The notes below the pieces were generated by a model, which saw only the letters and a program-made list of their open reading frames with translations, was not told the DNA's origin and ran no database searches. DNA of 64,000 nucleotides from Cytobacillus oceanisediminis. Its GTDB lineage: Bacteria > Bacillota > Bacilli > Bacillales > Cytobacillaceae. The stretch lies in assembly GCF_022811925.1 (NCBI RefSeq), contig NZ_CP065511.1, forward strand, positions 4,023,501-4,087,500, given 5' to 3'. Shown piece by piece: positions 1 through 64,000 of the stretch. The stretch's first letter is position 1; each line of letters starts with the position of its first letter. Both the position numbers and the translations under genes were made by a program.

Positions 1-89
1 AAATTTTTAACCGTTCTGTTAATCTATTAAAATTATAACATACGAATGAAGGAATTGAAGGGAACAAATGATGGGAAAATTAAATGAAA

Positions 90-120
90 ATTCAAAAGGG
101 CCCGAGTAAATTCGGGCCCA
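90..120 (-). terminator. Terminator of the yceG-telA-terD unit
   Basis: On the minus strand an 8-bp G+C stem (GGGCCCGA/TCGGGCCC, 98-119) with a 6-nt loop is followed by TTTTGAATTTTC. It lies just past the TerD stop. Confidence 0.8.
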
Positions 121-138
121 TGCCAATGGTTATCTTTA

Positions 139-750
139 TTAAGAATATGAACGCACAACATCTGATAGGCCTGGAGAAGCCGTTCCAGTGCCAACTGCAG
201 CAAACTTCCAATCGCCTCCATGGCGATAAATCTCACCGACAATTAAACTAGTTTTTCCGCTGTAATCATCTGAAAGATTGTATTTAATCAATTCTTGATT
301 ATTTCCCGAGTTAACGACACGGATGAATGCATTCTGAATCATGCCAAAATGCTGCTTTCTTTTTACACTATCATAGATGTTTACGACAAAAACCATTTTG
401 TGAACGTGTGCCGGCACTCTGCTTAAATCAATCATTACCTGCTCGTCGTCTCCATCTCCCGCTCCGGTAAGATTGTCCCCGGAATGCTGTACACTCCCAT
501 CACTGCTTTTTAAATTACCGAAATAAATAACATCTTTATTACTCTTAAGCTTTCCATTTTCACCAAGCATGATAACAGAAGCATCGCAGTCGATATTTGC
601 ACCGCCGCCGCCTCCGAATAAAGAGCCCAAGAGACCGCCGCCTCCGCTTTTTTGCACTGGATCCCAGCCTAATCCTACCATAATTTTAGATAATCCCGGA
701 TTTCCTTTAGTTAAGTCAACACGCTGGCCTTTTTGAAGATTTATTGCCAT
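139..750 (-). CDS. TerD-family stress protein with a glycine-rich insert
   Basis: A 203-residue TerD-domain protein. TerD domains are calcium-binding cytoplasmic proteins of the tellurite/chemical-stress (Ter) systems. The N-terminal QKGQRVDLTKGNPGLSK and VGLGWDP motifs and the later [14 protein letters not shown] acidic motif are typical. Unlike the second TerD in this window (9489-10070), the first metal-binding loop is interrupted at residues about 35-50 by a Gly-rich stretch (SGGGGLLGSLFGGGGGA), and the usual DLD after it is altered to NIDCDAS. It is the last gene of a three-gene unit after yceG and telA, with a 52-bp gap to telA. Family assignment is sure; which B. subtilis yceC/D/E paralogue it matches is not. 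Confidence 0.93.
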   Translation of the reverse strand: MAINLQKGQRVDLTKGNPGLSKIMVGLGWDPVQKSGGGGLLGSLFGGGGGANIDCDASVIMLGENGKLKSNKDVIYFGNLKSSDGSVQHSGDNLTGAGDGDDEQVMIDLSRVPAHVHKMVFVVNIYDSVKRKQHFGMIQNAFIRVVNSGNNQELIKYNLSDDYSGKTSLIVGEIYRHGGDWKFAAVGTGTASPGLSDVVRSYS

Positions 751-802
751 ATCAATTCCACCTCATCAATAATTTATATTTTATTTTAAAATGAGCAGCT
801 GC

Positions 803-1915
803 CTAACCCTGCTGCTTCATTTTTTTAAAATTGTCCTGCAGCTGTTCCAGTCTCCTGGTTCCTTCTTCACGTAAACGCTTGTTTTCTTCTTCTATTGATT
901 TTGTCTCCTGCATACCTTTCATGATGATATTCCAGGATTCCTCAATAGTTTCTATCTTAATGCTCGGGCCGCCTGCCAATCTTGCGATATCAGCACTTTG
1001 ATTAGAAATATTCTGGGCATTGCGCACAAGCATTTCATTTGTCCGTCTGTCCAGCTCGCTCATTGAATCTGCAACAAGCTTTTGTCTCTTTGCTGCCATT
1101 GCCTGAATCAGGCCATTCTTAAAAATTGGAATAGTGGTAACGAATGCAGAATTAATCTTCCCGATAAGCTTGGTATTGCCTCGCTGCAGCAGCCGGATTT
1201 GCGGTGCAGTCTGAAGGGCAACCATTTTAGCCATTTCAAGATCATAGACTCTTTGCTCCAGCAATTCGATGGCATTTCTTAACGTATCCAGCTGCATCGA
1301 AGCCATTTGATCCCCCTGAGCCGCCCGTGCTTCCAGCTGTGGAAGCTGATTGGCTTTTAAATCGTCGGCTTTAAGCTGTCCTGCCACAGCATATTTTTCC
1401 AGAGTCAGATAGTACTGATAATTTTGCTCATACATTTGTTCAAGCATGGTTGTGGAATCAACCATTTCACTTTGGTATTTGGATATTTCAACATAAACTT
1501 TATCAATTTCCGCGCCCATTGTCTGGTATTTTCCGAAAAGCTTTTCAATCATCTTTTCTCCCCGCTTGAAAAGCTTGCCAAAGATCCCTTTTGATCCTTG
1601 CTCGAAATCCTTCTTGTCAAATTTGTCCATAATTCTGCCGAGCTGTTTTAAAAGTTCACCTGAATCTTCAACCTTCGTTGTTCTCATGTTGCCCAGTATC
1701 TGATCGGAAAAGCGGGATATCTGGACAGCAGGCTCTTTACCGAATTCAAGTATTTGAATTTGGTCCCTCTCATCAATGGACCTGGCCAAGTTTTGGACCT
1801 CAGGCTCCTGCCTTAAAGCAAGCTTAATTTCTGATACCTTATTTTCGGTTAATTTATCATCCTGCACCTGGGTTGTTAAGTTCAAATCTGTTGCTTTAGT
1901 CGGATTCATTTTCAA
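803..1915 (-). CDS. yceH: TelA/YceH toxic-anion resistance protein
   Basis: A 370-residue soluble, largely helical protein of the TelA (KlaA/YceH) family, linked genetically to tellurite and other toxic-anion or antimicrobial resistance; its biochemical role is unknown. It has no membrane segments. Long heptad-rich helices fill residues 150-370, and the motif region ending VTTIPIFKNGLIQAM is characteristic of the family. The start overlaps the stop of yceG by 4 bp (ATGA), so translation is coupled. A TerD gene follows. The trio yceG-telA-terD mirrors the yce operon of B. subtilis in content though not in exact order. Confidence 0.93.
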   Translation of the reverse strand: MKMNPTKATDLNLTTQVQDDKLTENKVSEIKLALRQEPEVQNLARSIDERDQIQILEFGKEPAVQISRFSDQILGNMRTTKVEDSGELLKQLGRIMDKFDKKDFEQGSKGIFGKLFKRGEKMIEKLFGKYQTMGAEIDKVYVEISKYQSEMVDSTTMLEQMYEQNYQYYLTLEKYAVAGQLKADDLKANQLPQLEARAAQGDQMASMQLDTLRNAIELLEQRVYDLEMAKMVALQTAPQIRLLQRGNTKLIGKINSAFVTTIPIFKNGLIQAMAAKRQKLVADSMSELDRRTNEMLVRNAQNISNQSADIARLAGGPSIKIETIEESWNIIMKGMQETKSIEEENKRLREEGTRRLEQLQDNFKKMKQQG

Positions 1916-3555
1916 TCACCCTTTAAATTTTTTAAAAATCCTTGAAAGAGAACCTTCTTTAGAAAGGATGGCTCCTTAAATTCCTGTTCAAAAACAACAT
2001 CCTCAAGCCAATGGACATCATATAAAACTTCCTCAATGAAGTTTTCAATGTCGTTATGGCCCGGCGGATTATACAGTACAATATCCAGTCCAAACTGATT
2101 AAGCAGCAAAAGAAGAGCGGCATCTGATCTTACCATCGTCCCGTTCAGCTCGTTGTTATAGAGGATAATTTTAGGTACGTCCTGCGAGTAATCAAATTGC
2201 TGCATTAATTTTAGAATGCTCGGCGGAATTTGCAGGCTTTGGCTAAATAGATAAATTTTCAATTCCTCTTCCGATTCACTGGAAAGCGGCTTTAATTGCG
2301 GACGTTCACACATATTCCTAATGGCCATTGCAATTCCATTTTGCAGGCCGCCAGGAAGCTGCTGATACCTCCAATAGTGCCCTGCAATGATTTTTTCAGG
2401 GTCAAGCTTCCCCTCCCTGTCCAGTGCGTTGCGATAATGGAACCGAAAATCATTGTTGACGCTATTTGTAAAAGGAAATCTCCTTATCAGCAGACTTTCA
2501 TCATACTGGCTGATTGTTTGTATTCGATCCCAGTATTCCTTGCGGTTTCTGCTTACACCCTGGATCTTTGAAAATACGGAAGGTATCATAACCCTTCCAT
2601 CTTTCACCTCGAAGTTTGGGCGGATCATGGCTTTCTCTTTGATTAAAATAAAGAGTTCATCATAAGTGGTTTTCAAAGTCACAGAGGAAGGTGTATAATC
2701 CCGCAGCTGCCAGGGTTTATAAAGTCCTGAACCCTCATGGTTAAGAATAGTTTCGATTTCCCTGGATGCCCTATAGGCAACTGTAGCACTCCTTCTTCTC
2801 TTTTCTTGGGGAAAAGGCTCTGGCTTTTTCTTTTCAGGGTAATGATGAACAAAAGACTCCTGAACCAACGGCCCCATTTTCGCCGGAAGATCTTCCCCTG
2901 AAGGAGAAAAATAAAGAATATCGCACCCGATTTGAATTAAGTAGTACAAAAAATAAAAATGACTCTTTTTCCCATTACCGTACCATAGGATTTTTGGCAT
3001 GGCCATTTTGGGATCAATATCTTTAAGTTCTGTGCCCAAATGATTAGTGGACCACTTAATCACATCTACAAGCACTCTTCGGATATCCTGGTTTTTTAAT
3101 CCGGCTGGTTCATGTTCAGAAAAAAGTTTCAGCATACTGATCATCGCTTCTCTTATCTTCCTGTGCATAGAAGGTGAGGATGATTTAAGCAGCAGCTGTT
3201 CCCCATCTAGGAAGGCAGCAAAGCGGTTTATGGATAAATCCTGTTCCCGGTTAATGTTCAGGACTTTTTGTATCGCCTGAAACTGCTGATTATTAATGGT
3301 TTTATCCAGATGTTCTTCACTCAAAAGAAGAAGCCCTGCATTCTCTGTGTGAATAAGATCAAAAAGACGATTATAATATTCATCTTCATCGAGCGGAACT
3401 CCAAGAAACCTGGCCACAATCTGGCCAATATGCAAAGTTTGCTGTTCCTCTCTGTAACTATCACGCTCGTGATTAGGCTTTGTTAAGTGTGAGGTCCAAT
3501 TCTCATGTGTAACCTTTAAGATGTGAGTTTTGATTTGACTGTACGACAAGTTCAA
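1912..3555 (-). CDS. yceG: YceG-like Ter-system protein
   Basis: A 547-residue protein of the YceG family, found almost only next to TelA and TerD genes in Firmicutes. It appears duplicated internally: two similar segments (about 55-240 and 310-540) each contain a 'PKILWYGNG'/'PKIILYNNE' strand, a following 'CDILYFSPSG'/'LDIVLYNPPG' strand and a downstream acidic helix, suggesting two Rossmann-like halves. No catalytic motif is recognised. The start is a TTG with AGGGAAGGGAT about 6 nt upstream. It is the first gene of the unit downstream of an ECF-type promoter at 3714-3739. Function unknown; the link to metal or envelope stress is by neighbourhood. Confidence 0.88.
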   Translation of the reverse strand: MNLSYSQIKTHILKVTHENWTSHLTKPNHERDSYREEQQTLHIGQIVARFLGVPLDEDEYYNRLFDLIHTENAGLLLLSEEHLDKTINNQQFQAIQKVLNINREQDLSINRFAAFLDGEQLLLKSSSPSMHRKIREAMISMLKLFSEHEPAGLKNQDIRRVLVDVIKWSTNHLGTELKDIDPKMAMPKILWYGNGKKSHFYFLYYLIQIGCDILYFSPSGEDLPAKMGPLVQESFVHHYPEKKKPEPFPQEKRRRSATVAYRASREIETILNHEGSGLYKPWQLRDYTPSSVTLKTTYDELFILIKEKAMIRPNFEVKDGRVMIPSVFSKIQGVSRNRKEYWDRIQTISQYDESLLIRRFPFTNSVNNDFRFHYRNALDREGKLDPEKIIAGHYWRYQQLPGGLQNGIAMAIRNMCERPQLKPLSSESEEELKIYLFSQSLQIPPSILKLMQQFDYSQDVPKIILYNNELNGTMVRSDAALLLLLNQFGLDIVLYNPPGHNDIENFIEEVLYDVHWLEDVVFEQEFKEPSFLKKVLFQGFLKNLKGD

Positions 3556-3713
3556 TTTATATCCCTTCCCTCTATGAGCGAAAGATGCATTCTTATCATT
3601 TCATTCAAAAATGGCGTTTCAGTTCCCGGATAATGACACCGGAAAAAAATAGGTAAACTTATTACCATCATATCATAGGAATACAGCCTTTTTCTAAAAT
3701 GGTTTACTTTCTT

Positions 3714-3739
3714 TACGATTTAACAGGAAGAAAGTTTCA
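3714..3739 (-). promoter_or_regulatory. Sigma-W-type promoter of yceG-telA-terD
   Basis: Reading the minus strand, TGAAAC (3734-3739) is followed after exactly 16 nt by CGTA (3714-3717). This is the full consensus of ECF sigma-W promoters (sigma-M and sigma-X sites are similar). It lies about 160 bp before the TTG of yceG. An identical architecture precedes the TerD gene at 9489-10070. Confidence 0.85.
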
Positions 3740-3843
3740 GTTCAGCAGTATTTTTCATAGCTGAATAACCTCAAATGAATTTTTTCACCATTATTCCTGT
3801 CCCCGCATAAATTGGAGTACTCTGTGAAGGAAGGTGAATCTGT

Positions 3844-4092
3844 ATGAGGCTGTTATTTCGAAGAGTGAGATATCAGGGGATTGATCATGATCTGGATATA
3901 ATCAGGAGTATTTTATGTTCCAGTTCTTTTGTGTTTATTGACATCTTTTTCTGGTCATTAACCCTTGCTATTTTCACCTTTGCCATACACCAATCTATTG
4001 CCATCAGCAGTTTAACTTTTATAGGGAGCTATACTTCTAGTTTCTTTTTATTCATGCTTCTAAAAAAATGGCTGAGGGACCAGCCGGACTAA
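3844..4092 (+). CDS. Small membrane protein of unknown function
   Basis: An 82-residue protein I do not recognise. Residues about 22-47 and 52-73 are two hydrophobic segments separated by a short His/Gln loop, with basic ends (RLLFRRVR and KKWLRDQ), which suggests a two-helix inner-membrane protein with both ends cytoplasmic. The ATG has AAGGAAGGTGA 7 nt upstream, a strong ribosome site. It is transcribed against the surrounding Ter genes and converges on the HAD gene, with which it shares 4 bp at the stop codons. The divergent sigma-W-type promoter at 3714-3739 faces the other way. Confidence 0.6.
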   Translation: MRLLFRRVRYQGIDHDLDIIRSILCSSSFVFIDIFFWSLTLAIFTFAIHQSIAISSLTFIGSYTSSFFLFMLLKKWLRDQPD

Positions 4093-4889
4093 ACTCTCTC
4101 TTTAATATTATTTAAAATATCATTTAGAATTTCTTCCCCGGCTGCTGCCCCTATTTTATTTGAAATCGAGTAAGGATGTGAGAGGGCTGGATTAGCTGCC
4201 AGCTCACCATGGTTTGGGACGTATGGAAAATCGCAGAACTTTAAGAAATCATGGTCCAGAACTGAATCACCTGCTCCAAAAACAATATTTATTCCTTCCC
4301 GATTCTTAATAAATTTTACCGCCTCGCCTTTACAGATGGGATTTGGCATAAAATACAGTTTTCTCCCCTGAAGGGATATTCTCCAACCATAAGACTCAGC
4401 CAGCCTTACTATTTCCTCTTTGGCTGCTGTTGTTATTTGTTCATCCAGAATATAATAAAAGAAAAGATTTTCAGCCGTTTTTATTTTTCCGTTCAGTTCC
4501 AGGCATTGTGATCTGTCCATCATTTCCTCAAGCAATGCACACTCTGCCTTTAGACGCTTTCGGACTACGCCGGACCACTCCTCAAGAGGTTTTCCATGAT
4601 AATGGATATTTGCGCCATTCGATGTGATAGTGTACGGAATGTTAAGGTCATCCTGAAAAATGAAAATACGCTTATATTGTTCGTATGTTCTCGTTGTAAC
4701 AGGCACAAAAAGAATGTGAGCGGATACCTCTTTCAGCATCTTGAGCGCCTCGCTTGTCATAAAGGCCACTTCCCTGCCATCTTTACGCTCAACACCTATT
4801 AAATTTTCTTCTCCTGTCTGTCCAAAATCAGCTAGTGCTTTATTTGAGTAGATCAATGTCCTGTCCAAATCCGAAGCAAACATCCTCAT
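4089..4889 (-). CDS. HAD-superfamily phosphatase of the Ter biosynthetic module
   Basis: A 266-residue HAD hydrolase of the Cof/sucrose-phosphatase-like subclass (IIB cap). Motif I is DLDRT (nucleophile Asp7, acid Asp9), a TTR motif II lies near residue 82, a Lys near residue 195 and GAGDSVLDHDFL (about 206-217) is motif IV. It should remove phosphate from a small phosphorylated metabolite; the substrate is not known. Its ATG overlaps the TAA of the StiP gene by one base (TAATG). In Ter gene clusters such HAD enzymes accompany two phosphoribosyltransferases and a C-C bond lyase and are proposed to act in making a nucleoside-like compound; that role is inference from context. Confidence 0.88.
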   Translation of the reverse strand: MRMFASDLDRTLIYSNKALADFGQTGEENLIGVERKDGREVAFMTSEALKMLKEVSAHILFVPVTTRTYEQYKRIFIFQDDLNIPYTITSNGANIHYHGKPLEEWSGVVRKRLKAECALLEEMMDRSQCLELNGKIKTAENLFFYYILDEQITTAAKEEIVRLAESYGWRISLQGRKLYFMPNPICKGEAVKFIKNREGINIVFGAGDSVLDHDFLKFCDFPYVPNHGELAANPALSHPYSISNKIGAAAGEEILNDILNNIKERV

Positions 4890-5995
4890 TATTCTTCTCC
4901 CGTCTTTTTAATTAATCCACAGCATGTGTAGCTCATATCAGGAAAATGAATAATCTCGACATTCCGCTCCTTGGCCAGCATGACAATATGGCGAACATAT
5001 GGGCTTTCCGGGTCTTTTATCAGGATTTTCCATGGAAGCCTCCTCAGAAGAACCCTGGTGGTTTCTCCGACTCCCGGCTTTACAAAGTTTATAGATTCAA
5101 TTTTAAATTCCTCTTGTATTCTCTGAACTTCTTCCATGCCTTTAAAATTTGCTTCCCCCGGGTTTTCCATAATCTCGGCCGCAAGTTCAGCTGCTTCCTG
5201 TTTAATAGCCGAGAACTCCTCGGTAATCGCTGAGAGATAATGGTTTGAAACATCTGCTTCCTCCAGCTCAAAATAATATTTGGCGCCATGGAAATCTTCC
5301 GGACCAATTAAGGATTCATTTAATACTGTTCTGCTGACCAATCCTGAAACAGTAGAATTGAGGCAGGCACTTGGAATCAGAAAGTCTTCTCTTGTTCCAT
5401 AAAGTGTTGTGCAAAATCCTGGATCCGCAAGAACGGCCAAAGTGTCATCGAGAAGAACACCATAAAGTTCATGGAATTGTCTGCAGGCCTTGGTTAATTC
5501 AACAGAAATAGCCCCTTTGCCTGTCCATCCATCCACAAACTGAATATTGCAGCCAGGATGTGAGGTTAAGATATGCTTTATCGCATTTTCGTCAATCCCC
5601 CGGTCCCTGATAATGGAAATGCTGTAATGCGGCAATCTTACTCCATATACTTCATAAAGATACCGTTTTATCAGAATACCGACAGGCGTCCCAGCTCTGG
5701 CCAGGGAAACTAAAACCGTATTTTTTCCTTTTTGCTTCCAAATTTGTTCAGAAACCACTCCTGTGGACAATGCTGTTTTTCGTTTGTATTCATCAAGTGT
5801 TTCCCAAAACAGGGAAAGGTAATTTTCAGGAGGCTGGTATTCAATAGGAAGTGTTTCACTATAATGCTGACCGGACTGAATGTTTTTTTCCCTTTGCTCA
5901 ACGGATCCTTCAAGTGAATATCCGCTTAAATCCTTCAGTAAAAATACAACGTCATCTTTACTATATGAACCAAATTTATCTGCAATTCTATTCAT
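4889..5995 (-). CDS. StiP-type phosphoribosyltransferase-like protein with PELOTA domain
   Basis: A 368-residue protein whose first ~270 residues match the 'cysteine protease StiP'/PRTase-like family of Ter clusters (VLVSLARAGTPVG, SIIRDRGIDENA, FVDGWTGKGAIS), followed by a C-terminal PELOTA-type RNA-binding-like domain (about 300-365; RLPWKILIKDPESPYVRHIV, then DMSYTCCGLI). The family name StiP is historical; comparative work places it among phosphoribosyltransferase folds. I chose the ATG at 5995 because GGGGGTG stands 6 nt before it; an ATG five codons upstream lacks a site. The gene overlaps the preceding PRTase gene by 8 bp and the HAD gene by 1 bp, so it is one operon. The activity and any RNA partner are unproven. 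Confidence 0.87.
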   Translation of the reverse strand: MNRIADKFGSYSKDDVVFLLKDLSGYSLEGSVEQREKNIQSGQHYSETLPIEYQPPENYLSLFWETLDEYKRKTALSTGVVSEQIWKQKGKNTVLVSLARAGTPVGILIKRYLYEVYGVRLPHYSISIIRDRGIDENAIKHILTSHPGCNIQFVDGWTGKGAISVELTKACRQFHELYGVLLDDTLAVLADPGFCTTLYGTREDFLIPSACLNSTVSGLVSRTVLNESLIGPEDFHGAKYYFELEEADVSNHYLSAITEEFSAIKQEAAELAAEIMENPGEANFKGMEEVQRIQEEFKIESINFVKPGVGETTRVLLRRLPWKILIKDPESPYVRHIVMLAKERNVEIIHFPDMSYTCCGLIKKTGEE

Positions 5996-7361
5996 TTCTT
6001 TCACCCCCATTAAAGTAAACTATTTTTATATTCTTTATATATTTCTTTAATTGATTGATAAAAGGCATAAGTGAATCTTTTTCCGGCTCTCTTTCGAAAA
6101 ACAGGAATACTTCTTCATAATAGTCCTCTGGAATGTTATAAACAAATTGCGCCATTTCAGAGTCTTCAGGGTTTTGAAAGGAAATGCCGTAGTTGGCTCC
6201 ATAGTCATTCTCATTTCTTACAAAGATGGGACTGCGTGTTGTTGAGTGGAATTTTACGCCTTCCCCCATTAATGAGGCAAGTTTCATAGGGATATACATA
6301 AACTCCCCGGTTCCAAGACATAACGTATTCCTGCCATCCCGTTTTCGGGATAGGTATTGGCCGATCTCAGCTAATGACACACTTAATCTGGCTTGGCGTT
6401 TTGCATCCAGCCCGAAACGGCCAGAATCTTTTAAATAAGGAATAGTTCTGATTTCACCGCTTAGAGCAGCAGAAGGCTCATTCATCCGGCTTAATAGTTC
6501 AGGGAATTCATTATTTATACGAATATAAGAAATTAGCGCATCATTTCCTTTCAGTTCATCCGATGACTGACTTTCATGCACTTCAGGGGAACCCTTAACG
6601 TCGATCTCCCCTTTTAGAAGAGACACACTGTGAATAATAATGCCCAATTCTTTTTCGAGATCATCAAACAGAATCTGGTTTTTTAGGGAACGCCAATCCA
6701 GAATGGAGACGACTGTATAAATCTTTCTGGGAAAGCGTTCATGAATGGATCGGATGATATTAATAGCTGTTTTTCCTGTTGTCATTTCATCATCAACAAG
6801 AATGATCTCTCTCTTATTATCCAAAAGGCTTTCATCTGTGTAGCATCTGTGGGAAGTAGCATGGGAATGTTCTTCTTCAAATGTTATAACAGAATTCCTA
6901 TCAATCAGCTGCTCTCTTGTTGTGTGAAAGTAATCTGCACGTTTAAACGATTGAAAGAAAGCATGTCCAAGTGCCGTTGCTGTTTCGGCAAATCCGATAA
7001 TGACAGGGTTATGGTCTTCGTGAATAAAAGGACTGCTGTTCATGATGCCTGAGCCGTTTTTAAAAGCAGATAGAATCTCTGCGGCCTTTCCTGTCTCCAC
7101 TTTCTTCACCTTTTCCATATAACGGCTGGCAAGCAGTTCCCCTGTCAGGAGTCCGATTTGCGGATTAATCGGAATATGTTTCCCGAGTACTTTGCTGACA
7201 AATAAAAAGGATCTTTTTTTATTTATTCTTGCGGCCATGACAAACAAATCTTCAGGCGCCAGCTCATAAGGGTTATCGGTTATCTGTATATCAACGGTTA
7301 ACGAGTTGAGTATCTGAATTGAATGTTTCGTTTTTGAGTAGGTCAATGTATGTGATCTCAT
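5988..7361 (-). CDS. Phosphoribosyltransferase with TRSP domain
   Basis: A 457-residue protein. The N-terminal half carries a phosphoribosyltransferase core with the PRPP loop ILVDDEMTTGKTA (about residues 190-202). The C-terminal part (about 300-450) is the TRSP domain, with the LCLGTGEFMYIPMKLA and HSTTRSPIF motifs; it is named for conserved residues and always travels with such PRTases in Ter islands. It probably moves a ribose-5-phosphate between a base-like acceptor and pyrophosphate. Its start lies inside the upstream lyase gene (71-bp overlap), unusually long for this genome, but the reading frame and family length agree with the ATG used. The real substrate is unknown. Confidence 0.88.
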   Translation of the reverse strand: MRSHTLTYSKTKHSIQILNSLTVDIQITDNPYELAPEDLFVMAARINKKRSFLFVSKVLGKHIPINPQIGLLTGELLASRYMEKVKKVETGKAAEILSAFKNGSGIMNSSPFIHEDHNPVIIGFAETATALGHAFFQSFKRADYFHTTREQLIDRNSVITFEEEHSHATSHRCYTDESLLDNKREIILVDDEMTTGKTAINIIRSIHERFPRKIYTVVSILDWRSLKNQILFDDLEKELGIIIHSVSLLKGEIDVKGSPEVHESQSSDELKGNDALISYIRINNEFPELLSRMNEPSAALSGEIRTIPYLKDSGRFGLDAKRQARLSVSLAEIGQYLSRKRDGRNTLCLGTGEFMYIPMKLASLMGEGVKFHSTTRSPIFVRNENDYGANYGISFQNPEDSEMAQFVYNIPEDYYEEVFLFFEREPEKDSLMPFINQLKKYIKNIKIVYFNGGERNE

Positions 7362-8502
7362 CCTGCAGCACCCCGTATACTTCTGATTTTAATAATATTT
7401 TTCTAGCCCAATATAAATGGGGTTTAATCTCATTCATTTTGTTTTGGTAATCGCTTTTCATAACCCCTATTTTTCCGCCGGCCTGACCGGCGATGCTCTG
7501 TGCATCCAAATACTCTTCAAGGGTTACAGTATTCAATGCCTGTACTGGCCTAATATGGGTTGGATGGATAATGGTTTTTCCAGTTAAGCCATTTGAAATA
7601 TCCATCGCAATTTCTCTTATTAATCCGTCCATATGCCGATCAATCAAGTCCGTTCTCATTTTGAGCCCATCCTGCCCAAGACGTTCCCTGAATGGCGTCT
7701 GCCTAATTTGAGGCTTTAGAAGACGCTCCTTTGAGGAGAAATATTCCCATACCGGGCCTGAGATGACATATGGCTGATCGGAACGCAAAAATATATTAAT
7801 GATATCTGAGATACAATCTCTAATTACAGCAATATCGTATACGGTCGTATCTGAATTTCTTCTTATTCCGTACAAGCCGCTAAAATCCGTGGCTCCAATT
7901 CTCACATTCAGAATCAAATCAAAATTTTGGTCCAGCACTTTCTTAATGCCGATTAACTCCTCAAGCCTTGTTTCTTTTTGAATGATTTCTTTAGTTTCCA
8001 GAATCGGCATGGCATATAAACAATAACCATGAGAATTAAGCTCTTTAATTTCTGTTAAAATTTTGCATCCTTCAGCCGGTGAAAACTTAGGCAGAACAAA
8101 ACCAGTCAGGAGATGCATTCCATTCGGAATTCTGCTCTTGAGTCTCATAAGCTGATCATAGCTTCTGATTCGCACGAAGATCAAAGGGAGATCTTCTTCT
8201 TCACAAAGACCCTTCACAAGGTCCGAGCTCAAATTTTCCAATTCCAAACAAAGCCGATCTTCTGCCATTTCCACTTCATCATCACCAATTGCATCTTCAA
8301 GGCATATGACCATGGATGAAAGGCCTGCATGCTTTTTTGAGAGCAGATCCTGGTGCATATTAGGCCTTGTCGCCGGCATATATAAAGTTGCTCCAAGTGC
8401 GTATGCTAATAGCTCCCTGTCGGATCTCTTGTTAAAATAGCCTGGCTTTTTATAAAACATCTTATTTATTTTTTCATCCGGAAGATCGGAAAATAGTCTC
8501 AT
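7291..8502 (-). CDS. C-C bond lyase (HpcH/citrate-lyase beta-like) of the Ter module
   Basis: A 403-residue enzyme of the HpcH/HpaI aldolase-citrate lyase beta superfamily in the Ter-associated 'C-C bond lyase' branch. Visible are MVICLEDAIGDDEV (about residues 61-74, acidic metal ligand), LIFVRIRSYDQ (Arg for carboxylate binding), TGFVLPKF and the long ILNVRIGATDFSGLYGIRR segment. It should cleave or form a carbon-carbon bond next to a carboxylate, with Mg2+. It is the first gene of the lyase-PRTase-StiP-HAD unit and has GGAG about 9 nt before its ATG. A hairpin after TerC (8560-8598) separates it from the TerD(2)-TerC unit, but read-through is possible because no clear promoter of its own is visible. 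Confidence 0.88.
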   Translation of the reverse strand: MRLFSDLPDEKINKMFYKKPGYFNKRSDRELLAYALGATLYMPATRPNMHQDLLSKKHAGLSSMVICLEDAIGDDEVEMAEDRLCLELENLSSDLVKGLCEEEDLPLIFVRIRSYDQLMRLKSRIPNGMHLLTGFVLPKFSPAEGCKILTEIKELNSHGYCLYAMPILETKEIIQKETRLEELIGIKKVLDQNFDLILNVRIGATDFSGLYGIRRNSDTTVYDIAVIRDCISDIINIFLRSDQPYVISGPVWEYFSSKERLLKPQIRQTPFRERLGQDGLKMRTDLIDRHMDGLIREIAMDISNGLTGKTIIHPTHIRPVQALNTVTLEEYLDAQSIAGQAGGKIGVMKSDYQNKMNEIKPHLYWARKILLKSEVYGVLQDEITYIDLLKNETFNSDTQLVNR

Positions 8503-8559
8503 TTATTCAGCTCCATTCCTTCACTAAAATACTAACATCTTCCTTTTTTACCCAAAAAA

Positions 8560-8598
8560 GATAAAAATAAAAGGGAGCGGACAATTGTCTGTTCCCTT
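8560..8598 (-). terminator. Terminator after terC
   Basis: Minus-strand stem AAGGGAACAGAC/GTCCGCTCCCTT (8571-8598, two wobble or mismatched positions) is followed by TTATTTTTATC. It lies between terC and the lyase gene. Confidence 0.7.
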
Positions 8599-8628
8599 CT
8601 TAACTCAATACAGTTACATTATTTAGAT

Positions 8629-9402
8629 TCAGCCCTGATCTGCAGCTTCTTTTTTTGCATTCCTCGCATGTACAATAAAAGTAATAGCAAACACGATAAC
8701 CAATACTATAAAGAAGTAAATATGGTCGATGTGAATACCAGCCGCACTCGCAAGCATCTTAGCAGCAATAAGAAGGATCAGAATATATGAGCTGGTTTCC
8801 AGCTCCGGCACCCTGTCAATCAGCTTCAAAAATACGCCAGCTACACCACGCATCATGATAATACCAAGCATACCGCCTATTAACAGCACCCAGATTTCCT
8901 GGCTGACTCCAAGCGCAGCCAATATACTATCGATGGAAAATGCAATATCCATCAATTCAACTGCAATGACAGTTCCCCAGAAAGTACCGAAAAGGCGGAT
9001 TAATAATCCTCTTTGATTGATACCTTCTATTGCATGTTCATCACCTTCCTCCTCAGCTTGCCGCTTATCAATAAAATACTTAATGGCAAGCCAAGCCAAG
9101 TAGGCAGCACCTAAGACCTTGATATACCAGAATTCAATTAAAAATACACCGATGCCGATTGCAATAAATCTGAAGAAGTAAGCACCTAAAAGACCGTAAA
9201 AAAGAGCTTTCTTCCGCTGTTTTTCCGGTAGGTGTTTTACCATTACAGCAAGAACAAGCGCATTATCAGCAGATAATAGGCCTTCTAGAATTACAAGTGT
9301 CCCTATCAGTGCCCAGCTTTCCGGCTTTGATAAAGCTTCAACCCACATTTCCCAGTTAAAGAACTGAGAATATGTATGCAAAATAGATTCTAATATTTCC
9401 AT
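8629..9402 (-). CDS. yceF: TerC-family integral membrane protein
   Basis: A 257-residue protein with about seven membrane helices and the TerC signatures: LLSADNALVLAVMVKHLPEK in the second helix region and LMDIAFSIDSILAALG in the fourth. Acidic residues inside helices (SADN, MDIAFSID) are the proposed metal-binding sites; TerC proteins are implicated in metal (manganese) efflux at the membrane and in loading exported metalloenzymes. GGGAGGAAT precedes the ATG. The gene follows TerD(2) with an 86-bp gap holding a weak hairpin, so terC expression may be partly attenuated relative to terD. Confidence 0.95.
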   Translation of the reverse strand: MEILESILHTYSQFFNWEMWVEALSKPESWALIGTLVILEGLLSADNALVLAVMVKHLPEKQRKKALFYGLLGAYFFRFIAIGIGVFLIEFWYIKVLGAAYLAWLAIKYFIDKRQAEEEGDEHAIEGINQRGLLIRLFGTFWGTVIAVELMDIAFSIDSILAALGVSQEIWVLLIGGMLGIIMMRGVAGVFLKLIDRVPELETSSYILILLIAAKMLASAAGIHIDHIYFFIVLVIVFAITFIVHARNAKKEAADQG

Positions 9403-9440
9403 TCTAAATTATTCCTCCCGGTGATGTCTGCTTTTTCATA

Positions 9441-9464
9441 TAAAAGACCCGGCATTGCCGAGCC
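9441..9464 (-). terminator. Weak hairpin between terD(2) and terC
   Basis: Minus strand GGCTCGGC-AAT-GCCGGGTC, an 8-bp stem with two G-T pairs, followed by TTTTATATG. It may be a partial terminator that lowers terC relative to terD. Confidence 0.5.
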
Positions 9465-9488
9465 TTATTAAGCAAATATACCTCTTAT

Positions 9489-10070
9489 TTATCCAACCTG
9501 TAAACCAAAATCTTTTGCCAGTGCAGCCAATCCGCCCTGATATCCGCTTCCGATTGCACTGAATTTCCATTCTCCGTTATGTCTGTATAATTCTCCAACT
9601 ACAAGTGCAGTTTCAATTGAGAAGTCTTCACCCAAGTCATATCGGATCAATTCTTCGCCTGTATCTTCATTCAGAATTCTTGCATAGGCATTTGATACCT
9701 GTCCAAAGTTCTGATTGCGGGCTTCACCGTCATGGATGGTGATTGTGAATGTAATGCGCTGAACGTTTGCTGGCACATTAGCCAGGTCAATTTTCACCTG
9801 CTCATCATCGCCATCCCCTTCACCTGTACGGTTATCTCCAGTATGTACAACTGAACCATTAGCGCCTGATGTATTGTTGTAGAAAACAAAGTCGCTTTCA
9901 GAAGTTACTTTTCCAGTATCTCCAAGCAGAAATACGGAGGAATCCAAATCAAAGTCATTTCCGCCATCATATTTATTCGTGTCCCATCCAAGTCCTACTA
10001 CTACCTTACTCATTCCTGGATTTGTTTTTGTTAAGTCAACTTTTTGTCCTTTTGATAAGCTTACTGCCAT
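9489..10070 (-). CDS. TerD-family stress protein
   Basis: A 193-residue standard TerD-domain protein, the normal length for the B. subtilis YceD/YceE group. Conserved stretches are [41 protein letters not shown] (first Ca2+ site with the aspartates intact), [19 protein letters not shown] (second acidic loop) and [16 protein letters not shown] at the end. It is a cytoplasmic calcium-binding protein of the Ter stress response. It is the first gene after a perfect ECF-type promoter (10108-10133) and has GGAGGT about 10 nt before the ATG; terC follows. Confidence 0.95.
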
Positions 10071-10107
10071 TTCAACTCAAACCTCCATTATGTAGAATAA
10101 ATGTTTT

Positions 10108-10133
10108 TACGGTATAAATCATGAAAAGTTTCA
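10108..10133 (-). promoter_or_regulatory. Sigma-W-type promoter of terD-terC
   Basis: Minus strand TGAAAC (10128-10133), 16 nt, CGTA (10108-10111): an exact ECF sigma-W consensus, 38 bp before the TerD ATG. Yce-type ter genes of B. subtilis are known members of ECF and general-stress regulons, which agrees. Confidence 0.88.
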
Positions 10134-10179
10134 TAATCCATAAAAATATTTTTTCATATTCCAGAATTTATTTCAATCT

Positions 10180-10767
10180 TTAAGTCATCCATTTTGGCGG
10201 AGTGTTTTTATTCCAGTAAATTGATCCAAGTTCATGGTGGGCCTGAAAATTATCATGGTGTGTGTGATAGTGAAAATTAAACCAGTATCCCTGCTGTGGA
10301 GGATGGTCCCTTCTTACATGGAAGCGAATGACATCTTCATTCGCCTTGCTATTGGTGATATGGAAGATTTTTTCCGACAATCCGCCCCCCGGTGTTTCTG
10401 TAACCTTTAAGTGAGCAAGGCTTTCTTCGGGAAATTGCACCGCCACCTCCTGGATGGCTTTCTCAATATTCGGAAGTATTACCTCGTTAAACTCATCTTC
10501 AATAACAGGGCCTATCTTTGCGCCAAACTTCTCATACGATTGTGCCTCAGCTTCTATAAGCATTTGCCTGATAAAGTCTTCTTTATCAAAATTAATATCT
10601 TCCTCTTCAGCAAGTTCTGCACTGTTTTCTGAGTTTTCCACATCGGAAGCTCTAGAGGCTTTTAACTGGCTGGTATTTTCATATAGAAATGCCTGAGAAG
10701 GTGTGACGAGGCCAAACGTTAAAATGGTAACAAGTACAACAAAGGATTTTCTCAGCCAATTCGGCAT
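10180..10767 (-). CDS. ypjP: YpjP-family exported protein
   Basis: A 195-residue protein matching B. subtilis YpjP, of unknown function. It begins MPNWLRKSFVVLVTILTFGL, a positively charged and hydrophobic signal peptide or anchor with likely cleavage after PSQA (about residue 26). An acidic helical region follows (about 40-110). The C-terminal 50 residues are rich in His, Trp and aromatic residues (NFHYHTHHDNFQAHHELGSI), which could bind metal. AAGGAAGGCG precedes the ATG. It lies 20 bp after the aminotransferase gene and is probably cotranscribed with it. Confidence 0.85.
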   Translation of the reverse strand: MPNWLRKSFVVLVTILTFGLVTPSQAFLYENTSQLKASRASDVENSENSAELAEEEDINFDKEDFIRQMLIEAEAQSYEKFGAKIGPVIEDEFNEVILPNIEKAIQEVAVQFPEESLAHLKVTETPGGGLSEKIFHITNSKANEDVIRFHVRRDHPPQQGYWFNFHYHTHHDNFQAHHELGSIYWNKNTPPKWMT

Positions 10768-10787
10768 GTTTTTCGCCTTCCTTTCTA

Positions 10788-11966
10788 CTAAGCAAGGATT
10801 TTCTTAAGTATGCCACTTTTTTCAATATTTGCGGCAGCCTGCCTTAATACACTTTCGTGCTGTACAAGTGCAATCCGAACATATCCCTCACCCCATTGGC
10901 CAAAAGCACTTCCAGGGGTTACGACTACGCCGGCGCGGTTAATTAAGTCAACCGCAAAATCCCTGGAGGAGCTGTATCCAGATGGAACCTCGGCCCACAA
11001 GAACATTGACCCCTCTGGCTTGACGATATCCCACCCGATATTTTTCAGCTCTTTTAATATTACATCTCTTCTTTTTCTATATGTTTCTCTCAAGTCCTGC
11101 AAAAAAGATGACTGATCATTCAATGCTTTCACTGCAGCTGACTGCACCGGCAAGAATACTCCATAATCCAAATTGGATTTGAAATTGGCCAGCAGCGCAA
11201 TAAGCTGCTGATTACCTGCGGCATATGCCACCCTGCAGCCTGCCATATTAAAACTTTTTGATAGTGAATTCATTTCAATCCCTACATCCAAGGCCCCTGC
11301 AACAGACAAAAAACTTAGAGGTTTCTTCTCATAATAAAGTTCCGAATAAGCAAAATCATGCAATACTGCAAAGCCGTACTTCTTTGCAAGATGAATTGCC
11401 TGAAGGAAAAACTCCTCTGTCGCCATCGCAGGAACAGGATTGCCGGGGAAATTCAGGATCATTAATTTCGTGTTTGAGAGGATCTCTTCAGGGATTTCAT
11501 CAAAATCCGGAAGGAAGCTGTTCTCCTTTTTTAATGGCATGCCGTACATTTGTGCACCAGCCATTGCTGCACCTGCAGCATAAGCAGTATATCCTGGGTC
11601 CGGAACAAGGATATAATCTCCAGGGTCACATAGAACCATCGGCAAATGAACCAGCCCATCCTGGGAACCCATTAAAAGCAGCACCTCTGAAGATTCAAGG
11701 TCCACTTCAAAATTCCGTTTATAATAGTTGCTGACTGCAGAATGAAATTCATTTGTGCCTGTTAACGAGTACCCATATAATTCTGGCTCCCGGGTTCCTC
11801 TTGCTAATTCCTCCATAACAAAAGCGGGAGGGGGCAAATCAGGACTGCCAATGCTCAAATCAATCATCGGAAACCCGTCTGAAAGTTTAGAATTCTTAAT
11901 TTGGGCCAATTCCGCAAAAACACTTTCCGGAAAAGAAGCCATTCTTTTTGAAATAGGAAATTCCAT
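10788..11966 (-). CDS. Class I/II PLP aminotransferase (LL-DAP aminotransferase-like)
   Basis: A 392-residue fold-type I aminotransferase. Recognisable are the substrate-side motif DLSIGSPDLPPP, the LLLMGSQDGLVHLP and ILVPDPGYTAYAAGA cofactor regions, NFPGNPVPA and the PLP lysine in EMNSLSKSFNMAG (about residue 230). It is close to the LL-diaminopimelate/MtnE/YugH-like group of Bacillus enzymes, most of which transaminate amino acids with pyruvate or 2-oxoglutarate; the substrate is not decided by sequence alone. I use the ATG at 11966 because AGGAAGG lies 7 nt upstream; the longer frame starting at 11993 would put that site inside the gene. ypjP follows. Confidence 0.85.
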   Translation of the reverse strand: MEFPISKRMASFPESVFAELAQIKNSKLSDGFPMIDLSIGSPDLPPPAFVMEELARGTREPELYGYSLTGTNEFHSAVSNYYKRNFEVDLESSEVLLLMGSQDGLVHLPMVLCDPGDYILVPDPGYTAYAAGAAMAGAQMYGMPLKKENSFLPDFDEIPEEILSNTKLMILNFPGNPVPAMATEEFFLQAIHLAKKYGFAVLHDFAYSELYYEKKPLSFLSVAGALDVGIEMNSLSKSFNMAGCRVAYAAGNQQLIALLANFKSNLDYGVFLPVQSAAVKALNDQSSFLQDLRETYRKRRDVILKELKNIGWDIVKPEGSMFLWAEVPSGYSSSRDFAVDLINRAGVVVTPGSAFGQWGEGYVRIALVQHESVLRQAAANIEKSGILKKILA

Positions 11967-12173
11967 AGTATCCTTCCTCGCTATGTATCTCAATTCTATT
12001 TTTCTATTATACTTCTTTTCGAACCAAATTTAAATTGATTTCATGTATCGTTAAAAAGAACAATAGATATATAGTGAAAAATATAATTGCCGGATTATAA
12101 AGCAGCAAAACGGGAATAATAGGAACAAATCTTGTTCTTCAAGCCGAGGAAAATGAAAAAGGGGGAAATTCAG

Positions 12174-12251
12174 ATGGAATGGTCACTTGTCTTTGTTATT
12201 GCAAGCCTTTTGCTGATGGCTTACTTTGTTTACCTGGCCATCGCAGATTAA
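12174..12251 (+). CDS. Possible 25-residue single-helix membrane peptide
   Basis: MEWSLVFVIASLLLMAYFVY followed by LAIAD and TAA: a single hydrophobic helix with an acidic end. AAGGGGG lies 9 nt before the ATG, and an in-frame ATG seven codons upstream (12153) is an alternative start. A strong hairpin terminator follows at once. The length resembles small regulatory or structural membrane peptides such as KdpF or oxidase-associated peptides, but I cannot assign it. Confidence 0.5.
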   Translation: MEWSLVFVIASLLLMAYFVYLAIAD

Positions 12252-12290
12252 ATAAGAAGGTGCCTGGTATTCAGGCACCTTTTCTTATTT
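12250..12290. terminator. Bidirectional terminator
   Basis: A long stem, AATAAGAAGGTGCCTG with CAGGCACCTTTTCTTATT, with U-tracts readable in both directions. It serves the small peptide gene (plus) and the ypiP-type methyltransferase (minus). Confidence 0.85.
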
Positions 12291-13058
12291 TTCAATTATA
12301 CCAAAATGAAATTTCGATGACTTTCTTTCAATTACTTTGAAGCCATATCGGGCAAACCTGGAACTTCTAAAGTGATCCTTCAGAACTACTCTCTGTCTGG
12401 CTGCTCTTTTTGCATGAAAAATAACTTCCTCTGACAGGTCCTCATAAACAGCAAAGTTCCTTAGTGCTTTAATCCCCTCTGACTCAAGGATTTTTTCTTC
12501 AAACATGGGATCAAAATAGACAACATCATAACTGTCAGGGGGCAATTTTTTCAAATAAGGAAGGGCCATTGAGGATTCCACCTTTATTCTTCTCATTGCC
12601 TGATTCATACTCTCAAGTCCCGAGTCCCATTGTCTAAGCCCATTCGCCACCAGGAAGGAAAGATATTTATTTCCTTCCAGTCCTGTAACTTTGCCTTTAC
12701 TCCCTGCTGCATAACTGGCTGTTATGCTGTCCGAGGCCAGTCCAAGGGTACAATCGAGAATACTGCTGCCTTCTTTAAGCCCGGCGGCCTGAAGAAAAGG
12801 ATCACCCTCTCCTTTTTGGAGACGTTTTACTCTGAACATCGCTGAACTGGGATGAAAGAAGAATGGCTGGCTTTCACCAACCGGAAAAAGCTCCAAACGT
12901 TCTTTTCCAACTACTATGCAGTCTTCAGGAACTTGTTTTTGGATCATTCCTACAGACCTTTTATTCCTGCTGATATATTCTGCTCCCAATTGTTCGGCCA
13001 TTTTTTTTGCTTTTTCTACCATTGCTTCATTGGTGCGTCCGGCAGTTGTAATAATCAT
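12285..13058 (-). CDS. ypiP: YpiP-like class I SAM-dependent methyltransferase
   Basis: A 257-residue protein of the YpiP family, related to the rRNA methyltransferase RsmJ group. Central motifs are SSILDCTLGLASDSITASYA (SAM motif I region, about residues 98-117), VTGLEGNKYLS (acidic ribose contact) and YDVVYFDPMFE (motif IV with DPMF, about 175-185), typical of N6/N2 nucleic-acid base methyltransferases. The substrate is probably RNA but unproven. The ATG at 13058 has AGGTGA 5 nt upstream; the GTG at 13067 lies within that site and is rejected. It stands between the small peptide and the bacilliredoxin gene, as ypiP is near yphP in B. subtilis. Confidence 0.82.
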   Translation of the reverse strand: MIITTAGRTNEAMVEKAKKMAEQLGAEYISRNKRSVGMIQKQVPEDCIVVGKERLELFPVGESQPFFFHPSSAMFRVKRLQKGEGDPFLQAAGLKEGSSILDCTLGLASDSITASYAAGSKGKVTGLEGNKYLSFLVANGLRQWDSGLESMNQAMRRIKVESSMALPYLKKLPPDSYDVVYFDPMFEEKILESEGIKALRNFAVYEDLSEEVIFHAKRAARQRVVLKDHFRSSRFARYGFKVIERKSSKFHFGIIEK

Positions 13059-13137
13059 TATGATCACCTGAATTTCTTAATCTTGCTATAAGAAAAGGGT
13101 GCCAGCAGACACCCCGTTTTGTTTCATCTCTTTATTC

Positions 13138-13572
13138 TCAGCAATTCGCCTCAAAAGCAGCAAGAAGATTTTCCATGATCGCTTCCATGGAATGGTCTTC
13201 AATATCATGGCGGTGAATGAAGTGTACAACTTCCTTCCCTTTTAAAAGAGCCATAGAAGGTGATGAAGGCTCATATCCATCAAAGTACTCGCGCATTTTA
13301 GCTGTTGCTTCTTTATCCTGTCCTGCAAACACCGTCACTAAATGATCAGGTTTTTTTTCACTGCGTAAAACGGCCTGTGTTGCAGCCGGTCGAGCCAGTC
13401 CAGCGGCACAGCCGCAAACTGAATTGACAACCACAAGAGCTGTCCCTTCAAGACCTTCCATAAACTGCTCTACACCTTCTGAAGCCGTCAGCTCTTTAAA
13501 ACCTGCCTGTACAAGCTCCTCACGCATCGGCTTTACCATTTGTTTCATATATTCTTCATATGCCATAGACAT
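13138..13572 (-). CDS. brxA: Bacilliredoxin BrxA (YphP)
   Basis: A 144-residue thioredoxin-fold protein nearly identical in layout to B. subtilis YphP/BrxA. The active site is NSVCGCAAGLARPA, the CGC motif at residues 53-55 that removes bacillithiol from oxidised proteins in the cytoplasm. The C-terminal part (FAGQDKEATAKMREYFDGY, then SPSMALLKGKEVVHFIHRH) holds the rest of the fold and a C-terminal Cys. The length equals the family's. It lies downstream of ilvD in the same direction, as in B. subtilis. It implies the organism makes bacillithiol. Confidence 0.95.
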   Translation of the reverse strand: MSMAYEEYMKQMVKPMREELVQAGFKELTASEGVEQFMEGLEGTALVVVNSVCGCAAGLARPAATQAVLRSEKKPDHLVTVFAGQDKEATAKMREYFDGYEPSSPSMALLKGKEVVHFIHRHDIEDHSMEAIMENLLAAFEANC

Positions 13573-13733
13573 AATATTTGCCTCCTCCTCAAGCTGAAGT
13601 TTGTAAAGTAAGCATACTATATCGTATGATCTTTATGCAATTTTTCTATGCCGGGTATTACTGTCTATTTATCGTTAAATTATGGTTTTCTAATTTCAAA
13701 TCATATACATTAGAGCCAATTGCTTTTATCAGC

Positions 13734-13765
13734 AAGAAAGCCAGTCATAAATGACCGGCTTTCTT
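13734..13765 (-). terminator. Terminator after ilvD
   Basis: Stem AAGAAAGCCGGTCA/TGACTGGCTTTCTT with a 4-nt loop on the minus strand directly after the ilvD stop. The U-tract is part of the stem. Confidence 0.7.
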
Positions 13766-13772
13766 AACATTA

Positions 13773-15458
13773 TTAAATTTTCATAACGCCGCCTGTGCTG
13801 GCATTAGTCACAAGCTTCGAATAACGGGCAAGATACCCTTTTTTGACCTTTGGCTCGAAGCCTTTCCAATTGGCTTTGCGTTTTTCAAATTCTTCATCTG
13901 AGATTTCCAGGTTAATTGTACGGTTATTCAAATCCAATTCAATGATATCTCCATTTTCCACGAATGCAATAGGCCCGCCTTCAGCAGCCTCTGGAGAGAT
14001 GTGTCCAATGCTGATTCCCCGAGAAGCGCCTGAGAAACGGCCATCTGTAATCAGGCCGACTTTTGCCCCAAGTCCACGGCCGACAATCTGGGAAGTAGGT
14101 GCAAGCATCTCCGGCATTCCAGGCCCTCCTTTAGGACCCTCATATCGAATGACTACAACATGGCCTTCCTGCACTTTGCCGGTAATGATTCCGGATAATG
14201 CCTCTTCCTGCGAATCAAAGCAGATGGCTGGTCCTCTATGGTATCCGCCTACTGACTCATCAACAGCACCGACTTTTATAATTGAGCCTTCAGGAGCAAG
14301 ATTTCCAAACAGAACTGCCAGCCCGCCGCGTTCAGAATGTGGATTCTCCAAAGTTCGGATTACATTTTTATCCAGGATTTCACTGCCTGCTACATTCTCC
14401 CTTAGCGGCTTTCCGGTAACTGTCAGACAATCTCCATTCAGGGCGTCCGGCTTTTTAAGCAATTCATTAATGATCGCACTTACTCCACCGGCATTATGAA
14501 CATCTTCAATATGATAATCTGAAGCAGGAGCAATCTTGGCTAAATGCGGAACCCGGTTAGCAATCTCATTAATACGTTCAATCGGATATTCAATTTCGGC
14601 TTCGTGAGCAAGTGCCAATGTGTGAAGAACTGTATTGGTTGACCCGCCCATTGCCATATCCAGGGCAAACGCATTGTCAATTGCATCAATTGTAACAATA
14701 TCGCGAGGCTTGATGTCTTTTTTGATTAATTCCATCAGCTGCTTGGCTGAACGTTTAACAAATTCTTTTCTCTCTTCTGATACTGCCAGAATCGTGCCAT
14801 TGCCAGGAAGCGCAAGACCCAGTCCTTCTGCAAGGCAGTTCATGGAATTTGCAGTGAACATCCCGGAACATGATCCGCAAGTCGGACATGCAACCTGCTC
14901 AATTTCCAGAAGCTTTTGTTCATCGATTTGTCCAGATTCAAAGGCACCTACACCCTCAAAGACAGAGCTTAAAGATAAAGGTTTTCCGCTTGAATCAACG
15001 CCAGCTTTCATAGGGCCTCCGCTGACAAAAAGGGTTGGAATGTTAACCCTTAAAGCCCCCATCATCATTCCAGGCGTAATTTTATCGCAGTTCGGGATAC
15101 AGACCATTCCGTCAAACCAGTGTGCAGAAACAACGGTTTCAAGTGAGTCTGCAATGATTTCGCGGCTTGGCAGAGAATAGCGCATGCCAATATGGCCCAT
15201 AGCAATTCCATCATCTACTCCAATGGTATTAAATTCAAATGGAACGCCACCTGCTTCACGGATTGCTTCTTTAACAATTTTACCAAATTCCTGCAAATGC
15301 ACATGTCCAGGTACGATATCAATATAGGAATTGCACACAGCAATAAATGGTTTTCCGAAATCTTCTTCCTTTACTCCGGCAGCACGCAGCAAGCTGCGGT
15401 GCGGAGCCCTGTCTGTTCCTTTTTTGATCATATCACTTCTCATCTGTGAGCCAGTCAT
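13773..15458 (-). CDS. ilvD: Dihydroxy-acid dehydratase
   Basis: A 561-residue IlvD, the family's normal length. It dehydrates 2,3-dihydroxy-isovalerate and 2,3-dihydroxy-3-methylvalerate to the keto acids in valine, isoleucine and leucine/pantothenate synthesis. Iron-sulfur ligands are visible in [11 protein letters not shown] (about 119-129) and [19 protein letters not shown] (about 190-208), and [24 protein letters not shown] and [10 protein letters not shown] are family signatures. CGGAGGT precedes the ATG by about 10 nt. It stands alone here, away from other ilv genes; no T-box or clear CodY box is visible in the short leader. Confidence 0.97.
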
Positions 15459-15585
15459 AGTATGTAATACCTCCGTTTACCCTAGTTTCATAATCTCTTA
15501 TTCTATGGGAATAATATGATAAGCCTCCTGCTCCCAAATATTTTCTTTCCAATATAGACCCTTTTTCGGATAATTTCAATAATTT

Positions 15586-15711
15586 TTACAAATTTAATAT
15601 AATTTTTCGCTTTAAATGAGTGAAACTGCAGTGTGTGCAAGTGATGACATTCATTAATTTGGGACCTTCTGTAAAATGCCGGGCACACAATTTCGCTTCA
15701 GTCATTACCAT
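15586..15711 (-). CDS. Possible 41-residue Cys/His-rich protein
   Basis: MVMTEAKLCARHFTEGPKLM continues to a CTHC pair and a basic C-terminus. Three Cys and several His (C9, H12, the CTHC and a later H) could hold a zinc ion. The ATG at 15711 has AGGAAGG 6 nt before it. The gene lies between the ypgR terminator and ilvD. I do not recognise it, and the short length leaves a real chance that it is not coding. Confidence 0.4.
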   Translation of the reverse strand: MVMTEAKLCARHFTEGPKLMNVITCTHCSFTHLKRKIILNL

Positions 15712-15760
15712 ACTGCCATCCTTCCTAAGAAGCGTGGAACGATTCCATATATGCCCAACA

Positions 15761-15799
15761 AAAAAACCGCTCCAGATTTTCATTCTGTGAGCGGTTTTT
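15761..15799 (-). terminator. Terminator after ypgR
   Basis: Perfect 11-bp stem AAAAACCGCTC with GAGCGGTTTTT, followed on the minus strand by a T-rich run. It ends the ypgR transcript. Confidence 0.85.
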
Positions 15800-15807
15800 C
15801 CCGTAAA

Positions 15808-16944
15808 TTATTCCTGGCCCTGTTTTCGGGATTCAGTCATCTGTTTCCAAACTGATCCTTTTGCTTCTTCTCCATGTTCAATTCTTTCAATTGCCAATTT
15901 GATTTGCATGCTGACTTCGAATTCCGGATCGTCTTCTGCTGCTTTTAAAGCAGGTAGCGCACTTTCATCACCCACTTCGTAAAGGAACATGGCCGCACGC
16001 CAGCGTACAAGTTTACTGTCGTCCTGCAATGCTTCCTTCATGGCGTCCATTGCTTCTTCGAATCCCAGGTCAGACAAACAGTCCCCTGCTGTACGTCTTA
16101 CAGTGACCGTTTTATCCTTTAATGCTCGGTACAGGAGAGGCAGGACACTCTTATCCTCAATCATCCCAAGATAAACTGTAGCAAGTCTTCTGATTGAAGC
16201 CTTCTCATCTTTAAGCGCTTTTTCAAGAACAGGCAGGTCCTCCAGTTCAGGATCATCCATCTGTTCGAGTTTTTGATAGCGCTCCCGCCAATCTGGGGAA
16301 TTCAGATCTTCGACAGACAGTTTAAAAAGGGAACGTGCGAGTTTTTCCTCCGTTTTATCAGGGTTTTTTGCCATTTTCACAAGTATCTGGAGTCTTCCTT
16401 CTGGATAGGCAGCCATTAGTTCTTCTACAATATCATGTCCAACCTGGTCAAAGTCTCCATAGCGGACACCGAATTCTTTCCACTTGCGGACCATGACAAC
16501 ATTATCAGCAGGATCCTGAGCCTCTGAAACAGCTTTGATATAGTTTTCAGGAAGTGCAAAACGCTTTTCTTCCGTGCCATCAGTCAGTTTCACCTGCATG
16601 GGGATTCCTTTATACATTTGGACTAACACCTGTACCTCACCAAAATGTTCATCGATCCCGTTTTCTTCCGGCCCTTCATTTTCTATATCCTCGCCAAAAG
16701 CGGATCTTACTTGAGGGAGAAGCTCTTTCCAGTCATATTTGGCATTTCTTTCGACAGCAAGGAAATCGGCAACATGGTAAACCCCTTTGATTCCTTCGAT
16801 TTCAAGAATATCAAGAATAATCTGTGGAGCTCCTTCTTTTTTATCCTTTTTATAATTATTGGCTTTACCCATCGGAAGCTCTTCATCAAGAATAACCTTC
16901 ATTGTATTTGGACTTGGTGTTGGCTCGATTGCTTTTATTTTCAA
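15808..16944 (-). CDS. ypgR: YpgR/CvfC-like HEAT-repeat protein with NifU-N-like domain
   Basis: A 378-residue protein of the 'conserved virulence factor C' family, YpgR in B. subtilis. Residues 1-90 form the Nfu/NifU N-terminal-like domain (KIKAIEPTPSPNTMKVILDE), and residues about 200-360 are HEAT-like repeats (DEKASIRRLATVYLGMIED, then DKTVTVRRTAGDCLSDLG and DDSKLVRWRAAMFLYEVG). Such repeats are protein-interaction scaffolds. In Staphylococcus the homologue affects virulence gene expression; the biochemical role is unknown. The TTG at 16944 is taken as start because AAGGGTGA lies directly before it and the family begins MKI..EPTPSPNTMK; the GTG at 16953 is inside that ribosome site. Confidence 0.88.
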   Translation of the reverse strand: MKIKAIEPTPSPNTMKVILDEELPMGKANNYKKDKKEGAPQIILDILEIEGIKGVYHVADFLAVERNAKYDWKELLPQVRSAFGEDIENEGPEENGIDEHFGEVQVLVQMYKGIPMQVKLTDGTEEKRFALPENYIKAVSEAQDPADNVVMVRKWKEFGVRYGDFDQVGHDIVEELMAAYPEGRLQILVKMAKNPDKTEEKLARSLFKLSVEDLNSPDWRERYQKLEQMDDPELEDLPVLEKALKDEKASIRRLATVYLGMIEDKSVLPLLYRALKDKTVTVRRTAGDCLSDLGFEEAMDAMKEALQDDSKLVRWRAAMFLYEVGDESALPALKAAEDDPEFEVSMQIKLAIERIEHGEEAKGSVWKQMTESRKQGQE

Positions 16945-17030
16945 AAGTATCACCCTTTTTTATATATTCACGATGGTAACTGATTTTATTTTAACATAAG
17001 GAAATTTACGAGGCATTTTAGGCGCTTTTG

Positions 17031-17057
17031 AAAAAAAACCCGGAGATTACTCCGGGT
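17031..17057 (-). terminator. Terminator after the ABC-F gene
   Basis: Minus-strand stem ACCCGGAG/CTCCGGGT with a 3-4 nt loop, then eight T. Confidence 0.9.
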
Positions 17058-17062
17058 ATGCA

Positions 17063-18943
17063 TCACTCATTCTCAGCTGTCTCTGATAGGTAGCTCCATC
17101 TCTCGATTAAGTATTCAAGCTCTTCATTCAGATTGGTTTCTTCATCTACTAAAGCCTGGCCCTTTTCAAAGTCGCTCCCGATGCTGGCCATTTCAGAGGC
17201 GATCGCTTCGAGACGGGTTTCAGCCGCTTCAATTTTACCCTCGATTTCTTCCCATTCCTTTTTTTCTTTGTAGCTCATTCTCTTCTTTTTAGGCTTAGTT
17301 TCCCTCGCTTTTTTGGGGGCAGGATCAATTTCCTGAACAGGCTTTGCATTCTCGCTTTCAAGAAATTCACTGTAATTTCCATAGTAGGATTCGATTTTGC
17401 CCTCTCCTTTTAATACAAGAAGCTGCTCAGCCACTTTATCCAGGAAGTAGCGGTCATGTGAAACTGTTATGACTACGCCAGGAAAATCTTCAAGATAATC
17501 TTCGAGAACCGTCAGGGTTTGGGTATCAAGGTTATTGGTCGGCTCATCAAGAAGAAGAACATTAGGCTCAGACATTAAGATTTTTAATAAATACAGCCTG
17601 CGTTTTTCCCCTCCGGAAAGCTTGCGGATAGGAGTGCCGTGAGAATACGCCGGAAATAGAAAGCGCTCAAGCATTTGAGCTGCAGAAATCGTTTTGCCAT
17701 CGGAAGTTTCAACCACTTCTGCTGTTTCTTTGAGATATTCGATCATGCGCCTGTTCTCATCCATATCTTCGCTCTCCTGGGTATAGTAAGCGATTTTTAC
17801 CGTCTGCCCAATAATGCGCTTACCTGAGTCAAGCGGAATCCTGCCTGCCAGTATGTTAAGCAGAGTAGATTTCCCTGTTCCATTTCTTCCAATAATCCCT
17901 ATTCTATCTCCTGGTTTTACAAGAAGATCAAACTGATCCAGAATCCTTTGAGTGCCGTACTTTTTTGAAGCAGATTCGAGTTCAAATACCTGTTTTCCGA
18001 GGCGGCTGCCGCTTAGGGACATATCCAATTTTTCGGAGGATTTAACTGAAGCAAGCTGGCTGTCAAGGGTTTCGAACCGCTGAATTCTGGCCTTTTGCTT
18101 GGTGGTACGGGCTTTTGCACCTCGTCTGATCCATTCCAGTTCCCTTCTGAATAGATTTTTCTGCTTATCAATGGCTGCTGCCTCATTTTCCTCTCTTACC
18201 GCCTTTGCTTCAAGGAATGCAGCATAATTCCCTTTATAGCTGTATAGATTTCCGCCTTCAAGTTCAAACATTCTATTTGTAACCCGGTCAAGGAAATAAC
18301 GGTCATGTGTTACAAGGAGCAGCGCCCCCCTGTACCTGCCCAGATATTCTTCCAGCCATTTGACCGATTCAAAATCAAGATGATTTGTCGGCTCGTCAAG
18401 AATCAGCAAGTCAGGTGACTGGATCAGTACTTGCGCCAGCGCAACCCGTTTTTTTTGCCCGCCAGAAAGCTCTCCAATCTTTTTGCTGAACTCCTCGATA
18501 CCCAGCTTAGTGAGTATCGTTTTTGCATCGGTGTTCACTTCCCAGGCATCAAGGGTATCCATTCTTTTTTGAAGTTCAAAAAGATTTTGCTGAATGTCTG
18601 AATCTTCAGGGTGCATTCTAAGCTCCAACAGGGCTTGTTCATATTCTCTCTGCAGTACAAGAATTGGCGCATCTCCTGCAAAAACCTGCTCGAGAACCGT
18701 TAAATCATAGTTCAGTTCAGACTGCTGTGCTGAATATGAAATGGTGTAATCTCTCGGCGTGACTATTTCTCCAGAGTCTGGCAGGTCAACACCGGCAATC
18801 ACTTTCAGCAGGGAAGATTTCCCTGTACCGTTTACACCGATCAATCCTGCTCTTTCCTTTTCAGCGATTGTAAAAGATATATCAGTAAAAAGTTCTTTCT
18901 CTCCATATGTTTTTGTAACATTTTCCACAGAGATCATCTTCAT
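17063..18943 (-). CDS. yfmR: ABC-F ATPase (YfmR/Uup-like)
   Basis: A 626-residue soluble ABC-F protein with two ATP-binding cassettes and no membrane segments. Walker A motifs are GVNGTGKSS and GRNGTGKST; signature motifs are LSGGQKKRVALAQ and LSGGEKRRLYLLK; both Walker B regions end in DEPTNxLD. The linker between cassettes (about 240-310) is charged, and the C-terminus (about 540-626) is a coiled coil with a KKKRMSYKEKKEWEEIE segment as in YfmR/Uup. ABC-F proteins act on the ribosome, relieving stalls; no drug-resistance specificity can be claimed. The ATG at 18943 overlaps the ypgQ stop as ATGA, favouring it over the longer frame. Confidence 0.92.
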   Translation of the reverse strand: MKMISVENVTKTYGEKELFTDISFTIAEKERAGLIGVNGTGKSSLLKVIAGVDLPDSGEIVTPRDYTISYSAQQSELNYDLTVLEQVFAGDAPILVLQREYEQALLELRMHPEDSDIQQNLFELQKRMDTLDAWEVNTDAKTILTKLGIEEFSKKIGELSGGQKKRVALAQVLIQSPDLLILDEPTNHLDFESVKWLEEYLGRYRGALLLVTHDRYFLDRVTNRMFELEGGNLYSYKGNYAAFLEAKAVREENEAAAIDKQKNLFRRELEWIRRGAKARTTKQKARIQRFETLDSQLASVKSSEKLDMSLSGSRLGKQVFELESASKKYGTQRILDQFDLLVKPGDRIGIIGRNGTGKSTLLNILAGRIPLDSGKRIIGQTVKIAYYTQESEDMDENRRMIEYLKETAEVVETSDGKTISAAQMLERFLFPAYSHGTPIRKLSGGEKRRLYLLKILMSEPNVLLLDEPTNNLDTQTLTVLEDYLEDFPGVVITVSHDRYFLDKVAEQLLVLKGEGKIESYYGNYSEFLESENAKPVQEIDPAPKKARETKPKKKRMSYKEKKEWEEIEGKIEAAETRLEAIASEMASIGSDFEKGQALVDEETNLNEELEYLIERWSYLSETAENE

Positions 18944-19584
18944 GCTTGACCATTCCATTCTTTAAAAAATTGATGCAGATACTGCTCCATCATTTGATGT
19001 CGCTCTTCTGCCATTTCCCTGGCAGTGTCAGTATTCAGCAGGTCTCTCAGCTTCAATAGCTTTTCGTAAAAATGATTAATTGATGATGACTTCCCATTCC
19101 GGTATTCATCTTCTGTCATTTCCTTTCTGATTTCAAGGCAGGGATCATAAATCGGCTGCCCTTTTTTGCCGCCATAGGCAAATGCTCGTGCAATCCCCAC
19201 AGCACCAATCGCATCCAATCGGTCCGCATCCTGGACTATTTTGGCTTCCACGCTTAAGACCTTCTGGTTATTGCCGCCTTTAAAAGAAACTGAATCAATA
19301 ATTGTCTTAATGCTGCTGGAAGCTTCTTCTGCGATCTCAATTTCCTGCAGAAAATCAGATAGCTTCCTTTCTCCCGATTCCTTTGAAGTGTTCAGCTTTG
19401 CATCGGGTATATCATGAAGCAACGCTGCCATTTCAATTAAAAAAGAATCTCCTGCTTGTTCCTTTTTGGCTATGTAAAGGGCAATCTTTCGCACCCGCTC
19501 AATATGATGCCAGTCATGCCCGGTTGTATCTTCTCCGAGTGTATCCCGGACAAATTTTTCTGTTATATGTATAATTTTTTCCAC
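18940..19584 (-). CDS. ypgQ: HD-domain nucleotide pyrophosphohydrolase YpgQ
   Basis: A 214-residue HD-domain protein. The metal site is seen in GHDWHHIERVRKIAL (His and HD-type pair), AALLHDIPDAKL (HD at about residues 53-54) and DADRLDAIGAVGIARAF. B. subtilis YpgQ is a divalent-metal-dependent pyrophosphohydrolase acting on (d)NTPs such as dGTP; the same activity is expected. The start is a GTG at 19584 with AGGTGA 6-8 nt upstream; the ATG two bases away is out of frame. Translation of the following ABC-F gene is coupled through ATGA. Confidence 0.9.
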   Translation of the reverse strand: MEKIIHITEKFVRDTLGEDTTGHDWHHIERVRKIALYIAKKEQAGDSFLIEMAALLHDIPDAKLNTSKESGERKLSDFLQEIEIAEEASSSIKTIIDSVSFKGGNNQKVLSVEAKIVQDADRLDAIGAVGIARAFAYGGKKGQPIYDPCLEIRKEMTEDEYRNGKSSSINHFYEKLLKLRDLLNTDTAREMAEERHQMMEQYLHQFFKEWNGQA

Positions 19585-19708
19585 ATTATTTCACCTGCTT
19601 TCAAACTCCACTGTCCATTTTAACATTAGTCTCAAAAAGAAACGATGGCAAGGTCATACTATATCTATAGAAGAATTTAATAGATCCATTATTACAGACA
19701 GCACCGAT

Positions 19709-19750
19709 AAAAAAATGGTGCAGAAAACCAGTATTTGATTTCCTGCACCA
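19709..19750 (-). terminator. Terminator after the DegV gene
   Basis: Minus strand TGGTGCAG...CTGCACCA stem with an AAATC/GGTTT inner part, followed by TTTTTTT. Confidence 0.85.
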
Positions 19751-19765
19751 GGTCCCTACACTATT

Positions 19766-20614
19766 TTATTCCAGGCCATTCAGCCAGCTGATGCCAAGTG
19801 TATTTTCTCCTGCATGGACGCCAATGGTGGCCCCCAAAGAATAGCATCCAAATTCAACTCCAGTAAATTCTCCCTGGAGTTCCTTCTTCCAAGTTTCCGC
19901 TTCTTCCGGATGTAAACCGTATAGGATGAATACTTCCTTCAGCGGTTTTCTCTCATGTGCATCCCTCAGCAGCTTCACAATTTTGTCTTTTGCCTTTCTC
20001 TCGCTTCTGGCTTTCTCCTTTACGCTTAATTCACCATCATGAACGGAAATGATCGGCTTTACATTTAGCATGCTGCCCAGGAAAAATTGGACTCCGAACA
20101 TCCTGCCGCTTCTATGAAGCTGTTCAAGACTCCCAATGAGGACATATGTTTCGCCTGTATCTCGAAGTGCCTCAAGCCTGCGGATAATGTCTTTAATATC
20201 CAGTCCGGCTTCTGCTAATTCCATCCCTTTAAGGATTAATCTTGTTAAAGGGTATGATAATATCTTGGAGTCTATGCTGTGTACTGGTATATCAACCAGC
20301 TGGGCGGCCTGTTCACTGGAAGAAACGGTCCCGCTGAGCTTTGCCGATACAAGAACAGCGATGATACAGTCATAGTCCTTCTGCAGATTTTCGTATAAAT
20401 CCCTGAAAGCGCCGATGGATGGCTGGGAAGTTTTTGGAGGGGTATCCAGGGTTTTTAAACTCGCATAAAGTTCTTCCGGTGTTAAATCAACCCCATCAGT
20501 AAATTCTTTGTCATCCATAATGATGGTCATTGGAATCTGGTACAAGTGAGGATGGTTTCTTAACTCGTTATTTAAAAAAGCCGTGCTGTCTGTTACCCAT
20601 GCAATTTTAGCCAC
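19766..20614 (-). CDS. DegV-family fatty-acid-binding protein
   Basis: A 282-residue DegV protein, the family's usual length. DegV/FakB proteins bind a fatty acid in the cytoplasm and present it to the kinase FakA. Motifs: WVTDSTAFL at the N-terminus, KTSQPSIGAFRDLYE (about 79-93), VSAKLSGTVSSSEQAA (about 108-123) and GSLEQLHRSGRM (Arg contacting the carboxylate). The start is a GTG with AAGGGGG 8 nt before it. It is monocistronic, bounded by hairpins on both sides. Which fatty acid is bound cannot be told from sequence. Confidence 0.93.
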   Translation of the reverse strand: MAKIAWVTDSTAFLNNELRNHPHLYQIPMTIIMDDKEFTDGVDLTPEELYASLKTLDTPPKTSQPSIGAFRDLYENLQKDYDCIIAVLVSAKLSGTVSSSEQAAQLVDIPVHSIDSKILSYPLTRLILKGMELAEAGLDIKDIIRRLEALRDTGETYVLIGSLEQLHRSGRMFGVQFFLGSMLNVKPIISVHDGELSVKEKARSERKAKDKIVKLLRDAHERKPLKEVFILYGLHPEEAETWKKELQGEFTGVEFGCYSLGATIGVHAGENTLGISWLNGLE

Positions 20615-20674
20615 TAAAGCCGCCCCCTTTTAAGATATTTATACGTGTATGTATGTAAATAAGACTATTTGAAA

Positions 20675-20704
20675 GGCCGGAAGTGAAAGATTTCTCTTCC
20701 AGCC
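20675..20704 (-). terminator. Terminator after the amidohydrolase gene
   Basis: Minus strand stem GGCTGGAAGAGAAA/TTTCACTTCCGGCC with a 2-nt loop, then TTTCAAATAG. Confidence 0.65.
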
Positions 20705-20711
20705 GCAGGTT

Positions 20712-21566
20712 CTATGGCAGAAAAGGCTTGATTTTAGGAAAAACCTTTATAGCGGTATTGTAAAAAACATCTTCATGATGCTCTTCAGGTATGAGTTCTT
20801 TAATAAATTCAATATATGGGCCCACTGGCGCAAGCGGCCAATCGGTTCCAAACAGCAATTTATCGTAAGAATCTGCAAACACTAAAGCATGCCTCAGATG
20901 ATCCAAAAATATTCCTTCGCTGCGCTTCTTCAATTCTTTTTCTGTTCCGACAATCAGGCCTGAAAGATCGGCATAGACATTAGGATTCTTGTATATGATT
21001 TCAGCTCCCGTCAGCGTCCATGGATCTCCGAAATGAGCCATTATGAAATTGACATTCCGGTGTTTAACAGCAACCTCGTCAATAGCAAGGGGGTGAGAAT
21101 ACTTAAGCAATCCCCTCTCTGAATAAGTATCCCCTGTATGAAATACAACAGGAACTCCATATTTTGCAGCGAGTGCATACACAGGTTCATAAACCTCATC
21201 ATAGGCGTAGAAAGGATAATACCCCAGGTAAATCTTAATCCCTGCCACGTTAGGCTTTTTCAGATCATCCTCCAGCCTTTGAAGAGCCCCTTCATTGAGA
21301 TCATATGGATTGATGCCAGCGCAGTAAACAACATTAGCCGGTATCTTATCATCCAGGTCAAGCCCCATAGGTGTTCTTGCTTCATAATCCGGAAAGCCCA
21401 TATTTTCTGTTTCAGTAAGTCCCATTGCAATGCTCAAAACTACATTTGCTTTTTGGAACTCCTGCTGGTGCCCATAATATGAATAATCTACAAATGAGAG
21501 TTCATTGGCAGTATGATGAAATGATGTAATATCAGAAAAATGAATATGTGCATCTATGACTTTCAT
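20712..21566 (-). CDS. Amidohydrolase-2-type TIM-barrel hydrolase
   Basis: A 284-residue member of the metal-dependent amidohydrolase_2 (COG2159) family. The barrel begins KVIDAHIHFSD (metal-binding HxH), then VPVVFHTGDT (His), VNFIMAHFGDPW (His) and LLFGTDWPLAP (Asp), the usual one-metal site. Substrates range from decarboxylated aromatics to lactones and cannot be inferred here. The start at 21566 has AAAGGAGA 5 nt upstream; the longer frame would run into the 1022-residue gene before it. Ten bp separate it from that gene, so the two are one operon and probably act in one pathway. Confidence 0.88.
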   Translation of the reverse strand: MKVIDAHIHFSDITSFHHTANELSFVDYSYYGHQQEFQKANVVLSIAMGLTETENMGFPDYEARTPMGLDLDDKIPANVVYCAGINPYDLNEGALQRLEDDLKKPNVAGIKIYLGYYPFYAYDEVYEPVYALAAKYGVPVVFHTGDTYSERGLLKYSHPLAIDEVAVKHRNVNFIMAHFGDPWTLTGAEIIYKNPNVYADLSGLIVGTEKELKKRSEGIFLDHLRHALVFADSYDKLLFGTDWPLAPVGPYIEFIKELIPEEHHEDVFYNTAIKVFPKIKPFLP

Positions 21567-21576
21567 AATTTCTCCT

Positions 21577-24500
21577 TTAGCGGAATTCCAGGTTGTGGAG
21601 TCTATTAAGCACCCTGCCCTCGAAGCTTCTTTCATCAAATGCAATAAAGCCCGGTTTGGCCAACGAATCTGCTTTTCTTTCAGAAATAACTTCGAATACT
21701 TCTTTATTCATATATGCTCCAAGGAATTCATTATCTTTACTTCTCGTTACATACATTTTTTCAGGGGATCGGCAGCTGGAAATACGGGATCCATCTGTAA
21801 GAACAAATGACTGCTCCTCAACTCCGGCCTGATATGCTGATTCTGTACCTTTGTCACTTACTGTAAGAGTAAGATCCTTTAATGAGCCTCCGGATATAAA
21901 TAAATCTGTGATCCATTTTTCATTTGCCAGATACTTCCCGCCTGCATTCTCCGCTTTTACCCAATGGGCAAGTAGCGGCACTCCCGGCAATAGCGCGAAA
22001 TACAGTGTATATTCAAGGCCTCTCCATACGGGGTGATGGACAACTTTCGTATGGATGGCCAATGCAGACCATTCGTTTCCATACGTATCTTTAACACTGG
22101 TAAATTCAGCAAAAGATGTCTCCTTCAATAGCGAGAACACACTCATTTGCGATGGCACAGTTTTCATGCCGCCAGCCCAAGGATTCCACCATCCTTTGGG
22201 AACCGGTTCGGGAAAGGAAGAATCAAGCCACTCCCGCTTTTTATAGGTTAATGAGAATAATCCAGGATAAAAATCCGGTGCACCTTTTAATCTAATGATG
22301 CCGTTATCCATGATATAAACAGTCTTGCCGCCATGCTCTTCCGTAAACATACGGACATTTCCCCGGGGTACAAGCAGGAGTTCTCTTACATGCTTCTTTT
22401 CACTGTCAAGGGTAATATCAGCATTTATAATAGATAAAGGTTCCGTATCCTTAATAGGAAAATTCGATTTAAATACCCTTAATTCCTGTTCTTGACTGAA
22501 ATTTGAGGTTTGTTTTTTATCTGTATTTAAATATAAATCAATAGTGCCATTAAGATAACTTGAACGGTATGTTTTAAGAGTGAACTCTGCTGTTTCCTGT
22601 TCTTTTGCAACTGGATTTCCCCTATTGATAATCAGCGCTTTTTCATTGTGTACATTTTTTTCATACTCTGTCTCCACACCTGCAAAATGCTGCATTTCTT
22701 CCCATGTCCGGAAAGCTCCTATTGATAAATAGCCAGGTGCCAATACCATCTGATCCCCCGATTCAAAACAGCCAGTTTCCTGCTGATAGTAAAATTGCCA
22801 CCCATCCGGATTGGACTTCGCATTTTTGGGCCAGCAGAATCCAACCGGCTCGCCGTTATGATTGGCGAAAAACCAATTTTCGGTTATACCTGATAACTCC
22901 ATGAACCCCAATTCTCTTATGTCAGAAAACTCGATTACTTCATTTTCCAACGGAAAATATGGCTGTTGCATTTCATAATATAGCGGCTGGCTGAAATATA
23001 GGTTCTCATATTTTTCATCCCCTTCGTTTGTCAATTCAGCCCATACTTTAACAAGGCCTTCACCATATAGGGATGTATACAATGATACAAGAATTCCTGT
23101 AAAAGCTTCAGACTTGAATACCAATTTGAAGTTGATGGCAGTGTCATCTGTGAACCACTCTGCTGCCACCGGCTTTGCCTTTGAAAATTCAGTTGAATAG
23201 GGTTTCCCAAGTCTAGGAGCAAAAAACGCAAAAGGCTGGTTAACACTTTCGTTCCTGCCAGCCGTTATTTTATAATCCAATTTTCGGATATTCACCTGGC
23301 AGATTCCATTGCAGATATGCCAATAATCCTTTGACTCTCCTCCGAACTTTTGACCAAAGCTTTTAAGGGGAATGCCCACCGAGCTGCTTGTAAAAGCGAG
23401 TTCACCCCCATTCTCCTTTGTTGCCAATATCGTCATTTCCGGCTGATAGAAGCCATATTTTTTCACAATGAAAGGCACCTTCAGCAGCTTACGCCCTTTT
23501 TTGTGAAGCTTTATTCGAAACTCCCGCTTTTGTAATTCGACAAGATCACTTACAGGAATTGAAAGGTGAAATACGGCGTCTTCTTCCAGGTTGTTCTCTA
23601 CCTCAATTTCCAATTCAGCTTCCTGATTTATAAATCTGAGATTCCCTTTTGAACCGCCTGTAATTTTGGCTGGCTGCTTAGGCAGCAGACCCAGGCGCAA
23701 TTCACACTCCTCACCATTTACCCACACCTTAATGTCTAATGAAGGATGTGTTTTCCAGACACTGGGCTCTTCCCCTTCATGCACTATGAATTGTCCGGTA
23801 ATTACCGCGTCACTTTCAGCCATCATTTCATGCTCGAAAACAGCTTCGACTCTTCCCTGGTTATTCCCTTCAGCCTTAAAAGAAACAGGACTTTCCGTCT
23901 TATTTATGAGTGTGAGCTGGAAATTTTGGATTTCATTTTCGATTACTTCATGATGATCCATGGATAGTTCTAGAAGATAATCATTCGTTTCTATTAAACT
24001 GATTCCTCTGCCGGTTCTTTCAAATCTGATTCTTGCAGACTCTTCCCCGCTTTCCCATATATACTCGTAAAATGTAAAGCCGCTTTCTTTGATCCCATCT
24101 GGCTTCACGTCAATTTCTCTCATGCTGCTGCTATACCAATCAAGCTTTTCTAGCGCAGGTTTCAAAAGCTGTGTCTGGTGAACAGCCGGAATAAAATTCA
24201 TTAAGTGTGTTGTATCATCTCTGTCTTCCCAGAAGAAACCGCATTTTTTGTAAAGCGGGACAGCTTTCACATTTCCTGGCCATGTATATAAGTCAAGGCG
24301 TGGCCAGCCCAATTCAATTGTTTTTTGCAGCGCTTTCTGCACAAGCATTTTTCCTATTTTCCGTCCATGGTAATCCGGCCTTACATTTAAAAGAGGTATA
24401 TATAAGGAACCCGTATCTTCTTTATATTCCGATAACCCGCAATAGCCTACGACCTCTTCACCATCCAGGGCTAAGTATAAAGTAATATTGCCATTATTCG

Positions 24501-24645
24501 CTTCCTTCGTTTTCACTTGTTCTTCAGTCATTACACTGGTATCTCCGCCCCAGCTGTCTCTGCTCAAGTTCCACATTTTTGCGATTCCTGCCGCAAAGCT
24601 CTCATGATACTCTGCAATGACTATTTTGTCTGTACTTTGAATCAT
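21577..24645 (-). CDS. GNAT acetyltransferase fused to a large beta-rich region
   Basis: A 1022-residue protein. Residues about 5-165 are a complete GNAT domain: the acetyl-CoA loop is VRPDYHGRKIGKMLV, followed by YTWPGNVKAVPLYKKCGFFWE. The remaining ~850 residues are beta-rich with repeated immunoglobulin-like segments (about 175-420) and then a Trp/Tyr-rich part (470-1020) with PKGWWNPWAGGMKT and HPVWRGLEYTLYF that looks like carbohydrate-binding or epimerase-like beta-sandwich domains, though I cannot name a family. There is no signal peptide, so it is cytoplasmic. AGGAGG precedes the ATG. A 19-codon ORF sits just upstream and the amidohydrolase follows by 10 bp. Substrate unknown. Confidence 0.85.
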   Translation of the reverse strand: MIQSTDKIVIAEYHESFAAGIAKMWNLSRDSWGGDTSVMTEEQVKTKEANNGNITLYLALDGEEVVGYCGLSEYKEDTGSLYIPLLNVRPDYHGRKIGKMLVQKALQKTIELGWPRLDLYTWPGNVKAVPLYKKCGFFWEDRDDTTHLMNFIPAVHQTQLLKPALEKLDWYSSSMREIDVKPDGIKESGFTFYEYIWESGEESARIRFERTGRGISLIETNDYLLELSMDHHEVIENEIQNFQLTLINKTESPVSFKAEGNNQGRVEAVFEHEMMAESDAVITGQFIVHEGEEPSVWKTHPSLDIKVWVNGEECELRLGLLPKQPAKITGGSKGNLRFINQEAELEIEVENNLEEDAVFHLSIPVSDLVELQKREFRIKLHKKGRKLLKVPFIVKKYGFYQPEMTILATKENGGELAFTSSSVGIPLKSFGQKFGGESKDYWHICNGICQVNIRKLDYKITAGRNESVNQPFAFFAPRLGKPYSTEFSKAKPVAAEWFTDDTAINFKLVFKSEAFTGILVSLYTSLYGEGLVKVWAELTNEGDEKYENLYFSQPLYYEMQQPYFPLENEVIEFSDIRELGFMELSGITENWFFANHNGEPVGFCWPKNAKSNPDGWQFYYQQETGCFESGDQMVLAPGYLSIGAFRTWEEMQHFAGVETEYEKNVHNEKALIINRGNPVAKEQETAEFTLKTYRSSYLNGTIDLYLNTDKKQTSNFSQEQELRVFKSNFPIKDTEPLSIINADITLDSEKKHVRELLLVPRGNVRMFTEEHGGKTVYIMDNGIIRLKGAPDFYPGLFSLTYKKREWLDSSFPEPVPKGWWNPWAGGMKTVPSQMSVFSLLKETSFAEFTSVKDTYGNEWSALAIHTKVVHHPVWRGLEYTLYFALLPGVPLLAHWVKAENAGGKYLANEKWITDLFISGGSLKDLTLTVSDKGTESAYQAGVEEQSFVLTDGSRISSCRSPEKMYVTRSKDNEFLGAYMNKEVFEVISERKADSLAKPGFIAFDERSFEGRVLNRLHNLEFR

Positions 24646-24661
24646 ACCTTTGTCCTCCTGA

Positions 24662-24721
24662 CTAGGTTACGTCTTGTCTACCCTTCTCAATTCCTTTTCC
24701 TGCAATGATAACCATAACCAT
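24662..24721 (-). CDS. Possible 19-codon leader peptide
   Basis: MVMVIIAGKGIEKGRQDVT followed by TAG. It has an ideal ribosome site (AAGGAGGAG, 7 nt before the ATG) and ends 16 bp before the GNAT-fusion start, whose own AGGAGG overlaps the gap. Such spacing suits translational coupling or a regulatory leader. No family is known to me. Confidence 0.4.
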   Translation of the reverse strand: MVMVIIAGKGIEKGRQDVT

Positions 24722-24834
24722 TTGCCTCTCCTCCTTTTGGTATTTTTCGGAATGTTTTTCCATTCCTTCTTAATCGTATTATCAGAGTATGTGATTGTAA
24801 ATATAATTTTGAATTTCCCGTATAAATTTTATAC

Positions 24835-24866
24835 AAAAAAACGCCTTGCTTTTAGTGAGCAAGGCG
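24835..24866 (-). terminator. Terminator after the 174-residue protein gene
   Basis: Minus strand stem CGCCTTGCT/AGCAAGGCG (24842-24866) followed by seven T. Confidence 0.9.
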
Positions 24867-24874
24867 CATACATT

Positions 24875-25399
24875 TTAAAATTGAATTTTTCTTAAAGCTT
24901 CCATAGAAGCGGTCATATAAGAGATCATTTTATTCAAATCATCTATTTGCTCTTCATGAATAAGACGGTTAAAAGAGATGACGGTTTCTGTTTCGGCCAG
25001 GGCATTTTCAGGGTTGTATTTCACGGTCTGTTCGACCTTCCGTCCGATGCCCCAGATATGACGCAGAACTTCACGGATTTCCAGAAACACTTGGGAATCT
25101 TTTGGATGTTTAATTGTAAATTTCACATAAATCCGGCAGCCTGCCAGCTTCTCAGATTTCACTTGAGGCAATAGCTCAGCTGCGAGATTATCCAGTCCCG
25201 CTTCCATTGTAAAGGTACAGAAAATCTCCGCCAATCCTTTTGCAATATCTGTGAAAGTAATGTCATACCTCCTGCTCATTTTAGCTGAGTTTAAAATATC
25301 ATTTCGATCAACAATTCTTATTTCACCGTCCAGATCCCGGTCATAAAATCCGCCTTCCATTACAACCTTCATATTCTCAAAGGCCGTTGGGTCAAACAT
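24875..25399 (-). CDS. Conserved protein of unknown function
   Basis: A 174-residue soluble protein I cannot place in a named family. It starts MFDPTAFENMKVVMEGGFYD, has an alternating charged pattern consistent with a mixed alpha/beta fold, and a strand CRIYVKFTIKHPKD near residue 90 followed by helices. No membrane segment or catalytic motif is visible. It follows fhs by 13 bp on the same strand and may share its transcript, but no folate-related feature is seen. The strong terminator after it closes the unit. Confidence 0.7.
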   Translation of the reverse strand: MFDPTAFENMKVVMEGGFYDRDLDGEIRIVDRNDILNSAKMSRRYDITFTDIAKGLAEIFCTFTMEAGLDNLAAELLPQVKSEKLAGCRIYVKFTIKHPKDSQVFLEIREVLRHIWGIGRKVEQTVKYNPENALAETETVISFNRLIHEEQIDDLNKMISYMTASMEALRKIQF

Positions 25400-25412
25400 G
25401 GGCTAATCCCCC

Positions 25413-27101
25413 TTAAAATAGGCCGACAGCATTCCCATCTTCATCTACATCCATGTTCATGGCTGCAGGGGCTTTAGGCAATCCAGGCATAGTCATCACA
25501 TCACCGGTGAGTGCTACAATGAATCCTGCACCAATGGATGGCTTCAGCTCACGTATAGTAATGGTAAAATCTGATGGCCTTCCAAGCTTTGAAGGATCAT
25601 CAGATAATGAATATTGTGTTTTAGCCATACAAACCGGCAGGACGCCCCAGCCAAAGTTTTCAAAGTCTCTTATCTGCTTTTTGGCTTTGGTTGAGTATTC
25701 CACTTTACTTGCGCCATAAACCGTCTGGGCTACTGTTAGAATTTTCTCCTCAAGAGGCAAAGATAAATCATAAAGGTGGCTGAACTTCGCTGTTTTTTCA
25801 TCCAAAATTCCCAGGAGCTTCTCGGCCAGCTCAATTCCTCCCTGCCCGCCTTTTTCCCAAACCTCTGTCAGTGCCACTGGCATGCCGGCCTCATTGCAAA
25901 GATCTGTGAGGACCGCAATCTCATTCTCGCTATCGGAAATAAACCGGTTAATGGCCACTACATACGGAAGCCCAAAGCTTTCAATTGTTTCAATATGCTT
26001 TTTTAAATTAGCGAAGCCTCTCGTGAGTGCTTCAGTATCTTCCTTGCCCAATTCAGCTTTTGACAAACCGCCATGCATTTTTAGAGCACGGATTGTAGCT
26101 ACAATAACCACTGCTTCAGGGTCAATGCCTTCGGTTCTGGCTTTAATATTTAAAAACTTTTCAGCACCAAGATCCGCGCCAAAACCGGCTTCTGTCACTA
26201 CATAGTCAGCCAGCTTGGAGGCAGCGGCAGTTGCAATCACACTGTTGCAGCCATGAGCAATATTGGCAAACGGGCCGCCATGAACCAATGCCGGTGTATG
26301 TTCAATAGTCTGCACCAGATTCGGTTTGACCGATTCTTTAAGAAGCAAGGTAAGAGCACCTTCAACTCCAAGATCGGCCACTGTTACCGGCTGTTTATCA
26401 TAATTATAGGCTATAACCATTTTTCCTAGTCTTTCCTTCAGGTTCTGAAGGTCAGATGCAAGGCATAAGACGGCCATAATCTCTGAAGCAACGGTGATAT
26501 CAAATCCATCTTCCCTCGGAACACCTTGTACAGGCCCTCCAAGGCCAATGACGATTTTTCTTAATGCGCGGTCGTTCAAATCCAAGGCACGCTTCCATAC
26601 AATCCTTCTCTGGTCAATATTTAACAGATTCCCCTGCTGGAGGTGATTATCAATCAGGGCAGCCAAGGCATTATTGGCAGTAGTGATTGCGTGAAGATCA
26701 CCGGTAAAATGCAGATTGATGTCTTCCATCGGCAGAACCTGTGAATACCCTCCGCCGGTTGCTCCGCCCTTAATTCCCATTGTTGGCCCCAGAGAAGGTT
26801 CCCTCATTGCGACCATAGCTTTTTTGCCAAGTCTGTTAAAAGCATCGGCAAGACCGACTGTTACTGTGGATTTACCTTCTCCTGCAGGTGTCGGATTAAT
26901 GGAAGTGACAAGAATTATTTTTCCGCTTTCTTTCGTGCTTAATTTTTTTAAGGTGTCTGCGGATAATTTTGCTTTATACTTGCCGAAAAGCTCCAGATCA
27001 TCCTCTAAGAGTCCGATTTTTTCAGCTATTTCCGCAATGGGCTTCATTGCAGATGCCTGGGCAATTTCAATGTCTGATTTCACAATCGGTTTCACATTCA
27101 T
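25413..27101 (-). CDS. fhs: Formate-tetrahydrofolate ligase
   Basis: A 562-residue enzyme making 10-formyl-tetrahydrofolate from formate, THF and ATP in one-carbon metabolism. The ATP loop is [17 protein letters not shown] (about residues 70-86), followed by [20 protein letters not shown], which is diagnostic, and the VTVGVEG-like [15 protein letters not shown] region. I use the ATG at 27101, 5 nt after AGGGGGAT, giving the family's normal length and N-terminus ([15 protein letters not shown]); the longer frame to 27281 would run through the divergent metA promoter. It diverges from metA. Confidence 0.97.
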
Positions 27102-27216
27102 TTTTATCCCCCTAGAATCCAATATGTATAGGTTCCTTACAGCTATATTGTACCACCCCTGAATCGAAATATTGTCATTTACTTTTGATATTTTCGCATT
27201 TTCACACAGTAAAGCA

Positions 27217-27245
27217 TTGATACAATTTTGAATCGTCTTTATAAT
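27217..27245 (+). promoter_or_regulatory. Sigma-A promoter of metA
   Basis: TTGATA (27217-27222), a 17-nt spacer and TATAAT (27240-27245), a near-perfect vegetative promoter 36 bp before the metA TTG. No SAM riboswitch or T-box fits in the remaining leader. Confidence 0.85.
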
Positions 27246-27281
27246 AAGTTTAATTGAATTTTTGCACAGGGAGATGATCAC

Positions 27282-28190
27282 TTGCCAATAAAAATTCCTA
27301 AGCTGCTTCCTGCAAGGGAGATTTTAGAGGAAGAAAATATATTTATCATGGATGAGGACCGTGCCAAACAGCAGGATATTCGCCCATTAAATATCCTCAT
27401 CCTGAATTTAATGCCTGAAAAAGAAAAAACCGAAGCACACCTATTAAGACTCCTTGGAAATACACCTTTACAGGTGAACATCTCGTTTTTAAAAACTGCC
27501 ACACATCAATCAAAAAACACCAGTCCTATGCATCTCGAACAATTCTATACGACGTTTGAGCAGGTTCGAAACCGCAAATTTGACGGGATGATCATAACTG
27601 GAGCACCTGTAGAGCTTCTCAACTTTAAAGAAGTGGATTATTGGGAGGAACTAACCGTAATAATGGAGTGGACGAAAACGAATGTTACTTCCACCCTGCA
27701 TATATGCTGGGGAGCACAGGCTGCGTTATTTTATCACTTTGGAATCGGAAAATATGAGCTGCCTGAAAAATGCTCAGGTGTTTATCTTCATGAAGTCCAT
27801 GACAGAAGCGAAAAATTATTGAGAGGATTCGACGATATCTACTTTGCTCCGCATTCGCGCCATACGGATGTTTATACAGAGCAATTGCTGAAACACCCGG
27901 AAGTCAAGCTTCTGTCATCATCTGAGGAAGCGGGTCCTTTCATCATGAGTGCGAACGGCGGAAGACAAATCATGGTAACAGGACACCTGGAATATGAAGC
28001 AGGCACACTTGCAGAAGAATACACAAGAGACAGAACCAGAGGCCTGCAGGTTCCCGTGCCAAAACATTATTTCCCGAATGATGATCCTGGCAGAACCCCC
28101 CATAATAAATGGCGGTCACATGCCCATTTAATGTTTTCCAACTGGCTGAACTACTATGTTTACCAGGAAACTCCTTACGAGTGGGATTAA
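27282..28190 (+). CDS. metA: Homoserine O-acetyltransferase (MetA family)
   Basis: A 302-residue MetA enzyme of methionine synthesis. Catalytic residues are Cys142 (LHICWGAQA), His235 and Glu237 (TGHLEYEA). Residue 111 is Glu ([10 protein letters not shown]), where E. coli has Gly; in B. cereus that Glu directs acetyl-CoA instead of succinyl-CoA use, so this enzyme is predicted to make O-acetylhomoserine despite the usual 'succinyltransferase' name. The start is TTG with AGGGAGATGA upstream. It is a single gene behind its own promoter and ahead of a strong hairpin. Confidence 0.95.
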
Positions 28191-28234
28191 TAGTGCAGTG
28201 AACGGATAACTTAATTTGCAGCAAAAAGCATGAA

Positions 28235-28281
28235 AAAAGCCGGTTTATATCAGAGGTTACCCCTCTCAAAAACCGGCTTTT
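28235..28281 (+). terminator. Terminator of metA
   Basis: Stem AAAAGCCGGTTT/AAACCGGCTTTT with an inner GAGG/CCTC pair, ending in TTTTCCTT. Confidence 0.85.
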
Positions 28282-28320
28282 CCTTAAAATAAGAAAGTAT
28301 AAAATTTTGAACTTCGATTA

Positions 28321-28443
28321 CTGTCCAGCTCCAGTGCCTACCCCCTCGAGGTCACAAGCCGCCCCTCCCAAAAAGGCAAAGAACGCCTTTCCGGAAGGCT
28401 CGTCTTGTGCTGGTCGGGGGTGAGCAAGGCGCTTCCGCTTTTC
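28321..28443 (-). repeat. Dispersed intergenic repeat, copy 1
   Basis: A 123-bp unit that, reverse-complemented, starts GAAAAGCGGAAGCGCCTTGC and ends GGAGCTGGACAG. It matches the copy at 30695-30817 in length and most positions, including the GGCGTTCTTTGCC core and GACCTCGAGGGGGTAGGC. It stops 2 bp after the AIM24 stop codon. It is noncoding, with complementary ends that can fold. Confidence 0.85.
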
Positions 28444-28444
28444 C

Positions 28445-29137
28445 TTATGATTGCTGAGCATAATACACTTCTTCAAATGGCTGAACTACTACAAAACCGT
28501 CACCTGAAAACTTCATTTGGATCGACTCTCCGCTTCCTCTTCCAAGGAATGTTTTAAATGAGATATCTGTCACAAATTCCGGCTGCAGTGTACCTGACCA
28601 TGCAACTGTCGCATTCGGATCGGTATATACCGGATTATCAGGAGTAACCAAAAGTGTCAGCGGCTCATAGTGAGAAGTGATAGCCACCATTCCTGTTCCT
28701 TCTAAACGGACATTGAACAAACCTCCTGCAAGCATGCCCGCCATCCTCTTCATTAACTTAATATCCCAGCTGATGGAAGGCTCGAATGCAAGCAGATCAT
28801 TTCCATTTACAAAGATGGCATCTCCATCGAGATTCAGAATTGAAATTTTCTTCCCCTGGTCTGCAAGGTACAGCTTTCCGTTTCCCGTAGCTTTCATTAA
28901 AGCTGTGCCTTCTCCAGTGAGTGCCTTTTTGAACATTTTTCCTAAGCCATGCTCGAGTATCCCTTCGCGCTCAAACTTAATTTGGCCGCGGTAGGAGACC
29001 ATCCCGCCTGCTTTAGCCCAAACCTGGCTGGTTAAATTAATTTCGAGCATCCTTGGTGTTTCAAGTTCAAATAATCCTTCTCCTTTATCCTGCTGTTTCG
29101 TCTGATTTACAAACTCTTCAATTGAATATCTGCTCAT
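28445..29137 (-). CDS. AIM24-family protein
   Basis: A 230-residue protein of the AIM24 family (TIGR00266-like), a beta-helix-like fold with Gly-rich turns: AKAGGMVSYRGQIKFER, GTALMKATGNGKLYLAD, AGMLAGGLFNVRLEGTGMVA and FLGRGSGESIQMKFSGDGFV. No catalytic residues are known in the family; mitochondrial AIM24 concerns membrane organisation, while bacterial function is unclear. The start overlaps the upstream methyltransferase stop as ATGA, so they are coupled. The dispersed repeat lies at its 3' end. Confidence 0.88.
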   Translation of the reverse strand: MSRYSIEEFVNQTKQQDKGEGLFELETPRMLEINLTSQVWAKAGGMVSYRGQIKFEREGILEHGLGKMFKKALTGEGTALMKATGNGKLYLADQGKKISILNLDGDAIFVNGNDLLAFEPSISWDIKLMKRMAGMLAGGLFNVRLEGTGMVAITSHYEPLTLLVTPDNPVYTDPNATVAWSGTLQPEFVTDISFKTFLGRGSGESIQMKFSGDGFVVVQPFEEVYYAQQS

Positions 29138-29838
29138 TCTTTCCCCATCCCTTCATTTTTCTTGTTTTCAAGCATAAAGATCCACATAAAAGATAATGAT
29201 TGCTTTAGCTCATCTGTCAGCGAGCCTTTTGAAAGCTGGTCTGATGCTTTTTTATAAACACCCAGTTCATCAATCTTTGACCATCCGTTCTCTTTTGCAA
29301 GGCGTTCAAATTCCCACGGCATCATGGTATTGCAGATAACTTTTTCCTTATAGAGCCTGCCGTAGCTGTTAGCCCGGGGTGCAGCTGTTGGACCAAGAAT
29401 GCCTATACACGCCCTTCCGCCCGGCTTAACAGTTCGCCGAATTTCTTTTATTACATCCAGCGGGCTCTCTGTCCATTCCAATGAATTGATGGCAAGGACC
29501 GCATCAAGCGCATTCTCTTCAAGGGAAAGATCTGAAATGTCTTCTTTCTTAAATACCGCACCAGTTTTTTCGTTCAATTTTTCTGCTTTATGTATCATCT
29601 CTTCAGAGACATCAATCCCGATAACCTTATAGCCAGCCAAAGCAAGTTTGTATGAACCATACCCATCTCCGCATCCAAGGTCACATACGGCAGATCCCTT
29701 TTTGACATGCTTTTCGAAGAAGGAGATGATATCCTTTCGGCTCCCTTCCTCCCACATTGACGCGCTTTTTGCATTCCATGATTCCGAATTTTCATCCCAA
29801 AGCTTCTCTGCTTCTGCAGACCAGTTAAAAGTGCTCAT
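29134..29838 (-). CDS. Class I SAM-dependent methyltransferase
   Basis: A 234-residue methyltransferase. SAM motifs are AVCDLGCGDGYGSYKLAL (motif I, about 52-69), VIGIDVSEEMIHKAE (acidic residue binding ribose), KKEDISDLSLEENALDAVLA (motif III/IV) and VKPGGRACIGILGP. It is of the UbiE/small-molecule (methyltransf_11) type; the acceptor is unknown. I prefer the ATG at 29838 because the GGGGGG run lies 5 nt before it; an ATG one codon earlier or the longer frame at 29886 fit less well. AIM24 is coupled downstream. A plus-strand gene diverges 144 bp away. Confidence 0.85.
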   Translation of the reverse strand: MSTFNWSAEAEKLWDENSESWNAKSASMWEEGSRKDIISFFEKHVKKGSAVCDLGCGDGYGSYKLALAGYKVIGIDVSEEMIHKAEKLNEKTGAVFKKEDISDLSLEENALDAVLAINSLEWTESPLDVIKEIRRTVKPGGRACIGILGPTAAPRANSYGRLYKEKVICNTMMPWEFERLAKENGWSKIDELGVYKKASDQLSKGSLTDELKQSLSFMWIFMLENKKNEGMGKE

Positions 29839-29982
29839 CATATCCCCCCGTGTATGCATACGATTGTTCATAAAAAAAGTTTCCAATATTTTAAATTCGC
29901 TAAGATTATCAGAAATACCTCTGATTATAAAATGTTAAAAAAGTCAACAATATTGATAGAAAATGAATAAGGAGAGTTTTGT

Positions 29983-30201
29983 ATGGACGGCGAACAGCTG
30001 ACAGCAGTCTACAGAAACAACAATGATGAGATTATTTCATTCCAGACTTCTGGAGGACGGATCATTTCTTATCGGAAAGCACTATTGGAGGCTGAAGAAG
30101 GCTTGATTGAGGGTATTCAAATTTATGAAGACGAAGATGGTTCTATGTATCTAAATCCTTCCTATGCGTCATCTTTTGATGATTTTCCCAGCTTCTATTA
30201 A
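29983..30201 (+). CDS. DUF3892-type small protein
   Basis: A 72-residue protein. It has the DUF3892 pattern: an N-terminal strand with basic and acidic residues (TAVYRNNNDEIISFQTSGGR), then a helix ALLEAEEGLIEGIQI and a strand ending DGSMYLNPSY. It lacks the usual C-terminal Arg and ends in an acidic and aromatic tail. Function unknown; the family often occurs as an orphan small protein in Bacillaceae. AAGGAGAG precedes the ATG by 7 nt. A bidirectional terminator follows, shared with mntR. Confidence 0.75.
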   Translation: MDGEQLTAVYRNNNDEIISFQTSGGRIISYRKALLEAEEGLIEGIQIYEDEDGSMYLNPSYASSFDDFPSFY

Positions 30202-30218
30202 AACAGTGCCAGTACATG

Positions 30219-30250
30219 AAAAAACCTGACGCAAAGCAGTCAGGTTTTTA
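30219..30250. terminator. Bidirectional terminator between the DUF3892 gene and mntR
   Basis: AAAAACCTGAC, an 8-nt loop, GTCAGGTTTTTA: a perfect stem with U-tracts on both sides. Confidence 0.88.
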
Positions 30251-30673
30251 CTGTTCTTCTTCATTTTTACGCTGGATTTCCCTCAGCACTCCAATGCGGC
30301 TTTCATCTTCTTCAAAAAACTGAACCAAGTCGCCAACCCTGTCGATGGCATCCCAGCTCAGGTGATGTTCAATACCTTCCACATCTTCATAAATATTTTC
30401 TTCTTTAACTCCAATAATACGCAGGAGCTGTTCTAAAAGTTCATGCCGATATACAAGCCTCTTGCCGATTTTTTTTCCTTTTGGCGTTAAAATAAGCCCT
30501 CGGTATTTTTCATAAACAAGATACTCATCCTTATCAAGTTTCTGAACCATTTTTGTCACAGAAGATGGATGTACAGAGAGAGCCTCGGCAATATCAGAAA
30601 CTCTGGCATATCCTTTGTCCTCGATTAACATATATATTTGTTCAATGTAATCTTCCATACTTGGTGTTGGCAT
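30248..30673 (-). CDS. mntR: Manganese-responsive repressor MntR
   Basis: A 141-residue DtxR-family regulator that represses manganese uptake when Mn2+ is bound. An N-terminal winged helix ([20 protein letters not shown]) is followed by the dimer and metal domain. All ligands known for B. subtilis MntR are at the same numbers: Asp8, Glu11, His77, Glu99, Glu102 and His103. The ATG at 30673 has AGGAGGT about 7 nt upstream. Dispersed repeats start only 22 bp before the ATG, and the best promoter lies beyond them at 31044-31072. No MntR box was recognised next to its own promoter. Confidence 0.97.
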
Positions 30674-30694
30674 TACGCAACCTCCTGCCAATTA

Positions 30695-30817
30695 GAAAAG
30701 CGCAAGCGCCTTGCCCACCCCCGACAAGCACAAGACAAGCCTCTCAGAAAGGCGTTCTTTGCCTTTTTGGGAGGATTGGCTTGTGACCTCGAGGGGGTAG
30801 GCGCTGGAGCTAGACAG
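30695..30817 (+). repeat. Dispersed intergenic repeat, copy 2
   Basis: A 123-bp unit from GAAAAGCGCAAGCGCCTTGC to GGCGCTGGAGCTAGACAG, the reverse complement of the 28321-28443 copy. The ends GCGCC/GGCGC and the middle (AAAGGCGTTCTTTGCCTTTT) are self-complementary. It sits in the mntR leader. Confidence 0.88.
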
Positions 30818-30854
30818 TTCTCAAAATTCAAAGATACAAATTCAGATATTATTA

Positions 30855-30975
30855 GAAAAGCGCAAGCGCCTGCCTTTCGGCGACCTGCTTATGACAAGCG
30901 CTGGCAGAAGGCGTTCTTTGCCTTCAGAAGCGATTGGCTTAAGACCTCGAGCCGATGGCGCTCGGAGCTAGACAA
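30855..30975 (+). repeat. Dispersed intergenic repeat, copy 3 (diverged)
   Basis: It starts GAAAAGCGCAAGCGCCTGCC and ends GGAGCTAGACAA, in tandem with copy 2, 37 bp away. The outer parts and GGCGTTCTTTGCC core are kept, but the inner arms differ with paired changes (AAGCGCTGGC, TCGAGCCGATGGCGCT), as expected for a folded element. Confidence 0.85.
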
Positions 30976-30981
30976 CTATTT

Positions 30982-31002
30982 TAGAAAAGCGCAGAGCGCA
31001 TG
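30982..31002 (+). repeat. Fragment of the dispersed repeat
   Basis: AGAAAAGCGCAGAGCGCATG: the first ~20 bp of the same repeat, slightly altered, directly after copy 3. It is a truncated fourth copy. Confidence 0.6.
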
Positions 31003-31043
31003 TTCACTTTATATCTTTAATAAATATATATAAGACTTTAACG

Positions 31044-31072
31044 ATTTTACTACAGTTGGAAAATGGAGACAA
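31044..31072 (-). promoter_or_regulatory. Candidate mntR promoter beyond the repeats
   Basis: Minus strand TTGTCT (31067-31072), 17 nt, TAAAAT (31044-31049). It is the best sigma-A match between topB and mntR and would give mntR a leader of about 360 nt containing the repeats. Confidence 0.45.
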
Positions 31073-31096
31073 GGAAATACACTGCAGCAGGCAAAT

Positions 31097-33259
31097 TTAG
31101 GTCTTTTGCGGGAAGAGAAATTTGACTCTGTTCTCCTGGCGGTCCCAGGTTAATTTAGCTGAAAATGTTTTATCCTTTCCTTTGCTTGTAAAACCTTCAA
31201 CTAATTCTGTTTCCCCATCCTTTAATAGCTGTTTAAGCAGTTTTTGAGTCATCGTCTTTCCCATAATGCTTTTGGAAATAGTGAAAGTGCATTTTGTTTT
31301 ATTATAATTGGAGCAGCCATAAAAGCTCCCCTTATCAACCACTTTACCATCACACAGCATGCATTTGCCCAGATTGGCTGCCCTTTTTTGCTTGAATTTC
31401 CCAGGCGTGAACCCCTCTTTATCTTCCTCAGAAAATGTCCACTTTCCCGCATGTTCAATGGAGGCGGAAATCAAATGGCCAACCATTTTATTGGTTTGCT
31501 CCATGAATTGTTTTGGGGATGCCTGACCATCCGAAATATCCTTCAGCCGCTGTTCCCATTTGGCCGTCATTTCTGGAGAAGCCAGTATTTCTGTGCCTAT
31601 TGCCTCTATCAGGATTTTTGCTTTTGAGTTTGCATATACAAGATTCTTCTTTATATCAATGTATTTGCGCTCCTTCAGCATTGTGATGATTCCCGCCCTT
31701 GTGGCTTCCGTTCCAAGGCCTTCCGTCTTCATCAGGACCTTTTCAAGTTCCTTATCTTCGATTTGCTTCCCGGCCGTTTTCATCAGTGTAATCAGCTGGC
31801 CTTCAGTATACCTTTTTGGCGGCTGGGTTTTGCTTTCTTTAACATCCGCCTTTAACACTGTACCTTGATCACCCGCCTGCAATAAAGGCAGAATCGGTTC
31901 CTTTTCCTTCTCCTGCTGCGGAATCACTTTTCTCCAGCCTTCTTCAAGCTGTACTTTTCCCTTGGATAAAAACAAAGCTCTTCCATCTGCAAGGGTTTTA
32001 ATAGTTGTATATTCTGTTACAGCTTTTCCATAATGTGCAGCTATTAAGCTCCTTACGATCAGGTCATAGAGAATTTTTTCATCCGAAGATAATCTTACCA
32101 GGTCGGGCACCTGTTCGGTCGGAATAATGGCATAGTGATCAGTTACCTTTTTATCATTGACATACCGTTTATTCTGCAAAATTGAGCTTGAAGGCAGAGG
32201 GAAAAGTTCCTTATACTCATCTTTTGTTTCCATTTTTCTGAGGATCTCTGGAAACATTTCCGCTTCTCCTTCTGTTACGTGCCTGGAATCTGAACGAGGA
32301 TATGATACGATTCCTTTTTGATAAAGCTTCTGCAATACATCAAGTGTTTTTTTAGGCGGGAATTTGAATCTGCGGTTTGCTTCTGCCTGCAGTGCAGAAA
32401 GGTTATAAAGCATCGGCGGCAGGAATTCTTTTTTTTCGGCCTGCACATCTTCTACCTGTGCATCTTTGTCCCTGCAGAATGCCGCAATCTTTTCGGCAAG
32501 CTCTTTCGTCTTAATTCTTGATTCCCCATCTTTTTCCCACTTGCCGGTATATTTTTTCCCGTTTACTTTAAACTGTGCAGTTACCTCCCAGAAAGGTTCG
32601 GAAACAAAATTCTGGATTTCCTGTTCTCTTTTTACGATTAAAGCTAAAGTGGGAGTCTGAACCCTTCCTACTGAAAAAACATCCGAGAAACCTTTCTGCT
32701 GCAGAAGAAGACTGTATAAACGCGAAGCATTCATGCCAACGATCCAGTCGGCACATGCTCTCGTATAGGCTTCATAATATAAGTTCCTTGTGTCACTTTC
32801 ATCCAGCAGGGCAAGAAACCCTTCCTTTATGGCTTTAGGAGTCAAGGAAGAGATCCAGAGTCTTTTCATGGGCACTACGGTACCGGTAAGCCTTAGAATA
32901 TTCCGGATGATAAGCTCGCCTTCTCTCCCTGCATCACCAGCATGGATAATTTCTGTTAAATTAGGATTAGAAGAAAGCTGTTTGATTATATTAAATTGTT
33001 TTGCTTTATCCTTTGTCACTTCATATTGAAATTGCTCCGGAATTATGGGCAATGTATCCAATGACCATTTTTTCCAATCCTTATTGTATTTTTCAGGGGC
33101 AGACAGCTGGCATAGGTGGCCTATAGCCCAGGTAACATGAGCCCCTTGGGGAAATATATCGTTCGGAAGGATCTCAATATATCCCTGGTGTTTCTTCATT
33201 TTAAAAATAGAAGCCAGCGTCATACCCTGATCGGGTTTTTCCGCGATTATCAGTTTCAT
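31097..33259 (-). CDS. topB: DNA topoisomerase III
   Basis: A 720-residue type IA topoisomerase that passes single DNA strands and resolves recombination or replication intermediates. The Toprim domain begins KLIIAEKPDQGMTLA and carries AGDAGREGELIIRNIL; the nucleophile Tyr is in GIVSYPRSDSRHV (about residue 310); a C-terminal zinc-like segment is seen at CMLCDGKVV and GSFYGCSNYNKTKC. The length agrees with B. subtilis TopB. The gene is alone, transcribed toward mntR with the repeat cluster between. Confidence 0.97.
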   Translation of the reverse strand: MKLIIAEKPDQGMTLASIFKMKKHQGYIEILPNDIFPQGAHVTWAIGHLCQLSAPEKYNKDWKKWSLDTLPIIPEQFQYEVTKDKAKQFNIIKQLSSNPNLTEIIHAGDAGREGELIIRNILRLTGTVVPMKRLWISSLTPKAIKEGFLALLDESDTRNLYYEAYTRACADWIVGMNASRLYSLLLQQKGFSDVFSVGRVQTPTLALIVKREQEIQNFVSEPFWEVTAQFKVNGKKYTGKWEKDGESRIKTKELAEKIAAFCRDKDAQVEDVQAEKKEFLPPMLYNLSALQAEANRRFKFPPKKTLDVLQKLYQKGIVSYPRSDSRHVTEGEAEMFPEILRKMETKDEYKELFPLPSSSILQNKRYVNDKKVTDHYAIIPTEQVPDLVRLSSDEKILYDLIVRSLIAAHYGKAVTEYTTIKTLADGRALFLSKGKVQLEEGWRKVIPQQEKEKEPILPLLQAGDQGTVLKADVKESKTQPPKRYTEGQLITLMKTAGKQIEDKELEKVLMKTEGLGTEATRAGIITMLKERKYIDIKKNLVYANSKAKILIEAIGTEILASPEMTAKWEQRLKDISDGQASPKQFMEQTNKMVGHLISASIEHAGKWTFSEEDKEGFTPGKFKQKRAANLGKCMLCDGKVVDKGSFYGCSNYNKTKCTFTISKSIMGKTMTQKLLKQLLKDGETELVEGFTSKGKDKTFSAKLTWDRQENRVKFLFPQKT

Positions 33260-33431
33260 ACTTTAGCTCCCTTTGCATTGTAGAACAAATTGTAGACATC
33301 TATTTTAATATTAACCTAAAAATTTAGCAAAGGGAGTTAAAATACCTATATAGTTATGAAATTTTTAAAACAATCGTGTTCCGCTAAGAAAAACAAAAGA
33401 AGAACCCCCTCACAGGATTCTCCTCCACTAC

Positions 33432-36353
33432 TTATCTTTTTAGAATAAAGCTTGTTTGTGCGGGTACTTCAATTGTTTTTGACTGATATATCTTTAGGGT
33501 TCTTATCCCTGCCTGTTTTCCGTCTGCAAGCAAATGCCAAGGGCCCTTGCCTGGAAGTGATATTTTGGCTGGTTCTGTATTTGCATTATAGATTACAACA
33601 ATCTCTTTCGCTCTATCTTTTAGGCCATTTGCATCCAGTCTGTAAGCCACCGTATTATCTGGGGCATCTATAAAATCAAGCTTTGATTGAATATCCTCAG
33701 CTGTTGTCATTCTAAACGATTTATAATGCTTTCTGAGCTTAATCAGACCTTTAAAATAGTCTACTTCCCCGCTGAATTCAGTTCGGCGGTCCCAGTCTAA
33801 CTGATTTACACTGTCAGGGGATTTATAGCTGTTGTGATCCCCGTATTTTGTCCGCATGAATTCCTGGCCTGCATGAACAAAGCTGACTCCTTGGGATGTC
33901 AGTATAATGGAAGAAGCCAATTTATGCATTTTCTTTCTTGATTCTTCATCTGCATCTGGATTGGTCAGTTCAAGCTTATCCCAAAGAGTGTGGTTATCAT
34001 GTGCCTCAGCATACGTAACCGCCTGTTCAGGATCTTTGTATGTGGCCATTGTGCCCGGATAATCCAATCCTGCTGCAATTCCTTGCTGAACAAAGTTTTC
34101 CATGCCCTGTTTGCCATTTACAAAACCTTTATCCAGTTCATCAAACACACTGCCTTTTAAACCATCCCGGATGCCATCGTTGAAATGGCCAATGCCAGGC
34201 ATATCTTCGGCATTTTTCTGATTGGCCTTTCTTTCAGCTGCCAGTGGTGTGTTTAAATCCCATCCCTCCCCAATGATAATGATAGTAGGATCAATTTTAT
34301 CCAATGTCTTTCTTACTTTATTCATTGTTTCAGTGTCATGAATGCCCATCAGATCAAAGCGGAATCCATCAAGATTATATTCCTCAGCCCAATAGGCAAC
34401 AGAGTCGACAATAAATTTCTGCACCATTTTTCTTTCCGAAGCTGTATCATTGCCGACTCCTGTGCCATTGGCAAGTGTTCCATCTTCGTTATAGCGGAAA
34501 TAGTAGCCTGGAACAAGCTTATGGAAACTGGATTCATTCACTGCAAACACATGATTATACACAACATCCATTACAACCCGCAGCTGCTCATTATGGTACT
34601 CCTGAATCATTGTCTTCAATTCTATAATTCTTGCAGCTGGATCATAAGGATCAGTAGAATACGAGCCTTCCGGCACATTATAATTTTTTGGATCATAGCC
34701 CCAGTTATATTGTGGTTCGTCCAGTTTTGTTTCATCAACCGTCCGGTAGTCATAAATCGGAAGGAACTGAACATGTGTGACTCCAAGATCTTTTATATGA
34801 TTTAAACCTGTTTTTTCTCCTTTAGAATTTAAGGTGCTTTTCTCAGCAGCCCCAAGGAACTTCCCCTTATGCTTAATGCCGCTGTCCTCATGAATCGAAA
34901 GGTCCCGTACATGAACTTCATAAATGATGGAGTCCTCTGGATTCTTTAACTTCGGCTTCTGTTTATTCCACTTTTTAGGGTCGGTTGTATCCAGATCCAT
35001 CACAACGCCCCTGTCGCCATTCACTGTTACAGCCCGGACATAGGGATCAGTCGCTTCTGTCCATTCCCCTCCGATTTTGACTTTATAATTGTAAATCAGC
35101 CCATTTTGATCCCCTTTTAGAACAGTTGTCCAGGTTCCTTTTTCACCTCTTTTAAGAGGAAGTTCATCAGCGGTCTGATCATCCCAGCTGTCATAAAGGA
35201 CTATGGATGCTTCACTTGCTGTAGGGGCCCAAAGCCTGAAAGAGGTTTGATTTTTCGTATACTGGTTTCCCAGCTTCCCATCATAATAGAAAGCATCATC
35301 AAATTCCTTTGATCTGACAATATCCCCAATCTTCACCTCTGCCTCTCCAAATGAAACTGCAGTGATTTTATATGATTGCCTGAAATCTAGTTTATCTTCT
35401 GTTATCACTCTTACTTTATTTGTAAAATCATTTTCCTCGTCCCCGTCATAAGGGACAACTTCTTTAATATCGGCATTGTCAATTTCAATTATGGATTCCC
35501 AATCCCTCCACTGGAAAGGGAAATTGGTTTCAAGCGTAATCTGATTAAAAGTATCCATAGAAGCATTCACTATTTTTGGAACTTTTTCAATATAGGCTGG
35601 ATTGTAATAAATTCTTTCTGTTCCCTGAACAATCCATACTTCTGCATTCCCATTTTCATCGAACTTTGTAATAAAGCGATCACCAAATTCCTTGCCGACC
35701 CAATCATTTCCTTCCATGCTCTTCCTGACTATAAATCCGGCCTTTTTCATACCTTCCGGATTTTCAAGCTCAAATTCAGCAACTTTCCCAAAATCATCTT
35801 CTGCTGTAAAATCAACTCTTTTGCCATCCTTGCCTTCTGGCCATGTCCATAAATTCCAGCCTTCATAATTTCCGTCATATCGAAAGTAGTGGAGTTTTAC
35901 CTTCACCCGTTCAAATGCTGGAAAGTCCCTATACTCACCATCAGGCGGTGATGTATATGTATGTTCATCGCCTGCTTTCACCCATACTTCATCATATCCG
36001 CCTTGTACATTAATGAATCGGTCCCCTCCATCTTTCTCCCAGCTGTCAGTGCGGACAATAAATCCAACTTCATTATGGATACCTTGCAGCACAACCTCTG
36101 CAGTAAGTCCAAACTCATCTTCACCAGTGAATTCAAAAACCTGTCCCTCGCCATCTTTAGGCCATACCCACAAATTCCAATCCTTCATTTCGCCCTCTTC
36201 AGGCTGATAATGGATGGTGACTGCTGTAGTCTGACCGGCCCCTTGTGTCGTTTTTTCGGCCGATGCAATCGTTTGCATAAATGGGGATAAAAAATTAGAT
36301 GCCGCCATTATTATAGCTGCGGCCAGAAAAATAAACTGTTTATACCCTTTCAA
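33432..36353 (-). CDS. pulA: Secreted type I pullulanase
   Basis: A 973-residue glycoside hydrolase family 13 enzyme that hydrolyses alpha-1,6 bonds in pullulan and branched starch outside the cell. A signal peptide covers about residues 1-32 (FIFLAAAIIMAASNF, cleavage near IASA). Two CBM41-like starch-binding domains follow (about 44-140 and 150-250; each has a W..W.W and E..FTxEDxFG pattern), then a CBM48-like region (about 355-450) and the catalytic barrel. Type I signature YNWGYDP, DVVYNH, GFRFDLMG (nucleophile Asp), GEGWD (acid Glu) and EAHDNHTL are intact. The start is TTG after AAAGGAGG. A cre site lies 60 bp upstream. Confidence 0.96.
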   Translation of the reverse strand: MKGYKQFIFLAAAIIMAASNFLSPFMQTIASAEKTTQGAGQTTAVTIHYQPEEGEMKDWNLWVWPKDGEGQVFEFTGEDEFGLTAEVVLQGIHNEVGFIVRTDSWEKDGGDRFINVQGGYDEVWVKAGDEHTYTSPPDGEYRDFPAFERVKVKLHYFRYDGNYEGWNLWTWPEGKDGKRVDFTAEDDFGKVAEFELENPEGMKKAGFIVRKSMEGNDWVGKEFGDRFITKFDENGNAEVWIVQGTERIYYNPAYIEKVPKIVNASMDTFNQITLETNFPFQWRDWESIIEIDNADIKEVVPYDGDEENDFTNKVRVITEDKLDFRQSYKITAVSFGEAEVKIGDIVRSKEFDDAFYYDGKLGNQYTKNQTSFRLWAPTASEASIVLYDSWDDQTADELPLKRGEKGTWTTVLKGDQNGLIYNYKVKIGGEWTEATDPYVRAVTVNGDRGVVMDLDTTDPKKWNKQKPKLKNPEDSIIYEVHVRDLSIHEDSGIKHKGKFLGAAEKSTLNSKGEKTGLNHIKDLGVTHVQFLPIYDYRTVDETKLDEPQYNWGYDPKNYNVPEGSYSTDPYDPAARIIELKTMIQEYHNEQLRVVMDVVYNHVFAVNESSFHKLVPGYYFRYNEDGTLANGTGVGNDTASERKMVQKFIVDSVAYWAEEYNLDGFRFDLMGIHDTETMNKVRKTLDKIDPTIIIIGEGWDLNTPLAAERKANQKNAEDMPGIGHFNDGIRDGLKGSVFDELDKGFVNGKQGMENFVQQGIAAGLDYPGTMATYKDPEQAVTYAEAHDNHTLWDKLELTNPDADEESRKKMHKLASSIILTSQGVSFVHAGQEFMRTKYGDHNSYKSPDSVNQLDWDRRTEFSGEVDYFKGLIKLRKHYKSFRMTTAEDIQSKLDFIDAPDNTVAYRLDANGLKDRAKEIVVIYNANTEPAKISLPGKGPWHLLADGKQAGIRTLKIYQSKTIEVPAQTSFILKR

Positions 36354-36412
36354 CCTAAGTCCTCCTTTATAAATTGTTTAAAGATTCCTGCAATTATATA
36401 TTAATCCATAAA

Positions 36413-36427
36413 GGAAAGCGTTTGCAT
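36413..36427 (-). promoter_or_regulatory. cre site (CcpA operator) before pulA
   Basis: Minus strand ATGCAAACGCTTTCC matches WTGNAANCGNWNNCW at every position except the last. It covers the expected -35 region of a promoter whose TATAAT lies 17 nt further on (in AATATATAATTGC). Glucose should repress pulA through CcpA. Confidence 0.82.
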
Positions 36428-36469
36428 AAGGCGGAAGACTCTGTGATTTTTTAACTATTAAACCTGTTC

Positions 36470-36492
36470 AAAAAAAATCGGCTTTTGCCGAT
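36470..36492 (-). terminator. Short terminator after the 99-residue protein gene
   Basis: Minus strand ATCGGC-AAAA-GCCGAT followed by seven T, immediately after the stop. Confidence 0.75.
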
Positions 36493-36791
36493 CATTCTTT
36501 TAGATAGCGCTTTATTGTCAGATTTTTTTGGATGTACCATTTATTTTCTGTGACAATGTTGGAAACCGTCAAAATCATGGATGGTATTTTCTCAACATTA
36601 AAAACTATGATGCCTAATTGGTCATTCATAATAATAAAAGACTCTCCATGCGAGTATAGAGGGAGGTCCTTGCCAAGCTGCAGGATTGAGCTGATGATGG
36701 CCTGCTTCTCTTCCGCTTCTATTTGGATGTTGGGTGAAAACCTCAAGATCCAATCTTGATTCTCAATGGAAAACCGATACATTTTCCTCAC
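36492..36791 (-). CDS. Hypothetical protein
   Basis: A 99-residue soluble protein without a recognised domain. It begins MRKMYRFSIENQDWILRFSP, has an alternating hydrophobic core (QLGIIVFNVEKIPSMILTVS) suggesting a small alpha/beta fold, and ends with basic residues (IKRYLKE). The distance of 'GKDLPLYSHGESFIIMNDQ' to the end gives no motif I know. It lies alone between the pulA promoter and the cspD promoter, both divergent or convergent to it, with its own terminator. It may be a Bacillaceae-specific protein. Confidence 0.6.
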   Translation of the reverse strand: MRKMYRFSIENQDWILRFSPNIQIEAEEKQAIISSILQLGKDLPLYSHGESFIIMNDQLGIIVFNVEKIPSMILTVSNIVTENKWYIQKNLTIKRYLKE

Positions 36792-36945
36792 CCTTTGGCA
36801 ACAAGATAATTATTAATTAATATGAGAAAATCTATAATTTATGTTATCAAATCACTGGGTAAACATAGCAATACACTCTCAATTAAACAAAAGTTAAAAT
36901 ATTTAAAATATTTTAATGTTTTTTGTAAAAAAGCGTTTCAATTCC

Positions 36946-36974
36946 TTGACGGAAAGTGCCCATTCGTGTATATT
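36946..36974 (+). promoter_or_regulatory. cspD promoter
   Basis: TTGACG (36946-36951), 17 nt, TATATT (36969-36974), with TATAAT overlapping at 36974-36979. Transcription from here gives a leader of about 115-120 nt before the cspD ATG, as usual for cold-shock mRNAs whose leader is temperature-sensitive. Confidence 0.75.
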
Positions 36975-37100
36975 ATAATCATCATTTAACAGAATATATT
37001 TCCGTTATTAGATAAAAATATCTGCTCTATGTTTTGTTAGGTGGTAATATTCATCTAAGGCACAAGATGTGTCTTGACAGGCTTAGGAGGAAAAGTAAAC

Positions 37101-37301
37101 ATGCAAAACGGTAAAGTAAAATGGTTCAACAATGAAAAAGGTTTCGGTTTCATCGAAGTTGAAGGCGGAGACGATGTATTCGTACACTTCACTGCTATCC
37201 AAGGTGATGGTTTTAAATCTTTAGAAGAAGGCCAGGAAGTTTCTTTTGAAATCGTTGAAGGAAACCGCGGACCTCAAGCTGCAAACGTTGTAAAACTATA
37301 A
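37101..37301 (+). CDS. cspD: Cold-shock protein CspD
   Basis: A 66-residue cold-shock domain protein almost the same as B. subtilis CspD. RNP1 is KGFGFIEV (residues 13-20) and RNP2 VFVHF (26-30). It binds single-stranded RNA and DNA and keeps mRNA unfolded in the cold or in stationary phase. The ATG at 37101 follows TAGGAGG by 9 nt; an upstream in-frame TTG at 37074 would add nine residues not in the family. A long leader and strong terminator frame it, and ypeQ/ypeP next door match the B. subtilis order. Confidence 0.97.
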
Positions 37302-37320
37302 TTCAAATATAACGATTATA

Positions 37321-37347
37321 AGGCTGGCATCTGCCAGCCTTTTATTT
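37321..37347 (+). terminator. Terminator of cspD
   Basis: AGGCTGGCA-TC-TGCCAGCCT with TTTTATTTT. The stem can also serve ypeQ from the other side, though without a U-tract. Confidence 0.88.
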
Positions 37348-37358
37348 TCGTCCCGTAT

Positions 37359-37544
37359 TTATGAAAGCTTGCTGCCAATTGATTTAATTTTCTCACCTAC
37401 CGTGCACTCTTTAATGCAAAATCGATGGGCATATCTGCGCCCTCTATCCTCTTTATGATGTTTATGAAGAAAGCAGTCTTTGCAGTAACTGATCATCAGC
37501 TCCTCCACTTCATTAATAATTTCCTTTCTGCTCAAACGATTCAC
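37359..37544 (-). CDS. ypeQ: YpeQ-like zinc-finger protein
   Basis: A 61-residue protein with CKDCFLHKHHKEDRGRRYAH followed by RFCIKEC, a likely zinc site (CxxC...CxxxC with His). The layout matches the small zinc-finger protein YpeQ of Bacillus, function unknown. The frame opens with GTG at 37544 directly after AAGGAAGG; the spacing is short, and the TTG three codons inside (37535) is a fair alternative. The gene follows ypeP by 17 bp and is probably cotranscribed with it. Confidence 0.75.
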   Translation of the reverse strand: MNRLSRKEIINEVEELMISYCKDCFLHKHHKEDRGRRYAHRFCIKECTVGEKIKSIGSKLS

Positions 37545-37561
37545 GCCTTCCTTATACCCGA

Positions 37562-38218
37562 TTATATTATCTGCATTTTGCTGTTAATAAACTTCCCCTG
37601 CAGTGCCTGACCGGCCAATTTATCTGCTTCTTTATTTTCATTGCGCGGAATGGGTCTATATCTTGGCAGAATACCAAGCTTTTTAATTTTTTCTTCAATT
37701 CGGTCAAGCCAGCGGTTTAAATTTTCTTCATAACATGGCCATTCCCCTTCAAGCTGTTTCAATACTACCTGGGAATCCCCTTTGAATTCACAAGTCATAT
37801 GATGAACGCCCATTTCTTCGAGCAGGTTGAGAGTGTAATAAATGGCCGCATATTCTGCCTCATTATTATTATCCATCTCATCAAAGAGCTCATTTGCCCG
37901 CACACGGTACTTTTTTTTGCCTTGTTTAAAATATATTACCGCACCGAGGCCAGCCTGACTGGTTTCTTTATTAAATCCGCCATCAAAAAATACGGTAATA
38001 TCGTGGGGATCCTCTTCCACTTCCATTAGAAGCTTTCTCAATTCCTTTGTGCTCCATGAGGTGCCAGCTTCATCATAATAAATTACTTCTTTGCCCTTCC
38101 CTGATTTTTCAATATCTTCTCCAGCCTGCAATGCCGATTCACCGTCAATCCAATCTGAAGTAAATAATATATCCTCAGTTCCTTTAAGTTTATATTTCCA
38201 TTCCAATTTATATTTCAT
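37562..38218 (-). CDS. ypeP: RNase H-like protein YpeP with N-terminal extension
   Basis: A 218-residue protein. Residues about 75-210 form an RNase HI fold with all four acidic residues: Asp in DITVFFDGGFN, Glu in NNNEAEYAAIYY, Asp in CEFKGDSQVVLKQL and Asp in ENKEADKLAGQAL. Residues 1-70 form an additional small domain (MKYKLEWKYKLKGTEDILF) found in YpeP homologues. It may cut RNA in RNA-DNA hybrids, but B. subtilis YpeP has shown little or no RNase HI activity. It diverges from ypdP, with a preQ1 riboswitch in between. Confidence 0.88.
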   Translation of the reverse strand: MKYKLEWKYKLKGTEDILFTSDWIDGESALQAGEDIEKSGKGKEVIYYDEAGTSWSTKELRKLLMEVEEDPHDITVFFDGGFNKETSQAGLGAVIYFKQGKKKYRVRANELFDEMDNNNEAEYAAIYYTLNLLEEMGVHHMTCEFKGDSQVVLKQLEGEWPCYEENLNRWLDRIEEKIKKLGILPRYRPIPRNENKEADKLAGQALQGKFINSKMQII

Positions 38219-38306
38219 TAAGGTCAGCCTTTCTGTACTTTATTAGCTGGTCATCATTATTAGAACTGTTTGCAATAGTTGAACTTATTATACTTTACTC
38301 AGTTTA

Positions 38307-38336
38307 TTACTAACTGAGTATATTTCAAGGTATAAT
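38307..38336 (+). promoter_or_regulatory. Candidate ypdP promoter
   Basis: TTACTA (38307-38312), 18 nt, TATAAT (38331-38336). The -10 is perfect and the -35 weak. Transcripts would start near 38343, 17 nt before the riboswitch stem. Confidence 0.55.
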
Positions 38337-38358
38337 GGTCAATGACAATTTTATATCT

Positions 38359-38398
38359 CCTGCGGTTCGCAAACTCCCGCATTAACAAAACTAGGAGG
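38359..38398 (+). ncRNA. Translational preQ1-I riboswitch
   Basis: Stem P1 pairs TGCGG (38361-38365) with CCGCA (38377-38381), enclosing the loop TTCGCAAACTC. The A-rich tail TTAACAAAACTAGGAGG follows and ends in the ribosome site of ypdP. The loop and tail closely resemble the Thermoanaerobacter preQ1 class I switch, in which ligand binding folds a pseudoknot hiding the Shine-Dalgarno sequence. Binding of preQ1 should shut off ypdP translation. The tail matches TTAACAAAAC exactly. Confidence 0.88.
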
Positions 38399-38404
38399 AA
38401 TATG

Positions 38405-39082
38405 ATGTTTAATGAATGGTTTGGATTGCTCTTTGCAATTATTAATTTCACATTAGTTTTGGCTATGTACCGCCTGTTCGGAAAGACTGGTTTATTCGTG
38501 TGGATTGGCTTCTCAACTGTCATGGCCAATCTTCAAGTGGTAAAAACCATTGAAATGTTCGGCCTGACGGCTACTTTAGGAAACGCTATGTACGGTACCG
38601 CTTTTCTCGTTACGGATATCCTAAATGAAAAGTACGGAAAAGAAGAAGCAAAAAAAGCTGTATGGCTTGGTTTCTTTACTCTTCTGTCCATGACTCTCAT
38701 CATGCAGATGGTATTATTATTTAAACCGCATGAAACAGATTTTGCACAGGAACCCCTCAGCACTCTTTTTTCGATTCTGCCGCGGATTGCTGCCGGAAGC
38801 CTCGCTGCCTATTTAGTTAGCCAATTTACGGATGTTTATATCTTTACCTATTTAAAAAAGAAATTTCCAAACGATGGCCAATTTTGGATCAGAAATAATG
38901 GCAGCACCATGATCAGCCAGCTATTGGATACCCTTGTTTTTACAAGCATTGCCTTCCTCGGTGTATTTCCAATGGAGGAATGGATTCAAATATTCATCAC
39001 GACTTATTTGCTGAAATTTATAGTAGCTATACTTGATACCCCGTTTGGCTATATTGCTAAACGTTTTCCAGTAAAAGATTAG
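38405..39082 (+). CDS. ypdP: Queuosine precursor transporter YpdP
   Basis: A 225-residue integral membrane protein of the VUT/YhhQ (COG1738) family, which imports queuosine precursors such as preQ0 or preQ1. About six helices; family motifs include VVKTIEMFGLTATLGNAMYG, TAFLVTDILNEKYGKEEA and RNNGSTMISQLLDTLVFTSI. The ATG at 38405 is 6 nt after AGGAGG; a tandem ATG lies one codon before it. The longer frame from 38342 runs through the riboswitch and is excluded. The preQ1 switch in the leader confirms the substrate class and provides feedback. Confidence 0.93.
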   Translation: MFNEWFGLLFAIINFTLVLAMYRLFGKTGLFVWIGFSTVMANLQVVKTIEMFGLTATLGNAMYGTAFLVTDILNEKYGKEEAKKAVWLGFFTLLSMTLIMQMVLLFKPHETDFAQEPLSTLFSILPRIAAGSLAAYLVSQFTDVYIFTYLKKKFPNDGQFWIRNNGSTMISQLLDTLVFTSIAFLGVFPMEEWIQIFITTYLLKFIVAILDTPFGYIAKRFPVKD

Positions 39083-39107
39083 GATGCCGTTTTGGTATCC
39101 TTTTTTT
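39081..39107 (+). terminator. Terminator of ypdP
   Basis: GGATGCC-GTTTT-GGTATCC followed by seven T. Confidence 0.85.
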
Positions 39108-39264
39108 ATCGCAGTCTAACGGGCAGTAGGCTCCCCCCAATTAAGACTCAGAGGTATCAATGGAGGATAAGTGGGGGATCCAACTGCCCGTAAAGGCCCG
39201 ATTGGTTCAACTAACAATCAGTGGGGGATAAAGCCCCCCCACTGATTGAAGTTTCACTTTATCG
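39105..39264 (+). repeat. bcr1-like 150-bp structured repeat
   Basis: A noncoding unit bounded by the direct repeats TTTATCG (39105-39111 and 39258-39264). It holds two hairpins: a 21-bp imperfect stem starting ACGGGCAGT (39119-39139 with 39171-39191), and a second, CAATCAGTGGGGG with CCCCCACTGATTG (39215-39248). The size, TTTAT flanks and palindromes recall the bcr1 element of the B. cereus group. It lies between the ypdP terminator and ypdQ. Confidence 0.7.
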
Positions 39265-39330
39265 ATTATTTTTATGATAAACTACATTTAGTTTACCCTA
39301 TTATGCTGTTAAAATCAGGAGGCTGTTTAA

Positions 39331-39744
39331 TTGATTGAAGTATATATCGATGGAGCAAGTGCCGGAAACCCAGGTCCCAGCGGTGCAGGCATATTCATTA
39401 AAAATAATGGCCAAGTCGAACGCTATTCCATTGCTTTGGGGAATATGGAAAATCACGAAGCCGAATACCGTGCATTTATTCATGCGCTGAAAATATGTAT
39501 AGAAAAGGGATACAAAACAGTTTCTTTTCGAACGGATTCACAGCTCGTTAACCGGGCCGTTGAAAAGGAATTCGTTAAAAATAAAAAGTTTGCTCCCTTG
39601 CTTGAAAATGCTTTGGAGCTTACAAGACAATTTGATTTGTTTTTTATGAAGTGGGTGCCCAGTTCCGAAAACAAAGGAGCAGATGAATTGGCCAGAGCTG
39701 CCATTCGCAAAAATAGAACGAAAGGTCAAAAAGATAATGAATAG
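39331..39744 (+). CDS. ypdQ: RNase HI-like protein YpdQ
   Basis: A 137-residue single-domain RNase HI-like protein. The four catalytic acids are present: EVYIDGASAGNPGPSGAG, ENHEAEYRAFIHAL, SFRTDSQLVNRAV and NKGADELARAAI. The basic helix used for substrate grip in E. coli RNase HI is short or missing, as in other ypdQ-type proteins; B. subtilis YpdQ is reported to lack clear RNase HI activity. The start is TTG with AGGAGG 8-9 nt upstream. The EamA gene starts inside its last codons. Confidence 0.9.
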   Translation: MIEVYIDGASAGNPGPSGAGIFIKNNGQVERYSIALGNMENHEAEYRAFIHALKICIEKGYKTVSFRTDSQLVNRAVEKEFVKNKKFAPLLENALELTRQFDLFFMKWVPSSENKGADELARAAIRKNRTKGQKDNE

Positions 39745-40654
39745 ATCGGTTATATTTGCAGATGTAAGCCTTTTGCTGGTAGCCTTTGTGTGGGGAACCA
39801 CCTTTGTGCTTGTACAAAACGCCATTGCTTTTCTTGAACCATTTTCTTTTAATGGCGTACGCTTTTTCATGGCCGCTTTCTTGCTGGGAGGGTGGCTTGT
39901 GATTTTTGAGAGAGAACAATTAAAGGAAATAGACAAAAAGCTTTTGATTTCCGGAGTTATTATGGGCTTGTTTTTATTTATAGGCTATGCTTTCCAGACA
40001 ATCGGCCTGCTTTACACAACATCTTCAAAAGCTGGCTTTATTACGGGGTTAAGTGTAGTAATGGTCCCAGTCTTTTCTTTTATGCTTTTAAAAAACAAGC
40101 CAGGATTCAATGCCATTATAGGTGTATCAATTGCAACGGCGGGATTGTATTTGCTTACAATGACCGATAAAGTCTCGCTAAATATCGGTGATGCATATGT
40201 ATTAATTTGTGCTGTCGGTTTTGCACTTCATATTATATTCACAGGGAAATACAGCAGTAAATATCCGGCCCTGCTATTAACGGTTATTCAAGTAGGTACA
40301 GTGGCATTACTATCAGTCATTTTTGCGTTTTTCACAGAAAATTGGCAGCAGGCATTTGAAACAGGAGTCTTATTTAAGACCAATGTGGTGACTGCTCTGA
40401 TTGTAACTTCACTATTTGCTACCGCGATCGCATTTTTTGCACAGACGGCATTTCAAAAATATACAACACCAACAAGAGTAGCCCTGATCTTTGCCATGGA
40501 ACCTGTGTTTGCAGCCGCTGCTGGATTTATGTGGGCGAATGAGAGACTTTCCTTTAGTGCCCTGACTGGCTGTCTGCTTATTTTCGCAGGAATGGTTTTT
40601 GCAGAAATTCCTGCTAAGAAAACCTTATCGATCTTTAGGAAAAAAGCAGCTTAA
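39737..40654 (+). CDS. EamA/DMT-family transporter
   Basis: A 305-residue membrane protein with ten hydrophobic helices in two EamA repeats. FVWGTTFVLVQNAIAFLEP and FFMAAFLLGG in repeat one, and FATAIAFFAQTAFQKYTTP with LIFAMEPVFAAAAGFMWANE in repeat two, are typical of the drug/metabolite exporters. The substrate cannot be inferred. The ATG at 39737 overlaps ypdQ by 8 bp, with AAAGGTC ahead of it, so the two are translated in a coupled way. A strong hairpin follows. Confidence 0.9.
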   Translation: MNRSVIFADVSLLLVAFVWGTTFVLVQNAIAFLEPFSFNGVRFFMAAFLLGGWLVIFEREQLKEIDKKLLISGVIMGLFLFIGYAFQTIGLLYTTSSKAGFITGLSVVMVPVFSFMLLKNKPGFNAIIGVSIATAGLYLLTMTDKVSLNIGDAYVLICAVGFALHIIFTGKYSSKYPALLLTVIQVGTVALLSVIFAFFTENWQQAFETGVLFKTNVVTALIVTSLFATAIAFFAQTAFQKYTTPTRVALIFAMEPVFAAAAGFMWANERLSFSALTGCLLIFAGMVFAEIPAKKTLSIFRKKAA

Positions 40655-40660
40655 TAAATT

Positions 40661-40696
40661 GAAAAGGCGTGTTCTCAATAAAGACACGCCTTTTAA
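40661..40696. terminator. Bidirectional terminator
   Basis: AAAAGGCGTGT, 11-nt loop, ACACGCCTTTT. It ends the EamA gene (plus) and the 87-residue protein gene (minus). Confidence 0.9.
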
Positions 40697-40956
40697 ATGA
40701 TTGCTTTTTCTTTTACAAATTTTATTGCTTCCCGCCTGCTGGTAATATTCTTTGAAACCAATGTTTCAAGCAAAGATACGTAAAAACTGCCGTCAAAAGA
40801 TTTCTGCGCTTTTAATGTAAGTTCTATTGCTGCATTGGCAAGCTCGTCAGAAGCATTGGTATAATTTTTGCCAAAGTAAATGAAGCCAACCGCGTCTTCC
40901 CGAAATTGAAAACCTTTACTTTGCAAAAAGTGCAAATACTCTTCAACTGTCTTCAT
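40693..40956 (-). CDS. Small conserved Bacillaceae protein
   Basis: An 87-residue soluble protein. It begins MKTVEEYLHFLQSKGFQFRE and continues with a helix-rich segment DELANAAIELTLKAQKSFDG and a basic end (REAIKFVKEKAII). It looks like the DUF6123-type small proteins of Bacillus, but I cannot verify this. No catalytic or metal-binding pattern. AGAGGGTAAG precedes the ATG. It is monocistronic and shares a terminator with the EamA gene. Confidence 0.65.
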   Translation of the reverse strand: MKTVEEYLHFLQSKGFQFREDAVGFIYFGKNYTNASDELANAAIELTLKAQKSFDGSFYVSLLETLVSKNITSRREAIKFVKEKAII

Positions 40957-41076
40957 TTTTACTTACCCTCTTCCCCTGCTCCCTCCTGCGTTCTCCTAAA
41001 TCTTACTTGATTTTTCGACAATTATCTAGCTTTTTTCTGCATGAAGCAAGGGAGTTGTAAGCTCAATTAGCAAAAA

Positions 41077-41538
41077 TTATTTCTTCTTAGTTAGAAGGTA
41101 GCCAAGTGTTCCGGTTAATACACCGAGGAGAGCTCCGCCCAATACTTCAGCAGGCTGGTGGCCGAGCATTTCCTTCAGTTTCTTTGGACCTTCCTCCTCA
41201 AACTTTACAGTTTCATCTTTGTGAATTTTATCAACCAGCTCACCCAGACTGTTTACCTTTAAGGTTAGCTCACCGGTCTGGCGCCTGATTCCCTGGGCAT
41301 CATACATAACGATCAGGCCATAAACCAGCGACAAAGCAAAGTCGACCGTAGGCACTCCGCGCTTTAAAGCAATAAAAGTAGTTAAAGACGAAACACCTGC
41401 TGAATGGGAACTCGGCATGCCCCCTGTCTGGAAAAATAAATCCGGACGAAGTTCTCCCTTTTTCACATAATGGATGGGGATTTTCAGGCCCTGTGCCAGC
41501 CCTATACTTAAAAGAGCGATATAAACTCCCTTATTCAT
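41077..41538 (-). CDS. Divergent PAP2-family membrane protein (YuiD-like)
   Basis: A 153-residue protein of the DUF212/divergent PAP2 family, like B. subtilis YuiD. GELRPDLFFQTGGMPSSHSAGVSSL holds the PSSH motif (split phosphatase-like signature), and YGLIVMYDAQGIRRQTGE follows; the last His of a full PAP2 phosphatase appears as GHQPAEVLGGALLG. Three to four hydrophobic segments place it in the membrane. It may be a lipid phosphatase, but activity in this branch is unproven. AAGAGGTGAG precedes the ATG. Confidence 0.9.
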   Translation of the reverse strand: MNKGVYIALLSIGLAQGLKIPIHYVKKGELRPDLFFQTGGMPSSHSAGVSSLTTFIALKRGVPTVDFALSLVYGLIVMYDAQGIRRQTGELTLKVNSLGELVDKIHKDETVKFEEEGPKKLKEMLGHQPAEVLGGALLGVLTGTLGYLLTKKK

Positions 41539-41760
41539 AACAACTCACCTCTTCTTTATTTTGAAGTATGCAGACTTTTATTATTCCTCCTTCAAATGCT
41601 AAATAGGCTTGTATTCATGGAGTAATTAAACCCAAAAAAGAAGAAAAATTCACCGCATCAGTTGCTAAATTGTACCCTCGATGGACATGATTAAAACCCG
41701 AAGACTTTAACAATAATAAGGTTATCAATGGAGGAATTGCTTACTGGGGAGGTGAATCAC

Positions 41761-41898
41761 ATGAGCAAAAATGGACATACAAACAGAGGAAAAAAAGCAC
41801 CTGGCGTAAACCCTCAAGGATACGGGCAGGATGCTGAATTTTCAGAAGAGCCTAAAAGCAAACTGGAGAATGCAGCGAAGAAGAAGAATACTAAATAA
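41761..41898 (+). CDS. sspL: Small acid-soluble spore protein SspL
   Basis: A 45-residue hydrophilic protein, MSKNGHTNRGKKAPGVNPQG ... KKKNTK, resembling B. subtilis SspL in the G-V-x-PQG motif, the acidic middle and the Lys-rich end. Minor SASPs are made in the forespore and stored in the spore core. GGGGAGGTGA stands 7 nt before the ATG. It lies next to ypcP as in B. subtilis. Its presence shows the organism sporulates. A compact terminator follows. A forespore (sigma-G) promoter is expected but was not clear to me. Confidence 0.85.
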   Translation: MSKNGHTNRGKKAPGVNPQGYGQDAEFSEEPKSKLENAAKKKNTK

Positions 41899-41908
41899 TG
41901 CTTGAATG

Positions 41909-41928
41909 GCCGCCTTGGGCGGCTTTTA
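41909..41928 (+). terminator. Terminator of sspL
   Basis: GCCGCC-TTG-GGCGGC followed by TTTTAT. Confidence 0.8.
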
Positions 41929-41967
41929 TGATTTATGGGGAATATTTGGTCTGAGAGGAACGCCATT

Positions 41968-41992
41968 TAAAAAACCCCAGGCAGCCGCCTGG
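41968..41992 (-). terminator. Terminator of ypcP
   Basis: Minus strand CCAGGC-GGCT-GCCTGG then GGTTTTTTAAA, 9 bp after the ypcP stop. Confidence 0.85.
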
Positions 41993-42000
41993 AGCTTCTA

Positions 42001-42891
42001 TTATGCATATTCCTTTTTAAAATCAAGAAATCTGTGAAGGCCGCGGAATTCAATTTCAGTGAATTTCTCAATGACCTTTTCCCGGTTCATTGTGAATTGC
42101 GCCAGGTCGAGAGGGCATTCAACTGGTACATCGCATTTTATTTCGGCGAGCTGTCTGCTCAAGTGCAGCATTTCAAGATCCTGTTCGATCTTGGTACGCT
42201 GTCCTTTTGTAAGCTGTTCCAGGTTTTCCAGCACCCCTTCAATATGCTCAAATTGCTGCAGCAGCTTCAGCGCTGTTTTTTCGCCAATCCCTTTTACTCC
42301 CGGATAATTATCACTTGTATCCCCCATGAAGGCTTTCAAGTCAATCATCTGCTTAGGTGTTATTCCCTTTTCTTCATAAAAGGTTTCCGTTGTATGCACA
42401 AGATAATTCCCGTAGCCTTTTTGCAGCAGAATGACAGAAATATTGTCATCCAGAAGCTGCAGGATATCCTGGTCGCCAGTAAGGATCAGGACTTCCGCTT
42501 CCTCGCTAGCTTTTCTTGCAATGGTACCAATGCAGTCATCAGCTTCATATCCTTCAAGGCCAATATTAGGCACGTCAAAAGCTTCCACGACTTCTTTTAC
42601 TAGATCGAATTGAGGTACAAGTTCAATCGGAGCTTCAGGACGGTTTGCTTTATAGGCATCAAACATTTCCGTGCGGAAGGTTTTACTTCCCATATCCCAG
42701 CATACGGCCACATGAGTCGGATTAAAGGAAGAAACAGCCGTTAAAAAGTGTTTAACAAAGCCGTAAACTCCATTTGTAGGCATTCCTTTTGAATTTATCA
42801 TAAATTGACCGGACATTGCTGTTGCAAAATATGCCCTGAACAGCAGAGCCATTCCATCAACAAGCAGCAGTGAAGGTTTCTTCTCGTTCAT
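42001..42891 (-). CDS. ypcP: 5'-3' exonuclease YpcP
   Basis: A 296-residue FEN/5'-3' exonuclease like the N-terminal domain of DNA polymerase I, but free-standing. Metal-binding acids are in LLLVDGMALLFRAYF, EGYEADDCIGTIA and LTGDQDILQLL; ITPKQMIDLKAFMGDTSDNY and the helix-hairpin-helix GVKGIGEKTALKLL follow. It removes RNA primers or flaps at lagging strands. GGGAGGCGG precedes the ATG. It converges with sspL; the neighbourhood (sspL, then dynA some genes away) matches B. subtilis. Confidence 0.95.
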   Translation of the reverse strand: MNEKKPSLLLVDGMALLFRAYFATAMSGQFMINSKGMPTNGVYGFVKHFLTAVSSFNPTHVAVCWDMGSKTFRTEMFDAYKANRPEAPIELVPQFDLVKEVVEAFDVPNIGLEGYEADDCIGTIARKASEEAEVLILTGDQDILQLLDDNISVILLQKGYGNYLVHTTETFYEEKGITPKQMIDLKAFMGDTSDNYPGVKGIGEKTALKLLQQFEHIEGVLENLEQLTKGQRTKIEQDLEMLHLSRQLAEIKCDVPVECPLDLAQFTMNREKVIEKFTEIEFRGLHRFLDFKKEYA

Positions 42892-42970
42892 TTTTCCGCC
42901 TCCCGATTATAATCATAACAACTATTATAACATGCGTAACTCCCCATTTCTCTTGAAAAGTTTTACAGTA

Positions 42971-43573
42971 TTAGTCCGTTTCCCTGATCAATTCAACTCC
43001 ATGTTCTTCCAGCTCATAGTAAGCCGCAATTCTTGCCTTGCGGATATTATCATTTAAAGGATAGGCATATGTGGTTCCATCCTTAAAAGTAAAAATTAAT
43101 TCATCATCAGACATAACACCCATTTTATTTATAACCGTTTGCCTTGCTTGCTGAATTTCCGACCACTCATAATGCTTCTCCTGCAAACTGAATAATGTGT
43201 TAAAATGTACACCTTTTTTATCGATATAGTGGTAATAATCAAAACTGAGAATCACTGTAGCCAGTGAAAATAAAAGTCCGGCTCCTACTATAACTTTTCC
43301 AATCCTGCCGATTTTTTCAGCGCTCTGCAGCCAAACTCCTGCAATGATAAAAACACCCATTGCTGCCAGTGCAATGCTAAATGTCAGATAAGCTGATTTC
43401 GGAGCTTCGAAAACCCAGGTCCCTTCAGGTTTATAGAATTGCGCCTGAAAAGGTGAAAGTAAAAATATAGGAATAAAGATTGCAGATAATATTAAAATGA
43501 TGGCCGTTGTCACCAATATTTGGTTAATATCGGTTTTTTGTTTTTTGGTGATGGTGTAACCCGAAGTATTCAT
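42971..43573 (-). CDS. Membrane protein of unknown function
   Basis: A 200-residue protein with three to four hydrophobic segments (about 20-43, 58-85 and 95-115) followed by a ~90-residue hydrophilic C-terminal domain with a PH-like pattern (HYEWSEIQQARQTVINKMG, then ELIFTFKDGTTYAYPLND). That tail resembles small bacterial PH-type domains that follow membrane helices, but I do not recognise the family firmly. I use the ATG at 43573 because GGAGGG lies 6 nt upstream. It is alone between ypcP and the sulfurtransferase terminator. Confidence 0.7.
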   Translation of the reverse strand: MNTSGYTITKKQKTDINQILVTTAIILILSAIFIPIFLLSPFQAQFYKPEGTWVFEAPKSAYLTFSIALAAMGVFIIAGVWLQSAEKIGRIGKVIVGAGLLFSLATVILSFDYYHYIDKKGVHFNTLFSLQEKHYEWSEIQQARQTVINKMGVMSDDELIFTFKDGTTYAYPLNDNIRKARIAAYYELEEHGVELIRETD

Positions 43574-43639
43574 TTTTACCCTCCATTTTTTCAAAATATA
43601 TTAAACCTTTTAAATTATATAATAATTCAAAAAGTAAAA

Positions 43640-43664
43640 AAATCCCTTTTTCAAAAAGGGATTT
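43640..43664 (-). terminator. Terminator of the sulfurtransferase unit
   Basis: AAATCCCTTTTT-C-AAAAAGGGATTT with T-rich flanks on the minus strand. Confidence 0.8.
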
Positions 43665-43666
43665 CA

Positions 43667-44503
43667 CTATTTTTCGACAGTTTCTATTTTATTGCCGTCA
43701 TAAGAGATCCAGTCACTGAAGCTTCCAGCATATAATTTAACATGTTTATAGCCAGCTTCCTTTAAAGCAAGAAAGTTAGGTGCCGCCGTCACGCCAGAGC
43801 CGCAATAAACAATTATAGGTTTATTTTTATCAATGTCTGCAAATCTATTTCCCTGTTCCTCAGCTTCTTTAAATCTCCCATTCTTATAGGTTTCAAGCCA
43901 AACTCTATTTATTGCTCCTGGAATATGGCCCGCTTTTTTATCTATTGGCTCCTCCAGCCCCAGGTATCTCTTTTCCTCTCTAGAATCGATTATTACAGCA
44001 ATATCCTGATTAACGGTAAAGCTTTTAACTTCTTCGTATGAGGCAAGTATATCAGGCTGCAGATCGATTATAAAGTCAGCTGTCCCAAAGCTTTGAACCT
44101 TATTATTCAAAGGATAGTCGCTTTCAGCCCATTCTTTATATCCGCCGTTCAATACATAAACTTTTTCATGTCCCAAATACATGAGCAGCCACCAGAATCT
44201 TGCAGCAAAAGCCCCTTCTCCTCCATCATAGGCAATTACTGTGGTATCCCTGCTGATTCCAGCTTTCTCAAGTTCTTCTCTAAATTGAGAGGGATCTGGA
44301 AGCGGGTGCCTGCCCCCATGTTCTCTCACAGGGCCTGACAGATCCTTCTCTAAATCAAAATACACTGCATTGGGAATATGGCTGAGATTATATAAGCTGC
44401 GCCCTTCTTCAGGCGACCCAAGTTTAAAGCGGCAGTCGGCAATTCGGATATTGGGATCATCCAGTTTGGTTAAAACCCATTCCTTTTCTACTAGATACTT
44501 CAT
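43667..44503 (-). CDS. Two-domain rhodanese sulfurtransferase
   Basis: A 278-residue tandem-rhodanese protein of the 3-mercaptopyruvate/thiosulfate sulfurtransferase family. The N-terminal inactive domain has YNLSHIPNAVYFDLEKDLSG and the C-terminal domain has the persulfide Cys in IIVYCGSGVTAAPNFLAL (about residue 226-243). The CGSGVT loop favours mercaptopyruvate over thiosulfate in the family. It transfers sulfur to cyanide or thiols in the cytoplasm. Its ATG overlaps the stop of the small Cys protein gene as ATGA, so they are coupled. Confidence 0.94.
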   Translation of the reverse strand: MKYLVEKEWVLTKLDDPNIRIADCRFKLGSPEEGRSLYNLSHIPNAVYFDLEKDLSGPVREHGGRHPLPDPSQFREELEKAGISRDTTVIAYDGGEGAFAARFWWLLMYLGHEKVYVLNGGYKEWAESDYPLNNKVQSFGTADFIIDLQPDILASYEEVKSFTVNQDIAVIIDSREEKRYLGLEEPIDKKAGHIPGAINRVWLETYKNGRFKEAEEQGNRFADIDKNKPIIVYCGSGVTAAPNFLALKEAGYKHVKLYAGSFSDWISYDGNKIETVEK

Positions 44504-44691
44504 TTAAGGTTCTCCCCTTTTCTCTTTTCCATCAGGCGTATTATATGTTCCTTTGGTGTCCAGCAGTTAAATTGATAGTCAGGTTTCGTTTCATAGCCCA
44601 GTCTGCTGCAAAAATAAACCATTCCTTCTTTACGTCTTTCAGGCTGGAAGTTTACGCAGGTTGCACATGCATGAAAAGAATTCTTCCCCAT
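44500..44691 (-). CDS. Small four-cysteine protein
   Basis: A 63-residue protein: MGKNSFHACATCVNFQPERR then Cys at YFCSRLG and FNCWTPK. The CxxC...C...C pattern suggests a zinc or iron-sulfur site. I do not know the family. AGGGAGAG lies a few bases before the ATG at 44691. It sits between the nucleotidyltransferase gene and the sulfurtransferase gene, overlapping the latter by 4 bp; a role in sulfur or cluster handling would be a guess from position only. Confidence 0.7.
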   Translation of the reverse strand: MGKNSFHACATCVNFQPERRKEGMVYFCSRLGYETKPDYQFNCWTPKEHIIRLMEKRKGENLK

Positions 44692-44720
44692 AGCTCTCCC
44701 TTTTCTTTTCAGAAATAATT

Positions 44721-45470
44721 TTAAACTTTCAGCAGTTCCCAAAGCCATTCATTCAGTCCGGATATTTTGCCTTTTTCTTTAGGCATTGATTCACCGGCTA
44801 TATAGAGTACTTCCCTTTCTGACTCGAGTGTCTCAGCTATTTGATTTGCTAAATGCTCCTGAATAAGACCCCCACGTTGTTTTGCATGGGCCAGGGCCTG
44901 ATAAAAGCGGGTAATCTCATCCTCTTCCTTTAAACAAAAGAGACCTGTATACAAAAAGTCTCCGTTTAAATTACTTTGCTGAAGCAGCTGCCTTGAAATG
45001 AGGCAGGCTCTTGCCGCCTGAATTAGCAGCTTCTGTTTCTTAATTGTAAATTCCTCTTTTTTAGCCGCTTCACCTAGATTGCGGGAAAAGAGCTGGGTGT
45101 AATGCTGGAATAACTTATATCGTGAAAACTCTTTTTCCGCGATACTCCTTAGCCTATTTGAAAAGCCATCCTTATCCCTGTAGATGATGGGTGAGTATGC
45201 CCATTCGAATATACTTGGATTGGATTTGTGCATAAGGTCAAATGCTTTAAAAATATCCCAGCCGTGCGCATCATAAGGGGTATCTGCATCAATAACCTCT
45301 TTTGCACGTTCAAGGGAAAGATATGCTTTCAGATCCTTATGTTTAAAGATGAAGCGGATATCATAATCCGATTCCGCATCATCTGTCCCCCAGGCCCTGC
45401 TTCCTGCTTCACATGCAAAAAGGATGTCAATATTGTATTTTTCTTCAGCATCGGAAAGCCATTTTTCCAT
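44721..45470 (-). CDS. Nucleotidyltransferase-superfamily protein (YcgL-like)
   Basis: A 249-residue protein with the polymerase-beta-type nucleotidyltransferase motif: GSRAWGTDDAESDYDIRFIF (about residues 22-41), where GS and the two Asp of SDYDIR bind Mg2+. The rest is helical, matching the YcgL/COG3541 group. It should transfer a nucleotide to an unknown acceptor, or, in antitoxin-like relatives, modify a protein. Its ribosome site is weak. It lies 28 bp after dynA and 29 bp before the four-Cys gene, so dynA-nucleotidyltransferase-four-Cys-sulfurtransferase could be one transcript. Confidence 0.85.
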   Translation of the reverse strand: MEKWLSDAEEKYNIDILFACEAGSRAWGTDDAESDYDIRFIFKHKDLKAYLSLERAKEVIDADTPYDAHGWDIFKAFDLMHKSNPSIFEWAYSPIIYRDKDGFSNRLRSIAEKEFSRYKLFQHYTQLFSRNLGEAAKKEEFTIKKQKLLIQAARACLISRQLLQQSNLNGDFLYTGLFCLKEEDEITRFYQALAHAKQRGGLIQEHLANQIAETLESEREVLYIAGESMPKEKGKISGLNEWLWELLKV

Positions 45471-45498
45471 AAGAAAAGCAGCAACCTTTCAATACCTT

Positions 45499-48400
45499 TT
45501 ATTCGTACTGTGCAATGTTCCTCTCAATTTCTTTCAGCTCTTCAATTGGGAAATCATCTTTTAAAGCAGCCGTAATTCCTTCATAATATTCATTGTTCTG
45601 TTCAATCAGCGAATTGAGCAGCCGCTCAAATTCAGCCGTCAGCAGGCTGCTGTAATGGAATTTTAGTCTGGTGCTTTCAGCTTGCAGGTAGCGGTCTGCA
45701 GGTTCCTGCAGGTTCTTCTCCAGTTCATCCGCTAACTGCTTGCGTTCATTCTTTTCAAAAAACGATTTTGGATTTTTAAAGTAGGATAGAGCTTTTTTAA
45801 ATTGATTAGGGTCTTCATTGGAAAATGCTGAATCAAATTCAATACTTTCCATTTTTAATGTCTCATAAGAGCTAAAAGACAAATCACTGTTCACATTGGC
45901 GGCTTTTTTCGAAATAGTCTCCTGCTGCTGGCCGATCAGCTTGGATATATAGGATTCAAGCCTTAATGTTGTTGCGCGAAGCTCCTGGGCAAAATCAAAT
46001 CCAAAGCTTGCAAGGAATTCGTCAAGTGCGATTTTAAGCATTTTCTTTAAGTTCCGGCCATCATCCTTCAGGACTGAAGGGTTGAAAGCCTCCTTAACAA
46101 AGTCAAAGTAACGCAGAAATACTCTTTGCTTGATGTAAAATACAAGCTCATCCGTTTCCTGTTCAAGCCTTTGGGACAGCAGTTCGGATTTTTGTCCACG
46201 GATAATCTCAGCAACCGTTTGATGCTCTTCCTCAAGCTGTTTCAGCTTTTCAAACCTGACTTCTTTATTTTCCTGTGAGGAAGAAATGTAAGACCTCAGC
46301 TGGGCTAATAGGCGCCTCCACTCTGTTTCTGCTGATGATATGGAAATATTCAGCAGGTCTTGATTAATAAAGGAGTAAAAGCTCTTTTCAAATGAGCTGA
46401 TATTGGAAACTTCCTCTTTGCTGCTATCCAGCTTCTCTGCCAGAGCTTGAAGGCTTGAAATGCCAGACAGATGGGGCCGGCGGATTCCGTATTGCACCAG
46501 CTGCTCTTCAACGTATTCTAGTACCGAATCCTTTTCTTCTTCATTATTGGCAAGGTCGATTGCATTGACGATAAAGAACATTTTATCAAGGGAGAAGGTG
46601 TCCTTGACCCTTCCAAGCTGAATAAGAAACTCTCTATCGGCTTTCGAAAAGGCATGATTATAATAAGTTACAAAAAGGATTGCATCCGAGTTTTTTATAT
46701 ATTCAAATGCGACCCCGGTATGCCTCGCATTAATCGAATCTGCCCCAGGTGTGTCAACCAGGGTAATTCCCTGCCTTGTCAGTTCACAATCAAAGTAAAC
46801 CTCTATAGTCTCAACGAAGCATGATTTTTCCTCATTGGCAACATAGTCCCGAAACTCTTCCAAATCAGCTTTTATGACTTTCCCAAGCTGATCTGTGAAG
46901 AAATTAAAACCTCTCATAAACGCATTAAGAAATGCAAAGTGTGTCTTTTCATTCGCATCGAAATCCTGGTTTTCCCCAGTGATCTTCTTAATCGCTGCAG
47001 CAGCATCGCCGAAGTTTCCTGCAGAATAATCAAAGACCTTCAATGAATGATTGATATCATTTAAGAGAGTCTGTGAATCCTTTACTTTTACAAGAACGGT
47101 TCCATGCTCATTTTCTGCCGTAACAGGCTTAATTTTGTTGATTGCGGCTGTCGTGGGATTTGGTGAAACAGGAAGCAGTTTATTCCCGATTAAAGCGTTG
47201 GCAAAGGAGGACTTCCCTGCACTAAATGCACCAAAAAGGGCAACTGTGAATTCTTTGCTCTCAAGCCTTGATGCTTTATCTGCCAAATCAGCTGCAAGCT
47301 TTCTGAAACCTGGGATATCTTTTACTGCATTAGCGGTGAATTGAAGCTTTTCAAGAACAGGCTGAACGGAAACCGCAGGAACAGTTTCCCCTGTCTGCTC
47401 TTCTTCAGCAGATTTTTCAGGTCTATTGTGCACCTTTTCCTCAATTTTATCTTCATGCAGGAAAACAACTTCAGCTTCATCGACATCTTCTGCTGCAAGC
47501 ATTTTGGCTTGCTCTTGAAACTCATCATGAGCTAAGTCACCTGTCAGATAGACTTTCATCTCGGCAGATGCCTTAATTACTTTTTCATTGAGAGCTTTAA
47601 TTGCACTAAGGGCTTCAGCATAGGCAGTAAGCTTGCGAATTTCATTGACCAGTACAGTTTGATCCTGACTGTTATTTTTTTCAAGCGCTTCCAGAAGTGC
47701 ATTTTTCAAGAAAGCTGCGTTCTTTTTGGCAATTCTCTTTACAGCCTCTGCGGTGTCGTTTGTATACTGAAGAACATAATCTCCTGAAACCATGGCGCCG
47801 GATTTTACTGTTTCGGCTAAAACTGCTGATTCAAAGGAAAGCTTAAAGCTCTGAACTTGTGCCAGAATGTCTGAGTCATGGATATTATGCTGCTTGAACT
47901 GCTGTAAAAACAGCTCTTTTATATGCCACTCCAGCTGAGACTTAACCTTTTCGGAAAAATCCTGATAGAAGCGGTCAAGCCGCACTGACCTTTCCTGCTC
48001 CGTTTTCTGTTTGCTGAAAAATAGGCCAATTTTAAACGAAGGCTGGCACGACTCAAGGTAAGATTCTGCCAGTTCCCTCGTCTGGAAAGGCATTAAATAA
48101 GCGTTTTTTAAAATCTCATCTATCTTTCCGGTTAACTCAATATCTGCTTCATGTATGGAAGACTTTAGCTTATTCAACTGATACTCTAAATCTTGCAGCC
48201 TGTTTCCGAGCTGATCCCGTTCATCCTGATCTAATTCAGCCAATTTTTCTTCCCATTTATCTTTTTCAGCTGCATGGGCGTCTCCTAAAAATGCCAGATG
48301 ATCCTCTGTTAGTTTCTTTAAAGAATTAAAAACGGATTGGGGCAAAAGCTCTTCACGGTTATCAATGCTGCTGTTAATAAAGTTCTGAAGTGCCTTAAAA

Positions 48401-49164
48401 TCGTTTGCCTGGTGATTTTCGTCTTTTAACGTGGTGTAAAAAATCCGCGCAGGCTTTACTCCCCAGGATGCAAATGATTCCTTTACGCTTTCTTTAAATT
48501 GTTCAAAGCTGAGCTCTTCATCCCGATGTTTATCAATTTGATTGATAACAAGATAAACTTCTTTTCCTGCAGCCGTCAGTTCTTTTGTAAAAAGAAAATT
48601 TAATTCCGACTGGACATGGTTATAATCCATAACATAAAAAATGAGGTCAGCCAAATGAAGAGCAGATTCAGTAGCAATTCTATGCGCATCATCTGTAGAA
48701 TCGATTCCAGGTGTATCCATAATTACTGCCTTCTTGGGCAAACTGGTGGCAGAATGGCTTATTTCAATGGAATGAATTGAATCGCCGTCCTTGCAATAGG
48801 ATTTTACCTGTCCGTAATCATACGGAGCAGGATAAAGCCTTGGCTTTCCTTCCTTAAAAATAACTTTTGCATAATCTTCCTCACCTGATTTGACTTTTAC
48901 CAGGTTGGCACTGGTTGGAATCGGCGAGGATGGAAGAAGGTCCTCTCCTGCAAGCTTGTTAATCATGCTCGATTTCCCAGCTGAAAAATGTCCGCAAAAA
49001 GCGATGGCAAATTCCTGGTCTCTTAGCTTAATTAAGAGATCTTTAGCTCTTTTAGCTGTCTGGCTATCCCCATTTCTCTGGGCGAATGTATATATAGCAG
49101 TTATTCTGTTCATTAATTCAGTTTGCTGCAATCCTGGTTGCAAAATCGTGTCAGCCATTTCCAT
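45499..49164 (-). CDS. dynA: Double dynamin-like GTPase DynA
   Basis: A 1221-residue protein made of two fused dynamin-like units, as in B. subtilis DynA (YpbR). The first unit has G1 GHFSAGKSSMINKL (about residue 58-71), G2-type TSANLVK, DTPGIDSTDDAH and NQIDKH; the second has GAFSAGKSSFANAL (about 645-658), DTPGADSINARH and NAIDLAN. Long helical stalks follow each GTPase part. It tethers and fuses membranes and protects against phage and pore-forming antibiotics at the cell membrane. AAGGGGATTA precedes the ATG. Confidence 0.96.
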   Translation of the reverse strand: MEMADTILQPGLQQTELMNRITAIYTFAQRNGDSQTAKRAKDLLIKLRDQEFAIAFCGHFSAGKSSMINKLAGEDLLPSSPIPTSANLVKVKSGEEDYAKVIFKEGKPRLYPAPYDYGQVKSYCKDGDSIHSIEISHSATSLPKKAVIMDTPGIDSTDDAHRIATESALHLADLIFYVMDYNHVQSELNFLFTKELTAAGKEVYLVINQIDKHRDEELSFEQFKESVKESFASWGVKPARIFYTTLKDENHQANDFKALQNFINSSIDNREELLPQSVFNSLKKLTEDHLAFLGDAHAAEKDKWEEKLAELDQDERDQLGNRLQDLEYQLNKLKSSIHEADIELTGKIDEILKNAYLMPFQTRELAESYLESCQPSFKIGLFFSKQKTEQERSVRLDRFYQDFSEKVKSQLEWHIKELFLQQFKQHNIHDSDILAQVQSFKLSFESAVLAETVKSGAMVSGDYVLQYTNDTAEAVKRIAKKNAAFLKNALLEALEKNNSQDQTVLVNEIRKLTAYAEALSAIKALNEKVIKASAEMKVYLTGDLAHDEFQEQAKMLAAEDVDEAEVVFLHEDKIEEKVHNRPEKSAEEEQTGETVPAVSVQPVLEKLQFTANAVKDIPGFRKLAADLADKASRLESKEFTVALFGAFSAGKSSFANALIGNKLLPVSPNPTTAAINKIKPVTAENEHGTVLVKVKDSQTLLNDINHSLKVFDYSAGNFGDAAAAIKKITGENQDFDANEKTHFAFLNAFMRGFNFFTDQLGKVIKADLEEFRDYVANEEKSCFVETIEVYFDCELTRQGITLVDTPGADSINARHTGVAFEYIKNSDAILFVTYYNHAFSKADREFLIQLGRVKDTFSLDKMFFIVNAIDLANNEEEKDSVLEYVEEQLVQYGIRRPHLSGISSLQALAEKLDSSKEEVSNISSFEKSFYSFINQDLLNISISSAETEWRRLLAQLRSYISSSQENKEVRFEKLKQLEEEHQTVAEIIRGQKSELLSQRLEQETDELVFYIKQRVFLRYFDFVKEAFNPSVLKDDGRNLKKMLKIALDEFLASFGFDFAQELRATTLRLESYISKLIGQQQETISKKAANVNSDLSFSSYETLKMESIEFDSAFSNEDPNQFKKALSYFKNPKSFFEKNERKQLADELEKNLQEPADRYLQAESTRLKFHYSSLLTAEFERLLNSLIEQNNEYYEGITAALKDDFPIEELKEIERNIAQYE

Positions 49165-49320
49165 TAATCCCCTTGTAACTTTAATTTACTTCCTATTTTA
49201 TATGATTTTCGTTTATTTTCCTATATAGGATGGGTTATTCTTTGATTTTTCTAATATTTCTCAGCAGAAATCAATTCCTGCTTTTATTCTATGTTCATTT
49301 GCTTGTATTTTCACATGCGT

Positions 49321-49352
49321 AAAAAAAACAAAACCAGGCCTCTGCCTGGTTT
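49321..49352 (-). terminator. Terminator of the Fur-box peptide gene
   Basis: Minus strand AAACCAGG-CAGAGG-CCTGGTTT followed by TGTTTTTTTTA. Confidence 0.88.
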
Positions 49353-49364
49353 CAAGAAATACTA

Positions 49365-49457
49365 TTATCTTGTATGTGGTTTAGCTACGTTATTTAAAAC
49401 ATGTTTCATAACAAGTGAGTAGGCAGCAATTGTTCCTGCAACAAATAGAATTGTCAT
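49365..49457 (-). CDS. 30-residue membrane peptide with Fur boxes
   Basis: MTILFVAGTIAAYSLVMKHV followed by LNNVAKPHTR: one hydrophobic helix and a basic tail. GGAAGGTG lies 9 nt before the ATG; a promoter with two Fur boxes is upstream and a strong terminator follows, so a genuine short gene is likely. It lies downstream of bpsB. Small Fur-regulated peptides such as FbpC occur in B. subtilis, but I cannot show homology. A longer in-frame reading to 49565 would run through the promoter and is rejected. Confidence 0.65.
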   Translation of the reverse strand: MTILFVAGTIAAYSLVMKHVLNNVAKPHTR

Positions 49458-49488
49458 ATGTAGCAACACCTTCCTGTTGGAATGATAT

Positions 49489-49503
49489 TGAGAATAATTT
49501 TCA
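49489..49503 (-). promoter_or_regulatory. Fur box 2
   Basis: Minus strand TGAAAATTATTCTCA matches 12 of 14 fixed positions of the 7-1-7 Fur consensus TGATAATNATTATCA. It lies just downstream of the predicted start of transcription. Confidence 0.7.
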
Positions 49504-49515
49504 AATTCAATTAGA

Positions 49516-49544
49516 AGTTTATCACGAACGATAATCATTTTCAA
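49516..49544 (-). promoter_or_regulatory. Promoter with Fur box 1
   Basis: Minus strand TTGAAA (49539-49544), 17 nt, TAAACT (49516-49521). The Fur box TGAAAATGATTATCG (49529-49543; 12 of 14 consensus positions) covers the -35 and half the spacer, so iron-bound Fur would block transcription. Confidence 0.75.
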
Positions 49545-49561
49545 TAGGGATTTTAAAATTG

Positions 49562-50125
49562 TCAAACTTTTTTAATATCTCTTTTCAGGCCAGGTCTTAA
49601 TCGTAAAAAAGCTTCTTCGTATTCTGTCAATTCTTTCAGTGCTTTTTCTTCGGCTGGTATCCTGAACGAAAGTACCATTATGTTTAGCAGGGTAAATACA
49701 GCCGCTGTGACATAAGCCTGAAACATTAAAGGTATCACGAGAAATTCAGCAGCTACAATTACATAATTTGGATGCTTTATAAAGCGGTATGGCCCCCTTT
49801 TGACAACCTTGGCCCCCGGCATGACAATGATTTTAGTATTCCAGTATTTCCCTAAAGAGAATAGTGCCCATATTCTTCCCGCCTGGGTAAGAAAGAAAAG
49901 AATAAGAAGAATAGGCCAAAAAGGGGACAGGTCTTTTTCAACGATGGTTACTTCAAGCAGATAGCAAATAAAAAAGGAAGCGTGAACCGCAACGATCCAG
50001 GGATAGTGCCGCTGGCCAAATTCCAGTGCGCCCCGGCCTTTCATCCACTTTTCATTATTTCGGGCTACAGCAAGCTCTGCTGCCCTCTGCAAAATGATGG
50101 CAGCAACAAATATTTTGAACAGCAT
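49562..50125 (-). CDS. bpsB: Isoprenylcysteine-methyltransferase-like protein BpsB
   Basis: A 187-residue membrane protein of the ICMT family with about four or five helices and the SAM-binding signature in PYRFIKHPNYVIVAAEFLVI (about residues 115-134). In B. subtilis the homologue (YpbQ/BpsB) O-methylates the alkylpyrones made by the neighbouring type III polyketide synthase. I use the ATG at 50125, 4 nt after the bpsA stop with GGGAGTGA ahead of it; the longer frame is inside bpsA. The pair forms one operon. Confidence 0.92.
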   Translation of the reverse strand: MLFKIFVAAIILQRAAELAVARNNEKWMKGRGALEFGQRHYPWIVAVHASFFICYLLEVTIVEKDLSPFWPILLILFFLTQAGRIWALFSLGKYWNTKIIVMPGAKVVKRGPYRFIKHPNYVIVAAEFLVIPLMFQAYVTAAVFTLLNIMVLSFRIPAEEKALKELTEYEEAFLRLRPGLKRDIKKV

Positions 50126-50129
50126 GTAT

Positions 50130-51212
50130 TCACTCCCATTCCAGCAGCAGTAATTCCGAGCTAAATCCCGGGCCGAGGGCTGTTGCAAGCCCGGTATCTC
50201 CCTGCCGGCCGATCTCCATAAACCTTTTCAGTACGTAAAGAATGGTTGCAGATGACATATTCCCGAACTCCTTTAATACATCAAGTGAAATTCTTGTCAT
50301 ATCAGGATCGAATTGCAGTGCTTTCTGATAAGCATCAATGACTTTTTTACCGCCAGGATGGGCAACAAAATGGTTTATCTCTTCCATTTCAATGCCTTTT
50401 CCCCTTAGAAATTCCGTTACATTCGGCTTCAGCCAGCTCTCTATTATCGATGGTATGTCCTTTGAAAAAACCACATATAAGCCCTCATTCTTTACTTCCC
50501 AGCCCATTACATCCAAAGAATTATGCATCGTTGTTGACTGGGTTCCCAAAATTCTTGGAATGGATGACACCTTTTGAAAATCCCTTTGAACGTCATCACC
50601 CGTTATCAGCGCGCATGCTGCACCGTCAGCAAAAAGTGAGGTCCCGATTAGATTGCTCTTTGACCGGTCATTGCGCTGAAAGGTCAAACTGCATAATTCT
50701 ATGGTTAAAACCAGTACCTTTGCTTCAGGGAAAGCCAGGCAATATTCATAGGCTCTTGAAAGTCCTGATGCGCCGCCCGCACAACCCAGTCCCCATATCG
50801 GTATTCGCTTCGTATGTTCAGAAAATGGAAGCTTATTCATGATTCTTGCTTCAATGCTCGGTGTGGCAATTCCTGAACTTGAAATAGTAAAAATGGCATC
50901 GATTTCATCGCATTGGAGATTCTTGCTCAGGAAAATGTCATTTTCCAGACAGCTCTTTATCGCCTTTGTACCCAGTTCAATAGCCTGTTCAATGTAAGCA
51001 TTGTTTCGATCTTCAAATGATTTATCTGTTTTAAACCATTCTAGTCCCTTTGCAAAGTAGCGCTTTTCAATTTGGCCGTTGCGGAAAGCTTTCAATAGGC
51101 GTTCAATATCCTTAAAAGACTCTGAAAATAAATCTCTGGCAAAATCCATTACCTGATCCTGTGTCAGAACATGTTCAGGTATTGCTTCTGCAACTGATAC
51201 AATTGCTGGCAT
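50130..51212 (-). CDS. bpsA: Type III polyketide synthase BpsA
   Basis: A 360-residue chalcone-synthase-fold enzyme. The catalytic triad is visible: Cys in PIWGLGCAGGASGLSRAYEY (about residue 145), His in NHFVAHPGGKKV and Asn in LKEFGNMSSATIL. In B. subtilis BpsA (BcsA) condenses long-chain acyl-CoA starters with malonyl-CoA to triketide alkylpyrones, membrane-associated lipids. bpsB follows immediately and should methylate the product. The length and gene order equal those in B. subtilis. Confidence 0.95.
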   Translation of the reverse strand: MPAIVSVAEAIPEHVLTQDQVMDFARDLFSESFKDIERLLKAFRNGQIEKRYFAKGLEWFKTDKSFEDRNNAYIEQAIELGTKAIKSCLENDIFLSKNLQCDEIDAIFTISSSGIATPSIEARIMNKLPFSEHTKRIPIWGLGCAGGASGLSRAYEYCLAFPEAKVLVLTIELCSLTFQRNDRSKSNLIGTSLFADGAACALITGDDVQRDFQKVSSIPRILGTQSTTMHNSLDVMGWEVKNEGLYVVFSKDIPSIIESWLKPNVTEFLRGKGIEMEEINHFVAHPGGKKVIDAYQKALQFDPDMTRISLDVLKEFGNMSSATILYVLKRFMEIGRQGDTGLATALGPGFSSELLLLEWE

Positions 51213-51290
51213 ACATGACTCTCCTCCGCTTGCTTTCTTTTATTTTTTCCAAATAAAAGCAATTTATGTTCAAAATTGTACAATCAAGCA

Positions 51291-51319
51291 AAAAAAAGCT
51301 CCCCCCATTTGGAGGAAGC
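51291..51319 (-). terminator. Terminator after the zinc-ribbon gene
   Basis: Minus strand GCTTCCTCC-AAAT-GGGGGGAGC (some G-T pairs) with seven T. The 130 bp between it and the zinc-ribbon stop hold nothing I can name. Confidence 0.75.
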
Positions 51320-51448
51320 AATGTGTTTTGAAGGAGTTGTTGTGCATCTTTATTATAAAGGAATAACTAAATGAATAGCATTACTAAATCTTTTCCAATT
51401 AGCGCTGGGGCCAAGCATTTCAATAAATATGGCTGGCCCATTACATAG

Positions 51449-51595
51449 TTATTCTGATGCATCCAATCCATTATTGTTTTTGTGATGCTTTTGTACTTCT
51501 ATATATATTTTTTTCGTAACCAGGATACCGCAAGCAGCACAAACCTCTTCTTCATTATATAAAAGCCGGCAGTTATCACAATAATATTTCTCCAT
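51449..51595 (-). CDS. 48-residue zinc-ribbon protein
   Basis: MEKYYCDNCRLLYNEEEVCA continues ACG and a Lys-rich tail. The CxxC (C6/C9) and CxxC (C19/C22) pairs separated by nine residues are a clear zinc ribbon. The C-terminal half is basic and His-rich (KHHKNNNG). It is too short to be listed by simple ORF cut-offs. The ribosome site (AGAGAGTG, 7 nt upstream) is moderate. It lies between pbuX and bpsA, with its own terminator downstream. Function unknown; it might be a small RNA- or protein-binding factor. Confidence 0.68.
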   Translation of the reverse strand: MEKYYCDNCRLLYNEEEVCAACGILVTKKIYIEVQKHHKNNNGLDASE

Positions 51596-51701
51596 CACAT
51601 TACACTCTCTTTCTTGCGAGAAACAATCGCTTCGGAAATGTAAAATACCGATAGAATATTATATTGATTGCCAGAATTATTGTGATTGCCGCTAAGAAGA
51701 A

Positions 51702-53725
<2,024 letters not shown>

Positions 53726-53780
53726 AATTGATCTAAGCTGCAGGCAAACAAGGATGGCAAAAAACGTCCTGTACATTGCT

Positions 53781-53851
53781 CACTCATAGTCGGATCATTT
53801 ACGGTAACCCGGTAGAAACTTGCGAGCCATATCCTCGCGATTATATGAGTG
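53781..53851 (-). ncRNA. Guanine riboswitch
   Basis: A 71-nt purine aptamer: P1 is CACTCATA/TATGAGTG, with loops GGATATGGCTC and GGGTTACCGT-type arms. The core TCCGACTATGAGTG carries C at the position that pairs with the ligand, specifying guanine or hypoxanthine rather than adenine. Binding favours the terminator at 53663-53725 and turns xpt-pbuX off. Confidence 0.95.
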
Positions 53852-54062
53852 AATGTTATTAATTTATTAACATTATAACATCATTTACTAATACTTCAAT
53901 CTAAATCTTTAACTAAATACGAACTAAATAATATATTATCAGAAAATTGTTCGCTAATCAGATTATTCACCCTCTTCAGTATGCTTATCTTGAAATAAAT
54001 TAGCCTGTCTTATGTAGCTTCAATAAACCTTCACAGTTTTTTCACAATTTACGGGTGTGTTT

Positions 54063-54105
54063 TGTGACATATATCACTTAAATATCAATTTTTCACCATT
54101 ATCAT
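54063..54105 (+). promoter_or_regulatory. FNR-type site and -10 box of the ba3 operon
   Basis: TGTGA-CATATA-TCACT (54063-54078) is an FNR box with one mismatch to TGTGA-N6-TCACA. Twenty-one nt downstream is TATCAT (54100-54105), a -10 match of 5/6. The site centre is then 41.5 bp before the expected start, the class II activator position. A ResD-like TTTGTGAAC also lies at 54130-54138 (weaker). Confidence 0.65.
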
Positions 54106-54230
54106 AGTGTTTAAGTTACGAATGAACAATTTGTGAACTCACTGAAAGCATCTAGAATCTTCCTAAATGTTTTGTATTATGAAAGTGTAATCATATACTT
54201 TTTCCAAATATTCGAAAGGAGTGAAGGACA

Positions 54231-54380
54231 ATGGCGAAAACGGAACTCAGCCGAAAAACAAAAACTGAAATAGAGGATAGCTCTTCCTTAAAGGGAACGC
54301 TAGCTTCCGTTTTCTTATTAGGATTCTTCCTGATCATTACATGGGTAGGCGTTTATTCATTATTTATCAGCCGCTTTTAA
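54231..54380 (+). CDS. Cytochrome oxidase subunit IIa-like peptide
   Basis: A 49-residue protein with a charged N-terminus (MAKTELSRKTKTEIEDSSSL) and one helix (ASVFLLGFFLIITWVGVYS). It matches the small subunit IIa of ba3-type oxidases, which replaces the first helix missing from subunit II. AAGGAGTGAAGGA precedes the ATG. It is directly followed by subunits II and I. Confidence 0.8.
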   Translation: MAKTELSRKTKTEIEDSSSLKGTLASVFLLGFFLIITWVGVYSLFISRF

Positions 54381-54400
54381 GTTAGAAAGGGGAAAAAGCC

Positions 54401-54877
54401 ATGCATATGCATAAATTTGAAAAGGCCTGGCTCACTTTTGGAATCGGATCGCTGCTTGTTTTTCTAACAGTCTTGGGAGTCAGCGCATTTTACCTGGGCA
54501 ATCAGCCTCCAAGCTGTTTGGCAACAATCGACCCTGAAAAGGTCGATACTACCGCTCCATTTAATGAGCCAGGACTGAAAAAGGTAGAAGGGAAAGATTG
54601 GGATTACGAATTGGTATACGTAGCATCCGCGTTTTCCTATAGCCCAGCTGAAGTGGAGGTTCCATATGGTGCTAAAGTGAAAATTATCGCTACAACCAAA
54701 GACGTCGTCCACGGTTTCGAAGTTGCAGGATCAAATATCAACATGATGCTTGAACCCGGCTATATCAGTGAACATGTTACAACATTTGATAAAACAGGCG
54801 AATACTTAATTGTATGTAATGAATATTGCGGTGTTGGTCACCACATGATGTCGTCTAAAATTAAGGTGGTGGAATAA
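54401..54877 (+). CDS. cbaB: ba3-type cytochrome c oxidase subunit II
   Basis: A 158-residue subunit II with one N-terminal helix (about residues 8-32) and an extracellular cupredoxin domain. The CuA ligands are in VVHGFEVAG (His) and VCNEYCGVGHHMMSSK (two Cys, Glu, His, Met), so it accepts electrons from cytochrome c. The single helix and short length are typical of the ba3/B-family oxidases. It begins 20 bp after the IIa peptide gene and its TAA overlaps the subunit I ATG by one base. Confidence 0.92.
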   Translation: MHMHKFEKAWLTFGIGSLLVFLTVLGVSAFYLGNQPPSCLATIDPEKVDTTAPFNEPGLKKVEGKDWDYELVYVASAFSYSPAEVEVPYGAKVKIIATTKDVVHGFEVAGSNINMMLEPGYISEHVTTFDKTGEYLIVCNEYCGVGHHMMSSKIKVVE

Positions 54878-56532
54878 TGTTTAATCCTTCAGCAAAGTTA
54901 AAAGTTGACCGCCGTGACGGAAAATTGGCAATGGCTCACTTTTTCGTTGCATTTACAGCTTTAGCAATAGGCGGCCTTGCTGGTTTATTGCAGACTTTGG
55001 TCCGCTCAGGTAAATTCGAGCTTCCAGCAGGCATCGGGTATTACCAAATTCTCACGGTTCACGGTGTTGTACTGGGACTTGTACTTACTACCTTTTTTAT
55101 AATGGGCTTCCAGATCGCTGCAACAAGCAAAACATCAGGGACCCTTACAAATAAACAGCGAATTGCCGGCTGGATCGGTTTTTGGCTTATGACCGCAGGA
55201 ACTGTTCTTGCAGCTGTCATGATCCTTTTGAATGAAGCTACTGTTCTTTATACTTTCTATGCTCCTCTTCAGGCACATGCATTGTACTATATCGGTTTAA
55301 CACTTGTTATAGTGGGAAGCTGGATTGACGGGGCAGCAATCATTATGAAATATGCAGAATGGAGAAGAAAAAATCCTGGACAGCCGAGTCCGTTATTAAC
55401 CTTTATGTCATTGGTCAACACGATGATGTGGATTGTGGCAACAATCGGCGTAGCGTCTACTGTTCTTTTCCAGCTTCTTCCTTGGTCATTGGGGTTTGTA
55501 GAAACAGTAAATATCGGAGTCAGCCGTACTCTATTCTGGTATTTCGGACATCCGCTTGTGTACTTCTGGCTATTGCCGGCTTACATGGCCTGGTACGTTG
55601 TAATTCCTAAAGTCATCGGCGGAAAGATTTTTTCTGATTCATTAGCACGCATGTCATTCATTTTATTCCTGCTGTTCTCAATCCCTGTCGGATTTCACCA
55701 CCAATTAATGGAGCCGGGAATTGATCCAGCATGGAAATTCTTTCAGGTTATCCTAACATTCCTGGTTGTCATTCCATCTCTGATGACTGCATTTTCTCTA
55801 TTTGCCACTTTTGAAAGCTTTGGCCGTTCCAAAGGGGCCACTGGATTATTCGGCTGGGTAAAAAAACTGCCTTGGGGAGATGCCCGATTTACTGTTCCTT
55901 TCATCGGGATGGTTGCCTTTATTCCAGCGGGTGCAGGCGGTATCGTTAATGCGTCCCACCAGATGAACCAGGTTGTTCATAACACGATCTGGGTAACCGG
56001 CCACTTTCACTTAACAGTGGCAACATCTGTAGTACTTACATTCTTTGGGGTTTCTTACTGGCTGATTCCTCATCTGACAGGAAGAACATTAACAAAAGCG
56101 ATGAATAAATTAGGGATCATCCAAGCAGTTATCTGGGCAATCGGAATGACATTCATGTCTGGTGCCATGCATGCTGCCGGTCTTCTAGGAGCACCGCGCC
56201 GTTCGTCATATTCTGAATATGGCGGAGCAGCACAGGCAGCAGAATGGATTCCATATCAGGTTGCACAGGCAATAGGCGGTACTATCCTATTTATAGGCAT
56301 CATCTTAATGCTTTATATCTTCATCAACCTTGCCTTTTTCGCACCAAAGGGAGAGCAGGAATTCCCTGTCGGAGAAGCTGCTGATGAAGCCGAAAAAGCA
56401 CCAATGGTATTTGAAAATTGGAAGCTTTGGCTTGGAATTACGGTTGTTCTTATTCTATTTGCCTACACCATTCCATTTATAGATTTAATTCAAAATGCAC
56501 CTCCTGGGGCTAAAGGATATAAACTCTGGTAG
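54877..56532 (+). CDS. cbaA: ba3-type cytochrome c oxidase subunit I
   Basis: A 551-residue heme-copper oxidase catalytic subunit with about 13 helices. Heme and CuB ligands are visible: TVHGVVLGLV, YFGHPLVYFWLLPAYMAWYV (CuB His and Tyr), FHHQLMEPG (His-His) and VTGHFHLTVATSVVLTFFG (heme His). It belongs to the B-type family (ba3), of high oxygen affinity, that reduces O2 to water and pumps protons. There is no subunit III gene here. The operon stops at a hairpin that the IS has duplicated. Confidence 0.95.
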   Translation: MFNPSAKLKVDRRDGKLAMAHFFVAFTALAIGGLAGLLQTLVRSGKFELPAGIGYYQILTVHGVVLGLVLTTFFIMGFQIAATSKTSGTLTNKQRIAGWIGFWLMTAGTVLAAVMILLNEATVLYTFYAPLQAHALYYIGLTLVIVGSWIDGAAIIMKYAEWRRKNPGQPSPLLTFMSLVNTMMWIVATIGVASTVLFQLLPWSLGFVETVNIGVSRTLFWYFGHPLVYFWLLPAYMAWYVVIPKVIGGKIFSDSLARMSFILFLLFSIPVGFHHQLMEPGIDPAWKFFQVILTFLVVIPSLMTAFSLFATFESFGRSKGATGLFGWVKKLPWGDARFTVPFIGMVAFIPAGAGGIVNASHQMNQVVHNTIWVTGHFHLTVATSVVLTFFGVSYWLIPHLTGRTLTKAMNKLGIIQAVIWAIGMTFMSGAMHAAGLLGAPRRSSYSEYGGAAQAAEWIPYQVAQAIGGTILFIGIILMLYIFINLAFFAPKGEQEFPVGEAADEAEKAPMVFENWKLWLGITVVLILFAYTIPFIDLIQNAPPGAKGYKLW

Positions 56533-56536
56533 AAAT

Positions 56537-56566
56537 AACACTCCGTTCCAATATGGACGGAGTGTT
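56537..56566 (+). repeat. Left copy of the duplicated terminator hairpin
   Basis: A 30-bp palindrome, AACACTCCGT, loop TCCAATATGG, ACGGAGTGTT. An identical copy lies at 58124-58153 on the far side of the IS. It probably was the ba3 terminator, now without its U-tract because the IS end follows. Confidence 0.9.
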
Positions 56567-56656
56567 CAGACTGTCGACAAACTCGATGAAAATCGTGCTT
56601 GTCTTCAGTCTTTTTTATTTTAAAATAGAAGTAATACAATGCTTGAGGTGAGTAAA

Positions 56657-58012
56657 ATGCTTTCAAAACATAATCCAATTCAACGGGATCAAATTGAAAT
56701 GATTGCTTTAGACGAACTTGTACCAGCGGACCATTTGGTTCGCAAAATTGAGGCTGCGATTGATTTCTCATTCATCTATGACTTGGTAAAAGATATGTAT
56801 TCAGAGGTAGGGCGCCCAAGTATTGACCCTGTAATATTAATTAAACTCTCATTTATTCAATATACCTTCGGTATTCGCTCCATGCGTCAAACAATTGAAG
56901 AATTGAAAACGAATATGGCTTATCGATGGTTTTAGGCTATGGTTTCCACGATAAAGTTCCTCACTTCTCAACTTTCGGTAAAAACTATGAGCGCCGATTT
57001 AAAAACACCGATCTCTTTGAACAGATATTTTACCGAATCTTAAAAACTGCAACTGAAAAGAATTTAATTAGTGCTGAACACGTTTTTGTAGATTCTACGC
57101 ATGTAAAAGCGAGTGCAAATAAGCGCAAATTTGAAAAGAAAGTTGTTCGAAAAGAAACACGTGCCTATCAAGAACGCCTTCAAGAGGAGATTAACCAAGA
57201 CCGTGAGGATCATGGAAAAAAGCCGTTTCCACCAGATAAGTTTGATAAGGAAGAATACAAAGAAATTAAGGAGAGTACAACGGACCTAGAGAGTGGCTAC
57301 TATGTAAAAGATGAGCGTACAAAACAGTTCGCCTATTCTTTCCATGCGGCCGCAGACCGCAACGGCTTCGTGCTAGGCACAATTGTAACCCCGGGTAACA
57401 CGCATGATAGTCATATTTTAGAGCCATTGGTTGAACAAGTCATCGAGAAAGTTAGTAAACCAGAAGCTGTTGCGGCAGACGCAGCTTATAAAACACCTGC
57501 CATCACGAGCTACTTATTGAAAAACGATATCACACCTGCTTTACCTTACACACGACCTCGCACAAAGAGGGTTACTTCAGAAAACATGAGTATGTTTATG
57601 ACGAGCATTTTGACTGTTACATTTGCCCAGCTGGTGAGATATTAAAATATACAACGACTACAAAGGAAGGGTATCGTCAATATAAATCAGATCCGCGAAT
57701 TTGTGCTGGATGCCCTTTCTTGTCTCAATGCACACAGAGTCAAGCACATCAAAACTGATTCAACGACATGTGTGGGAGGAACACGTGGAAGAAGCAGATC
57801 ACCTTCGTCACCATCAAGACGTCAAACCGATCTATGAGAAACGCAAAGAAACAATTGAACGTGTATTCGCAGATGCAAAAGAAAAGCATGGCATGCGTTG
57901 GACAACCCTAAGGGGACTTAAAAAATTGTCGATGCAGGCGATGCTTACTTTCGCTGCCATGAATTTGAAGAAGATGGCCAACTGGACTTGGCAAAGTCCA
58001 GAAATGGCCTAA
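56657..58012 (+). pseudogene. IS1182-family transposase, three frameshifts
   Basis: The frame starts MLSKHNPIQRDQIEMIALDE (GAGGTGA upstream), typical of IS1182-type DDE transposases; later pieces carry FVDSTHVKASANKRK, VTPGNTHDSHILEPLVEQV and ERVFADAKEKHGMRWTTLRG. It shifts near 56930 (TTTT where RWFLGYG needs one more T), near 57568 (AAAGAGGG, one G short) and near 57747 (CAAAAC, one A short). Each break is a single missing base in a short homopolymer, and the three together restore the original frame. No stop-free full transposase exists. Confidence 0.88.
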
Positions 58013-58073
58013 ATGATGACCTCGGAGAGGTCTAGAATTCTCTAAAATCCCTTCAAATCCAATAAAAAATCAA

Positions 58074-58111
58074 AAAAGGGGTTCGGAATGAGACTATTCC
58101 GAACCCCTTTT
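58074..58111. terminator. Hairpin in the IS right end
   Basis: A perfect 16-bp stem starting AAAAGGGGTTCGGAAT with a 6-nt loop, with U-tracts on both sides. It may block transcription entering or leaving the IS. Confidence 0.8.
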
Positions 58112-58123
58112 GTCTACAAACTG

Positions 58124-58153
58124 AACACTCCGTTCCAATATGGACGGAGTGTT
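58124..58153 (+). repeat. Right copy of the duplicated terminator hairpin
   Basis: Identical to 56537-56566. On the plus strand it is followed by TTTTAGTG, the former U-tract of the ba3 terminator. It abuts the EamA stop codon on the minus strand. Confidence 0.9.
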
Positions 58154-59074
58154 TTAGTGTTCAAGCTTGCTTGAGTCAGCCACCATTCCCGCATTTTTCC
58201 TTCTTGAAGGCAAATTCACAATAATTACCGAACTGAGTATCAGCAAAGCACCCGCAATCTGGACTGCACCGAGACTTTCCCCGTAGAGTGTTACTCCTAG
58301 AAGCATGGCCACGACTGGTTCAACTGTAGCGATGACAGCTGCTTTGCTTCCATCCGTTTTTTCCAGTCCCCATGTATATACAAAATAGGCGAGAACCGTA
58401 GGCACAAATCCCAGACCAATACTAAGGAACAAGACTTCAGTGTTTAAAAAAATTTCAGCTTTTGACCATAGTCTTGTTACCGGGATTAGAAATACCGATG
58501 CAATGAGGAATGTATAAAGCGTAACTGTAAACGGATGATATTTTCTTAACGCAAATTTTCCGAATATCGTATACAGCGCATAGCCAAACCCAGAACCCAA
58601 TCCCGTCAGAATTCCTAGCAGAGTAATATCACCGATGCCTGCTGTTACTCCGGCAACTAGAATGCAGCCCAAAATCGTGCCTGCCACAGCTGCAATTTTC
58701 CCCAGATTTATCCCTTCCTTTAAGAAAAGGTAAGATAATACAGTAACAAATGCTGGAGCTGTGTAAAGCAGAACGACTGCCATTGATATGCTGATTTGGT
58801 TCATCGCTGTGAAATAACAATAATTAAAAAAGACGATGCTCAGTATTCCGGTTCCGGCAAAAAGTCTGATGTCAAAGGCTGATTCCAGTTTAAAGCAGTT
58901 CCGGAAACGCACAATTCCGAAAAGAACGAGAAATATTGCTGCAAAAAAAACTCTCGTGGCCACAATTTCCATAGCCGTAAATCCATAATCTCCGAGCCCT
59001 TTAACAAACACAGCAATAATGCCCCATAGACTAGCTCCTAGAGCAATCATTAAGAATGGAAGTATTTTCTTCAT
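58154..59074 (-). CDS. EamA/DMT-family transporter
   Basis: A 306-residue membrane protein with ten helices in two EamA repeats. Markers: ALGASLWGIIAVFVKGLGDYG, VATRVFFAAIFLVL, FNYCYFTAMNQISISMAVVL and ALYTIFGKFALRKYHPF in repeat one, then GFVPTVLAYFVYTWGLEKTD and VIATVEPVVAMLLGVTLYGE. It is an exporter-type drug/metabolite transporter of unknown substrate. GGAGAGAAATA precedes the ATG. Its stop codon adjoins the duplicated hairpin; its terminator stem therefore has lost its U-tract through the IS insertion. Confidence 0.92.
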   Translation of the reverse strand: MKKILPFLMIALGASLWGIIAVFVKGLGDYGFTAMEIVATRVFFAAIFLVLFGIVRFRNCFKLESAFDIRLFAGTGILSIVFFNYCYFTAMNQISISMAVVLLYTAPAFVTVLSYLFLKEGINLGKIAAVAGTILGCILVAGVTAGIGDITLLGILTGLGSGFGYALYTIFGKFALRKYHPFTVTLYTFLIASVFLIPVTRLWSKAEIFLNTEVLFLSIGLGFVPTVLAYFVYTWGLEKTDGSKAAVIATVEPVVAMLLGVTLYGESLGAVQIAGALLILSSVIIVNLPSRRKNAGMVADSSKLEH

Positions 59075-59139
59075 TATTTCTCTCCATGAAGTAAGAGGAT
59101 GGCTGAGACCACCCTCTTACTCAAATTATTAATAAACAC

Positions 59140-60651
59140 CTATTTCAGCTGATACACCTTACCGTACTTATCATACAAATAATCAATTAAATGCTGGGCA
59201 TTCAGGCCTTCTCCAGTGACATCATTTAAGATTTCAAGCGGTTTTTTCATTTTGCCGAACTGGTGCACATTTTTGGTAAACCACTCTTTGATTGGCAGCA
59301 AATTGCCCTCTTCAAGTAATTCATCATAGTTTGGCAAGTCCTTTAACATGCTGTTTTTAAGCTGTGCTGCATACATGTAGCCCAAAGCATATGAAGGGAA
59401 ATAACCGAAGCTTCCTCCTGCCCAGTGAACATCCTGCAGAAGGCCTGCTCCATCGTTTTCAGGCTTTACTCCCAGGTATTGTTCATATTTTTCATTCCAG
59501 ATTGCAGGAAGGTCTTTAACTTCGATTTCATCATTGAACAAGCCCTTTTCAATTTCATATCGGATGATGATATGAAGCGGATATGTTAATTCGTCTGCTT
59601 CAATACGGATTAAAGAAGGCTTTGATTCATTAATGGCACGATAAAAAGCATCTATTGGCACATCATCAAATTGACCGCTGGCATATTCTTTAAGAAGGTC
59701 ATAATTCCTTTTCCAGAAAGAAAAATGTCTTCCAACAAAGTTTTCATAAAATAATGACTGTGATTCATGAATTCCCATGGATGTTCCAGAGCAAAGCGGA
59801 GTGCCCACCAGGTCAGAAGAAATATTTTGTTCATATAGAGCATGCCCGCCTTCATGAATCGTGCCAAATACAGCTGTTCGGAAATCTGTTTCATCATATT
59901 TGGTTGTTACTCGGACATCACCAGGGTTTAAACCGGTTGCAAAAGGATGAACAGTCTCATCCAGGCGTCCTGCTTTAAAGTTATAGCCCATCTGTTCAAG
60001 AACTTGTAGGCTGAAATCCCGCTGTTTGTCCTTGGAAAAGTGTTCAAATAAGAAGCTGGTGTCTGGTTTATTCTGTGATTCGGAAATTTGCTGAACCAGC
60101 GGAACAATTTTTTCCCTCAGCTGCCCGAAAACCTGATCAAGTGTTTCAACAGTGACACCAGGTTCATACATATCCAGCAGAGTATTATATTTGTTTCCTT
60201 CATATCCCCAATAAGAAATGAATCGTTTATTCATTTCAACAAGCTTTTCTAAATAAGGCTGGAACATTTCAAAATCTGAGCCCGCCTTTGCATCTTCCCA
60301 AATGCTTTCAGCTTTGGATTGCAGGATGACATATTCCGTGTATTCCTCTTCAGGAATTTTTTTATTTCGATCATAATCCTTTTTACATTCTTCAAGAGTT
60401 TTCAATGTCACTTCAGAAAGATTTTCCTGGCTGGAAAGTTTCGCTATGTATGCAGCCATTTCCTCAGATGTAGACATTCTGAATACTTCTGAGGAAATCA
60501 TTCCAATCACTTCGGAGCGCTGTTCTAGACCCTGTTTGGGTGCGCCTGTCCGCATATCCCAATACATCAGCCCGATGGCTTCATTATAGGCCGTCATTTT
60601 TTTGACATAATCAAGGAATTGCTGTTCTGTCTGTTTTAGTGATTCTGCCAC
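59140..60651 (-). CDS. ypwA: Carboxypeptidase M32 (YpwA-like)
   Basis: A 503-residue metallocarboxypeptidase of family M32. The zinc site is FGTIHEGGHALYEQN (HEGGH, about residues 262-274), with GIHESQSLFYENFVGR supplying the third ligand Glu, and the VTTKYDETDFRTAVFG strand precedes it. The closed channel limits it to peptides with broad C-terminal specificity, cytoplasmic. Length and sequence agree with B. subtilis YpwA. It is preceded by its own leader and followed by the EamA gene; a weak hairpin lies between at 59089-59119. Confidence 0.95.
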   Translation of the reverse strand: MAESLKQTEQQFLDYVKKMTAYNEAIGLMYWDMRTGAPKQGLEQRSEVIGMISSEVFRMSTSEEMAAYIAKLSSQENLSEVTLKTLEECKKDYDRNKKIPEEEYTEYVILQSKAESIWEDAKAGSDFEMFQPYLEKLVEMNKRFISYWGYEGNKYNTLLDMYEPGVTVETLDQVFGQLREKIVPLVQQISESQNKPDTSFLFEHFSKDKQRDFSLQVLEQMGYNFKAGRLDETVHPFATGLNPGDVRVTTKYDETDFRTAVFGTIHEGGHALYEQNISSDLVGTPLCSGTSMGIHESQSLFYENFVGRHFSFWKRNYDLLKEYASGQFDDVPIDAFYRAINESKPSLIRIEADELTYPLHIIIRYEIEKGLFNDEIEVKDLPAIWNEKYEQYLGVKPENDGAGLLQDVHWAGGSFGYFPSYALGYMYAAQLKNSMLKDLPNYDELLEEGNLLPIKEWFTKNVHQFGKMKKPLEILNDVTGEGLNAQHLIDYLYDKYGKVYQLK

Positions 60652-60807
60652 AATATTTCCCCCTCTATATCTATTACAGTATCATTTTATCACATTTTTC
60701 TGAAAAGGCAGTCATCATAATCTTTTTCCTTTTGCTGTTTTTCTTTTTAACCTGCCGGCCAAAGAGTTATAATGGTGGAAAGTGAACTAACCAGAAAGTG
60801 AGATAGC

Positions 60808-61968
60808 ATGAAATTTTTGATTTATTTTATCGTTATTGCAGCATTTATAGATACATTTTCCCAGCTCCCCATTATGAGCCCTTTTGCCAAAACCTTTGAC
60901 TCTTCCCCAGCCTTTGTGGGATTGATTGTTGGGATGTATTCCTTCTCGAATATGATAGGCAATATTTTAGCAGGCTATTGGATAGATAAAAGCGGAGCAA
61001 AAAAAGTTTTGGTCTCTGGCCTTTCCTTAACTGGCATGATTTTAGTCCTGTATGCATTTGCTGAGACACCTATGCATTTAATTACAGTAAGATTTTTTCA
61101 TGGGTTATTTGGCGGCTTTCTGGTACCTGCCGCTTTTACAGTCATTGCAGACCGCGGAAAATCACACAAACAAGGTAAAAAAATGGCTGTATCAGGCGCT
61201 GCTGTTGGCTGTTCTGCCATTATCGGGCCTGCTTTTGGCGCTGTGATTGCTTCCAATTACAGCATAAACTGGGTCTTTTTAATTATAGCAGCAACGATGA
61301 TCACCAGTGCAATCCTGGCCTTTGTGTTTTTGCCATCAGGGAATCTGAAAAAAGTTAAAGAAGAAAGCTCTCATTCTAAAAAAATGCTTCCATTATTAAA
61401 GAATCCTATGCTTGCAGCAAGCTATTTAGGAGCTTTTTCACTCATGTTTGCCCAGGGAGCACTTGCCTATCTTCTTCCACTTCAGGTAGAAGCTCTGCAA
61501 TTTGATTCGATATTCAGCGGGATTTTATTAAGCACTTTCGGAATAACCGCAATCCTTATTTTTCTGCTGCCCATTAATAAAATTTTTGATATATATAAGC
61601 CTCACAATAGCATGCTTGCAGGAATGCTGATCATTGGGATGGCCCTCATTCTGCTAAGTTCAGCTTCTTCTCTTGCATTCATGTTTTTATGCATGGTTCT
61701 TTACGGCACCGGGTTTGCTCTTTTATTCCCTTCCATTAATGCCCTTATAGCCAGCCATACAACAGAAAAAACAAGAGGAAAGGCGTTTGGCCTCTTCTAT
61801 GCCTTTTTTTCTTTGGGCGTTGTAGCTGGCTCCACCCTATTAGGTTTATTGGGAGTAACTTTCAATATAGGGTTTTTGATCGCCGCAACACTTTTACTGT
61901 TAACGGTATGCGGCATGTTCATATACTTTAAAAAGCGGAGTTCCCAATTATTAAAGAGCCAGGAGTGA
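60808..61968 (+). CDS. MFS transporter
   Basis: A 386-residue protein with 12 helices. GNILAGYWIDKSGAKKVLVS between helices 2 and 3 is the MFS motif A (GxxxDRxGRKK-like), and GGFLVPAAFTVIADRGKSHK and GTGFALLFPSINALIASHTT occur in the typical places. It resembles the drug/metabolite antiporter branch; the substrate is unknown. GAAAGTGAGA lies before the ATG. A 46-residue zinc-ribbon gene begins 6 bp after its stop and shares its transcript. Confidence 0.92.
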   Translation: MKFLIYFIVIAAFIDTFSQLPIMSPFAKTFDSSPAFVGLIVGMYSFSNMIGNILAGYWIDKSGAKKVLVSGLSLTGMILVLYAFAETPMHLITVRFFHGLFGGFLVPAAFTVIADRGKSHKQGKKMAVSGAAVGCSAIIGPAFGAVIASNYSINWVFLIIAATMITSAILAFVFLPSGNLKKVKEESSHSKKMLPLLKNPMLAASYLGAFSLMFAQGALAYLLPLQVEALQFDSIFSGILLSTFGITAILIFLLPINKIFDIYKPHNSMLAGMLIIGMALILLSSASSLAFMFLCMVLYGTGFALLFPSINALIASHTTEKTRGKAFGLFYAFFSLGVVAGSTLLGLLGVTFNIGFLIAATLLLLTVCGMFIYFKKRSSQLLKSQE

Positions 61969-61974
61969 CCGAAA

Positions 61975-62115
61975 ATGAAAGAATTAGTTGGCAGCTGCTC
62001 TGTTTGCGGCAAAGACCTATACTGTCTTGATGGATTCTTCAACGGAGTCCATAATGAAAAAAATGAAACAATCTGTTTTGAATGTATTGAAGAACAGGAA
62101 GAATCCGCAGAGTAG
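61975..62115 (+). CDS. 46-residue zinc-ribbon protein
   Basis: MKELVGSCSVCGKDLYCLDG ... TICFECIEEQ, with C8/C11 and C34/C37 as a four-Cys zinc site (plus C17). The acidic tail ends SAE. AGGAGTGA, which contains the MFS stop codon, is its ribosome site, so it is coupled to the transporter. A strong terminator follows. Proteins of this type occur as orphans in Bacillaceae; no function is known to me. Confidence 0.7.
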   Translation: MKELVGSCSVCGKDLYCLDGFFNGVHNEKNETICFECIEEQEESAE

Positions 62116-62133
62116 GCATCTGCGGATTTTTTT
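62104..62133 (+). terminator. Terminator after the zinc-ribbon gene
   Basis: TCCGCAGA-GTAGGCA-TCTGCGGA followed by seven T. Confidence 0.92.
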
Positions 62134-62188
62134 GTTCCAATGATTATTTTATAACTTTATAATGCCTTCTGAAAAATGTTCTTCGAAA

Positions 62189-62231
62189 TATGATATATGT
62201 CACTTATTTGAAAAGCTGCCGCTGTTAAACT
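62189..62231 (+). promoter_or_regulatory. FNR-type site and -10 box before the DUF2249 operon
   Basis: TATGA-TATATG-TCACT (62189-62204), one mismatch in each half to TGTGA-N6-TCACA, then 21 nt and TAAACT (62226-62231). The distance from site to -10 is the same as at the ba3 operon. Confidence 0.55.
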
Positions 62232-62320
62232 TAAAGCAATTAATAACTATTCTCACTGCAGTTGATTCACTGTTATTGGCAACTAATTTAAACCATTAGC
62301 CAATTAAAGGAGAGATCAGA

Positions 62321-62563
62321 ATGGAAAACAAAGTCGTTGAACTCGATGTAAGAGAGGATATAAAAAACAAATTGGAGCCGTTTCAGAAAATCATGTCTGC
62401 GGTATCTGGACTTGATGCCGAAGATGTTTTTATTCTGCATGCCCCATTTAAGCCCATCCCTCTTTTTGGAGTATTAAAGGCAAAAGGGTTTGAATATAAA
62501 GCTGAAGAAATTGACAAGAAACATTGGAAAGTGATCTTTACTAAGAGAGGTGCGTCAAAATGA
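62321..62563 (+). CDS. DUF2249 protein 1
   Basis: An 80-residue protein with the DUF2249 fold (a SirA/TusA-like alpha/beta domain): VVELDVREDIKNKLEPFQKI, a helix, then DVFILHAPFKPIPLFGVL and a C-terminal strand HWKVIFTKRG. It lacks the Cys-Pro of TusA. Such proteins occur in operons for nitrogen oxide or oxygen-limited respiration. AAAGGAGAG precedes the ATG. It overlaps the next gene by 4 bp (ATGA). The FNR-like site is 117 bp upstream. Confidence 0.85.
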   Translation: MENKVVELDVREDIKNKLEPFQKIMSAVSGLDAEDVFILHAPFKPIPLFGVLKAKGFEYKAEEIDKKHWKVIFTKRGASK

Positions 62564-62766
62564 AGCTGGATAACCGGGGGCTGGAGCCGCCGCAGCCGAT
62601 GCTGAGAACACTTGCAGCTCTTGAAAGCCTTCCAGAAGGAGAAACCTTATCAATCATCAATGACAGGCGACCCATGTTTCTTTATGAACAGCTGGACGAA
62701 ATGGGCTGCAGGCATGTAACTGCCGAACAGGAAGATGGAAGCTTTTTAATAGAAATTAAGAAATAA
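62560..62766 (+). CDS. DUF2249 protein 2
   Basis: A 68-residue DUF2249 protein: KLDNRGLEPPQPMLRTLAAL (the signature D..GLEPP.P), then a helix LESLPEGETLSIINDRRPMF and a strand ending SFLIEIKK. Again without a TusA-type Cys. It is translated in an overlap with DUF2249 protein 1 and lies 13 bp before the membrane protein gene. The two DUF2249 proteins are not duplicates of one another at the sequence level; they likely form a heteromeric partner pair. Confidence 0.85.
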   Translation: MKLDNRGLEPPQPMLRTLAALESLPEGETLSIINDRRPMFLYEQLDEMGCRHVTAEQEDGSFLIEIKK

Positions 62767-62779
62767 GCAGGTGATCCCG

Positions 62780-64000
62780 TTGCTGGCCAATACAAAAAAT
62801 GAGACCAATATCAAACTTCCTTTTTCATTTATACTTTTCAGCTTGATCTGTTTAATAGGATCTATGGCCCTCATTCTTTTTCAAGGCGATTCCATCATTA
62901 ACAGCCAATTTCGTGTACCCGCAATTTGGTCAGCCGCTCATCTGTTTATATTGGGATGGGCGCTGATGACAGCAATGGGAGCCATGTATCAGCTCATTCC
63001 AGTGGCCTTTCTAACACCAATATGGAATGAAAGGTTTGGCTTTATCCAATTTACGGTTACTGCCTTTGGAATATTATATTTTGCCCATAGTTTATTTCAT
63101 AATCCAGAGAGTGCACTGCTGCCTGGGCTTATTACTTTAACAGGCATCTTAATGTTTCTGCTGCAAATGTTCATGACTTTAAGGCAGCAGGCGAAGCCCA
63201 ATGTATTGACTCTTTTCGTGGGAACTGCACTGATTAGTCTGTTAACTGCTATTCTAATGGGAATCATCATGGTCTACAGCATGAAAACAGGATTTATTTC
63301 TGATTATTATCAAGCAGTCTTTAAAAGCCACATACTTCTTGGAACAGCGGGCTGGTTTACACTGTTGATTTTTGGATTTTCCTATAAAATGGTTCCCATG
63401 TTTTCTTTGTCTCATGGCTATAGCATGAAGCCGGCCAAATATGTCTTTACGGTTTATGCAGCAGGTCTGGCTGCCGCAGTTATCTCTTTTTTTACAGAGA
63501 TAAGTTCACTTCTTACCATTGCATTAATGATCCTGGCAGGCGGATTTGCATTCTTCGCCTGGCACATGCTGCAAATCCTGCAGAAAAGAGTAAAGAAAAA
63601 GCTTGATTATTCATTCCGATTTGCTCTTCTCGCTATACCTGCAGGACTGGCCATCCACCTGGGAGCTTTCATATGCTCGCTTACCGGCAGCTTTGAAAGT
63701 ACCGTTGGGTATCTGGCATTTGCATACCTCTTGCTTTGGGTAGCATTGAGCATTCTTGGTTATCTATTTAAAATTGTGCCATTCCTATGGTGGACTTGGA
63801 AATACAGCAATGAAATCGGCAAAAAGAGTGTACCTTCGCTCAAGGATATGATGAATGACAAGGCAGCCATTCCGGTTCTTTCCGCTTTCATTCTCGGTAT
63901 ACTCAGTGTGACAGTCTCCATTGCATATAAACACCTTGTCCTGTTCCTATCCGGCCAGATTTTAACGGCTGGCGCCAGCATTGTTTTCTGTTATTTGATT
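62780..64000 (+). CDS. Polytopic membrane protein, heme-copper-oxidase-like (incomplete at window end)
   Basis: An open frame of 407 codons with no stop before the window ends, starting with TTG after AGCAGGTGAT. It holds about twelve hydrophobic helices. SAAHLFILGWALMTAMGAMY followed by QLIPV, and KSHILLGTAGWFTLLIFGFS with YKMVPM, are His-containing helices reminiscent of oxidase subunit I-like or NnrS-like proteins. The DUF2249 genes and FNR-like site before it suggest a role in low-oxygen or nitrogen-oxide response. The C-terminus is not seen. Confidence 0.75.
   Translation, partial: MLANTKNETNIKLPFSFILFSLICLIGSMALILFQGDSIINSQFRVPAIWSAAHLFILGWALMTAMGAMYQLIPVAFLTPIWNERFGFIQFTVTAFGILYFAHSLFHNPESALLPGLITLTGILMFLLQMFMTLRQQAKPNVLTLFVGTALISLLTAILMGIIMVYSMKTGFISDYYQAVFKSHILLGTAGWFTLLIFGFSYKMVPMFSLSHGYSMKPAKYVFTVYAAGLAAAVISFFTEISSLLTIALMILAGGFAFFAWHMLQILQKRVKKKLDYSFRFALLAIPAGLAIHLGAFICSLTGSFESTVGYLAFAYLLLWVALSILGYLFKIVPFLWWTWKYSNEIGKKSVPSLKDMMNDKAAIPVLSAFILGILSVTVSIAYKHLVLFLSGQILTAGASIVFCYLI

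Follow-up and report, generated by a model that had tools for sequence, protein, structure and literature searches.

Ter operons occur widely, on chromosomes as well as plasmids, and published work ties them to resistance to tellurite, colicins and phages, and to gut fitness. According to passages that cite their work, Anantharaman, Iyer and Aravind (2012) reportedly predicted a Ter-associated module making a nucleoside-like metabolite, in which a PRTase-TRSP protein, a StiP-PELOTA protein, a CitE-like lyase and a HAD enzyme stand beside TerD, TerC and TelA. As the sequence-only reading of this DNA had said, these families come from Ter clusters with such a proposed metabolite, and no product of the module is established in the literature that could be searched.

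We analysed a 64,000-nucleotide stretch of a Cytobacillus-type chromosome (the window). Its minus strand carries four overlapping genes of this kind, flanked upstream by terD-terC and downstream by yceG-telA:

9489..10070, minus strand: TerD (PF02342, 290 bits), upstream flank
8629..9402, minus strand: TerC, YkoY-family membrane metal protein (PF03741, 180.7 bits; TIGR03716, 257.8 bits), upstream flank
7291..8502, minus strand: C-C bond lyase resembling CitE and citramalyl-CoA lyase, 403 aa (PF15617, 403.6 bits)
5988..7361, minus strand: PRTase_2 + TRSP phosphoribosyltransferase, 457 aa (PF15609, 229.2 bits; PF12500, 138.3 bits)
4889..5995, minus strand: StiP-PELOTA, predicted PRTase fold followed by an L7Ae-like C-terminal domain, 368 aa (PF11202, 356.2 bits; PF15608, 119.4 bits)
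4089..4889, minus strand: HAD phosphatase, S6PP/HAD-IIB-like, 266 aa (PF05116, 29.8 bits)
1912..3555, minus strand: YceG (PF14266, 392.3 bits), downstream flank
803..1915, minus strand: TelA (PF05816, 366.6 bits), downstream flank
139..750, minus strand: second TerD (PF02342, 267.1 bits), downstream flank

The Pfam scores bear out the four gene identities given earlier, and the flank coordinates confirm the position between TerC/TerD and TelA/YceG. The reported overlaps of 71, 8 and 1 bp were also found. The lyase and PRTase genes share 71 bp (7291-7361), an overlap that is supported by the predicted PRTase model: its confidence is high from residue 11 or so onwards (block means of 90 and 96 for residues 11-30), and these residues lie within the lyase frame. 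The 8-bp overlap of PRTase and StiP requires the StiP start at ATG 5995, which is preceded by GGGGGTGAAAGAA; it becomes 23 bp if translation begins at 6010, the first ATG in frame. StiP and HAD overlap by 1 bp (TAATG).

The neighbouring YceG-TelA pair sets this locus apart from the 2012 module, as do matches to a sigma-W-type promoter consensus. The pattern TGAAAC-N15-17-CGTA occurs exactly twice in the 64 kb (0.10 expected; 0 of 100 shuffles reached two):

10108..10133, minus strand: sigma-W-type promoter match TGAAAC-N16-CGTA, ahead of terD-terC-module
3714..3739, minus strand: second sigma-W-type promoter match, ahead of yceG-telA-terD
4070..4085, minus strand: terminator-like hairpin with T tail, 3' of the HAD gene, by consensus match

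The same motif precedes a TerD in related Bacillaceae loci. By this consensus match, both sites are candidate envelope-stress promoters, in line with the envelope-stress regulation proposed earlier. Because the promoter at 10108-10133 and the terminator at 4085-4070 enclose them, terD, terC and the module are suggested to form one transcription unit; terminator-like consensus sites numbered 10 in the region, against 8.0 expected. Inspection by eye showed a GC hairpin, imperfect and accompanied by a T-rich run, between terC and the lyase gene (about 8597-8550); it is absent from the terminator consensus list, and it may cause terC and the module to be unequally transcribed.

A profile of 65 Ter lyases matched CLYBL (5vxc, E 9.7e-9) and CitE-type lyases, aligning over the LED and GKxxIHP blocks; a single-sequence search with the lyase gave no solved structure up to E 0.1. 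Unlike CitE and CLYBL, the Ter lyase forms its own Pfam family and is longer (403 aa). Residues E169, D206, R111, K309 and H313 were invariant in all 65 aligned members. We take E169 and D206 to be the metal-ligand Glu and Asp and R111 the substrate Arg of the CitE family. The HAD protein scored 29.8 bits with PF05116 (cut-off 20.3), below the cut-off of HAD-IIB TIGR01484, and its single-sequence match to a solved structure was a trehalose phosphatase (E 1.1e-5). After exclusion of frames above 340 aa, D7, D9, T65, K187 and D212 were present in 79 of 79 HAD sequences and D208 in 78.

The predicted model of PRTase_2 has the adenine-PRTase (APRT) fold, and both the fold and the PRPP loop of a type I PRTase were found, with motifs resembling the PPi and PRPP loops of APRT. 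No solved structure matched PRTase-TRSP up to E 0.1 in a single-sequence search. Of six proteins scanned with defence models, only PRTase_2 gave a match, a weak one to PRTase_III-A (20.5 bits). The sequence-only reading had named conserved loss of catalytic residues as evidence against its proposal; none was seen in PRTase_2, the lyase or the HAD enzyme, but StiP carries D-G in place of D-D.

The StiP model (pLDDT 92) matched the phosphoribosyltransferases PyrR, HGPRT and CriT, with modest Foldseek E-values and aminotransferases in the top two rows. Like PyrR and HGPRT, StiP combines this predicted fold with PPi-loop-like and PRPP-loop-like motifs: the loop [FL][VIL]DGWxGKGxI is present in 86 of 86 sequences, and D155, K160 and D191 do not vary across the 67 sequences compared. 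The divergent locus L095, outside both sets, has R at the K160 position. Unlike those enzymes, StiP has D155-G156, likewise invariant in the 67, where the vicinal acidic pair (D-D or E-D) usually stands, so its catalysis is uncertain.

Pfam's name for PF11202 and product names at NCBI suggest instead that StiP is a cysteine protease and the module partly proteolytic. This is hardly credible, since no cysteine is invariant and the model matches PRTases: the best columns, C211 and C358, are each conserved in 82 of 86 sequences, the enterobacterial, pseudomonad and phage members having Ile and Ala at these positions. Another product name, phosphoribosyl transferase, given to P0011 and in Acinetobacter phage ME3, also speaks against it. 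We noticed no protease among the structure-search matches listed, an observation to which we attach no weight as evidence. The main text of a paper on papain-like proteinases, where the origin of the name was sought, does not name PF11202. Because StiP lacks an invariant Cys and its model matches phosphoribosyltransferases, it is likely a second PRTase-fold enzyme. The earlier composition of lyase, PRTase and phosphatase thus stands, with StiP as a probable second PRTase. hhalign gave no support for relatedness of StiP and PRTase_2 by sequence; the likeness of the predicted models is one of fold.

PyrR being among the nearest folds, StiP could also be a PyrR-like sensor, a non-enzymatic protein that regulates RNA and has PRPP or a nucleotide as its ligand, a possibility to which the RNA-binding-like tail and the PRPP loop lacking one acid lend some colour. 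We consider it very unlikely in view of the invariant D155, K160 and D191 and the universal loop motif (L095 aside), and of the repeated fusion of StiP, within a biosynthetic operon, to a PRTase that looks active.

Another reading is RNA modification, in which the L7Ae-like PELOTA domain would dock StiP on structured RNA and the PRTase domain would ribosylate the RNA or insert a base supplied by other enzymes. PELOTA_1 scored 119 bits, E311 and R314 are invariant in 67 of 67 sequences, and in a StiP profile search the GxxExTR block aligned with L7Ae, eL8 or eS12 in 10 of the 13 matches up to E 1. None of the 13 was significant (E 0.13 or worse), however, and the other three were ribosomal L24. 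A single-sequence search of solved structures with StiP returned only L7Ae/eL8 rows, against the tail (best E 0.14). The PELOTA domain of L095 is barely recognisable (12.5 bits against a 25-bit cut-off), and Rfam gave no riboswitch or other RNA family at gathering score in window positions 1-16000. We therefore regard RNA modification as decidedly improbable.

By analogy with the influenzae type b capsule polymerase Bcs3, StiP might alternatively be a glycan phosphoribosyltransferase. CriT-CrpP of Bcs3 and the Thermobacillus protein 7shg share with it the PRTase fold, a HAD partner and a single acid in the PRPP loop, and CriT too lacks the vicinal acid pair. The hallmarks of glycan PRTases (CriT/gPRT) are helical bundles, a glycan acceptor and, in place of the DD motif, two acids set apart. 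Unlike the situation in StiP, where an L7Ae-like tail, a second PRTase and a lyase accompany the fold, these systems have none of the three; they gave no match in the StiP profile search of the PDB up to E 1, and different HAD models matched. We consider the glycan reading unlikely.

For TRSP, a by-eye reading of the DSSP line indicates that the strand and helix order repeats that of the PRTase. The profile match between the two is in register and weak (P 0.011; 21.06 against 20.87 for the best decoy), and 0 of 38 decoys scored higher, the decoys having been cut from three alignments, in both directions, as windows that overlap and so are not independent. That TRSP is a copy of the PRTase is only suggestive. 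The module of phage ME3, like that of one clostridial-type genome, consists of PRTase, StiP and HAD and lacks both the lyase and a recognisable TRSP. The repeated order, the weak match and this joint loss in two variants led us to consider a Ter core built of successive PRTase domains, namely an APRT-like domain that is active, a degenerate copy (TRSP) and a PyrR/CriT-like StiP with an RNA-binding-type tail. Such a chain, minimally PRTase-StiP-HAD, would make a nucleoside signal carrying two riboses (ribosyl-ribose), which TerD would read; we hold this to be a long shot.

We propose, with about even confidence, that the four genes form a soluble biosynthetic unit in which PRPP gives rise to a nucleoside-like metabolite that bears ribose and serves the Ter system, the steps being drawn from fold, motifs and co-occurrence. 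The APRT-like PRTase_2 would attach ribose-5-phosphate to a base-like ring, and the CitE-like lyase, probably with TRSP, would make or trim a carbon side chain of the ring. StiP, in a proposed complex with the first PRTase and bearing its L7Ae-like tail, would transfer a second phosphoribosyl group, either onto the first product or onto an acceptor hydroxyl, after which the HAD enzyme would take off the 5-phosphate(s). The product may act with TerD and TerC at the membrane under envelope stress, TerD being a conjectural receptor. Where present, the ATP-grasp enzyme would add an optional amino-acyl-type group. terZ-F alone conferred tellurite resistance on E. coli MG1655 (PMC8115787), so the module is dispensable for that resistance.

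Among 199 genomes of the order, 40 had TerD, 32 the module and 12 the Ter ATP-grasp, each set nested within the previous one. The 32 genomes were the same ones for PRTase, for StiP and for the Ter lyase at full length, leaving 8 of the 40 TerD genomes without the module. A phylum sample gave TerD in 16 genomes, the module (StiP) in 15 of these and the ATP-grasp in 5. As reported earlier, the window holds no ATP-grasp, and in contrast to the 2012 module none was found in the host genome (PF15632 and a 12-member profile; 15 candidates scored). The PF15632 matches (up to 38.9 bits) fell in two frames, of 1051 and 1076 aa, located at 1.65 and 2.0 Mb. We take these to have the size of carbamoyl-phosphate synthase large chains. 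With the 12-member profile, a 458-aa frame scored 33.6 bits and the 1051-aa frame 30.3 bits, whereas Ter ATP-grasps of other genomes reached 450-531 bits. The nesting identifies the missing ATP-grasp as an absent accessory, frequent but not defining: 20 of the 32 module-bearing genomes showed none. The idea of a pathway left incomplete by the lack of this enzyme is thereby rejected.

Nor is the pathway undescribed, as had been suggested: the module is typical of the kind reportedly predicted in 2012, and among 72,556 plasmid records 2567 contain StiP, which also occurs in at least 595 stretches of genomes. On sequence grounds, the host module looks like an ordinary copy of a widespread bacterial stress-response module, probably building a ribose-containing small molecule. 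What is new is the reading of StiP as a PRTase, the nested occurrence and the two sigma-W-type matches. The first two of these suggest a concrete assay: PRPP, the two PRTases and the phosphatase, seeking a ribosylated product.

The order lyase-PRTase-StiP-HAD was found in 64 of 79 genomic loci, and a single PRTase-StiP fusion protein in a further 12; each of four fused proteins scanned had all four Pfam domains. A quick StiP tree (85 rows) required at least 8 changes of fusion state. These natural fusions and the lyase-free three-gene form are the smallest set to test. TerD lay within the locus in 75 of the 79 relatives, and two loci (L055 and L062) had StiP-HAD with no PRTase or lyase nearby. 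Recurrent neighbours (clusters in 6 or more loci), identified from their first residues, were TelA-like, XpaC-like, vWA, ABC-ATPase-like and plain chromosomal genes, with P-type-ATPase-like genes also in clostridia; none names a substrate.

Among named loci, the Lactococcus plasmid pFI430 has the same run, lyase-PRTase-StiP-HAD-YceG-TelA-TerD. The Klebsiella and Pseudomonas Ter loci have all four genes plus the ATP-grasp in another order, and phage ME3 has only PRTase-HAD-StiP, no lyase being matched anywhere in its genome. One Klebsiella plasmid gave a weak, unannotated StiP match (H43, 24.4% identity).

The four genes lie on the minus strand of the window, in a 5.58-Mb, two-contig genome, flanked on both sides by Ter-associated genes.

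10070-9489, minus strand, terD
9402-8629, minus strand, terC
8502-7291, minus strand, CitE-like lyase (PF15617), first of the four overlapping genes
7361-5988, minus strand, PRTase-TRSP, a phosphoribosyltransferase (PRTase_2) with a TRSP domain
5995-4889, minus strand, StiP-PELOTA (PF11202)
4889-4089, minus strand, HAD phosphatase
4085-4070, minus strand, terminator-like hairpin from the terminator scan, 3' of the HAD gene
beyond this hairpin and a gap, minus strand, yceG, telA and terD

The coordinates and overlaps that the sequence-only reading gave for the four genes were borne out; the PRTase/StiP overlap is 8 bp if StiP starts at 5995, and 23 bp if counted from its first in-frame ATG. The predicted structure of the PRTase is confident from about residue 11, and residues 12-17 form a predicted beta strand whose coding DNA lies within the lyase frame, so the 71-bp lyase/PRTase overlap is more than a mis-called start. 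An imperfect GC hairpin with a T-rich run, seen by eye on the minus strand of the terC-lyase gap (about 8597-8550) and absent from the terminator-scan list, is a possible partial terminator or attenuator.

The window's order was sampled with 199 genomes, of which an identical 32 carried StiP, PRTase_2 above its cut-off and the full-length Ter lyase (at least 287 bits); PRTase_2 fell below cut-off in 16 more, and other CitE-like matches (at most 82 bits) were found in 16 further genomes. TerD was present in 40, including all 32 module genomes. The profile of the Ter ATP-grasp, a partner of some module loci, matched 12 genomes at 450-531 bits, every one inside the 32 (chance 4e-11, kinship ignored), with ATP-grasp and module on different contigs in G168 and G125. 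Matches of 94-194 bits in six module-free genomes were taken as other ATP-grasps, the nearest call being G015 at 194 bits. A phylum sample of 299 genomes, sharing at least the window's own genome, G043 and G082 with the order sample, contained TerD in 16, StiP in 15 of these (at just 80 bits in G386) and the ATP-grasp in 5 of the StiP genomes at 256-509 bits (chance 2e-7, kinship ignored). At most 10 ATP-grasp candidates per genome were scored in the order set and 7 in the phylum set, so a weak one could escape; in the own genome, searched alone, all 15 were scored. We read these distributions as layers, with the Ter core innermost, then the module, and the ATP-grasp outermost. The ATP-grasp partner is absent from the window, as the sequence-only reading had remarked; this is no anomaly, being ordinary given the nesting. 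Not all 32 modules need be functional, since in that of G105 (contig C69) two in-frame stops interrupt the PRTase match and the StiP frame is short, through either decay or sequencing error.

A genome scan for StiP returned at least 597 stretches, at least 595 of them confirmed. From these the 80 top-scoring loci were retained and 79 used, L053 being dropped as it shares its genome and identical gene lengths with L051; because best-scoring loci were chosen, the set is mostly Bacillota with some actinobacteria. The order lyase-PRTase-StiP-HAD was found in 64 of the 79, and a single PRTase-StiP protein in 12, followed by HAD in 11 and by a contig end in one. One locus has PRTase-StiP-HAD at a contig start, and two (L055, L062) have StiP-HAD without a nearby PRTase or lyase. 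TerD lay within 75 loci, all four exceptions being short stretches (11.7-13.5 kb). A quick tree of 85 StiP rows required at least eight changes of fusion state and at least six in whether the locus holds an ATP-grasp.

A smaller form was found in L095 (G386:C18, 4369-7288), a divergent same-phylum locus with the order PRTase-StiP-HAD-TerD and a barely recognisable PELOTA domain, possibly a separate subtype. No PF15617 match was found anywhere in its genome (99% complete), and one was present in the other eight of nine module genomes searched. Phage ME3 has PRTase-HAD-StiP, with no lyase match in the whole phage genome. The PRTases of L095 and ME3 showed neither a TRSP Pfam match nor the TRSP motif. 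Motif and lyase occurred together in 81 of 84 PRTase-bearing loci; L005 has neither, L059 the lyase without the motif, and L067, at a contig start, the motif without the lyase. The joint absence in L095 and ME3, two cases, suggests joint action of lyase and TRSP, and a core chemistry of two PRTases and a phosphatase. This core takes StiP, named a cysteine protease in Pfam, as a probable second PRTase, since its predicted structure matches phosphoribosyltransferases; that StiP is a protease is very improbable.

There is an even chance, in our estimate, that the module is a PRPP-fed pathway: it would feed on PRPP, its metabolite would be ribosylated and then dephosphorylated, and the Ter system would use the product. 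Ribosylation of a glycan by the module is unlikely, RNA modification slightly more so, and a PyrR-like sensor, in which a PRTase-fold protein would serve regulation, is less likely again. One passage of PMC8115787 reports that terZ-F alone renders E. coli MG1655 tellurite-resistant, which was counted against an essential role of the module.

The pattern TGAAAC-N15-17-CGTA matched exactly twice in the 64 kb (0.10 expected), upstream of terD and upstream of yceG. Relaxed to CGT[AC] for the 79 best-scoring loci (1.57 Mb), it matched 55 times on the module strand vs 8 on the opposite one. All 19 loci from L010 to L028 carry a match whose next recognised same-strand gene is TerD, at 784 bases in L021 and 100-260 in several others; matches are missing from many of the more distant loci. 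The B. subtilis yceCDE-meeF operon is described, in part of PMC10550928, as constitutive and further induced by stress sigma factors. Together with these consensus matches, it makes the envelope-stress regulation proposed from sequence a reasonable reading.

The module had been put forward as a candidate for an undescribed pathway, which does not hold: Anantharaman et al. reportedly predicted it in 2012 as the source of a nucleoside-like metabolite. The same idea recurs in a section of a jumbo-phage survey, where PRTases and HAD enzymes make a signal that TerD/TerB sense (PMC7824862), and the locus is thus a further member of a known module type. The literature searched, which excluded the full text of the 2012 paper, showed neither the structural match of StiP to PRTases nor the fusion, the nesting in three layers or the joint loss of lyase and TRSP; parts of these may already be in print.

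Several further observations concern individual loci. In the Ter loci of Klebsiella (L007, 9021-15731) and Pseudomonas (L008, 5811-12731), the lyase is shorter (315-318 aa) and gene order differs from that in Bacillota; in L008 a trypsin-like peptidase is annotated between ATP-grasp and PRTase. L009 is a scaffold from the human gut that was deposited as phage. Among ordinary bacterial neighbours it has PRTase, StiP, a lyase on the opposite strand, a YceG of 757 aa, TelA and three TerD, and no gene in it matched the HAD profile; it may be mislabelled bacterial DNA. Clostridial-type Ter modules (L048, L049, L059, L068, L074, L076, L082) repeatedly have next to them a protein of about 870-910 aa that resembles P-type calcium ATPases, as judged from its sequence, and one similarly identified adjoins the module of L095 (7991-10591). 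PRTase_III-A, a PADLOC model linked to retron PRTases, gives a weak match of 20.5 bits to the window's PRTase_2 (5988-7361). The own genome has only one StiP match. Outside the window and away from the module, its contig C1 holds another pair of TerD genes, and a TerD domain also occurs within two long frames of 479-500 aa (2661089-2662348, 646227-646778, 798503-799054).
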